Shown here piece after piece: positions 1 to 35,252 of a stretch of DNA of 35,252 nt (its first letter is position 1; each line of letters begins with the position of its first letter). Under the pieces are notes generated by a model. It did no database searches, had not been told where the DNA came from, and worked only from the letters and a program-made list of their open reading frames with translations. This DNA comes from Sulfitobacter sp. (GTDB lineage: Bacteria > Pseudomonadota > Alphaproteobacteria > Rhodobacterales > Rhodobacteraceae), in assembly GCA_024637305.1 (NCBI GenBank), contig JAGXFI010000050.1, positions 1-35,252 of the forward strand, given 5' to 3'. Position numbers and translations under genes: made by a program.

Positions 1-793
1 TACCGCGCGCGATCATCAGGCTGTCCTCAAGCCCGACGCGGACGTGGCCACCCAGAATGGCGGACATGGTGATCAGCGGCATCTGGTGCCGCCCCGCCGC
101 CAGCACCGAAAACGTATAGCTGTCACCGAAAAGCTTGTCGGCGATCAATTTCATGTGCGTCAAGTTCTCAGGGTCCGGACCAATGCCGCCCAACACACCG
201 AAAACGAACTGGATAAACAGGGGGGCTTTTACCAACCCGCGGTCCGCGAAATGACGCAACATATAGAGGTGACTGACGTCGTAACATTCGAATTCGAACT
301 GTGCGCCGCGTTGGTTGCCAAGCTCCTGCAGGATATGGGCCATGTCCCGCGGGGTGTTCTTGAACACTAGATCATCCGATCCTTCGAGAAAGGGTTTTTC
401 CCAGTCGAATTTCCAGTCGGTGATACGTTCGGCCGCCGGATAGAGCGCAAAGTTCATCGTGCCCATGTTGAGCGAACACATCTCGGGTTCGGCTCGTTTC
501 GGCGCGGCCAGACGTTGGTCCAATGTCATCGTCGCGCTTCCGCCCGTCGAGATGTTCAGCACCGCATCACAGCGCTGCTTGATCTGGGGCAGAAAGGCCA
601 TGAAATGCTCAGGGGCCGCCGAGGGTCGACCGTTGTCGGGATCGCGCGCATGAAGATGCAGGATCGCCGCACCCGCTTCGGCCGCGCCGATTGAATTGTC
701 GGTGATCTGTTCTGCAGTCACCGGCAGATAGGGCGACATCGAGGGAGTATGAATCGAACCTGTGATGGCACAGGTGATGATGATCTTAGACAT
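1..793 (-). CDS. BKACE (beta-keto acid cleavage enzyme, DUF849), C-terminus cut by contig edge
   Basis: Translating the reverse strand from the ATG at 793 gives 264 residues with no stop before the window edge. The family is usually about 300 residues, so roughly the last 40-50 are missing. It starts MSKIIITCAITGSIHTPSMS and carries the zinc motif HLHARDP (His46, His48, Arg50); a later VGLED (Glu256) fits the third metal ligand. BKACEs are cytosolic TIM-barrel enzymes that react a beta-keto acid with acetyl-CoA, giving acetoacetate (or a derivative) and a new CoA ester. It is the last visible gene of the operon, 9 bases after the aminotransferase stop, so its substrate is probably the keto product of that enzyme or of a step beyond the edge. 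Family assignment is firm; substrate is unknown. Confidence 0.9.
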   Translation of the reverse strand, partial: MSKIIITCAITGSIHTPSMSPYLPVTAEQITDNSIGAAEAGAAILHLHARDPDNGRPSAAPEHFMAFLPQIKQRCDAVLNISTGGSATMTLDQRLAAPKRAEPEMCSLNMGTMNFALYPAAERITDWKFDWEKPFLEGSDDLVFKNTPRDMAHILQELGNQRGAQFEFECYDVSHLYMLRHFADRGLVKAPLFIQFVFGVLGGIGPDPENLTHMKLIADKLFGDSYTFSVLAAGRHQMPLITMSAILGGHVRVGLEDSLMIARG

Positions 794-802
794 GTTCAGT
801 CC

Positions 803-2149
803 TTAAGTCGCGCCCGAAAGCTCTGGTATTTCAGACATGTAGGTCGCCAGCGATTGGTCCAGAATTGCTGTGATCTCATCGATCTGTTCCTCGTTGACGA
901 TCATCGGGGGGCAGACAAGGAAATGATCGCCGGAAATGCCACCCCTCGTCCTGCGGGAGTAGATGATCAAGCCGTTGTCATAGGCAATGTCGACCAACCG
1001 CGCGTGAGCGTTCAGATGTGTCGGCAGAGGTGTCTTGGTTTTCCGGTCGGCCATCAGTTCGAACGCGGTCAGCAACCCCTTGCCGCGCACGTCCCCGATG
1101 AGCGGGTAGCGCTGCATCAGGCCGCGCAGACGCTCGGCCAGCTTGTCGCCCATCCTCGTTGTGTTTCCCATCAGGTCATGTTCTGCGATCTGTTCCAGCA
1201 CCGCGCATCCTGCTGCGCAGGCCAGTGGATTGCCGGCATAGGTAAAGCCGTGAATGAAGCCACCTGCGGCCATCACGGCCTCGACGATATCGTCTCGCGC
1301 CACCATTGCCCCCAATGGGACATAGCCCGCGCCGAACCCTTTCGAGATTGCGATCAGATCGGGTGCTACGTCCCAGTGTTCGGCCCCAAAAAACCGCCCG
1401 GTGCGCCCCCCGCCCGTCATCACCTCATCATGAATCAGCAGCACGCCATATCGGGTGCAGATTTCACGAACGCGCTGCATGTACCCGGCCGGTGGAACCA
1501 GCGCGCCTGTTGATGCTCCGCCGACCGGTTCGACGATGAAGGCGAGCACGGTATCGGGGCCCTCCTCCTGGATTTTCGCTTCCAGCATGTCGGCGTAATG
1601 CAGACCGGTGGTCCGATCGTCGATATCCAGCCCGTCAAGATAGGCGCGTGGCGCAGGGATCTTGGGCATCCGCTGCATCATCGGATCAAAGGGCGCGGTC
1701 ATCGGAGTATAGCCGGTGATCGCCAGAGCACCCAAGGTGCAGCCGTGATAGCTGGGATAGCGCGAAATCACCTTGTAACGCTGCGGCTCGTTCCTCGTCA
1801 GGGCATACTGCCGTGCCATCTTCAGCGTACTTTCGACCGCTTCGGACCCCCCCGACACGAAGAACACCTTGTTCAGGCCCTCGGGTGCCAAAGCGGCAAC
1901 CATTTTCGCCAGCCGCTCTGAGCTTTCCGTCTGGAAGTGCAACCGGTAGCCGAAAGTCGACTGGTCCATCTGCTTGCGCATCGCGTCCAGAACAGCAGGG
2001 TTGGAATGGCCGATATTGCTGACCATCGCACCGCTTGATCCATCGATATGTCGTTTGCCTTCAGTGTCCCACATGTAAATCCCCTCGGCTCGATCAAGCA
2101 TGGGACGGGGTGATTTGGTCTGATAGAACAAGTTGGTCATTTGGGTCAC
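803..2149 (-). CDS. Class III (omega/beta-type) PLP-dependent aminotransferase
   Basis: 448 residues, normal for class III aminotransferases. Visible landmarks are GGSEA (100-104) for phosphate binding, YHG (134-136) which stacks on the cofactor, the DEV motif (241-243) holding the pyridine-binding Asp, and the PLP lysine Lys270 in AISKGFGAGYVPLG. The family moves amino groups from omega- or beta-amino acids and amines to a keto acid, in the cytosol. A second ATG three codons in (2140) is an alternative start. It begins 4 bases after the ABC ATPase stop, so it is translated from the transporter operon. With a BKACE downstream, a beta-amino acid giving a beta-keto acid is an attractive substrate class, but this is inference. 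Confidence 0.92.
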   Translation of the reverse strand: MTQMTNLFYQTKSPRPMLDRAEGIYMWDTEGKRHIDGSSGAMVSNIGHSNPAVLDAMRKQMDQSTFGYRLHFQTESSERLAKMVAALAPEGLNKVFFVSGGSEAVESTLKMARQYALTRNEPQRYKVISRYPSYHGCTLGALAITGYTPMTAPFDPMMQRMPKIPAPRAYLDGLDIDDRTTGLHYADMLEAKIQEEGPDTVLAFIVEPVGGASTGALVPPAGYMQRVREICTRYGVLLIHDEVMTGGGRTGRFFGAEHWDVAPDLIAISKGFGAGYVPLGAMVARDDIVEAVMAAGGFIHGFTYAGNPLACAAGCAVLEQIAEHDLMGNTTRMGDKLAERLRGLMQRYPLIGDVRGKGLLTAFELMADRKTKTPLPTHLNAHARLVDIAYDNGLIIYSRRTRGGISGDHFLVCPPMIVNEEQIDEITAILDQSLATYMSEIPELSGAT

Positions 2150-2153
2150 GCTT

Positions 2154-2915
2154 TCAGCGAGAAAGATGTTTGCGCAGGAAATTGCGGGTCCGTTCGTTTT
2201 CGGGGTTCTGAAAGATCACCGACGGCGGCCCTTCTTCGACCACCACGCCCTGATCCATGAACAGCACCCGGTCACAGACCGACGCCGCAAAGTCCATTTC
2301 ATGGGTCACGATGATCATGGTCATGTGCTCTTCGGCGAGCTGCTTCATCACCTGGTTGACCTCTTCGACCAGCTCGGGGTCCAGCGCCGAGGTCGCTTCG
2401 TCAAACAGCATCACCTTGGGTTTCATCGCCAGAGCCCGCGCGATGGCCACGCGCTGCTTTTGCCCGCCCGACAGACGGGAGGGATATTCGTCGATTTTTT
2501 CCGACAGGCCGACCTTGGCCAGCTGTTCCTCGGCCAGCTTGTTGGCTTCGGCCTCGGAGAGGCCTTTGAGCATGCGGGGGGCCAACGTAATGTTGCCGCG
2601 CACCGTCAGATGTGGAAACAGGTTGAAGTGCTGGAACACCATGCCGATGTCCTGCCGCACCTGATTAACGTGGGCCTCGTACTGCCGGTAGGGCAATTTC
2701 TTGTTGATCTGCACATCTTCCAGCCAAACTTCGCCCGAGGACAATGGATCAAGTTCGTTGATGGCGCGCAGCAGCGTCGATTTCCCGGACCCCGACGGGC
2801 CGATAATGGCCACGATCTGGCCGCGCTGCACGGTCAGGTTGATGTCCTTGAGAACCTCGAAGGTGCCAAAGCTCTTGGCGGCGTTCTTGATGGTGACAAA
2901 GGCTTGATCGGTCAT
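2154..2915 (-). CDS. Polar amino acid ABC transporter ATPase (GlnQ/HisP type)
   Basis: 253 residues with a full nucleotide-binding domain: Walker [10 protein letters not shown] (39-47), Q-loop near Gln95, signature LSGGQ (148-152), Walker B VMLFDE (168-173) and H-loop His205. The D-loop SALD follows. Length and sequence fit the ATPases of the polar amino acid uptake family (PAAT). It would dimerise under the two permeases encoded immediately upstream (2931-4265). It lies 15 bases after the permease stop and 4 bases before the aminotransferase start, inside a tight operon. Confidence 0.95.
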
Positions 2916-2930
2916 CGAAGCGTTCCTTTC

Positions 2931-3587
2931 TCAGCGCGATGCGGCAATGCGGCGTTCCAGATGGCGCAGCCCGGCCTCAAGCGCGAGGTTGACGATGTAA
3001 TAGCAAAAGGCCGCCGCCAGATAGAATTCGAAAGGCCGGTAGGTGCGGCTGATCGCCTGCTGTGCAGCGAGGGTGAGTTCCATAACGCCAATCACGGAAA
3101 CCAGGGCGGAGTCCTTCAAAAGCGCGATCATGTTGTTGCCCATCGGTGGAATAACTGCCCGCACCGCTTGCGGGATCACGATCCGCCGCAAGGTCTGGCC
3201 GCGCGACAGGCCAAGGGTGCGCGCGCCTTCGTACTGGCCCTTGTCCACCGCCAGGATTGAGGCCTGGATCAGTTCGGAGTTGTAGACGGCAAAGTGCAGT
3301 CCCAGCCCGATCACGCCTGCCACGAACGCAGGCAGATCGATGCCGATCTGGATCAGACCGAAATAGATAAGAAAGAGTTGCAGCAGCAGCGGCGTACCCA
3401 TGAAGAGAAAGGCAAAGCCGCGCACCGGCAGGCGTAGTGCCCAATGAGCGTAAAGCGCTATGACGGCAAAGACGATGCCCCCGAAAAAGCTGAGAATACC
3501 GGCGCAGATGGTGATGGCGATGGTCCAGCCCGCCCCCATCAAAAGGACCCCGAAATAGCTGGGCACCACCGAGAAATCAAGTCCCAT
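2931..3587 (-). CDS. Polar amino acid ABC transporter permease (second of pair)
   Basis: 218 residues with about five hydrophobic segments, typical of the His/Glu/Gln/Arg three-helix-core permeases. The EAA coupling loop is visible as EGARTLGLSRGQTLRRIVIP, the contact site for the ATPase. It pairs with the neighbouring permease (3618-4265) to form the heterodimeric channel. Spacing to the neighbours is 30 bases upstream and 15 downstream. Substrate cannot be read from the sequence; the neighbouring catabolic enzymes suggest an amino acid or an amide derivative. Confidence 0.93.
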   Translation of the reverse strand: MGLDFSVVPSYFGVLLMGAGWTIAITICAGILSFFGGIVFAVIALYAHWALRLPVRGFAFLFMGTPLLLQLFLIYFGLIQIGIDLPAFVAGVIGLGLHFAVYNSELIQASILAVDKGQYEGARTLGLSRGQTLRRIVIPQAVRAVIPPMGNNMIALLKDSALVSVIGVMELTLAAQQAISRTYRPFEFYLAAAFCYYIVNLALEAGLRHLERRIAASR

Positions 3588-3617
3588 GACGGTCTCCTGT
3601 TATCAGGTCCGGGGCGC

Positions 3618-4265
3618 TCATGTGATGCGCGCTCTGCGATCGAGCCAGTTGATCCCGTGGCCCACCGCATAGATGATGATCATGTACAGAAGCCCTGCGA
3701 GCAGAAACATCTCGAACGGTTTGTAGGTCGATCCGATGAACCGCTGTGCCGTATACGTCAGTTCGACCACCGATATCGGTGCAACCAGCGCGGTACCCTT
3801 GATCAGCGCGTTGATATTCACCCCCAAGGGTCGGATCATCATGCGCGCTGCTTGCGGCAGTACCACCTTGCGCATGGTTTCCCACCGGCTCATGCCAAGG
3901 GTGCGCGCGGCTTCGGTCTGGCCGCGGTCGACGGATATGATGGCCCCGCGGATGGTTTCGGTCATATAGGCACCGATATTGACGCCCAGCGCTATGGTTC
4001 CCGCGGCAAAGCTGTCGAGCTGGATGCCGATCTGGGGCCCCCCAAAGTAAAGGATAAAGACCTGGATCAGCGCGGGCGTGCCGCGCCACAGGCTGACATA
4101 AACCGCTCCGATCCACCGAAAGAGCGCCAGGCGCGACATCCGTGCCGCTGCTCCCAGCGCGCCGCAGGTCAGGCCCAGCAATGCAGTGAGGACGGATAGC
4201 TGAATTGTCACCCATGCCGCTTCGAGAAAGAACGGATAAACGCGAAGGATTAGATCTAGGTCCAA
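3618..4265 (-). CDS. Polar amino acid ABC transporter permease (first of pair)
   Basis: 215 residues, hydrophobic, with the EAA loop TEAARTLGMSRWETMRKVVL near the middle, followed by an ALI-rich helix. It belongs to the same permease family as the gene at 2931-3587 but is clearly diverged from it, so the pair forms a heterodimer rather than a recent duplication. The start lies 18 bases after the stop of the creatininase-family gene. That an enzyme gene sits between the binding protein and the permeases argues that hydrolysis and uptake are expressed together. Confidence 0.93.
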   Translation of the reverse strand: MDLDLILRVYPFFLEAAWVTIQLSVLTALLGLTCGALGAAARMSRLALFRWIGAVYVSLWRGTPALIQVFILYFGGPQIGIQLDSFAAGTIALGVNIGAYMTETIRGAIISVDRGQTEAARTLGMSRWETMRKVVLPQAARMMIRPLGVNINALIKGTALVAPISVVELTYTAQRFIGSTYKPFEMFLLAGLLYMIIIYAVGHGINWLDRRARIT

Positions 4266-4283
4266 GAACGCTTGCCTTTCAGC

Positions 4284-5075
4284 TCAGTGATGGTCGCGGC
4301 GTTGCAGGATCGGCAGCGCGCGGATTTCACGTATCAGGGCCGTTGTCTCTTCGATCGCCGCGTGCAGAAATTTCCTGCCGGTCTCAGGGTCGGCAACGGT
4401 CGGGTCCCCCATCGTGCCGTCGGGCGACACCTCGGACCACCAGCGCATGAGCATCGCACCGCCTCCGCCGCCAGCCAGATCGAGGTTGAAGAACTTGCTG
4501 TCCGGATTGTGCAGATTCTGGGTCGTCGACTTTTCGATATGCACGCGTTCCGGATGCAGGTGCATGTACATCGCCGCCTCGAACTCACCAGCGTGGGCGA
4601 TCCCGCCGATTTCGGATTTGCGCACCTCGTTGATACGCTCCGACATCAAATTCCAATATGAGGCCGAAACACAGATGATACCCGTCTCGATCACCGTCTT
4701 GCGTGCAGCCAAATCGAGAACCGGATGGTTGGAGCCATGCGAATTCAGCAGAAGTATCCGACGGAACCCGTGATGCGCCAGCGATTTGGTGATGTCGGTT
4801 ACAAAGGCAATGAGTGTCTCTGGCTGGATCCAGATCACACCAGGGAAGTCTTTGTGATGTTCGTTGAACCCGTAAGGCACCGGCGGCATCACCAACACTT
4901 CATCCGGAGCGGCCTGCGCCACGCCGTTCGCGACGGCCATGCCCAGGACGGTGTCGGTATCAAGCGGCATATGCGGGCCGTGATCTTCCGTGGCCGAGAC
5001 GTTCAGGATAACGACCCGCTCCTTGTCAGCATCACGCACTTCTTCCCAGGTCAGATGGCCATAGGTGGTGGTCAC
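4284..5075 (-). CDS. Creatininase-family amidohydrolase
   Basis: The reading frame is open further upstream (to 5168), but that extension runs into the binding-protein gene and through a hairpin. I choose the GTG at 5073-5075 because AAAGGA stands 10 bases before it, giving 263 residues, the normal size. Metal-ligand motifs of the creatininase family are all present: SATEDHGPHMPLDTD (family form GSTEQHGPHLPLGTD), NSHGSNHP, and HAGEFEAAMYM. Relatives hydrolyse creatinine, formamidopyrimidines, cyclic amides or inosose lactones using two metal ions. Here it sits inside an amino acid transporter operon, so it likely opens an amide or lactam on the imported compound to expose an amino acid. Exact substrate unknown. 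Confidence 0.9.
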   Translation of the reverse strand: MTTTYGHLTWEEVRDADKERVVILNVSATEDHGPHMPLDTDTVLGMAVANGVAQAAPDEVLVMPPVPYGFNEHHKDFPGVIWIQPETLIAFVTDITKSLAHHGFRRILLLNSHGSNHPVLDLAARKTVIETGIICVSASYWNLMSERINEVRKSEIGGIAHAGEFEAAMYMHLHPERVHIEKSTTQNLHNPDSKFFNLDLAGGGGGAMLMRWWSEVSPDGTMGDPTVADPETGRKFLHAAIEETTALIREIRALPILQRRDHH

Positions 5076-5100
5076 GGTGGTGCAGTCCTTTTTAGGAGGG

Positions 5101-5122
5101 CCTGCCGGGACACCCCGGCAGG
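5101..5122 (-). promoter_or_regulatory. Intercistronic GC-rich hairpin after binding-protein gene
   Basis: CCTGCCGGG (5101-5109) and CCCGGCAGG (5114-5122) form a perfect 9-bp stem with a 4-base loop. It lies between the stop of the binding-protein gene (5134) and the ribosome site of the creatininase gene (near 5086). No T-run follows on the minus strand, so it is unlikely to be a full terminator. It better fits a 3' stabiliser or partial attenuator that raises binding-protein mRNA over the rest of the operon. Confidence 0.7.
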
Positions 5123-5133
5123 CAGGCAAGGTT

Positions 5134-5922
5134 TTAGCGGATGTCGCCGCCGACCCATTCCTCTGCAATCTTGAGGTAGGTACCGTCGGCCATCATCTCG
5201 TCCAGCGCCTTTTGCATCGCCGCAGCGAGTTCAGGGTTGCCTTCACGGATTGCGATCCCTGCGCCGATGGGCTCGGCCGCTGGGTCATCGATGGTTGCCA
5301 AATCGTATTGACCGGCCTTCATCGCCAGGATGACCGGGATGGAATCGTTTACGATGACATCTACCCGGCCATTATCCAGCTCGAGCAGCAGCTCAGGCAG
5401 GCCTTTGTACGTCTTTATGTCATAGCCCTGTTCACGCGCCCATTCTTCGTGCGTCTCGCCCAGGGTGACGCCGACCTTCGCATCGTCCAGCTGGGCGACA
5501 GTGGTGATGTCCGATCCGGCCTTGGTGAAGATCGCCCGTTTGGTATTATAGTAAGGGCCGACAAAATCGATCACTTCGTCGCGTTCCGGCGTGATGGACA
5601 TGGAGCCGACCACCGCATCATATTTATTGGCCAGCAGGCCCCCGATGATCCCGTCCCATGCCGTCGTGACGATTTCAGTCTCAAGCCCCATGCGCTTTGC
5701 AATCTCGGTTCCGATTGCGGGGTCAAAGCCGACAACCTGATTTTGTTCGTTCACGAAGTTGAACGGTGGATACTGGCCGCTCATCGCGATTTTAAGCACG
5801 CCGCGTTCCTTGATCTCTGCCAGCTCGTCCGCGCTGGCAGACAACGGCGCAAGAGTCAGACCCATCAGCGCGACGGACCCTACCAACACGCTACGGCGCA
5901 AAATGTTTACGGTTTTTACCAT
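5134..5922 (-). CDS. Amino acid ABC transporter substrate-binding protein (family 3)
   Basis: 262 residues with an N-terminal export signal: a basic start with LRRS, a hydrophobic stretch, and a likely cleavage after SASA (about residue 31). The mature part starts ELAEIKERGVLKIAMSGQYP, the classic family 3 opening. Further hallmarks are GFDPAIGTEIAKRMG and the VGSMSITPERDEVIDFVGPYY segment with the Arg that binds the ligand carboxylate. The twin Arg may allow Tat export but the motif is not canonical. A GGGAG ribosome site precedes the ATG. First gene of the operon, divergent from the LysR regulator. Confidence 0.94.
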   Translation of the reverse strand: MVKTVNILRRSVLVGSVALMGLTLAPLSASADELAEIKERGVLKIAMSGQYPPFNFVNEQNQVVGFDPAIGTEIAKRMGLETEIVTTAWDGIIGGLLANKYDAVVGSMSITPERDEVIDFVGPYYNTKRAIFTKAGSDITTVAQLDDAKVGVTLGETHEEWAREQGYDIKTYKGLPELLLELDNGRVDVIVNDSIPVILAMKAGQYDLATIDDPAAEPIGAGIAIREGNPELAAAMQKALDEMMADGTYLKIAEEWVGGDIR

Positions 5923-6059
5923 GTCAATTCTCCCTGTTGTTTGTGCTCTTTGCGGCCACGCACGTCAGTGATCACCCAAAGAGCTTATGAAGCAAAGGTT
6001 GCGCCGCACCGATCCATAGTGCAAATAGATAATCTAAATAAGGACAATAGATTGAAACT
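5923..6059. promoter_or_regulatory. Divergent promoter region with candidate LysR operator
   Basis: This 137-base gap separates the binding-protein gene from the LysR gene and must hold both promoters. It contains two AT-rich dyads: TAGAT-A-ATCTA (6026-6036) and CAAT-AG-ATTG (6045-6054). The heptamer AATAGAT occurs at 6024 and 6046, exactly 22 bases apart, about two helical turns, as expected for a tetrameric LysR regulator bound on one face. Motifs are seen directly; binding is inferred. Confidence 0.5.
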
Positions 6060-7019
6060 ATGTTGAAGCCATATGAACAAAGGTTTTCATGGAATCTGGA
6101 TTGGAATCTGCTGCGTACCTTCATGGTCATTGTGGACGAAGGTGGCATCACGCCCGCGGCACACTTCCTCGGCCTTAAGCAACCGACGATAAGCGCCGCG
6201 TTGAAACGGCTTGAGGACATCACCGGAAGCAAGCTGGTCAACCGTTCGCCCAGGCACTTCAGCGTCACACCCAGAGGCCGGGTGCTTTATCGTGAAGCCA
6301 GCTCGATATTCGGGGCGGTTACGCAGCTACCCGGGCTGATGGCCGGTCTCGAAGACGAGGTGACGGGACAGATCAGCATCGCGGCTGCAAGCCACGTCGT
6401 CTGCCCGCATTTCGACGCGGTGCTGGAACGCTTCAACCAGCTTTATCCCCGCGTCAGTTACACCGTTTCAACCATGGACAGTGCCAACGTCATCGCCCAC
6501 CTGCAGCAGAACCGCGTCACCTTCGGCATCTGCCTTTTGGGGAACCAGCCTACCGGGCTGGAGGCGCGGGTTCTCTACCGCGAGTATTTCGGCCTGTTCT
6601 GCGGTCCCTCGCACCGGCTTTACGGGCGTGGTGATATCGACATTGCCGAGCTCAGGAACGAAGCCGCAGTGTCGTTCCAGACCGATGAGATCGACGGCCC
6701 CCTGTCAGGAGTCGCCCATATGCGCAGTCGACTGGGGATGCGGCCTGAGCCCAAGGGCCTCTCGTCGAACCTGCCCGAGGTCCGTCGGATGATCGTCGCC
6801 AACTTGGGTATCGGTGCCTTGCCGGTGCATGTGGCCCGCAAAGACGTGCAATCAGGGCTGCTGTGGCAGGTGCCGCCCTACAAGTCCCTTCCCGCCGTAG
6901 ACATTCACCTCCTTACGAATGCCAGACGCAGCATGAACCGCGCTGAAAAGGCCATGATCGAGATGCTCGATGCCGAAATGAACGCCGTACCCTTGCTTGA
7001 ACGCACTTACGGTGAATGA
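6060..7019 (+). CDS. LysR-family transcriptional regulator
   Basis: 319 residues. The winged helix-turn-helix occupies about residues 14-75, with WNLLRTFMVIVDEGGITPAA, then QPTISAALKRLE as the recognition helix and TPRGRVLYREA at the linker helix. The rest fits the LysR effector-binding domain. It is divergent from the amino acid ABC/creatininase/aminotransferase/BKACE operon and is the obvious candidate for its control, sensing the substrate or an intermediate. It converges on the tctA gene downstream, so it is unlikely to be co-transcribed with anything. Confidence 0.93.
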   Translation: MLKPYEQRFSWNLDWNLLRTFMVIVDEGGITPAAHFLGLKQPTISAALKRLEDITGSKLVNRSPRHFSVTPRGRVLYREASSIFGAVTQLPGLMAGLEDEVTGQISIAAASHVVCPHFDAVLERFNQLYPRVSYTVSTMDSANVIAHLQQNRVTFGICLLGNQPTGLEARVLYREYFGLFCGPSHRLYGRGDIDIAELRNEAAVSFQTDEIDGPLSGVAHMRSRLGMRPEPKGLSSNLPEVRRMIVANLGIGALPVHVARKDVQSGLLWQVPPYKSLPAVDIHLLTNARRSMNRAEKAMIEMLDAEMNAVPLLERTYGE

Positions 7020-7242
7020 TTTTTCCGGCATCTTCTTTCCGACTGATCAAGCGCTGCAAAGGAATGCGCCGTTTCGACGGTTTCTTGTCAGTTCCAGGCG
7101 ATCCCCCTTCGCCTGTGATCTGAAAGTCCATGCACGCCGAATGTCGCGCCGGGTGCATTCTTGCAGCACCGAATGATGGTTAATGGATCCACGCTGACCG
7201 GGTACACTCAGTCAACCAATGGCTTGACCAATCTCCAGGTTG
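7020..7242. other. Convergent intergenic region, no gene
   Basis: 223 bases between the ends of the LysR gene (+) and tctA (-). I see no coding frame that resembles a protein. CAGGCGA (7095-7101) and TCGCCTG (7109-7115) form a 7-bp stem with a 7-base loop, possibly a bidirectional transcription stop, but there is no flanking T-run on either strand. Confidence 0.4.
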
Positions 7243-8748
7243 TCATCGGTCAGGCTTGCGCGATCTGGTGACAAGGGCTTTGACGCCAGGGCCCAGCGAC
7301 CAGACGACAAAGATCAACGACAGTCCCAGAATTGTCGCGCTGATCGGGCGGGTGAAGAACACCGTCCAGTCCTGGTTGGAAGCGGCCATGGAGGTCAGGA
7401 AATACCGTTCGGCCAAGGGGCCGAGGATGACGCCCAGCACCAATGGAGCCGAGGGAAAGCCAACCCGCTTCATCCCCCAGCCGACAACCCCGAAGGCAAG
7501 GCAGACATAGACGTCGAAGATGTTGTTTCGCACGCCATAGGCACCGACCACGCTCAGAACGATGATGAAGGCCGCCAAAATCGCCGGAGGTGTGCGCATC
7601 AGCGTCGAGAACATCTGCGCCACGCCAAGGCCGGCACCGATCATCATGATGTTGGCCAGGATCATCGCTGCGAAGATCGTATAGACCATGGACGGGTCCA
7701 TGATGAACAGCAGCGGACCGGGATTGACCCCGTGCAGCATCATCGCCGCCAGCATGATCGCAGTCGCGGCACTGCCCGGAATACCAAGGGTCAGAAGCGG
7801 TATCATCGCGGCCCCGGTGGTCGCGTTCTTGGCAGCTTCGGGTGCGGCCAGCCCTTCATCGACCCCGGTACCGAATTCGGAGCCGCGTTTCGAGACCTGC
7901 TTTTCGATGCCATAGGCGATCACCGCGCCAGGTGTCGCGCCTGCGCCGGGGATCATGCCGATCAGACAGCCGATGCCGGTACCGCGCAGGATTGCACCCT
8001 TGACCTTCAGGAAGTCGCGCAAGCCGGCACCCACCGGCTTGCCGTCAGCCTTTTTTGGACGCAGGTCGCGGTCGGTGGCCAGCAGATCGATCACCTCGCC
8101 GATGGCGAAAAGTCCGATCATCACCACGACGAAACGGATGCCGCTTTCCATTTCTGGCACGCCGAAACTGAACCGGGCCTGTCCATAAAGCGGATCAACC
8201 CCTACCGTACCGATGGCGATACCAGTCACAAGCGACACCATCGTAATGATCGGCTGGTCCTTGGCGATGGCGATCACACTGACCAGCCCCAGCAAGGTCG
8301 CGGCAAAGAATTCAGGCTGCGAAAATTTCAGCGCGAAGGTGGCAAAGGGGGCCGAGAGGAACGCCAGCATCAGCGCACTGACGAGCCCACCGGTAGCCGA
8401 CGCGGTTACGGCAATGGCCAGGGCACGCTTGACCTCGCCCCGTTTCGTCATGGGATAACCGTCCCAGGTTGCGGGCAACGACGCCGGGGTGCCCGGGACG
8501 TTGATCATGATCGCCGAAATCGATCCGCCGAAAACGCCGCCCACATAAATCCCGCCAAGAAACAGCATGGATTGCGTTGGCTCCATCACATAGGTGAACG
8601 GCAGCGCCATCGCCATTGCATTCACGAACGAAATTCCTGGCAGCGCCCCCGCCACCACGCCGACCAAGAGGCCGGTGAGAATCGTCATGAAGGCCCAAAA
8701 TTCGAATGCAGCGGTGAAGCCGCCGCCCAAAAGTTCCAACGCGTTCAT
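7243..8748 (-). CDS. TTT transporter large membrane subunit (TctA family)
   Basis: 501 residues, about 11-12 hydrophobic helices, normal for TctA. Diagnostic motifs are GALPGISFVNAMAMALPF near the N-terminus, GGVFGGSISAIMINVPGTPA, and GMIPGAGATPGAVIAYGIEK in the second repeat. It forms the carboxylate channel with TctB and receives ligand from TctC. TTT systems import small carboxylates such as citrate, tartrate, terephthalate or sulfonated acids. Last gene of the operon, 15 bases after tctB. Substrate not readable; the CoA ligase and acylating dehydrogenase upstream point to a carboxylate that is activated and reduced. Confidence 0.94.
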   Translation of the reverse strand: MNALELLGGGFTAAFEFWAFMTILTGLLVGVVAGALPGISFVNAMAMALPFTYVMEPTQSMLFLGGIYVGGVFGGSISAIMINVPGTPASLPATWDGYPMTKRGEVKRALAIAVTASATGGLVSALMLAFLSAPFATFALKFSQPEFFAATLLGLVSVIAIAKDQPIITMVSLVTGIAIGTVGVDPLYGQARFSFGVPEMESGIRFVVVMIGLFAIGEVIDLLATDRDLRPKKADGKPVGAGLRDFLKVKGAILRGTGIGCLIGMIPGAGATPGAVIAYGIEKQVSKRGSEFGTGVDEGLAAPEAAKNATTGAAMIPLLTLGIPGSAATAIMLAAMMLHGVNPGPLLFIMDPSMVYTIFAAMILANIMMIGAGLGVAQMFSTLMRTPPAILAAFIIVLSVVGAYGVRNNIFDVYVCLAFGVVGWGMKRVGFPSAPLVLGVILGPLAERYFLTSMAASNQDWTVFFTRPISATILGLSLIFVVWSLGPGVKALVTRSRKPDR

Positions 8749-8763
8749 CTTCTTGCTTTCCGA

Positions 8764-9360
8764 TCAGTAAATTCCGACGAGCCGCAGCAACCAGATGCTG
8801 ACTCCGTCGAAAACGCCGCTGCCGCGCGGCAATGGCATCAGCGCCAGACCCATGAACAACCAAAGCAACCCGACCGTGCCGATCAGCGTGATCGGGATCA
8901 CGACAAGCAGGTTGCGCGTACCCCCAAACCAGCACCAGAGCGCGATAAACAGGCAGGTGGCGACCGCAAAACCCAGGATCGGCAGAAGCCACCCATAGGC
9001 GCAGATGCCAACCAGCCCGACCAGCGCCTTGCCCATGTGGTAATGCCCATCCTCGGCCGGCGGCTGCATCATCGGCAGGCGCGTGCGCCTTCGTGTCGCC
9101 CAGAGATCATGAATGATCCAGATTGCCGAAAACAGGGCCAGCGCGGACAGCATCGTGCGCGGCCAGAAGCCAGGGCCGAGGCCGTTGCCGGCGATCCTCT
9201 GGTCGCTCTGAAACATGAACGACGGCAGGATCAGCGCCAGCACCAACAGCCCCACCGGCACCAAAAAGACCAGCAGAGTGGCCAGGCCGGAGGGAGCCAT
9301 CCCCCCGGACCCGGCGTCTCTGCCCGGCGTCGCGCGGTTATCGTCGGCGGGCACCCTCAC
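8764..9360 (-). CDS. TTT transporter small membrane subunit (TctB family)
   Basis: 198 residues with four hydrophobic stretches and the TctB-like GLGPGFWPRTMLSALALFSA motif. A polar N-terminus of about 25 residues precedes the first helix; an in-frame ATG at residue 21 (MAPSGLATLL) is an alternative start. It sits between tctC (2 bases upstream) and tctA, the usual order C-B-A. TctB proteins vary much in sequence, so the assignment rests on length, topology and position. Confidence 0.88.
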   Translation of the reverse strand: MRVPADDNRATPGRDAGSGGMAPSGLATLLVFLVPVGLLVLALILPSFMFQSDQRIAGNGLGPGFWPRTMLSALALFSAIWIIHDLWATRRRTRLPMMQPPAEDGHYHMGKALVGLVGICAYGWLLPILGFAVATCLFIALWCWFGGTRNLLVVIPITLIGTVGLLWLFMGLALMPLPRGSGVFDGVSIWLLRLVGIY

Positions 9361-9362
9361 GG

Positions 9363-10316
9363 TTATTTGGCCAGCTGTTCCGCGATCAGGTCGCGGAAAT
9401 CACTGATCATGGCCTGCGCCGCATCGCCGGTCACGGGCTCGATACAGGTATAGGTCGAAGCGCAGAACTCCTGCCATTTCTCAGACGCAGTCGCTGCGGC
9501 TACGACCTCTTCCAGTTTCGCGATCGCTTCATCGGGTGTTCCGGCCGCCACGGCGATGCTGCGGTAGTTGTCCAGCCCCGAAATATCGATGCCCAATTCC
9601 GCAGATGTCGGCACATCCGGAAAGACAGGATGCCGTTCAGCTGAAAACACCACCAGAGGCTTCAGTTGACCGGCTTCGATGAACTGAGCCACATCGCCGG
9701 GCTCTTCATAGATGGCAGCGGTGTGGCCACCGATCGGCGAGGCATAGCGTTCGGCGGGAGCTTGGAACGGCACGTTTTCCATCTGCACGCCCTCGTCGGC
9801 GAGCAGCTTTAGTGTCACATCGTCCTGCGTCCCATAACCTGACGTGGCAACGGTGATCGCGCCGGGGTTTTCCCTCGCGAAATCAAACAGCTCTTGCGCG
9901 GTTTGGTGCGGGCTGCTGGCTGGCACGAACAGGAACGAAGGCGAGCTTTGGACGACTGAAATCACCCGGAAATCATCGGGCTTGTTGTCACCGAGGCCCG
10001 AGGCCCAGGAGGCCACGGTCAGAGAGATCAGCGTACCGATGGTATAGCCGTCGGCCGGGTTCGTGCGCAGTTGTGTCAGACCGGCATTGCCCGACGCGCC
10101 GCCAACGTTCGATACCGGAACGGACACACCCAGCGGACCTTCGATCAGTTGTGCCATGGTACGGCCCATTACGTCAGACCCGCCGCCCGGGCCGAAGGTC
10201 ACGATCATGTTGATCGGACGGTTCGGATAATCCTGAGCGATCCCTGCGGTGGCAAAAGCCATGCCGCTGAAAAGCGCTGCGGCCCCTAGCGTGGTTGTGA
10301 TGATGCGATTATTCAT
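9363..10316 (-). CDS. TTT transporter substrate-binding protein (TctC family)
   Basis: I start at the ATG 10314-10316 because GGGAGG stands 5 bases upstream; an ATG seven codons earlier is less likely. This gives 317 residues. A signal peptide ends near ATAGIAQ, and the mature protein opens DYPNRPINMIVTFGPGGGSD, the signature TctC/Bug start in which the PGGGSD loop binds ligand water and carboxylate. Periplasmic receptor for the TctAB channel encoded just downstream. It follows the acyl-CoA ligase gene by 53 bases. Confidence 0.94.
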   Translation of the reverse strand: MNNRIITTTLGAAALFSGMAFATAGIAQDYPNRPINMIVTFGPGGGSDVMGRTMAQLIEGPLGVSVPVSNVGGASGNAGLTQLRTNPADGYTIGTLISLTVASWASGLGDNKPDDFRVISVVQSSPSFLFVPASSPHQTAQELFDFARENPGAITVATSGYGTQDDVTLKLLADEGVQMENVPFQAPAERYASPIGGHTAAIYEEPGDVAQFIEAGQLKPLVVFSAERHPVFPDVPTSAELGIDISGLDNYRSIAVAAGTPDEAIAKLEEVVAAATASEKWQEFCASTYTCIEPVTGDAAQAMISDFRDLIAEQLAK

Positions 10317-10369
10317 AGTTTCCTCCCTTTTTATCAATGTTCCGAATTTCTTCGGCCGTTTCTTTGTGG

Positions 10370-11884
10370 CTATCCAATGAGCTGATTCAGTTTCAGCCGC
10401 TGGATCTTGCCCGATGGTCCCTTGGGCAGGTCATCCAGAATGTGAATGACCTCGGGGCTCTTGAATTTTCCGAGTTTCGACTGACACAGCAGGATCAGGT
10501 CTTCACCGCTGACCGTTGCGCCATCGCTGAGCTTCACCGCGGCCTCTACCCGTTCTCCATAGGTGGCGCAGGGCCGGGCAAAGGCGGCGGCCTCGACCAC
10601 CTCGGGATGGGCGTACAGGGCTTCGTCGACTTCACGCGGTGCGATGTTTTCCCCTCCCTTGATGATCAGCTCTTTCAGCCGCCCGCTGACAAAGACGTAC
10701 CCATCGTCATCCATCCGCCCCAGATCGCCGGTGCGCAGCCAGCCATCTTCGGTCATCGTGGCCGCCGTAGCATCGGGGTTTCTGAAATACCCCAGCATAA
10801 CGTTGGGGCCGCGGACGGCTATTTCGCCTTCGAGACCCCTCGCGACGGGGACCAGGGTCGGCGACAGGATCGTCACTTCGTTTCCGTAAGGCAATCCGGG
10901 CGAGCCTATTTTGCGCAACCCCGGAGGCAGCGGGTTCGACAGGATCTGCGCTGCCGTTTCGGTCAGCCCCATCGTCTCGACAATCGGGATGCCGAACCGG
11001 GTTTCGAACGCCGTTTGCGTCTCAACCGCAAGCGCCGAGGAGGCGGAGCGTCCGAAGCGAATACGCGCCTTTGTCTGGTCATCAGGATCGGCCTGGCCGT
11101 GCAAAAGATGCGAGATGATCGTCGGGACGACCGAAAACCAGGTGATCGCGTGGGTACTGCAGGTCTGCCAGAACCGGCTTGCAGAAAACCGGTCGCAGAC
11201 CACAATCGTACCGCCCGAAACGAGGGCACCGATGATCGAAACGCACATCCCGTTGATGTGATAGATCGGCAGCACGCACAGCCCTCGATCGTCAGGCGTC
11301 AGACCATGGGCCAGCGTGACCGTCCAGCCGCCAGCCAAGAGGCTCGCGTGGGAATGCAGCACGCCTTTGGGCCGCCCTGTGGTGCCCGATGTGTACATCA
11401 GCAGCGCGTGATCCCTCGGATCAAGATCAGCCAGCGGTGCGGTGGTTGATCCTTCGGGCCACGCCACCGTCTCGTCCACCGTGATCGGTTGCGCGGTCAC
11501 GTCATGGGCGGCGGCGGCATCGGCAAACAGGTCGCGCTGTTCTGCGCCCAACAAGAGCACTGACGCCTCGGAATGGGACAAGGCATATCCCATCGCTTCC
11601 GGACCTGCGGCCAAATTGATGACGGCGGCGCGAAAACCGCCGTAGAACAGGCCGAACAGGCACAGGATTGCCTGCCGGCTGTTCGGCAACATCACCGCCA
11701 CGCTCTCACCTTTGCCCACCCCCATCCCCGAAATCCGCCCGGCAATCTCAGCCGCGCCGTCGCGTAACTCGGCCCAGGTCAGGGAAGGCGCATCGGGAAA
11801 GACATGGCTGACCCGCCCGCCATCATGCTTTGCCCGATGGTCCAACAGGGTGCGGATGGTGCCGGTTGGTACGACCGTGTTCAT
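10370..11884 (-). CDS. AMP-forming acyl-CoA ligase (SauT-like candidate)
   Basis: The start at 11884 overlaps the stop of the dehydrogenase gene as ATGA, giving 504 residues. Motifs of the adenylate-forming family: MYTSGTTGRPKGVLHSH (P-loop, about 163-179), TGDLGRMDDDGYVFVSGRLK (hinge and A8), and the C-terminal GPSGKIQRLK with the catalytic A10 lysine. It activates a carboxylic acid with ATP and CoA. Coupling to a CoA-acylating aldehyde dehydrogenase means the acyl-CoA is probably reduced to an aldehyde. That pair plus a TTT carboxylate importer resembles sulfoacetate catabolism (SauT then SauS). Other short carboxylates are equally allowed by sequence alone. Confidence 0.9.
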   Translation of the reverse strand: MNTVVPTGTIRTLLDHRAKHDGGRVSHVFPDAPSLTWAELRDGAAEIAGRISGMGVGKGESVAVMLPNSRQAILCLFGLFYGGFRAAVINLAAGPEAMGYALSHSEASVLLLGAEQRDLFADAAAAHDVTAQPITVDETVAWPEGSTTAPLADLDPRDHALLMYTSGTTGRPKGVLHSHASLLAGGWTVTLAHGLTPDDRGLCVLPIYHINGMCVSIIGALVSGGTIVVCDRFSASRFWQTCSTHAITWFSVVPTIISHLLHGQADPDDQTKARIRFGRSASSALAVETQTAFETRFGIPIVETMGLTETAAQILSNPLPPGLRKIGSPGLPYGNEVTILSPTLVPVARGLEGEIAVRGPNVMLGYFRNPDATAATMTEDGWLRTGDLGRMDDDGYVFVSGRLKELIIKGGENIAPREVDEALYAHPEVVEAAAFARPCATYGERVEAAVKLSDGATVSGEDLILLCQSKLGKFKSPEVIHILDDLPKGPSGKIQRLKLNQLIG

Positions 11885-13290
11885 TTGCCTGCCTCGACCC
11901 AATAGTCGGAAAAGATGTCATCCACAGACGGTTCGCGCGGCGCAATCGTGCGTATCACCTTGGTGCGCTGCATGAAATGCCGCCAGTGCAGATTGTCGTC
12001 GATTGAATTGCCGCCCCAACTGCCACAGCCCATGGACAACGAAAACGGCATTCCGTTGTCGAACGATCCGCCGGTGGCGAAGGTATGGGCTTGGTTCACG
12101 ATCACTCTGCAGGTAGGCAAAGTCCGGCCCAGCGCCACTGCACGGTCGTCATCGGCTGTGTGAATGCCAACGGAATGGCCTGCCCCCTGATAAGACAGGA
12201 TGCGCCCGGTGATCGCTACGGCATGGTCATAGTCCCGCGCACGGTACAATGCAGCCACAAGGCTCAGCTTTTCGCCAGACAGCGGATGGTCGGGACCGAT
12301 GCCGCGCGTCTCGACGGCGATAAAGCGGGTTCCCTCGGGCACAGCGCCTGTCAGGCCCAGTTTTTCGATCATCAGACCGGGATCTTTGGCGATCACGTCG
12401 CGGTTCAGATGCCCGTCGGGCCAAAGTTGAGCGATCAGCGCATCAGCGCTGTCTTCCGGCAGGTGCGCGCCACCTTCGGCTGCCAGTGCCGCGAGAAAGT
12501 CATCATAGACCGCATCCACCACGACAATCGCGTTTTCCGACGAACAGGAGGTGGCGTTGTCGAAGGTCTTGGATGCCGTGATCTTGCGTGCCGCTGCCAC
12601 CAGGTCGGCGGTCTCATCCACGATCACGGTGACATTGCCCGCCCCCACACCCACGGCCGGTGTACCGCTGGAATAGGCGCGGCGGACGTTATCCTGGCTG
12701 CCGGTGACGACTGCGAGGTCCGCCAGTTCCAGCAGGCGCTGCGTGTCGGCCTTGGTGCCCGGCGGCGGGACCATCTGAACCAACCGCTTGTCCTCTCCGA
12801 TTTTATCGAACTCCGCGTGGATGAATTCCAACAGCGCCGCGCAACAGGCCACACCCTTGGGCGACGGCGACACAATGATCGCGTTGCCGCATTTCAGCGC
12901 GTTGATGATGTTGTTGGCCGGCGTCGCGGCTGGGTTGGTCGACGGCACGACAGCACCGATGACACCCAAGGGGCGGGCGATTTCGGTTATGCCGGTGGCG
13001 GGATCGTCTGACAGAATACCGAATGTCTGCACGTCGCGGATATCGCGCATCAGTCCGAGCGTCTTTCGGTGGTTTTTTGTGATCTTGTCGGTCACGTTGC
13101 CCAGACCCGTCGTGCTGACCGCAATTTCGGCAAGCTCGCGATTGCGACCTGGCTCCATAATGGCCCAGGCAGCAGCTTGAGCGGCGCGATCGTAGCGCGC
13201 TTGGCTGCCGTTTGCCTCATACTCGGACTGGGCGGTACGCGCGTCCGAGATCAAGACATCCACCTGGGTTGTCGCGGCCTTGCCTGCCAT
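11881..13290 (-). CDS. CoA-acylating aldehyde dehydrogenase (SauS-like candidate)
   Basis: 469 residues, resembling the EutE and AdhE-N-terminal type of acylating aldehyde dehydrogenase rather than the NAD-carboxylate type. Seen: RPLGVIGAVVPSTNPAATPA, GAGNV (216-220), and the nucleophile Cys249 in FDNATSCSSEN, which parallels FDNGMICASEQ in AdhE. It interconverts an acyl-CoA and its aldehyde with NAD(P)H. In Cupriavidus, SauS reduces sulfoacetyl-CoA to sulfoacetaldehyde; the same partner type (CoA ligase) follows here. A GGGAGAG ribosome site precedes the ATG. First gene of the operon, divergent from a LacI regulator. No sulfoacetaldehyde acetyltransferase (Xsc) gene is in this window. Confidence 0.9.
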   Translation of the reverse strand: MAGKAATTQVDVLISDARTAQSEYEANGSQARYDRAAQAAAWAIMEPGRNRELAEIAVSTTGLGNVTDKITKNHRKTLGLMRDIRDVQTFGILSDDPATGITEIARPLGVIGAVVPSTNPAATPANNIINALKCGNAIIVSPSPKGVACCAALLEFIHAEFDKIGEDKRLVQMVPPPGTKADTQRLLELADLAVVTGSQDNVRRAYSSGTPAVGVGAGNVTVIVDETADLVAAARKITASKTFDNATSCSSENAIVVVDAVYDDFLAALAAEGGAHLPEDSADALIAQLWPDGHLNRDVIAKDPGLMIEKLGLTGAVPEGTRFIAVETRGIGPDHPLSGEKLSLVAALYRARDYDHAVAITGRILSYQGAGHSVGIHTADDDRAVALGRTLPTCRVIVNQAHTFATGGSFDNGMPFSLSMGCGSWGGNSIDDNLHWRHFMQRTKVIRTIAPREPSVDDIFSDYWVEAGK

Positions 13291-13332
13291 TGTTCAATCT
13301 CTCCCGTTGGATCAGAAACTTTACGCTAAGGA

Positions 13333-13360
13333 ATGAAAATAGTATTGCAAATGTTTTCAT
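13333..13360. promoter_or_regulatory. Candidate LacI-family operator in divergent promoter
   Basis: ATGAAAA (13333-13339) and TTTTCAT (13354-13360) are exact inverted repeats 14 bases apart, with the palindrome TTGCAA (13345-13350) nearly central. It lies in the 96-base gap between the dehydrogenase gene and the divergent LacI-family gene, where it could repress both. The dyad is seen; its use by the adjacent regulator is inferred. Confidence 0.55.
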
Positions 13361-13386
13361 AAAAATGCCACAAGTGCTTAATTAAA

Positions 13387-14418
13387 ATGAAAAAACAGTC
13401 ATACACCATTGATATCGTCACCGTGGCCCAGACCGCAGGTGTGTCGGCCGCGACTGTATCGCGGGCGCTGAATCATCCCGATCTGGTCAAGGCGTCTACC
13501 CGCAAGAAAGTGGACGCTGCCATCCGCAAGACGGGGTATATTCGCAACCGTGCAGCCCAATCCATGCACGGGCGGCGCAGCGCGACATTGGGCCTGGTCC
13601 TGCCGACGGTGAACTATTCGATTTTCGCCGAATTGGTTCAAAGCTTCAACGATACCGTCAGTGACTCGGGCTTCACATTGCTGCTGGCCACCCACGGATA
13701 TGACCTCAAGGTTGAATACCAGGTGCTGCGCAAACTGCTCGAACACCGCGTCGATGGCATTGCATTGATCGGCTTTGACCACAGCCCCGACACCTACCGC
13801 CTGCTCACCTCGCAAAAGGTGCCGTTCGTTGCGGCCTGGAATTATTCCGCCACCTCGTCCGTCTCCTGTATCGGCGCTGATAACGCAGAGGCAGGCGAAA
13901 TCGCCGCGCGCCATCTGCTGTCGCTGGGCCATCAACAGATCGGGTTCATCTTCCCCCTCACCACTGAGAACGATCGCGCCCGCGGCCGGATGGAGGCAGC
14001 CATGGCTACGGTTCGCGCTGCCGGGCATGAAGTCACCGAAACAAGCGTGGCGAGGGCACCCTACAGCATTGCCGAAGCAAAGGCCGTGTGCCGTGATCTT
14101 CTGTGCCCTGAGCGCCCGTTCACTGCCTTGTTGTGCGGCAATGACATCATCGCCCAAGGCGCGCTGTCTGCTGCGCAGGAAATGGGAATTCGCATTCCCG
14201 AAGACCTGTCCGTCATCGGCATCGGCGATTTTCCGGGTTCTGCCGACATGTTCCCGGCACTGACCACCGTCGCCATCCCTGCCCCGGAAATCGGTGGCTT
14301 GGCCGGCCGGCACCTGATTGAGCGTATTGCGGATTTCGATCCGAAACAGATCACCCGCACCAAGGTCGCCGTGACGCTGAAAGTCCGTGCGACAACCGGA
14401 CCAATCCTAGCGCGTTGA
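13387..14418 (+). CDS. LacI-family transcriptional regulator
   Basis: 343 residues. The N-terminal headpiece holds the LacI helix-turn-helix (VTVAQTAGVSAATVSRALNH, about residues 11-30) and hinge. The remainder has the periplasmic-binding-protein-like core, for example LGLVLPTVNYSIFAELVQSF and the C-terminal SVIGIGDFPGSADMFPALTT. No good Shine-Dalgarno sequence precedes the ATG. Divergent from the dehydrogenase/ligase/TctCBA operon and thus its likely repressor, with the inducer presumably the imported compound or a metabolite. Converges with the DUF2783 gene downstream. Confidence 0.93.
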   Translation: MKKQSYTIDIVTVAQTAGVSAATVSRALNHPDLVKASTRKKVDAAIRKTGYIRNRAAQSMHGRRSATLGLVLPTVNYSIFAELVQSFNDTVSDSGFTLLLATHGYDLKVEYQVLRKLLEHRVDGIALIGFDHSPDTYRLLTSQKVPFVAAWNYSATSSVSCIGADNAEAGEIAARHLLSLGHQQIGFIFPLTTENDRARGRMEAAMATVRAAGHEVTETSVARAPYSIAEAKAVCRDLLCPERPFTALLCGNDIIAQGALSAAQEMGIRIPEDLSVIGIGDFPGSADMFPALTTVAIPAPEIGGLAGRHLIERIADFDPKQITRTKVAVTLKVRATTGPILAR

Positions 14419-14488
14419 TAGGGCTATTGGCGTGGCCAAAAGCTCGAAGTTGAATAGTGTTGGCGCTGGGGAGCCGTTTTCCGCCCTG

Positions 14489-14686
14489 CTAACGGCCAGC
14501 CTGATCTGCTGAATCGAATCCGGTTCTGCATTCGAGGATCGCATCCAGACAAGGTTGACGCGCGCCCAAAGTATCGCAAAGCGCCAGTGCGAGTTTTGCA
14601 AGGTACACCTCACGCTGTTCCGGTGCGATGGCATCCAGCGTATTCGCCAGCACCTCGTATATGCTTTCGAGGTCGGTCTGTTTCAT
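14489..14686 (-). CDS. DUF2783-like small protein
   Basis: 65 residues, starting MKQTDLESIYEVLANTLDAI and rich in helix formers (YLAKLALALCDTLG). Its ATG overlaps the stop of the FAD monooxygenase gene as ATGA, so the two are translationally coupled. Size, helical pattern and position beside a flavin monooxygenase match the DUF2783 family as I remember it; function is unknown. A possible role is a subunit or stabiliser of the oxygenase. An overlapping frame (14407-14634) is a shadow. Family call is from memory of the pattern and moderately sure. Confidence 0.75.
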   Translation of the reverse strand: MKQTDLESIYEVLANTLDAIAPEQREVYLAKLALALCDTLGARQPCLDAILECRTGFDSADQAGR

Positions 14687-16293
14687 GCTGCCTCCTCCTT
14701 GTGCAACAGCCTGTGCATGGCCTGTTCGACGGAATCTTCCGACACTGAGACCCAGCGCGCTGCGACATGCATATCCGGTCGGATCAGGTAGGCGCTTCCC
14801 TCCCCTGCGCCGTAGGCAAGGGGTGCCGCGCCAGTTACCGGAAGCTTCACTATCGTGAGGTCAGCGCGTTCGGGAATCCAGGCGCAGGCGCTGTCTCCAA
14901 ATGCCAGAATGGTGAAACCTTCGCCCAACCGGTCCGACAGGAACCCATCTTCCAACGCCACATCGACCAGCATCGAACCGGCGACCGGCCCGGTGTCAAA
15001 CTGCGGGTCGTCGGGTAGCGTGGCCGGGCTGTCAGCATAACTGTAGGGCGTCATTTGCCTGGGATTGGCCAATGCGCCGACCGTGTCGCGCGTAAGCGCC
15101 AGTGACAGGGCAGCATCCCGCATCACTTGCCAGCCATGGCTTGGCGGTGTCATGAATCGCGTGCTTTTTGTTGCATTGGCGAAAACGTCGAGTGTCGCGC
15201 CCCGTCGTTCAGGCGTGTAACTGTCCAGAAGGCTTTCGCCTGCTCTTTGCGTCAACACCCACGCCAACTTCCACCCTATGTTTAAACCATCCGCGATCCC
15301 GTTATTCAAACCTCGAACCCCGAATATCGGCACGATATGTGCGGAGTCTCCGATAAAGAAAATGAGCTCGTCACGATAATCGTCCAGAAGCAGCGTATTG
15401 GCGGAATAGACGCTCCACCATTCCAGATCCCAAGATCCCGCGTGGCCGATATCCGACAGCACGGTCGAGACCGCGGCGCGCACATTCTCCTCGCGGGTTG
15501 CCTCCGCACTGCTCTCTTCCTCGCGGAGTTGATAGTCGATGCGCCAGATGTCTTCGGGCTGTTTGTGAATCAGAACCGTACCGCCGGGGCGGCCTTGCGG
15601 GTCGAACAGCGCCCGGCGGATCGTCGGATATTCATGCTTCATCTGGACATCGGCAATGACGTAGCGGCCTTCGTAATTCTCGCCCTTCAGCCGCAGCCCC
15701 CGCATCTGGCGGATCGCGCTGCGCGCCCCGTCGGCGGCCAGCACCCAACCTGCCTGCACCTGGTAAGAACCGTTTGGATCGCGGACAGTCAGGTCAACGC
15801 CCCAGGCTTGATCCTTTACCTCCGTGACCTCGCTCTGCCAGCGCATGTCGATCAGTTCGGAACCGGCCACTGCCTTCCACAAGAAGGCCTCTATATATTG
15901 CTGCTGGAGATTATACATCGGACGGTATTTCTCATTGGGGCCGTCCGGCATCTCGAACTCAAGAATTTGCTGCCCGCGATAGAAACTTCGCCCCTGCGTC
16001 CAGCCAAGTGCTTTTTCGAGGAAAGGGTCAACGGCCCCAAGCTGCTCGAGTATGTGAAAGCTCGACCGTGAGACGCAGATCGCGCGGCTGCCGTCGTTAA
16101 AGGTCGCCTTTTGCTCCAGCAGCAGCGATCGGACCCCGTGTTTCGCAAGCGTCAACGCAGCCACCATCCCAATCGGCCCGGCACCGACAATAGCCACTGG
16201 CGTCTCTACAGTCCCGGCCTCTCGGGCCGGTGCATCGAAATGCGGATAGTCGAAGTAGAGCGAGTCAAAATCCTGACGTCCGGCTGGTCGCAT
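14683..16293 (-). CDS. FAD-dependent aromatic-type monooxygenase
   Basis: 536 residues with the three flavin motifs of class A aromatic hydroxylases: GAGPIG (37-42) in VAIVGAGPIGMVAALTLAKH, the DG motif (Asp188-Gly189, AADGARSAIR) and the GD motif (Gly315-Asp316, FIGDSAHIVPIFGVRGLNNG). A C-terminal thioredoxin-like tail typical of the phenol/MhpA subgroup is plausible (residues about 430-536). Such enzymes use NAD(P)H and O2 to hydroxylate phenolic or related rings in the cytosol. It lies 76 bases after the IclR regulator and overlaps the DUF2783 gene. The ring substrate is unknown. The ribosome site (AAAGAGAA) is weak. Confidence 0.9.
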   Translation of the reverse strand: MRPAGRQDFDSLYFDYPHFDAPAREAGTVETPVAIVGAGPIGMVAALTLAKHGVRSLLLEQKATFNDGSRAICVSRSSFHILEQLGAVDPFLEKALGWTQGRSFYRGQQILEFEMPDGPNEKYRPMYNLQQQYIEAFLWKAVAGSELIDMRWQSEVTEVKDQAWGVDLTVRDPNGSYQVQAGWVLAADGARSAIRQMRGLRLKGENYEGRYVIADVQMKHEYPTIRRALFDPQGRPGGTVLIHKQPEDIWRIDYQLREEESSAEATREENVRAAVSTVLSDIGHAGSWDLEWWSVYSANTLLLDDYRDELIFFIGDSAHIVPIFGVRGLNNGIADGLNIGWKLAWVLTQRAGESLLDSYTPERRGATLDVFANATKSTRFMTPPSHGWQVMRDAALSLALTRDTVGALANPRQMTPYSYADSPATLPDDPQFDTGPVAGSMLVDVALEDGFLSDRLGEGFTILAFGDSACAWIPERADLTIVKLPVTGAAPLAYGAGEGSAYLIRPDMHVAARWVSVSEDSVEQAMHRLLHKEEAA

Positions 16294-16369
16294 CGGGTTC
16301 TCTTTCTTTTGCGTTTTCGCCCATTGCTTCGGATTTGGTGCAGCCCTGAGGGACCATCACCGGGGAGGG

Positions 16370-17182
16370 TTAATACTGGCTGACGGCACGGGCGGCCTGT
16401 TGCCCCAGAGGCGCGACTTTTCTTACGTATTCCTCTGGCGTCCATTCGGAAAGCGACCCCGCAACATGGATTGCCGCGACGGGTTCACCCTTGGCGTTCA
16501 GGACCGGAAAGCCCATGGCGATCTCCCCCGAGAGGATCTGGTTCAGGGTCAATGCATAGCCATTGGCGCGGGTCTGCGCGATGTGGTCCATGATCTCGTT
16601 TGGGTCGGTCATTGTATGAGGGGTGAACGGTCGCCGGTCCGAGCGGTCGATAATGTCGCGTGCCTGCGTGTCGGACAGCTTTGCCAGCATGGCCCATCCG
16701 CCCGAACTGCAAAAGGTCGGCACGCTGTGACCGACGATCGAGGTGTTGAAGGTCTGGCGTTTCGTTTGCAGGCGGATCGCGTAAATCATCCGCAACTCGT
16801 CGAACAGCGACAGGTCTACACGTTCCCGGATCGACGCGCGCAGTTCTTGCAGGACGGGGGTGGCTTGCCTCACGAGCGGATCGAGCCGCAGGTAATCCAG
16901 CGTGTGATCCAGAATTCGCAGCCCGGGGACAAAGCCACGTTCGCCAGCGTCCCGGCGGATATAGCCGAGGATGCGCAATGTATGGACCATGCGTTGCGCG
17001 GCGCTCCGGTCGATCCTCGCGCGGGTGGCGATGTCGGACAGGCTTAGTGGGCCATCCGCATGATGAAATGCGGAGAGCACGGTCAGCGCCTTTTCCACGG
17101 ATTGCACAAAAAGCGATCCGGCGCGGTCATCGGCGGTCAGTTCCCGTCTTCCGGGTTCCGCCCGCGTCGTATTTCGGGGCAT
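16370..17182 (-). CDS. IclR-family transcriptional regulator
   Basis: The frame stays open to 17470, but the ATG at 17180-17182 has GGGAGG six bases upstream, giving 270 residues, the usual size. The helix-turn-helix lies around residues 35-75 (LSLSDIATRARIDRSAAQRM) and the effector domain follows, ending near VRKVAPLGQQAARAVSQY. It is transcribed ahead of the monooxygenase and DUF2783 genes and is divergent from the M81/peptide ABC/M20 operon, so it can control both arms. IclR proteins often sense aromatic or small organic acids. Confidence 0.92.
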   Translation of the reverse strand: MPRNTTRAEPGRRELTADDRAGSLFVQSVEKALTVLSAFHHADGPLSLSDIATRARIDRSAAQRMVHTLRILGYIRRDAGERGFVPGLRILDHTLDYLRLDPLVRQATPVLQELRASIRERVDLSLFDELRMIYAIRLQTKRQTFNTSIVGHSVPTFCSSGGWAMLAKLSDTQARDIIDRSDRRPFTPHTMTDPNEIMDHIAQTRANGYALTLNQILSGEIAMGFPVLNAKGEPVAAIHVAGSLSEWTPEEYVRKVAPLGQQAARAVSQY

Positions 17183-17230
17183 TTGTTGCCTCCCGCCGCA
17201 ATGCCATTGACTTGAGGTCAAACAAGGACC

Positions 17231-17261
17231 TACGATTTCTATACGATGCTGTTGTATCGTT
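17231..17261. promoter_or_regulatory. Candidate IclR operator in divergent promoter
   Basis: TACGAT occurs at 17231 and 17242, 11 bases apart (one helical turn). The second copy faces ATCGT at 17256-17260, making a dyad ACGAT-8-ATCGT. The cluster lies in the 153-base gap between the IclR gene and the divergent M81 gene, the place expected for autoregulation and control of both operons. The repeats are seen; binding is inferred. Confidence 0.5.
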
Positions 17262-17335
17262 TGGCAATACACTGGCGACTTTCCGACGCGCTTGATCGTC
17301 GGAGGTTGCGGACGCGGGCAAGCTTGAGGGGCGGA

Positions 17336-18850
17336 ATGGCGAAACGGGTGGCACTGGCTGGATTCCTTCATGAAACGAACACGTTTGCACCCAGCAAGGC
17401 GCAGATGGCGGATTTCGTTCAGGGCGGAGGATACATGCCGATGACGCGCGGCGTGGCAATGCTCACGCAATGTTCGGGCATCAACCTCGGGATAAGCGGC
17501 GCGGTCGATTTTGGCGAATCAGCGGGATGGGACATGGTGCCGATCCTCTGGGCCGGGGCTATTCCGTCTGCACATGTTACGCGCGATGCCTACGAAAGCA
17601 TCACAAGCGACATTATCGAAGGCATCGCACAGACCGGAACGCTCGACGGGATATTTCTGGACCTGCATGGTGCGATGGTGGCCGAGCATCTGGATGACGG
17701 CGAAGGTCACCTGCTGAAGCAATTGCGCGCGGTCGTCGGGCCTGATGTTCCCATCGCGGCGGCGTTGGATCTGCACGGCAATATCACGCAGGACATGGTG
17801 GATGCGGCGGATGTACTGGTCGGGTTTCGCACCTATCCGCATGTGGACATGGCACAGACAGGCGCACGCGCGGCGGCGCAGCTTGACGCGCTGATGGCGC
17901 GTGGCGTGCCTTTTGCAAAAGCCTTCCGGCGGTTGCCGTTTCTGGTGCCGATCGCGTGGCAAAGCACGCGGGCGCAGCCGGGTCAGGGGATCTATGATCT
18001 GGTAGACCGGCTGGAGCCGGGAAAAGTGACAGCCACGTCTTTCTTCTTTGGTTTTCCGGCAGCGGATTTTCCGGGCTGCGGCCCGACGGTGGTTTGTTAC
18101 GGCGAAAGTCAGCCCGATGCCGACGACGCTGCGGACAGGATCGAGCGCGCGGTGCTGGATGCCGAACCTGCCCTGGCAGGCCGGACATACGACCCGGACG
18201 CAGGTGTCATCGAGGCGATGCGGATCGCCGAAACCGCGAGCCGTCCCGTGGTGATCGCCGACACGCAGGACAATCCCGGCGCGGGAGGCGACTCCAACAC
18301 AACGGGCATGCTGCGCGCTCTGGTGCGACAGGGGGCAAGCCGTTCGGCATTGGGGAATATGGTGGACCCGGCAGCCGCCGCCCGGGCGCATGAAGCCGGC
18401 GTGGGCGCACAAATCGATATCGCATTGGGTGGCTATTCAAACATTGAGGGCGATGCGCCCTTCGAGGCGCGTTTTGTCGTCGAGGCGCTGTCTGACGGCA
18501 AGCTGGTCGCGAACGGTCCGTTTTATGGCGGTGCCCCGCTGGATCTGGGGCCGTCCGCCTGCCTGAGGATTGACGACGTGCGTGTAGTCGTCACCAGCCG
18601 CAAGGCGCAGATGGCGGACCGTGAGATGTACCGGTTCGTCGGGATCGAGCCCGAGGAACAGGCGATCCTTGTCAACAAAAGTTCCGTGCATTTCCGCGCT
18701 GATTTCGATCCCATCGCCGAGACGATCCTGACCTGCACAGCCCCCGGTCCGATGCCGGTGAGCCCCGCCAGTCTGCCGTTCAGAAGGCTCGCCCCCGGTA
18801 TGCGGCTGGAGCCGCTGGGGGCCGTCTTCAATCCGCCGGATGCCGCATGA
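17336..18850 (+). CDS. M81-family metallopeptidase (MlrC-like)
   Basis: The ATG at 17336 follows GAGGGGCGG and gives 504 residues, the family size; an upstream frame extension (17246) runs through the promoter and is rejected. It opens MAKRVALAGFLHETNTFAPS, the M81 start with metal-ligand His/Glu. FLDLHGAMV and AALDLHGNI are further family motifs, and DNPGAGGDSNTT begins the C-terminal MlrC half. MlrC finishes microcystin breakdown by cutting a small linear peptide. In most bacteria the family sits with peptide ABC transporters, as here, and its substrate is unknown. First gene of a plus-strand operon under the IclR-linked promoter. Confidence 0.92.
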   Translation: MAKRVALAGFLHETNTFAPSKAQMADFVQGGGYMPMTRGVAMLTQCSGINLGISGAVDFGESAGWDMVPILWAGAIPSAHVTRDAYESITSDIIEGIAQTGTLDGIFLDLHGAMVAEHLDDGEGHLLKQLRAVVGPDVPIAAALDLHGNITQDMVDAADVLVGFRTYPHVDMAQTGARAAAQLDALMARGVPFAKAFRRLPFLVPIAWQSTRAQPGQGIYDLVDRLEPGKVTATSFFFGFPAADFPGCGPTVVCYGESQPDADDAADRIERAVLDAEPALAGRTYDPDAGVIEAMRIAETASRPVVIADTQDNPGAGGDSNTTGMLRALVRQGASRSALGNMVDPAAAARAHEAGVGAQIDIALGGYSNIEGDAPFEARFVVEALSDGKLVANGPFYGGAPLDLGPSACLRIDDVRVVVTSRKAQMADREMYRFVGIEPEEQAILVNKSSVHFRADFDPIAETILTCTAPGPMPVSPASLPFRRLAPGMRLEPLGAVFNPPDAA

Positions 18851-18927
18851 TGTCCAACGAACCACCCCCGCGCCACAAAAGGGCAACTTGAGCCCGGCGC
18901 ACCTTCATCAACCAACGGGAGTAAAAG

Positions 18928-20538
18928 ATGAAAAATTCTATCCATGCCAAACCAATGCCCAGGGGCCTGCGCGGCGCGCTGTTCAGCGCCACGCTGGCCG
19001 GTTTCGCCCTGCTGTCGGGAGCCGTGGACGCGCAGACGCTGCGCGCGGTCAAGCATTCCGATCTGCGGGTGCTCGACCCGATCCTGACCACCGCCTACAT
19101 GAGCCGCAACCACGGCTACATGATCTTTGACACCCTCTATGCTCTGGACGAGAACCTGGTGCCACAACCACAGATGGTCGACAGCCACGAGGTGTCCGAC
19201 GACCAACTGACGTATACATTCACCCTCCGTGACGGGCTGAAGTTTCACGACGGCGCGGATGTGACCGGCGAGGACGTCGCAGCATCCATCAAGCGCTGGG
19301 GCGAGCGTGACGGCATGGGACAGGTGCTGATGTCCTTTGTGGAGAGCATGAGCCAGGGCGAGAACCCCAACCAGTTCGTAATTACCCTCAAGGAACCTTA
19401 CGGCCTTGTGATCGACAGTCTTGCCAAACCGTCGTCAAACGTGCCGTTTATCATGCCCAAGCGTCTGGCCGAGACACCTTCGACCGAACCGATCCCTGAA
19501 CAGATCGGATCCGGGCCCTTCAAATGGGTGGCGGAAGAATTCCAGCCCGGCGTCATGGCCGTCTATGCCAAGAACGAGGACTATGTGCCGCGCGATGAGC
19601 CGCCGAGTTCCGTTGCCGGGGGCAAGGTCGTGAATGTCGACCGGGTCGAATGGGTCGTGATGGCCGATGACCAAACCGCCTTGAATGCCATTCAAGCCGG
19701 CGAGATCGATTATTGGGAACAGCCACCGGCTGACCTGCTGCCGATCCTCGATGCCAATCCGGACGTCACGGTCAAAAACCTGAACGGCCTGGGATTCCAG
19801 ACGATCATGCGGCCCAATACGCTGAACGCACCGATGGACGACCCGCGCATTCGCAAAGCGGCAATCGCGTCAGTAAATCAGAAGGACGTGCTGGACGCGC
19901 TGGTGGGAACACCCGATCTCTACAACATCTGTGGTGCCATGTTCGTGTGCGATACCCCGCTTGCATCCGATGTCGGGTCCGAGACGCTTACCCAGGGCAA
20001 CGGTATGGAAACGGCCAAGGCGTTGCTCGAAGAGGCTGGATATGATGGCACGCCGATCGTGATCATGCACCCGACCGACGTGGCATCATTGCGGTCCCAG
20101 CCTGTAGTTGTGGCGCAAGCGATGCGCGATGCGGGCTTTGTCGTGGATCTGCAAGCGATGGATTGGCAGACGCTGGTCGGACGCCGCGCGAGCCAGGCAC
20201 CCGTAGATGATGGCGGCTGGCACATGTTCATGACCAACTGGGTCGGTGCTGACGTGTTCAACCCGCTGGTCAACAACATGGTCAATGGCAAAGGCAAGGA
20301 TGGCGGCTGGTTTGGCTGGCCCGACGTGCCAAAGCTGGAAGAGCTGCGCACGGCCTATGCCACGTCCCAGTCACTGGAAGAGCAGCAAAAGCTGGCCGAA
20401 GAAATCCAGAAGATCGCCTATGAGGAAGGTGTCTATGCGCCCATCGGTCAGTACTTCGTGCCGACAGCATGGTCCAACAACCTCGAAGGGGTTCTGGATG
20501 CACCTGCCCCCCTGTTCTGGAACATCACCAAGAACTGA
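18928..20538 (+). CDS. Peptide/opine ABC transporter substrate-binding protein (family 5)
   Basis: 536 residues. A signal peptide runs to about AVDAQ (residue 36), followed by TLRAVKHSDLRVLDPILTTA, the usual start of family 5 (DppA/OppA) proteins. YTFTLRDGLKFHDGADVTGEDV is the family signature region and IRKAAIASVNQKDVLDALVG is the conserved later block. It captures peptides or peptide-like ligands in the periplasm for the permeases encoded next. A GGGAG ribosome site precedes the ATG. It follows the M81 gene by 77 bases. Confidence 0.94.
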   Translation: MKNSIHAKPMPRGLRGALFSATLAGFALLSGAVDAQTLRAVKHSDLRVLDPILTTAYMSRNHGYMIFDTLYALDENLVPQPQMVDSHEVSDDQLTYTFTLRDGLKFHDGADVTGEDVAASIKRWGERDGMGQVLMSFVESMSQGENPNQFVITLKEPYGLVIDSLAKPSSNVPFIMPKRLAETPSTEPIPEQIGSGPFKWVAEEFQPGVMAVYAKNEDYVPRDEPPSSVAGGKVVNVDRVEWVVMADDQTALNAIQAGEIDYWEQPPADLLPILDANPDVTVKNLNGLGFQTIMRPNTLNAPMDDPRIRKAAIASVNQKDVLDALVGTPDLYNICGAMFVCDTPLASDVGSETLTQGNGMETAKALLEEAGYDGTPIVIMHPTDVASLRSQPVVVAQAMRDAGFVVDLQAMDWQTLVGRRASQAPVDDGGWHMFMTNWVGADVFNPLVNNMVNGKGKDGGWFGWPDVPKLEELRTAYATSQSLEEQQKLAEEIQKIAYEEGVYAPIGQYFVPTAWSNNLEGVLDAPAPLFWNITKN

Positions 20539-20549
20539 TTTGGCCCCCC

Positions 20550-20579
20550 ATGGTCCCGCGTTTCAAAGCGCGGGGCCAT
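20550..20579 (+). promoter_or_regulatory. Intercistronic hairpin after binding-protein gene
   Basis: ATGGTCCCGCG (20550-20560) pairs with CGCGGGGCCAT (20569-20579): an 11-bp stem with one G-U pair and an 8-base loop. It starts 12 bases after the binding-protein stop and ends 34 bases before the permease start. There is no T-run, so partial attenuation or 3'-end protection of the binding-protein mRNA is more likely than full termination. Confidence 0.7.
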
Positions 20580-20613
20580 ACCCCTGAATTTTCACCCCCG
20601 AGAGGTCTGGCCG

Positions 20614-21558
20614 ATGGTCGTCTATATCGTACAACGCATCCTGGCGGCGATCCCGGTGATGGGGTTTGTCGCGCTTTTCGTTTTCTTGCTGCTGCGCCTG
20701 ACCCCCGGCGATCCGGCGGCGATCATCGCGGGCGATACCGCAACGCCGGAGCAGCTTGACGCGATCCGCGAGTCTCTGGGGTTGAACGACCCTCTGTTCG
20801 TTCAGTTCTTCAGCTGGATCGGGCAGTTGCTGCAGGGCGATTTCGGCACCTCGATCCTGTCGGGAAAACCGGTGATCGAATTGATCGCGGACCGCATGGA
20901 GCCGACGATCAGCCTGGCACTGACCACGATCATCCTGTCGGTCATCATCGCCGTGCCGCTGGGCGTCATCGCGGCCTGGAAACAGGGCACGCTGATTGAT
21001 CGTTTCGTGATGCTGCTGTCCGTGCTGGGTTTTTCAATTCCGGTGTTCGTGATCGGCTACTTGATGATTTCGCTTTTCTCAATGCAACTGGGCTGGTTTC
21101 CGGTGCAGGGATTCAAGCCTATCGGCGACGGCGTGGGGGTGTTCTTTCACCGGATAGCGTTGCCTACATTCACGCTGACGCTTTTATACATCGCCCTGAT
21201 CGCACGAATTACACGGACCTCGATGCTCGAGATTCTGGGCGACGATTACGTCCGTACAGCGCGCGCGAAGGGCTTGCCCGAAAGCCGCGTTCTGATGCGC
21301 CACGCGCTGCGCAACTGTTCCGTTCCGATCATCACAGTGATCGGCATCGGCTTTGCGCTCATCATCTCCGGCGTGGTGGTCACGGAAAGCGTGTTCAACC
21401 TGCCGGGTCTGGGGCGGCTCACGGTGGACGCTGTGCTGAGCCGGGATTATCCGGTCATTCAGGCCGTGATCCTGCTAGCCTCGCTGATCTACGTCTTGAT
21501 CAACCTAATGATCGACATCGCCTATGTCTTGCTTGACCCGAGGATCCGCTACGCATGA
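20614..21558 (+). CDS. Peptide ABC transporter permease (DppB type)
   Basis: 314 residues with six expected membrane helices. It begins MVVYIVQRILAAIPVMGFVA and has the family block LTPGDPAAIIAGDTATPEQL just after the first helix. The EAA loop appears as DDYVRTARAKGLPESRVLMR. It ends with a membrane segment and DPRIRYA, the standard DppB terminus. Overlaps the next permease gene as ATGA, so the two are co-translated. Confidence 0.95.
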   Translation: MVVYIVQRILAAIPVMGFVALFVFLLLRLTPGDPAAIIAGDTATPEQLDAIRESLGLNDPLFVQFFSWIGQLLQGDFGTSILSGKPVIELIADRMEPTISLALTTIILSVIIAVPLGVIAAWKQGTLIDRFVMLLSVLGFSIPVFVIGYLMISLFSMQLGWFPVQGFKPIGDGVGVFFHRIALPTFTLTLLYIALIARITRTSMLEILGDDYVRTARAKGLPESRVLMRHALRNCSVPIITVIGIGFALIISGVVVTESVFNLPGLGRLTVDAVLSRDYPVIQAVILLASLIYVLINLMIDIAYVLLDPRIRYA

Positions 21559-22445
21559 CCGACCAGTCCGCTTCCGCCCTTGTTCCGGTTCGCGTGTCGC
21601 CCTTGGGCCGCGCGCGGGAAATCGTGTTCTCCAGCCCGATCGTGATGATCGCGACAGCGGTCATTGTGATCGTTGTGCTGTCCGCACTCTTCGCGCCATG
21701 GGTCGTGCCGCATGATCCCGTGCGTCTGACGCCCTCGGTGCGTTTGAAACCGCCGAGCGACGAGTTCTGGCTCGGGACCGATGCCTACGGGCGCGATCTG
21801 TTCTCCCGCATCATCTACGGCGGTCGGATATCGTTGGTCGTCGGGGTGGCCGCCGCGATTGCTGCTGTGGTATTCGGCCTGCTGCTCGGCCTTCTGGCGG
21901 GATATATCCGCTGGGTCGATGCGGTGCTGATGCGGATGGTCGACGGGCTGATGGCAATACCGAGCATCCTTCTCGCCATCGCGATCGTATCGCTTTGGGG
22001 TGCCAGCCTGTGGACCGTGCTGGTGGCGATCACCATCCCCGAAGTGCCGCGCGTCGTGCGCCTTGTGCGCTCGATAGTGCTGTCGGCGCGCGAAGAGCCT
22101 TATGTCGAGGCCGCCATCGCAGCGGGTTCCCCCACATGGCTGATCATGCGCCGGCATCTGGTTCCCAACACCATTGCGCCGCTCATCATACAGGGCACCT
22201 ATATCTGCGCCAGCGCCATCCTGACGGAGGCGATCCTGTCCTTCCTCGGTGCGGGCATCAACCCCGAGACGCCGAGTTGGGGCAATATCATGGCCGAGGG
22301 GCGCATCTATTTCCAGATCAACCCAGGCATCGTGCTTTGGCCCGGTCTGGTCGTTTCGGTCGTAATCCTGTCGATCAATCTGTTGGGGGACGCGGTGCGC
22401 GACGCACTGGATCCGCGCATGGCAAAACGGGGGATCGACCGATGA
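21555..22445 (+). CDS. Peptide ABC transporter permease (DppC type)
   Basis: 296 residues. The N-terminal cytosolic tail and first helix are followed by WLGTDAYGRDLFSRIIYGGR, a strong DppC marker. The EAA loop is EEPYVEAAIAAGSPTWLIMR, and the protein ends [14 protein letters not shown]. Overlaps its neighbours on both sides by ATGA (21555-21558 and 22442-22445), showing a tightly coupled transporter operon. Confidence 0.95.
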   Translation: MTDQSASALVPVRVSPLGRAREIVFSSPIVMIATAVIVIVVLSALFAPWVVPHDPVRLTPSVRLKPPSDEFWLGTDAYGRDLFSRIIYGGRISLVVGVAAAIAAVVFGLLLGLLAGYIRWVDAVLMRMVDGLMAIPSILLAIAIVSLWGASLWTVLVAITIPEVPRVVRLVRSIVLSAREEPYVEAAIAAGSPTWLIMRRHLVPNTIAPLIIQGTYICASAILTEAILSFLGAGINPETPSWGNIMAEGRIYFQINPGIVLWPGLVVSVVILSINLLGDAVRDALDPRMAKRGIDR

Positions 22446-24070
22446 GCCTTCTGGAAATATCAAACCTGCGGATCGCGTTGAACGGCGACGAAAACGCGCA
22501 GGTGGTCAAGGGTCTGGACCTGAAGATCGAACCGGGGCAGACGATGTGCCTTGTGGGCGAAAGCGGCTCCGGCAAGTCGCTGACGGCGCTGGCGACGATG
22601 GGGCTGTTGCCGCCGGTGCTGAAACCCATCGCGGGGTCAATCACCCTTAAGGGAGAGGAGCTGCTGACGGCAAGCCGCAATCGCCTGCGCAGTCTGCGAG
22701 CCACGTCCATGTCGATGATTTTCCAGGAGCCGATGACAGCGTTGAACCCTGTGGCACGTGTCGGGCAGCAGATCGAAGAAGTGCTGGAGTTCCATTCCGA
22801 CCTGTCGCCTTCGGCCCGTCGCAGCCGCGTCAAAGAGATGATGGAGCAGGTGCATCTGCCCGACGTGGACAAGATGTACCGCAGTTTTCCGCATCAACTG
22901 TCGGGCGGGCAACGGCAGCGCATCATGATCGCGATGGCCCTGGTCATGCGTCCGCAGTTGCTGATCGCGGACGAGCCGACGACCGCGCTCGACGTGACGA
23001 CGCAGGCGCAAATTCTCAGCCTGATCCGCGAATTGCGCGAGCAGCAGGGGGCGGCGGTGTTGTTCATCACCCATGACATGGGTGTGGTATCCGAAATCGC
23101 GGATGACGTGACGGTGCTGAAGCTTGGCGAGGTGATGGAGACGCAGGGTGTCGACAAGCTGCTGCGCGACCCCCGCACGGAATATACCCGCGATCTGCTG
23201 CGGTCGGTGCCCAGTCAGGTGCCTCGCCTTGCGCGCGAGTCAAAGTCGGAGAATGTCGTTCTGGCAACGGACAATCTGTGCAAAACCTATGGCAGCGGCG
23301 GTTGGCTGACCAAATCGCGCGAAGTGAAGGCTGTGCAGGATGTCTCCATCAGCCTGACCAAAGGCCGCACGCTGGGCATTGTGGGCGAAAGCGGCTCGGG
23401 CAAGACGACCGTAGCACGTTGCATCATGCGACTGATCGATCCGACTTCCGGTGCGATCATGGTGGGGGGCAAGGACATCGCCACCTTGACGCAGAAAGAG
23501 CTGAAGCCGCAGCGCAAGAAAATCCAGATCGTGTTTCAGGATCCGATGCGATCGCTCAATCCGCGCATCGAGGTCGGGCAATCCATTATCGAAGGGCCGC
23601 TCAATTTCGGTGTTCCGCGTGCCAAGGCGATGGCGCGCGCGCGCGAGCTGCTGGAACTGGTCGGTCTGCCCGCCAGTGCGGTGGACCGGTTTCCACACCA
23701 GTTTTCAGGCGGCCAGCGCCAGCGGATCGCCATTGCGCGTGCGCTGGCGATGGACCCCGATGTGCTGGTCGCGGACGAGGCCGTGTCGGCGCTGGATGTG
23801 TCGGTTCAGGCGCAGGTGCTGGATCTGCTGGCCGAACTGCAGGAACGTCTGGGGTTGGGGATTCTGTTCATTACCCACGATCTCGGAGTTGCGGCGCAAA
23901 TTTGCGACGATGTGCTGGTGATGCAGTATGGCCGCGTGGTCGAATACGGACCGGCTGGACAGGTGCTGGGCGCACCGCAGCAGGATTACACCAAAGCGCT
24001 GATCAAGGCTGCACCCGGGCGCCACTGGGATTTTGCAAATTTCCGCCCCTTCGCGGAAGCGGCCGAATAA
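22442..24070 (+). CDS. Fused double peptide ABC ATPase (DppD-DppF type)
   Basis: 542 residues carrying two complete nucleotide-binding domains joined head to tail. Domain 1: Walker A GESGSGKS (39-46), LSGGQ (153-157), Walker B LLIADE (173-178). Domain 2 starts near residue 271: Walker A GESGSGKT (315-322), FSGGQ (421-425), Walker B VLVADE (441-446). Both keep the catalytic Glu and the H-loop in ITHD, so both sites look active. Each domain has the oligopeptide-type extension after the H-loop. The frame extends upstream to 21995, but the ATGA overlap with the DppC gene fixes the start at 22442. Confidence 0.94.
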
Positions 24071-24087
24071 ATAAAGGAGACGACGAC

Positions 24088-25251
24088 ATGAACATCCTGC
24101 CCGTGATCGCGGACAGCACCGACGAGCTGACCGCCATTTTCAAGGACCTGCATGCGCATCCCGAGATCGGCTTTACCGAACACCGCACGTCGGGCGTTGT
24201 GGCCGACAAGCTCAGGAAATACGGCGTGGACGAGGTGCATACCGGCATCGCCGGCACCGGAGTCGTGGGGATCATCAAGGGCAACCGCGATGGTGCGCGT
24301 CGCATCGGGCTACGCGCGGACATGGACGCGCTCCCGATAACCGAGGCGACGAACCTTGCCTATGCATCGACGAACCCCGGCGTGATGCATGCTTGCGGGC
24401 ATGACGGTCACACCACGATGCTGCTGGGTGCAGCCAAGCATCTGGCCGGAACGCGGGATTTCGCCGGAACTGCCGTACTGATCTTTCAACCCGCTGAAGA
24501 AGGCCTTGGCGGTGCGCGCCGGATGCTGGCGGACGGCCTCTTCGACCGCTTTCCCTGCGACGAAGTCTACGGGATGCACAATGCGCCAAACGGCCAGCCC
24601 GGCACCGTGGGTATCTGCAAGGGGGCCGCGATGGCGGGGGCGTCGTTTTTTGACATCACCATTCAGGGCAAGGGCAGCCATGCCGCCATGCCACAGCAAT
24701 CGCGCGATCCGCTGGTGATCGCCAGCGCCCTTGTCGGCAGTTTGCAGACGATCCTGTCGCGCAATGTAGCACCGCTGGATACCTGCGTTCTGTCGGTTAC
24801 GCAGCTGCATTCGGGATCAGCCTACAACATCGTCCCCGACACCGCGACGCTGGCGGGGACGATCCGCTATTTCAAAGACGAAGTGTGCGAACTGGCCGAA
24901 ACGCGCATGCGCGAGCTTTGTGATGGGTTCGCCAAAGCCTATGGCGTCGAAATCCACATCGACCTGCGCAATATCTTTGACGTGCTGATGAACGACGCCG
25001 ACCTGTCGGATGCCTATCTGGAGGCCGCAGAGGATATCGTGGGGCGCGAGAACATCAGCGGGACGGACGAACCGGCCACCGGCTCCGAAGACTTTGCCGA
25101 CATGCTCAAGGTCATCCCCGGCGCCTATTGCCGGATCGGACATTCCGGCACGACGGGCCTGCACAACCCGAGCTTTTTCCTCGACCCCGAACTTCTGCCG
25201 GTCGGCGCGTCCGTCATGGCACGTATCGTTGAACGCCGTCTGGCAAACTGA
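24088..25251 (+). CDS. M20-family amidohydrolase (hippurate/IAA-amino acid hydrolase type)
   Basis: The ATG at 24088 follows AAAGGAG by 8 bases and gives 387 residues. Metal-binding motifs: HAHPEIGFTE near residue 22, GLRADMDALPI (74-84), HACGHDGHTTM (101-111, with Cys103 and His105), QPAEEG (134-139) and YGMHN with His164. GKGSHAAMPQQSRDPL is the dimerisation-domain motif of this subgroup. Relatives split N-acyl or N-aroyl amino acids such as hippurate or indoleacetyl conjugates. Placed after a peptide importer, it probably cleaves the imported conjugate. Specificity cannot be read from sequence. Confidence 0.93.
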   Translation: MNILPVIADSTDELTAIFKDLHAHPEIGFTEHRTSGVVADKLRKYGVDEVHTGIAGTGVVGIIKGNRDGARRIGLRADMDALPITEATNLAYASTNPGVMHACGHDGHTTMLLGAAKHLAGTRDFAGTAVLIFQPAEEGLGGARRMLADGLFDRFPCDEVYGMHNAPNGQPGTVGICKGAAMAGASFFDITIQGKGSHAAMPQQSRDPLVIASALVGSLQTILSRNVAPLDTCVLSVTQLHSGSAYNIVPDTATLAGTIRYFKDEVCELAETRMRELCDGFAKAYGVEIHIDLRNIFDVLMNDADLSDAYLEAAEDIVGRENISGTDEPATGSEDFADMLKVIPGAYCRIGHSGTTGLHNPSFFLDPELLPVGASVMARIVERRLAN

Positions 25252-25263
25252 AAAGGATATCTT

Positions 25264-26400
25264 ATGAACCCTCTCGAACTTCCCTTCGACGCCGACGAGA
25301 TGCTCAAGGGCCTGAAGCCCTGGATCGAATGCGAAAGCCCCACGTATGACGCGGATGCCGTCAACAGGATGATGGACATCGCGGCCTATGATATGGCGAC
25401 CCTTGGCGCGCAGGTGGAACGGATACCGGGCCGCATGGGCTTTGGCGGGTCGGTGCGCGCGCGGTTTCCGCACCCCGACAGGGGCCGCAAACCCGGCATC
25501 CTGATCGCGGGGCATATGGATACGGTGCACCCTATCGGAACACTGAAGGTACTGCCGTTCAAGCGTGACGGCGACATCTGCTATGGCCCCGGCCTGATGG
25601 ACATGAAAGGCGGCAACTACATCAGCCTCGAAGCGATCCGGCAGTTGATCCGCGCAGGGCTGCAGACGCCATTGCCGGTGACGGTGCTGTTCACGCCCGA
25701 CGAGGAAGTAGGCACCCCCAGCACACGCGATCTGATCGAGGCGGAGGCCGCGCGCAACGCTTATGTTCTGGTGCCGGAGCCCGGCCATGACGATGGTGGC
25801 GTGACCATCGGGCGATATGCCATCGCCCGTTTCGAGATGCGCACCGTGGGCCAACCAAGCCACGCAGGGGCACGGTTGTCAGACGGCAAGTCCGCCATCG
25901 CCGCCATGGCCCGCAAGATCGGCGAGATCGAGGATATGACCGGCCCTGACTGCACCTTCAGCGTCGGCGTGATCCACGCGGGACAGTGGGTGAATTGCGT
26001 GTCATCTTCATGTGATGCGCAAGCGCTCAGCATGGCAAAAAAGCAAGAAGATCTGGATGATGGCGTCAAGCGGATGCTGGCCCTTCAAGGCACGTCGAAC
26101 GGCGTCGAATTCCATGTCAAGCGCGGTGTCACACGCCCCGTATGGGAGCCCGACACGCCGGGAACGGCCAAGATCTTCGAGATCGCCAAAGACATCGCCA
26201 AGGAACTGGGTTTCGAGATGAAGGGCAGCAGCCAGGGCGGCGGATCGGACGGGAACTTTACCGGTGCCATGGGCATACCGACGCTCGATTCACTCGGGGT
26301 GCGGGGCGCAGGGCTGCATACGCTGAACGAGCATATCAAGGTCGACAGCCTGACGGAGCGCGCGCGCCTCATGGCCGGTTTGCTGATGCGATTGCAGTAG
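25264..26400 (+). CDS. M20-family metallohydrolase (glutamate carboxypeptidase/CPG2 type)
   Basis: 378 residues with the CPG2/ArgE-like ligand set: GHMDTVHP (83-90, His84), GPGLMDMKGG (108-117, Asp113), PDEEVG (145-150, the general-base Glu147 and Glu148) and PEPG (Glu172). The late metal His is in a segment near TLNEHIK. Enzymes of this type remove C-terminal Glu or deacylate amino acids. It differs clearly from the M20 enzyme encoded 12 bases upstream, so the operon supplies two distinct amide cutters. A stem-loop follows the stop. Confidence 0.92.
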   Translation: MNPLELPFDADEMLKGLKPWIECESPTYDADAVNRMMDIAAYDMATLGAQVERIPGRMGFGGSVRARFPHPDRGRKPGILIAGHMDTVHPIGTLKVLPFKRDGDICYGPGLMDMKGGNYISLEAIRQLIRAGLQTPLPVTVLFTPDEEVGTPSTRDLIEAEAARNAYVLVPEPGHDDGGVTIGRYAIARFEMRTVGQPSHAGARLSDGKSAIAAMARKIGEIEDMTGPDCTFSVGVIHAGQWVNCVSSSCDAQALSMAKKQEDLDDGVKRMLALQGTSNGVEFHVKRGVTRPVWEPDTPGTAKIFEIAKDIAKELGFEMKGSSQGGGSDGNFTGAMGIPTLDSLGVRGAGLHTLNEHIKVDSLTERARLMAGLLMRLQ

Positions 26401-26426
26401 CGGAAAGGACAGCTCGGTTGGAGGAG

Positions 26427-26474
26427 CGGAGGGGGCCATCCGGTTTTCCGGTGCGCCCCCTTCATCGTGGTTTT
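26427..26474 (+). terminator. Probable transcription terminator of the M81/ABC/M20 operon
   Basis: GGGGGC (26431-26436) pairs with GCCCCC (26455-26460), with an inner CCGG-TTTT-CCGG stem and a few unpaired bases. The T-content after it is modest (TTCATCGTGGTTTT), so termination may be imperfect. It stands 30 bases after the last M20 stop. Confidence 0.6.
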
Positions 26475-26585
26475 GGCGTTCGACGGCGGTATCGGTTCAG
26501 GCGACGGTCTGCGTGGACCTGCGCTGTCCGTCCATCGCTGGTGGAAGAGCACTGAAAGTCGCTGTGTCATTTTGCGCTCACGAAA

Positions 26586-26690
26586 CTAGGCGGCCGATGG
26601 CGTAAGGCCCAGCCTGTCAGCGGCATCGGCCAGATTGCCCAGTTCGACCACGCTCAAGAAGCAGCGCAGCATCTCGATCTTGATCGCCAT
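26586..26690 (-). pseudogene. LysR-family regulator remnant (N-terminal 34 codons)
   Basis: On the minus strand, ATG at 26690 opens a 34-codon frame ending in TAG at 26586. It reads MAIKIEMLRCFLSVVELGNL and goes on ADAADRLGLTPSAA, which is the start of a LysR helix-turn-helix, broken right where the recognition helix should begin. No continuation of the family is recognisable in the following 180 bases. It faces away from the M19 dipeptidase gene, as a local regulator would. I read this as the surviving stub of a deleted divergent regulator. Confidence 0.75.
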
Positions 26691-26779
26691 AATTTCAACA
26701 ATCCTGAAGGGCATCTCAGATGTTTTATTGTGACTGAAGTTGGTTGAAAGAGCCATACTAAGGGGAAAAGGAATACCAG

Positions 26780-27763
26780 ATGTCCGAATCCTACCACATT
26801 GACGGTCTGCAATATGCGAATTGGTCCGACAAGATTTTCAGACAGATGCGAGAGGGTGGTGTCGACGCGGTACATGTCACGATCGCCTATCACGAAGACT
26901 TCCGGGAGGTCGTCCGCAACATTGGCGACTGGAACCTGCGGTTTCAGCGCCATGCCGACCTGATCTTCATGGGCCGCACCGGCGATGACGTACGCCGCGC
27001 ACGGCAAACCGGACGCACCGCCATCTTTTTCGGCTTTCAGACCCCGGCACCCATCGAAGCAGACATCGGACTGGTCGAAATCTGCCACACGCTTGGGGCC
27101 AAATTCATGCAGCTTACCTATAACAACCAGTCCCTGCTTGCGACCGGTTGCTACGAATCCGACGATACCGGCATTACCCGAATGGGCAAACAGGTCATTG
27201 CCGAAATGAACCGGGTCGGTCTGGTCATCGACATGAGCCATTCCGCGCATCGCTCCACGCTGGAGGCGATTGACCTGTCACAGCGCCCGGTCGCCATCAC
27301 ACATGCAAACCCATCCGCGTGGCACCCGGCAAAACGCAACAAACCCGATGAGGTGATCAAGGCCCTCGCGGTGCGTGGCGGAATGTTGGGATTCTCGCTT
27401 TATCCACACCACCTCAAGGGCGGCAGCGACTGCACGCTCGACGCGTTCTGCGAAATGGCAGCGCGGACCGCTGACCTTGTCGGGGTGGATCATATCGGCA
27501 TCGGCAGCGACCTTTGTCAGGACCAGCCCGACAGCGTGGTCGAATGGATGCGGGTCGGGCGATGGTCTCGCGAGATCGACTATGGCGAGGGATCGGCCGA
27601 CAACGCAGGCTTTCCGCCACAGCCGCCATGGTACCGCGACAACCGCGACTTCGGCGGCATTGCGCAAGGTCTGCGCGCCGCAGGCTTTTCGCGAGAAGAC
27701 ACTGCCAAGATCATGGGCGGCAACTGGCTGCGCTTTTTTGACGAAAACTTCGGGCCAATCTGA
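26780..27763 (+). CDS. M19-family membrane dipeptidase homologue
   Basis: 327 residues. Metal motifs seen: HID at His6/Asp8, DMSH at His154, THANP at His175, and GIGSD with Asp243. In classical renal dipeptidase a bridging Glu sits in a GxEG loop; the matching position here appears to be Gln87 in FFGFQTPAP, which may mark a subfamily with altered metal use or substrate. No signal peptide is visible, so it is probably cytosolic despite the family name. It overlaps the HutD-family start by one base (TGATG). Substrates of such bacterial homologues are mostly unknown. Confidence 0.9.
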   Translation: MSESYHIDGLQYANWSDKIFRQMREGGVDAVHVTIAYHEDFREVVRNIGDWNLRFQRHADLIFMGRTGDDVRRARQTGRTAIFFGFQTPAPIEADIGLVEICHTLGAKFMQLTYNNQSLLATGCYESDDTGITRMGKQVIAEMNRVGLVIDMSHSAHRSTLEAIDLSQRPVAITHANPSAWHPAKRNKPDEVIKALAVRGGMLGFSLYPHHLKGGSDCTLDAFCEMAARTADLVGVDHIGIGSDLCQDQPDSVVEWMRVGRWSREIDYGEGSADNAGFPPQPPWYRDNRDFGGIAQGLRAAGFSREDTAKIMGGNWLRFFDENFGPI

Positions 27764-28299
27764 TGCGTCTGATCCGCCCACCCGACTGGGTCAACATGCC
27801 TTGGAAAAACGGCGGCGGCACCACTTCGGAAATCGCGATCGCTCAGGACGGTGATGCGATCCTCTGGCGTCTGAGCACCGCACTCGTGGAACGCGATGGC
27901 CCCTATTCCCGATTTCCAGACCTGATGAGGATCAGTACGGCAGTTGAGGGAAATGGCACGACCCTGCGAGACCCTGCCAGCGGCGAGGTCGTTGACATAC
28001 CGCCTCTCACGCCCACTCTGCTCGACGGAAACATTCCCTGGGAAGCCCGCCTGACAAAGGGCAGCATCCGGCACTGCAATCTCGTATTTGACGCCAATAG
28101 AATCCGCGCGACGGCAAGGCTTCTTCACGTCACGGGGCAAATTGACCAGGATCTCGAAAATTCCATTCTGTTCTGTATTTCGGGAAAGGTGAGCATAGCC
28201 GATATCACCTGCAACCCGCTTGACTGCCTGCTCTGGCCGCAAGGCAGAATGACAGGGGACGCGACGGTGCTGGCACTATCGATAGAGGCACTTCGCTAA
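27763..28299 (+). CDS. hutD: HutD/Ves-family cupin-like protein
   Basis: 178 residues. The N-terminal block DWVNMPWKNGGGTTSEIAI is the hallmark of the HutD/Ves family, a bicupin fold. HutD is linked to histidine utilisation and may limit or sense an intermediate, but its chemistry is not settled. No other hut gene is in the window; here the partner is an M19 dipeptidase whose stop overlaps the HutD ATG. Family call is strong, function open. Confidence 0.9.
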   Translation: MRLIRPPDWVNMPWKNGGGTTSEIAIAQDGDAILWRLSTALVERDGPYSRFPDLMRISTAVEGNGTTLRDPASGEVVDIPPLTPTLLDGNIPWEARLTKGSIRHCNLVFDANRIRATARLLHVTGQIDQDLENSILFCISGKVSIADITCNPLDCLLWPQGRMTGDATVLALSIEALR

Positions 28300-28422
28300 C
28301 GGTCCCCGCCACTTTAAGGGAAACGAAAAACTTGGAACTTGGCGCGGTGCGTATTGTGAGGGATGCACAAAGCCCGAAAGCAATCAAACAAATGTCGAGT
28401 CGCACAGCATGTCCTTCGACCG

Positions 28423-28440
28423 ACCCGCTGGTGGGTTTTT
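28423..28440 (+). terminator. Short rho-independent terminator after HutD gene
   Basis: ACCC (28423-28426) and GGGT (28433-28436) close a 6-base loop and run straight into TTTTT (28436-28440). The stem is short, so strength is uncertain. It lies 124 bases after the HutD stop and just before a TATACT hexamer (28458-28463) that could be a -10 element for the TRAP operon. Confidence 0.5.
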
Positions 28441-28499
28441 AATGTTGTTGGAAATCATATACTGCGCTAGCTTCGCCCAACTTTCAGGGAGGAAGCACA

Positions 28500-29582
28500 A
28501 TGAATAAGATCACCATACTACGCGGAGCGACCGTTTTGGCGATGTTCGGGGCCACCGTGGCCCCGGCCGCGGCAGAAATCGACGAAGTCAACTGGGCGGT
28601 TCCGATCAGCTTTTCATCGAGCCTGACTGCGCTTGGCGACACGCTGCCTTGGGTCGCGGAGCGGCTGGCTGAAGTCTCGGGCGGAAAGATTAAGTTTGAA
28701 GTCGTCGAACCCGGCGCGATGATCCCTGCCCTTGCCGTCTTCGAAAGCGCTGCGACGGGCCAGATCGATGCCGGTTACAGCTGGATGGGCTATGAGCGGG
28801 GCCAGGTTCCGGCTGCTGCACTGTTTGGTGCGACACCCTTCGGGCTCGAGCCTGCGGGCTATACCGCGTGGATGTATCAAGGCGGCGGTGACGCGCTTTT
28901 GAAAGAGACTTTCGAGCCTTTCAATGTCTATCCGATCCTTTGCGGAACCATTCCGCCGGAAGCGGCCGGCTGGTTCACCTTCCCGATCGAGAATGTCGAA
29001 CAGCTTGCGGGTCTCAAGATGCGCGCGGCCGGCGTCGGCGGCGAGATCATGAAAGAAGTCGGCATGTCCGTCACCGTCCTTCCGGGCGGCGAGCTGTATC
29101 AGGCACTGGAAACCGGCGTTCTGGACGCGACCGAATTTTCGCTGCCGACGGTGGACGACCAACTCGGTTTCCATCAGGTTGCGAAATTCTATCACCTTCC
29201 CGGCTGGCACCAGCCCTCCACCTCGCAGTTCTTGTATGTGAACATGGATGCGTGGAACGATCTCGGCGCGCAGACCCAATCGGTGATCGAAACCACCTGT
29301 ATGGCCGGCACGCTTTACGCCATGGCCCGCGGTGAGGCACTTCAGGGTCCGGTTCTTACCTCCTTCGAGGAAAAGGGCGTGACCGCGCAACAACTTCCGG
29401 AATCAGTGCTTCAGGCTTTCCGTGACGCGACCGAAGTGGTCATGGAGCGGGAAAGCGCGAGCGATGCGCAATTCGCCAAAGTCTATTCGGCGATGAAGGA
29501 ATTCCAGGCAAGCGTGCAGCCGTGGCATGAGCTTGGGTATCTTCCGCGCAACTGGACCTGGGACAAAGAAGCCTCCGAGTAA
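28500..29582 (+). CDS. TRAP transporter substrate-binding protein (DctP family)
   Basis: 360 residues with a signal peptide ending at PAAAE (about residue 26). The segment GLKMRAAGVGGEIMKEVGMS contains the DctP Arg that clamps the ligand carboxylate. PGGELYQALETGVLDATEFS matches the TakP-like subgroup, which binds 2-oxo acids or related organic acids, often as dimers. AGGGAGG precedes the ATG. First gene of a complete TRAP operon. Confidence 0.94.
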   Translation: MNKITILRGATVLAMFGATVAPAAAEIDEVNWAVPISFSSSLTALGDTLPWVAERLAEVSGGKIKFEVVEPGAMIPALAVFESAATGQIDAGYSWMGYERGQVPAAALFGATPFGLEPAGYTAWMYQGGGDALLKETFEPFNVYPILCGTIPPEAAGWFTFPIENVEQLAGLKMRAAGVGGEIMKEVGMSVTVLPGGELYQALETGVLDATEFSLPTVDDQLGFHQVAKFYHLPGWHQPSTSQFLYVNMDAWNDLGAQTQSVIETTCMAGTLYAMARGEALQGPVLTSFEEKGVTAQQLPESVLQAFRDATEVVMERESASDAQFAKVYSAMKEFQASVQPWHELGYLPRNWTWDKEASE

Positions 29583-29623
29583 GGCTCCTTTGAACGCGTG
29601 ACTGACAGGCTAAGGGGCGGTAG

Positions 29624-30178
29624 ATGTCCATCTTGATCGAAGAAGAACACGATGCAATCGTGGACGAAACCGCCCCGAACCCTTTGTTTTCCCGCCTTCT
29701 TGATGGTGTTGTCACCTTCATTTCAATCTTTGCACATGCCACCTGGATCATCCTCATTGGGATCATTCTGGCCAATGTGCTGATGCGTTACGTGCTGGGC
29801 GGTTCGCTTGTCGCGCTTGAAGAGCTTCAGTGGCACCTGTATGCCTTCGGGTTCATGGTGGGGCTGTCCTACACCCTTGTGCATGACCAGCATGTCCGCG
29901 TCGACGTGCTGGCCGAAAAATGGAACAAACGGCGGCGTGCGCGGATCGAGATTGCCGCGATGCTGATCCTCGTGATTCCATTCGCCGCGATCATTTTTTA
30001 TGACTCGTTGGCCTTCATAGAATTTTCGATGCGGCTCAACGAAAAATCCCGGTCACCCGGCGGACTGCCATACCGATGGATCATCAAATCGGTCATCCCG
30101 CTTGCCATGGGACTGTTGATCCTCGCGGCGCTTGCGAGAACAGCCCGCATGATCGCATTGCTGCGCGCAACACGGTGA
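29624..30178 (+). CDS. TRAP transporter small membrane subunit (DctQ family)
   Basis: 184 residues with four hydrophobic helices and the DctQ block LVALEELQWHLYAFGFMVGL, followed by HDQHVRVDVLAEKWNKR. It fits between DctP and DctM in order and links them functionally. An N-terminal acidic cytosolic tail of about 30 residues is longer than in many DctQ proteins. A GGGGCGG ribosome site lies upstream. Confidence 0.92.
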   Translation: MSILIEEEHDAIVDETAPNPLFSRLLDGVVTFISIFAHATWIILIGIILANVLMRYVLGGSLVALEELQWHLYAFGFMVGLSYTLVHDQHVRVDVLAEKWNKRRRARIEIAAMLILVIPFAAIIFYDSLAFIEFSMRLNEKSRSPGGLPYRWIIKSVIPLAMGLLILAALARTARMIALLRATR

Positions 30179-30205
30179 GCACCTCAATCCAAGGACAAGA
30201 TTAAG

Positions 30206-31576
30206 ATGATACTCGGCCTCGCCGCGAACGAACTTCTTGTGATCCTCATGCTCGTCATGTTCATCAGCCTGCTGTTCACGGGCATCCCGGTGGCATGGTC
30301 GTTGGCCGGTACGTCATTGATCGTCGCCTTCCTGACCATCCAGCTCAATTCAAGGTTCGAGGTCGATACGCTCTTCTTCGACGATTGGCGCGACTACCGG
30401 ATTATCGTGCAACGCATTTTCTCGACCATGGAAAACGCGGTGCTAGTGGCCTTGCCCATGTTTGTTTTCATGGGCCTGATGCTTGACCAATCGGGTCTGG
30501 CGGAAAAGCTGATGCGGTCGTTCTCCGACACGCTCGGGCGCGTCAGCGGCGGACTAGCCATGGCGGTTGTCCTGATCGGCATCCTGCTGGCCGCATCGAC
30601 GGGGATCGTCGGCGCGTCAGTGGTACTGCTCGCGACGATCTCGCTGCCGATCATGCTGGAGGCCGGATATGACAAACGGCTCGCGGCAGGTGTCGTCGCC
30701 GCGTCGGGAACGCTGGGCATTCTGATCCCGCCGTCGATCATGCTGATCATCATGGCCGACCAGCTTTCGTTGTCGGTGGGCGAACTTTTCATGGGCGCCA
30801 TCGTGCCAGGTCTGCTGCTGGGCTTTGCCTATCTCTTTTACGTTGTCGTCGCGGTGATGCTGAAACCGAGCCTGGCACCGCGACCAGCGCATGTGACGCC
30901 GTTCTCGGGCAAGCTTGTGCTGGACACTGTGATAGCCGTCCTGCCCCCGGTGGGGCTTATCCTTGCCGTGCTCGGGTCGATCTTCATGGGCATCGCGACC
31001 CCTACCGAAGCGTCGGGAATCGGGGCGTTCGGGGCAACGTTGCTGGCGTTCTTCAACCGTCGCCTCAGCTTCAAAGTGCTGTGGTTGGTTGCCGTCCGCA
31101 CAACCCTGACGTCCTCTTTCATCTTTGCCATTTTCATCGGCGCGACCGCCTTTGCACTGGTGATGCGCGGACTCGGCGGCGATCAGATGATCGAAGAAGC
31201 GCTGAGCGCTATTCCATTCGGCGCCACCGGCGTCGTTCTGACGGTGCTGTTCTTTGCCTTCCTCGCGGGCTTCTTCCTCGACTGGTTGGAAATCACACTG
31301 ATCTTCCTGCCCTTGGTCGGCCCGGTCATTGTCGCGCTCGGGTTCGATCCGATCTGGTTCGTCGTGATCTTTGCGGTCGCCCTCCAGACATCGTTCATCA
31401 CGCCGCCTGTCGGGTTTTCTCTGTTCTATCTCAAGGGTGCCGCCCCCCCCGAGATCACGACACGCGATATTTATCGCGGGATCATTCCATTCGTCATCAT
31501 CCAGCTTGCCGTGGTGCTTTCGATGGTCTTCATCCCTGAAATCGTGACCTGGCTGCCCAAATCTGTCTACGGGTGA
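30206..31576 (+). CDS. TRAP transporter large membrane subunit (DctM family)
   Basis: 456 residues, about 12 membrane segments. Conserved blocks include ASTGIVGASVVLLATISLPI, the GTLGILIPPSIMLI motif, and ITPPVGFSLFYLKGAAPPEI near the C-terminus. It forms the sodium-coupled translocation path with DctQ. Last gene of the operon; ACACGC (31578-31583) and GCGTGT (31591-31596) form a small stem right after the stop, without a T-run. Confidence 0.94.
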   Translation: MILGLAANELLVILMLVMFISLLFTGIPVAWSLAGTSLIVAFLTIQLNSRFEVDTLFFDDWRDYRIIVQRIFSTMENAVLVALPMFVFMGLMLDQSGLAEKLMRSFSDTLGRVSGGLAMAVVLIGILLAASTGIVGASVVLLATISLPIMLEAGYDKRLAAGVVAASGTLGILIPPSIMLIIMADQLSLSVGELFMGAIVPGLLLGFAYLFYVVVAVMLKPSLAPRPAHVTPFSGKLVLDTVIAVLPPVGLILAVLGSIFMGIATPTEASGIGAFGATLLAFFNRRLSFKVLWLVAVRTTLTSSFIFAIFIGATAFALVMRGLGGDQMIEEALSAIPFGATGVVLTVLFFAFLAGFFLDWLEITLIFLPLVGPVIVALGFDPIWFVVIFAVALQTSFITPPVGFSLFYLKGAAPPEITTRDIYRGIIPFVIIQLAVVLSMVFIPEIVTWLPKSVYG

Positions 31577-31643
31577 GACACGCAAATCGCGCGTGTGACG
31601 CACCGCTCCAAAAGCCCGTCACATAGATGTGTGTGCTGATGTA

Positions 31644-31673
31644 TTGACAGGTCGCGGCCTTGCGGTCATTTAT
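31644..31673 (+). promoter_or_regulatory. Candidate promoter of the copper-type cluster
   Basis: A consensus -35 TTGACA (31644-31649) is followed 18-19 bases later by ATTTAT/TTTATC as a possible -10. The longer-than-normal spacer is the pattern used by MerR-type metal regulators such as CueR, but I see no clear dyad in it. The annotated ATG (31679) comes so close to the -10 that the transcript may be leaderless. Confidence 0.35.
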
Positions 31674-31678
31674 CGCGA

Positions 31679-32080
31679 ATGAGAACAAAAGCGTCCATTT
31701 TTGACTGGTTCAAGGCGCTTTTGTGTCTCGTTTTCTTCGTTGGATTGGTATTGTTTCCCCCTGCAGCGTCCCATGCTGCCAGCGCGACGCATAGTGCCCA
31801 TGCGATATCCGGTCATGCCGGTGACAATCCGCATGCCATGCATTCACACCACGCGCCCTCACCTGAGGGCATTGCCCTCGAAGATGCGCCCGACGTTGGT
31901 GGCTCCGACGACCAGTCTTCTGGTAAATGTTGCAGTGGTATCTGCCTGGCTGTTGCCCTGCACGAGGACGTGGCAATTTTGAGTGAGCGCGTGTCGTCCA
32001 ACACATTCCTGTTGGAGCACCACCGGGCGGGCTCGACAGAACTGACCGGCGCAATTCGCCCCCCTCGAAACCTGATCTGA
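31679..32080 (+). CDS. Small exported His/Cys-rich protein, probably metal-binding
   Basis: 133 residues. A hydrophobic export signal ends near SHAAS (about residue 34). Eight His lie between residues 32 and 58 (clusters such as HAMHSHH), and Cys84, Cys85 and Cys89 form a CCxxxC motif. The rest is not recognised. Together with the TolC-like protein and multicopper oxidase encoded downstream, it is plausibly a periplasmic copper binder or sensor. No Shine-Dalgarno sequence is seen before the ATG, so the start is less sure. Function is inferred from composition and context only. Confidence 0.72.
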   Translation: MRTKASIFDWFKALLCLVFFVGLVLFPPAASHAASATHSAHAISGHAGDNPHAMHSHHAPSPEGIALEDAPDVGGSDDQSSGKCCSGICLAVALHEDVAILSERVSSNTFLLEHHRAGSTELTGAIRPPRNLI

Positions 32081-32157
32081 GATAAGCCCGTAATCCGGTA
32101 CTTTTGCCTTGCGCATGGTGATGCGCGAGCCCGAAACTCATAAATCAGGTCATACAA

Positions 32158-32379
32158 ATGAAAACTTGTCTTCTTTCAGGGGCAACGGCTCTTGCACTAG
32201 GTGGTTGCGCCTACGAGCCTACGCCTCTCCCCGTCATTGCTGTGCAATTGGATCCTGCCGACTCAGCCGTTTCGTCAACCATCGCATATCAGGACCCATT
32301 GGCGGGATATACGTATCGCGGACCAACCGGCCCGCGTGACTGGCGCACCGTCAACGAAGAACAGTCGGAGGCGAACTGA
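32158..32379 (+). CDS. Small lipoprotein of unknown function
   Basis: 73 residues with a lipobox LGGC (Cys17) after a short signal peptide MKTCLLSGATALALGG, so it should be lipidated and tethered to the membrane. The mature part is Pro/Tyr-rich (YEPTPLPV, GYTYRGPTGPRDW) and not recognised. It overlaps the TolC-family ATG by one base (TGATG), so it belongs to the same operon. Only a weak ribosome site (AGGT) is visible. Confidence 0.75.
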   Translation: MKTCLLSGATALALGGCAYEPTPLPVIAVQLDPADSAVSSTIAYQDPLAGYTYRGPTGPRDWRTVNEEQSEAN

Positions 32380-33842
32380 TGCAGGTCTCAAAAATACCGT
32401 TGGTTGTCGGCTTTCCGCTCTTGCTCGGCGCATGCGCTGCGGCGGTGCCCGGAGCCTATCTGGAGCCCAAAGCAGGCTTTGCAAACGTGGCGAGCCAAAC
32501 ATCTGTCGCCATCGGCAAACGCACCGCCTTTGCCGAAACGCAGGCCGAAAACGATGCCCTGCGCAAGCAGGTGCGCGGCATGGTGCACGGAAAAACGCTT
32601 TCGGCGGATACGGCCGTGCAGGTGGCTTTGCTCAACAACAGGGGCTTGCAGACGTCTTACGCAAATGTCGGCTTGTCCGCCGCTGAAGCCTGGCAACAAG
32701 CGACGCCTGTCAATCCGGTCGTCTCGATCGGGGTCTTGGGCATCGGGGCAGCTGAACTGGGGGTTTACCGGGCTATCGAGGGGTTGATCACCACGAACCT
32801 TCTGGAGGCGAAAACCCGCAAGCAACGTGTGGCGCTGGCTGATGTGAATTTCCGCGCGGCACAGTTGGAGGCGGTGAATGACACGCTTTCATTGGCCAAC
32901 CAGACCCGCCAAGCCTGGATCAACTCGGTCGCTGCGTTTGAAACGGTCAGCTACCTTAGCCGCGCCAAGGCGACTTCGGATGCGGGGTCCGAGCTTGCCA
33001 GAAGGCTGGGTGAAACGGGCGCGCTCAACAAGGCCGGTCAAGCCCGCGAGCAGGCCTTCAATGCCGAGATCGCAGGCCAGCTAGCGCAGGCGCGACTGAA
33101 CGCGACACGCTCGAAGGAGAACCTGACCAGACTGATGGGTCTGTGGGGTGCCGAAGTGAACTATTATGTGCCGGATGCATTGCCCACGTTGCCACGATCC
33201 GTGGGCCGCATGACGGCTGTCGAAGCCAAGGCGCTGCGCAACCGCGTCGATCTGCGCGTCGCCAAGCTGGGACTGGAAGCGCAAGCCGCTGCCTTTGGCC
33301 TCACTGATCAGACTCGTCTGGTGACCGACCTCGAACTGATCGCCGGTTTCGAAGCCGAGCGGGAAGCAGAGGGCAGTGAGATAGCCACGGAGACGACCCC
33401 ACAGATCGAACTGGAGTTTGCGATTCCGATCTATGACACCGGCAAAGCACGGATGCGCAAAGCGGAGCTGATGTATCTGCAGGCAGCGAATGCCCTGGCG
33501 GAGAAAGCCGTCAATGTGCGGTCGGAGGCTCGTGGGGCGCAAGCCGCCTATCTCGCGTCCCACAGGATCGCGCTGCATTACCGTGACGTTCTGGTACCGC
33601 TGCGCGAAACCGTCGAGGAAGAAGCTTTGCTGTCCTACAACGGCATGATCACCAGCACATTCGAATTGCTGACGGACGTGCGTCAAAAACTTGGCGCATC
33701 GCTGGAAGCCGCGGACGCTAAACGCGATTTCTACCTCGCTCAGGCGGATCTGACCGCTGCCATCTATGGCGGCGGTGCCGCCGGTGCTGGATCCGGCGGA
33801 GAAAGCACATCTCTGGCTGCCGGTGACGGCGCAGGACATTGA
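32379..33842 (+). CDS. TolC-family outer-membrane efflux lipoprotein
   Basis: 487 residues. The lipobox LLGAC puts the lipidated Cys at residue 19. Two similar halves rich in Ala and coiled-coil heptads follow, for example the first repeat around LSADTAVQVALLNNRGLQTS and the later AVEAKALRNRVDLRVAKLGL, the pattern of the TolC outer-membrane factor family. A Gly/Ala-rich tail ends the protein. TolC proteins form the exit duct of tripartite pumps, but no RND pump or membrane-fusion gene is in this window; they may lie past the contig end. In this cluster a role in copper or toxin export is likely. Confidence 0.9.
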   Translation: MQVSKIPLVVGFPLLLGACAAAVPGAYLEPKAGFANVASQTSVAIGKRTAFAETQAENDALRKQVRGMVHGKTLSADTAVQVALLNNRGLQTSYANVGLSAAEAWQQATPVNPVVSIGVLGIGAAELGVYRAIEGLITTNLLEAKTRKQRVALADVNFRAAQLEAVNDTLSLANQTRQAWINSVAAFETVSYLSRAKATSDAGSELARRLGETGALNKAGQAREQAFNAEIAGQLAQARLNATRSKENLTRLMGLWGAEVNYYVPDALPTLPRSVGRMTAVEAKALRNRVDLRVAKLGLEAQAAAFGLTDQTRLVTDLELIAGFEAEREAEGSEIATETTPQIELEFAIPIYDTGKARMRKAELMYLQAANALAEKAVNVRSEARGAQAAYLASHRIALHYRDVLVPLRETVEEEALLSYNGMITSTFELLTDVRQKLGASLEAADAKRDFYLAQADLTAAIYGGGAAGAGSGGESTSLAAGDGAGH

Positions 33843-33855
33843 AAGGACTGATGAC

Positions 33856-35214
33856 ATGTTAAGCAGACGTCAACTGATAGGTGCCGGTACCGCCGGTGCT
33901 GCGCTTGTTTCCTCAAGGGCTTGGGGACAGACGATGAATATGGGGCTGCCCGAGGCCGCTGTCATGGACACAGCAGCGACCCAGGTTTCGCCGCGGCCGT
34001 CATCGGGGCCGGATTACAACCCCGTCGTTACCTTGAACGGCTGGACATTACCGCACCGGATGAACAACGGGATCAAGGAATTCCACCTAGTCGCCGAACC
34101 GGTGGAGCGTGAGCTTGCCGATGGCATGATCGCGCATCTTTGGGGCTATAACGGACAGTCCACCGGCCCCACCATCGAAGCGGTGGAAGGCGACAGGGTG
34201 CGCATCTTCGTCACCAATAAGTTGCCCGAGCATACGACCATCCATTGGCACGGCATGATCCTTCCCTCTGGCATGGACGGGGTTGGCGGGCTTAGCCATC
34301 CTGGCATCCCGCCCGGGAAAACCTTTGTCTACGAGTTCGACCTGATCAAATCCGGCACCTTCATGTACCACCCCCACGCGGATGAGATGGTGCAGATGGC
34401 GATGGGCATGATGGGCATGTTCGTCGTGCACCCCAAAGACCCGACATTCATGCCGGTGGACCGTGATTTCCTGATCATGCTGAACGCGTTCGACATCGAT
34501 CCCGGCACCTATGTTCCGCGGATCATGACGATGACCGATTTCAACCTGTGGACCTGGAACAGCCGGATCTTTCCGGACATCGATCCACTGGTCGTCAACA
34601 GGGGCGACCGCGTGCGGGTGCGTGTCGGCAACCTGACGATGACCAACCATCCGATCCACATGCATGGCTATGATTTCAAGGTGACGTGCACCGATGGCGG
34701 CTGGGTACCTGAAAGCGCCCAATGGCCGGAAGTCAGCATAGACATCCCGGTGGGAGCGATGCGCGCCTATGAGTTCGTCGCCGACCATTTGGGAGACTGG
34801 GCGATACATTGCCACAAATCGCATCACACGATGAATGCGATGGGTCATGATGTTCCGACCTTCATTGGCGTGAACAAAAAGCAACTCACCCAGAAAATCC
34901 GCAAGTTTCAGCCGGAATACATGCCCATGGGCACGGCTGGCATGGCGGATATGGGCACGATGGAGATGCCGCTGCCCGACAATACGGTCCCGATGATGAC
35001 CGGTTGGGGGCCGCATGGACCGATAGAGATGGGCGGCATGTTCTCGGTCGTGAAGGTCCGCGAAGGCATTGACCCGGATGATTACGCCGACCCCGGCTGG
35101 TACGAGAACCCTCCGGGCGAACAGGCCTATGAATGGACCGGCGAATTGCCCGATTTCGCCTCCAACAACAGCCCCGCAACACGGCTGACACCAAGACCCG
35201 AATCAAAAGGCTGA
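33856..35214 (+). CDS. Multicopper oxidase, Tat-exported
   Basis: The ATG at 33856 gives 452 residues and a Tat signal SRRQLIG followed by a hydrophobic stretch; the frame extension upstream overlaps the TolC gene and is rejected. All copper motifs are present: HWHG (130-133), YHPHA (171-175), HPIHMHG (265-271) and HCHKSHHTMNAM (318-329), where Cys319, His324 and Met329 fit the type 1 site. A Met-rich segment (about 356-381) recalls the Cu(I)-binding region of CueO. Likely a periplasmic cuprous oxidase protecting against copper. It follows the TolC gene by 13 bases and is the last gene of the contig. Confidence 0.93.
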   Translation: MLSRRQLIGAGTAGAALVSSRAWGQTMNMGLPEAAVMDTAATQVSPRPSSGPDYNPVVTLNGWTLPHRMNNGIKEFHLVAEPVERELADGMIAHLWGYNGQSTGPTIEAVEGDRVRIFVTNKLPEHTTIHWHGMILPSGMDGVGGLSHPGIPPGKTFVYEFDLIKSGTFMYHPHADEMVQMAMGMMGMFVVHPKDPTFMPVDRDFLIMLNAFDIDPGTYVPRIMTMTDFNLWTWNSRIFPDIDPLVVNRGDRVRVRVGNLTMTNHPIHMHGYDFKVTCTDGGWVPESAQWPEVSIDIPVGAMRAYEFVADHLGDWAIHCHKSHHTMNAMGHDVPTFIGVNKKQLTQKIRKFQPEYMPMGTAGMADMGTMEMPLPDNTVPMMTGWGPHGPIEMGGMFSVVKVREGIDPDDYADPGWYENPPGEQAYEWTGELPDFASNNSPATRLTPRPESKG

Positions 35215-35233
35215 CCAGTCTCTTGGCACAACC

Positions 35234-35252
35234 CTGTCTCTTATACACATCT
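35234..35252 (+). other. Tn5/Nextera mosaic-end adapter (sequencing artefact)
   Basis: The last 19 bases are CTGTCTCTTATACACATCT, exactly the transposase mosaic end used in Nextera libraries. They are not genomic. Any coding call crossing this point is false, in particular the minus-strand frame 34886-35248, whose N-terminus MYKRQ is the translated adapter. Confidence 0.97.

What the first reader, a model, noticed from the sequence alone, without database searches (positions are those of the whole stretch)
1..7019. Candidate unassigned catabolic route: amide hydrolase, aminotransferase and BKACE inside one amino acid ABC operon
Seen: one minus-strand operon orders a binding protein, creatininase-family hydrolase, two permeases, ATPase, class III aminotransferase and BKACE, with a divergent LysR gene. 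Known: creatininase relatives open amides or lactams, class III aminotransferases make keto compounds from beta/omega amino acids, and BKACEs cleave beta-keto acids with acetyl-CoA. Inference: a cyclic or amidated beta-amino compound is imported, hydrolysed, transaminated and cleaved. I know no described pathway with exactly this set.
Basis: partly seen in the sequence, partly recalled or inferred. Interest (0 to 1): 0.72.

Follow-up and report, generated by a model that had tools for sequence, protein, structure and literature searches.

The report
Likely acetyl-beta-lysine breakdown operon
A conserved gene cluster, found mainly in marine and salt-loving bacteria, looks like a complete route for importing and eating an acetylated beta-amino acid, most likely a salt-protecting compound made by methane-producing microbes; this has not been tested in the laboratory.

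Summary
The window starts inside the BKACE gene; another contig of the same genome overlaps it by 141 exact bases and adds a GNAT acetyltransferase and an acetylpolyamine-amidohydrolase-like (APAH) deacetylase. The creatininase relative lies in the same importer-aminotransferase operon in 69 of 80 fetched loci. Of 65 uncut loci, 17 carry BKACE+APAH; 48 carry instead a 3-oxoacid CoA-transferase, with an ArgE-like M20 deacylase (47) and often a thiolase (30). Mixed pairings occur outside this set. So two functions are kept while their proteins are swapped: cleavage of a beta-keto acid and removal of an N-acyl group. gabD-gabT genes lie beside the module in two distant lineages, pointing to GABA as product. 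BKACE, APAH and binding protein lack acidic residues expected to hold a free side-chain amine. Best fit: catabolism of N6-acetyl-beta-lysine (or beta-lysine) via 6-acetamido-3-oxohexanoate, 4-acetamidobutyryl-CoA and GABA, a route I recall from Barker's enzymology in a Pseudomonas, without genes known to me. The creatininase relative is replaceable and probably hydrolyses an amide or lactam; its place is unresolved. No activity has been tested.

The parts
2..793 (-). BKACE, beta-keto acid cleavage enzyme, cut at its 3' end by the contig end (264 of about 310 aa)
   Evidence: PF05853 303.9 bits; NF053538 '3,5-dioxohexanoate:acetyl-CoA acetone transferase' 442.6 bits over its 430 cut-off; continues on contig C162 by a 141-base exact overlap
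803..2149 (-). class III aminotransferase (AT3); proposed N6-acetyl-beta-lysine transaminase
   Evidence: PF00202 340.7 bits; below the cut-off of all 25 NCBIfam families listed of 69 matched (best PRK07483 469/485); motif lysine K270 in 66/66 relatives
2154..2915 (-). ABC transporter ATPase, polar amino acid type
   Evidence: PF00005; none of the 25 NCBIfam families listed of 193 reaches its cut-off
2931..3587 (-). ABC permease 2
   Evidence: PF00528, TIGR01726 over cut-off
3618..4265 (-). ABC permease 1
   Evidence: PF00528, TIGR01726 over cut-off
4284..5075 (-). creatininase-family hydrolase (amide or lactam hydrolase, position in pathway unresolved)
   Evidence: PF02633 229 bits; below all four NCBIfam cut-offs matched: MftE 130/172, creatininase 111/235, IolN 76/245, ArfB 24/180; start at GTG 5075
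5134..5922 (-). periplasmic binding protein, family 3
   Evidence: PF00497; R114 and D193 in 68/68 relatives, side-chain acid position is S48 (62) or T48 (6) of 68
6060..7019 (+). divergent LysR-type regulator
   Evidence: PF00126 + PF03466; divergent from the operon in 67 of the 69 operon loci, the other two being L077 and L081, whose contigs start inside the operon

Best explanation
The operon imports and degrades an N-acetylated beta-amino acid, most likely N6-acetyl-beta-lysine (6-acetamido-3-aminohexanoate), and beta-lysine itself where the GNAT gene is present. Proposed steps, all inferred from families and context: (1) the ABC importer takes up the zwitterion; (2) the class III aminotransferase removes the 3-amino group, giving the beta-keto acid 6-acetamido-3-oxohexanoate; the acetyl group keeps the 6-amine from closing a ring on the ketone; (3) BKACE with acetyl-CoA gives 4-acetamidobutyryl-CoA and acetoacetate (in type C operons CoA-transferase plus a thiolase do the same); (4) the APAH-like or M20 enzyme removes the acetyl group; (5) the 4-aminobutyrate unit enters GABA catabolism through GabT and GabD. 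The GNAT acetylates free beta-lysine. The creatininase relative hydrolyses an amide: either 2-pyrrolidone, the lactam expected when 4-aminobutyryl-CoA closes on itself, or an imported conjugate. Shown here: gene content, order, conservation, swaps of parts, residue patterns. Not shown: any activity or substrate.
For: Two functions conserved through swaps of unrelated proteins: 17 loci BKACE+APAH (M20 0/17), 48 loci CoA-transferase (M20 47, thiolase 30, APAH in the operon 0). Mixed pairings exist outside this set: BKACE+M20 without APAH in L158, CoA-transferase+APAH without M20 in L170. At least 3 label changes on the aminotransferase tree inside the creatininase set, 5 with further loci (quick tree). 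Product: gabD and gabT (over NCBIfam cut-offs TIGR01780, TIGR00700) lie beside the module in two distant lineages: Thioclava L036/L040, one regulator gene beyond LysR, and G847/G870. GNAT and deacetylase together in 11 of 17 type B loci. Neutral side chain: Kce Glu14, which binds the 5-amino group of its substrate (PMC10470551, passages), is Ile14 in 17/17 (position carried over through the alignments by eye); two acids that I recall as polyamine-binding in M. ramosa APAH are V (14) or I (3) and A (17) of 17; the side-chain acid of the 5 nearest solved binding proteins is S/T in 68/68. N6-acetyl-beta-lysine is a zwitterionic osmolyte of methanogens (PMC1224877, passages); the named host genera are mostly marine or saline (recalled). 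The own genome has GabT and GabD.
Against: No gene here is shown orthologous to anything with a tested N6-acetyl-beta-lysine activity. The creatininase relative, on average the best conserved protein of the set (mean identity 84.7%, highest of six in 43 of 65 loci), has no necessary step in this route. 33 of 48 type C and 6 of 17 type B operons lack GNAT. gabDT adjacency is seen in two lineages only and was noticed after the fact. The FAD oxidoreductase and RidA of some sister operons and the Delta1-pyrroline/piperideine-2-carboxylate reductase of L170 are not explained. L167 has aminotransferase, GNAT and APAH but no BKACE or CoA-transferase beside them. 18 of 48 type C loci show no thiolase on the operon strand. 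The GNAT matches no beta-lysine acetyltransferase model. AblA-type lysine 2,3-aminomutase over cut-off: 0 of 398 genomes of the phylum. Barker's pathway is cited from recall only.
Confidence: 0.55

Rival explanations
1. One reading: an amidated or cyclic beta-amino compound is imported and opened first by the creatininase relative, then transaminated and cleaved. The most concrete case is beta-glutamine: amide hydrolysis to beta-glutamate, transamination to 3-oxoglutarate, cleavage to malonyl-CoA.
For: The creatininase relative directly follows the binding-protein gene and keeps 67-95% identity over the 69 operon loci; beta-glutamine is also a zwitterionic osmolyte of methanogens (PMC1224877, passages); a DMFA2_C protein (PF20254, amidase family by name) stands in front of the aminotransferase elsewhere.
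Against: Does not explain the deacylase (APAH or M20) or GNAT; BKACE passes NF053538, not the 3-oxoadipate model NF053568 (140.5 bits against 350); gabDT neighbours do not fit a malonyl-CoA product; L160, with the same importer and type C operon, has no creatininase relative in the operon and its genome has none close (29% and 33%).
Confidence: 0.15
2. Same core logic but another N-acyl diamino beta-amino acid (for example an N-acetyl 3,5-diaminopentanoate), or a beta-lysine conjugate such as an opine-like or peptide compound, the creatininase relative, the DMFA2_C protein or the FAD oxidoreductase each freeing the same beta-amino acid from a different conjugate.
For: Creatininase relative (close, 88% or more) and DMFA2_C protein exclude each other in the 17 genomes searched; these genes sit with close aminotransferases (52-72%) and different importers (polar amino acid or PotD type).
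Against: FAD oxidoreductase and RidA were not searched genome-wide, and relatives of them occur beside the creatininase operon too (RidA 75% in L062; FAD oxidoreductase 46% in L015, 43% in L056), so they are not clean alternatives; gabDT neighbours favour a C4 product, hence a C6 substrate; no such conjugate is known to me in the sea.
Confidence: 0.2
3. BKACE handles 3,5-dioxohexanoate (triacetate) as in phloroglucinol breakdown, as the NCBIfam name suggests; the rest of the operon supplies it.
For: NF053538 over cut-off; a BKACE-family triacetate acetoacetate-lyase is proven in Clostridium scatologenes (PMC10470551, passages).
Against: No phloroglucinol-reductase-like or cyclase-like gene recognised in the operon; an amino acid importer, a transaminase and N-deacylases are not needed; the family is promiscuous: Paracoccus BKACE15 takes beta-ketohexanoate, 3,5-dioxohexanoate and others and its role is unknown (PMC11961710, passages).
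Confidence: 0.05
4. Unrelated genes brought together by chance or by assembly error.
For: Draft genome in 183 contigs, BKACE cut by a contig end.
Against: 69 of 80 loci have the same operon, also on long contigs (up to 3.6 Mb, L035); swaps preserve function; haloarchaeal plasmids carry M20, creatininase relative, CoA-transferase pair and aminotransferase side by side with another importer.
Confidence: 0.01

Closest known systems
Beta-lysine catabolism of a Pseudomonas (H. A. Barker and co-workers, about 1979-1981; recalled, no paper seen; enzymes N6-acetyl-beta-lysine transaminase EC 2.6.1.65 and 4-acetamidobutyryl-CoA deacetylase EC 3.5.1.51, both recalled)
   Same: Same sequence of reaction types: N6-acetylation, transamination at C3, CoA-dependent cleavage, deacetylation, GABA
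   Different: No genes known to me; no creatininase-type step; that enzyme combined deacetylase and thioesterase activity (recalled)
Ectoine catabolism (eut/doe with Ehu importer; scheme recalled)
   Same: Importer of the polar amino acid type, hydrolase, N-deacetylase, class III aminotransferase for an acetylated diamino acid osmolyte
   Different: Ehu cut-offs not reached; no EutD/DoeA-type gene in the operon; BKACE has no place in it
[quoted passage not shown]
   Same: BKACE family, beta-keto acid plus acetyl-CoA
   Different: Glu14 that binds the amine is Ile14 here; Kce model 197.5 bits against a cut-off of 382, on the truncated protein
BKACE15 of Paracoccus denitrificans (PDB 8RIO, 8RIP, 9HNF)
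   Same: Close relative (326.7 bits over 264 aa; PDB 3E02, unannotated, is closer at 369.7), same Ile at the Glu14 position
   Different: Physiological role unknown; context described as aromatic degradation (PMC11961710, passages)
Acetylpolyamine amidohydrolases (PDB 3MEN, 3Q9B, 6PHR)
   Same: Whole-length similarity (325, 267, 262 bits), zinc and catalytic motifs kept
   Different: The two acids recalled as polyamine-binding are V/I and A in 17/17
Creatininase, MftE, IolN, ArfB
   Same: PF02633 family, most metal ligands
   Different: Below all four cut-offs; Glu122 of creatininase (recalled as metal ligand) is Ser in 78/78

Membership tests
BKACE (PF05853) / NF053538 | Pfam and NCBIfam cut-offs, motif histidines | tested here: met
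   303.9 bits vs 24.8; 442.6 vs 430 on a truncated protein; H46, H48 17/17
[quoted passage not shown] NF052387 cut-off | tested here: not met
   Ile14 17/17, role of Glu14 from PMC10470551 passages, position via by eye; 197.5 vs 382 bits on the truncated protein
Creatininase proper (TIGR04448) | equivalog cut-off; Glu122 metal ligand (recalled role) | tested here: not met
   111.4 vs 235 bits; Ser at that position in the alignment and in 78/78
Creatininase superfamily hydrolase (PF02633) | gathering score; E-x-H, D, N-x-H-G and HAGExE motifs | tested here: met
   229 vs 31.3 bits; E32 77/78, H34 77/78 (one gap each), D43, H115, E166, E168 78/78 in the numbering of window:4287-5081; 78 of 80 loci had enough coverage
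Acetylpolyamine amidohydrolase as a polyamine deacetylase | acids at M. ramosa positions 106 and 117 (recalled as polyamine-binding) | tested here: not met
   V105 14/17, I 3/17; A116 17/17
APAH/HDAC fold hydrolase | Hist_deacetyl cut-off, HH, DxDxHH, GLD, GGY motifs | tested here: met
   236.7 vs 27.9 bits; motifs kept in 17/17
Barker-type N6-acetyl-beta-lysine catabolism | transaminase, CoA-dependent beta-keto cleavage, N-deacetylase, route to GABA encoded together | tested here: inconclusive
   Gene types present and swapped by equivalents; gabDT beside the module in two lineages; substrate not tested
Barker-type N6-acetyl-beta-lysine catabolism | enzyme activities on N6-acetyl-beta-lysine, 6-acetamido-3-oxohexanoate and 4-acetamidobutyryl-CoA | not testable with these tools
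   needs assays
Ectoine importer EhuABCD | TIGR03005, 03004, 03003, 02995 cut-offs | tested here: not met
   EhuA 312.6/345.4, EhuC 157.9/197, EhuD 145.6/205.2, EhuB 95.9/190.9 bits
AblB beta-lysine acetyltransferase | match of the GNAT to an NCBIfam beta-lysine acetyltransferase model | tested here: not met
   three weak matches (22-24 bits) to other GNAT models only

The most novel reading that the evidence does not exclude
These operons are the missing gene set of an N6-acetyl-beta-lysine (beta-lysine) catabolic route, a bacterial sink for an archaeal osmolyte in saline habitats, built as interchangeable parts (BKACE or CoA-transferase plus thiolase; APAH or M20), with transient N-acetyl protection and a creatininase-family enzyme of new specificity, probably a lactam or amide hydrolase.
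Probability: 0.5. Interest if true: 0.78.

Novelty: new variant of a known kind. Interest (0 to 1): 0.63.

Why it matters
If true, it gives candidate genes for two enzyme activities that, to my knowledge, have had no sequence (EC 2.6.1.65 and EC 3.5.1.51; recalled), assigns a role to a clade of BKACE enzymes and to an APAH subgroup without the polyamine residues, and makes the fate of a methanogen osmolyte in saline sediment testable with cultured strains. The swap pattern is also a clean example of a pathway held constant while its proteins change.

Tried and rejected
Considered and set aside: ectoine-type catabolism (importer cut-offs not reached, no ectoine-hydrolase-type gene, no place for BKACE); triacetate/phloroglucinol route (no partner genes recognised); polyamine catabolism (APAH acids lost, beta-keto step unexplained); acyl-homoserine-lactone breakdown and beta-tyrosine or beta-phenylalanine breakdown (no need for deacetylase and GNAT; by reasoning only, no call). 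C180 as the continuation of the BKACE gene was tested and rejected: no overlap, and C162 overlaps exactly.

Led nowhere: lysine 2,3-aminomutase (AblA) as a neighbour: 21 of 398 genomes match at E<=1e-100, 0 over the family cut-off, none in the own genome, and their neighbourhoods were not read. Neighbourhoods of the 11 divergent creatininase relatives were printed for 8 of 11; none of the 11 has another operon gene by tblastn at E<=1e-15. Literature: one search was too broad (69,624 papers, 30 listed); (15 papers) found the term acetamido-3-oxohexanoate once, in a gut-metabolite list (PMC12787813, passage), and otherwise beta-lysine acetyltransferase; one search found one unrelated paper; two searches found none; others (59 papers, 20 listed; 3 papers) listed none on such a route by title and abstract start. 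One search listed 20 papers for BKACE terms. Of the 28 aminotransferase places in other genomes found, 19 were read; the nine left out are G425, G429, G554 (same group as read ones) and six of 44-45% identity. One of the 19 (L155) is identical in its aminotransferase to L018 of the creatininase set. No structure prediction or fold search was run.
Full report
What is there. The window is contig C72 of a 183-contig genome. Its first 7 kb hold, on the minus strand and with gaps of 4-58 bases, a family 3 binding protein, a creatininase-family protein, two permeases, an ATPase, a class III aminotransferase and BKACE, and divergently a LysR regulator. The creatininase-family gene most likely starts at GTG 5075 behind AAGGA. 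BKACE is cut by the contig end. Contig C162 starts with the same 141 bases, completes the gene and continues with a GNAT acetyltransferase and, overlapping its end, a histone-deacetylase-fold protein closest to acetylpolyamine amidohydrolases (325 bits to PDB 3MEN).

Conservation. A scan of the genome collection with the creatininase-family protein gave 80 loci. 69 hold the operon; the other 11 are the divergent ones of 35-42% identity. Titles of the 69 name about 30 genera by my count, mostly Rhodobacterales, Hoeflea and Cohaesibacter, which I know as largely marine or saline. Four of the 69 are cut by contig ends. The 65 others split cleanly. Type B (17): BKACE followed by the APAH-like gene in 17 of 17, GNAT in 11, M20 and thiolase in none. 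Type C (48): 3-oxoacid CoA-transferase subunits A and B in place of BKACE, an ArgE/DapE-like M20 deacylase in 47, a thiolase in 30, GNAT in 15, APAH on the operon strand in none (L056 has a 32% APAH relative nearby on the other strand). On a quick tree of the aminotransferase the B/C label needs at least three changes within this set and five with the further loci; some branches are long or open, so the counts are rough.

The core module is wider than the creatininase relative. In 398 genomes of the phylum, the own one included, 28 have an aminotransferase at E<=1e-110. I read 19 of the 28 places in other genomes: 14 have BKACE next to it, 3 the CoA-transferase pair (one of these, L155, repeats L018 of the first set), 2 neither (L167, L169). 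Importers differ: the same polar-amino-acid type, a PotD type, or none recognised. The further gene also differs: creatininase relative, a 549-aa protein with a DMFA2_C domain (N,N-dimethylformamidase-like; six loci), or an FAD oxidoreductase (four of six PotD-type loci) with RidA in three of these. In 17 genomes searched, a close creatininase relative (88% or more) occurs only in the own genome and G597, and the DMFA2_C protein only in G489, G443, G632 and G684. The FAD oxidoreductase and RidA are not clean alternatives: L062 has RidA, and L015 and L056 have an FAD oxidoreductase relative, near the creatininase operon. L158 pairs BKACE with M20, L170 pairs CoA-transferase with APAH and no M20, and L161 and L162 have BKACE with both, so the cleavage step and the deacylase step vary independently. 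In the order of G535, 7 of 293 genomes have a close aminotransferase; all six newly read loci have the CoA-transferase pair and M20, none the creatininase relative; L206 also has APAH and RidA. Two haloarchaeal plasmids carry M20, a 42-44% creatininase relative, a CoA-transferase pair and a 39% aminotransferase side by side, with a PotD-type importer.

Reading the chemistry. BKACE and CoA-transferase plus thiolase are two known ways to turn a beta-keto acid into an acyl-CoA (established enzymology). That both follow the same aminotransferase says, by inference, that the aminotransferase makes a beta-keto acid, so its substrate is a beta-amino acid. APAH and M20 are both N-deacylases by family, so an N-acyl group has to come off. 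GNAT beside a deacetylase suggests transient acetylation, as in ornithine synthesis; a free 6-amine on a 3-keto acid would close to a ring.

Which beta-amino acid. Three lines point to a C6 chain with a masked amine. First, gabD and gabT, over their NCBIfam cut-offs, lie beside the module in Thioclava (L036, L040; one regulator gene beyond LysR) and directly beside it in G847 and G870 of another order. In the other loci searched nothing above 34% identity turned up except a 37% relative of GabD in L033 and the operon aminotransferase of L160 itself. A C4 amino acid product means a C6 substrate. This was noticed afterwards and rests on two lineages. Second, residues: Kce uses Glu14 to hold the 5-amino group of its substrate (PMC10470551, passages); the operon's BKACE has Ile there in 17 of 17, as does Paracoccus BKACE15 (position read across the alignments by eye). 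The APAH-like protein lacks both acids that I recall as polyamine-binding (V or I, and A, 17 of 17). Third, the binding protein keeps the arginine and aspartate for an amino acid head group (68 of 68), but the acid facing the side chain in the five nearest solved proteins is Ser or Thr in 68 of 68; the roles of these residues are recalled. N6-acetyl-beta-lysine fits: a zwitterion with a neutral side chain, accumulated by methanogens at high salt (PMC1224877, passages).

Relation to known biochemistry. From recall, Barker's group showed in a Pseudomonas that beta-lysine is degraded through N6-acetyl-beta-lysine, 3-keto-6-acetamidohexanoate, 4-acetamidobutyryl-CoA and GABA. I could not open these papers. 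Searches of the open-access library listed no paper on such a route; the one mention of an intermediate is 6-acetamido-3-oxohexanoate in a list of gut metabolites (PMC12787813, passage). So 'no genes known' rests on these searches, some of them broad or capped, and on recall.

The creatininase relative. It keeps the family's main metal motifs but has Ser where creatininase has Glu122 and scores below the four characterised subfamilies matched. On average it is the best conserved protein of the set (84.7% mean identity; highest of six in 43 of 65 loci), yet L160 (within the same starred tree branch as Thioclava) lacks it while keeping importer and type C operon, with no close copy in its genome. 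I favour a hydrolase of 2-pyrrolidone, the lactam that 4-aminobutyryl-CoA tends to form (recalled chemistry), slightly over release of the amino acid from an imported conjugate. Neither is shown.

Verdict. Confidence is high (about 0.85) that this is a beta-amino acid to beta-keto acid route with an N-deacylation, moderate (0.55) for N6-acetyl-beta-lysine, and low for the creatininase step.

Noticed in passing
window 7243-14418: Next to the operon lies a likely sulfoacetate cluster: acylating sulfoacetaldehyde dehydrogenase SauS (NF047625, 683 bits over 600), an acyl-CoA-ligase-type gene, a tripartite-tricarboxylate-type transporter and a divergent LacI-type regulator (the last two by sequence look).
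   Followed up: partly
window 17246-28299: Peptide or amide scavenging cluster: an MlrC-like protein (165 bits, far below the cut-off of 999) and an M20 hydrolase (PRK07473 over cut-off); a dipeptide-type ABC transporter, a second M20, a membrane-dipeptidase-like and a HutD-like protein by sequence look only.
   Followed up: partly
L095 (Natronorubrum aibiense plasmid), L151 (Natrinema gelatinilyticum plasmid): Haloarchaeal version: M20, creatininase relative, a longer CoA-transferase pair and class III aminotransferase side by side, with a divergent PotD-type importer that includes an M24 peptidase-family gene with weak similarity to ectoine hydrolase.
   Followed up: partly
L164:6303-7949, L163, L165-L168: A DMFA2_C (N,N-dimethylformamidase-like) protein stands in front of the same aminotransferase-BKACE-GNAT-APAH module where the creatininase relative is absent (L167 without BKACE; L164 ends at the contig end after BKACE); function unknown.
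   Followed up: partly
L152:11753-13220, L157, L161, L162: PotD-importer versions of the module end with an FAD oxidoreductase of the DAO family, with RidA in L152, L161 and L162; their role in the route is unexplained.
   Followed up: no
L170:3-908: Delta1-pyrroline/piperideine-2-carboxylate reductase (NF004793 over cut-off) next to RidA at the end of a CoA-transferase plus APAH version of the operon.
   Followed up: no
L207:9937-10965, L208:11069-12097: Near the operon of G847 and G870 lies an APAH whose N-terminal sequence matches PDB 6PHR almost letter for letter by eye, so an APAH of solved structure sits beside this pathway.
   Followed up: no
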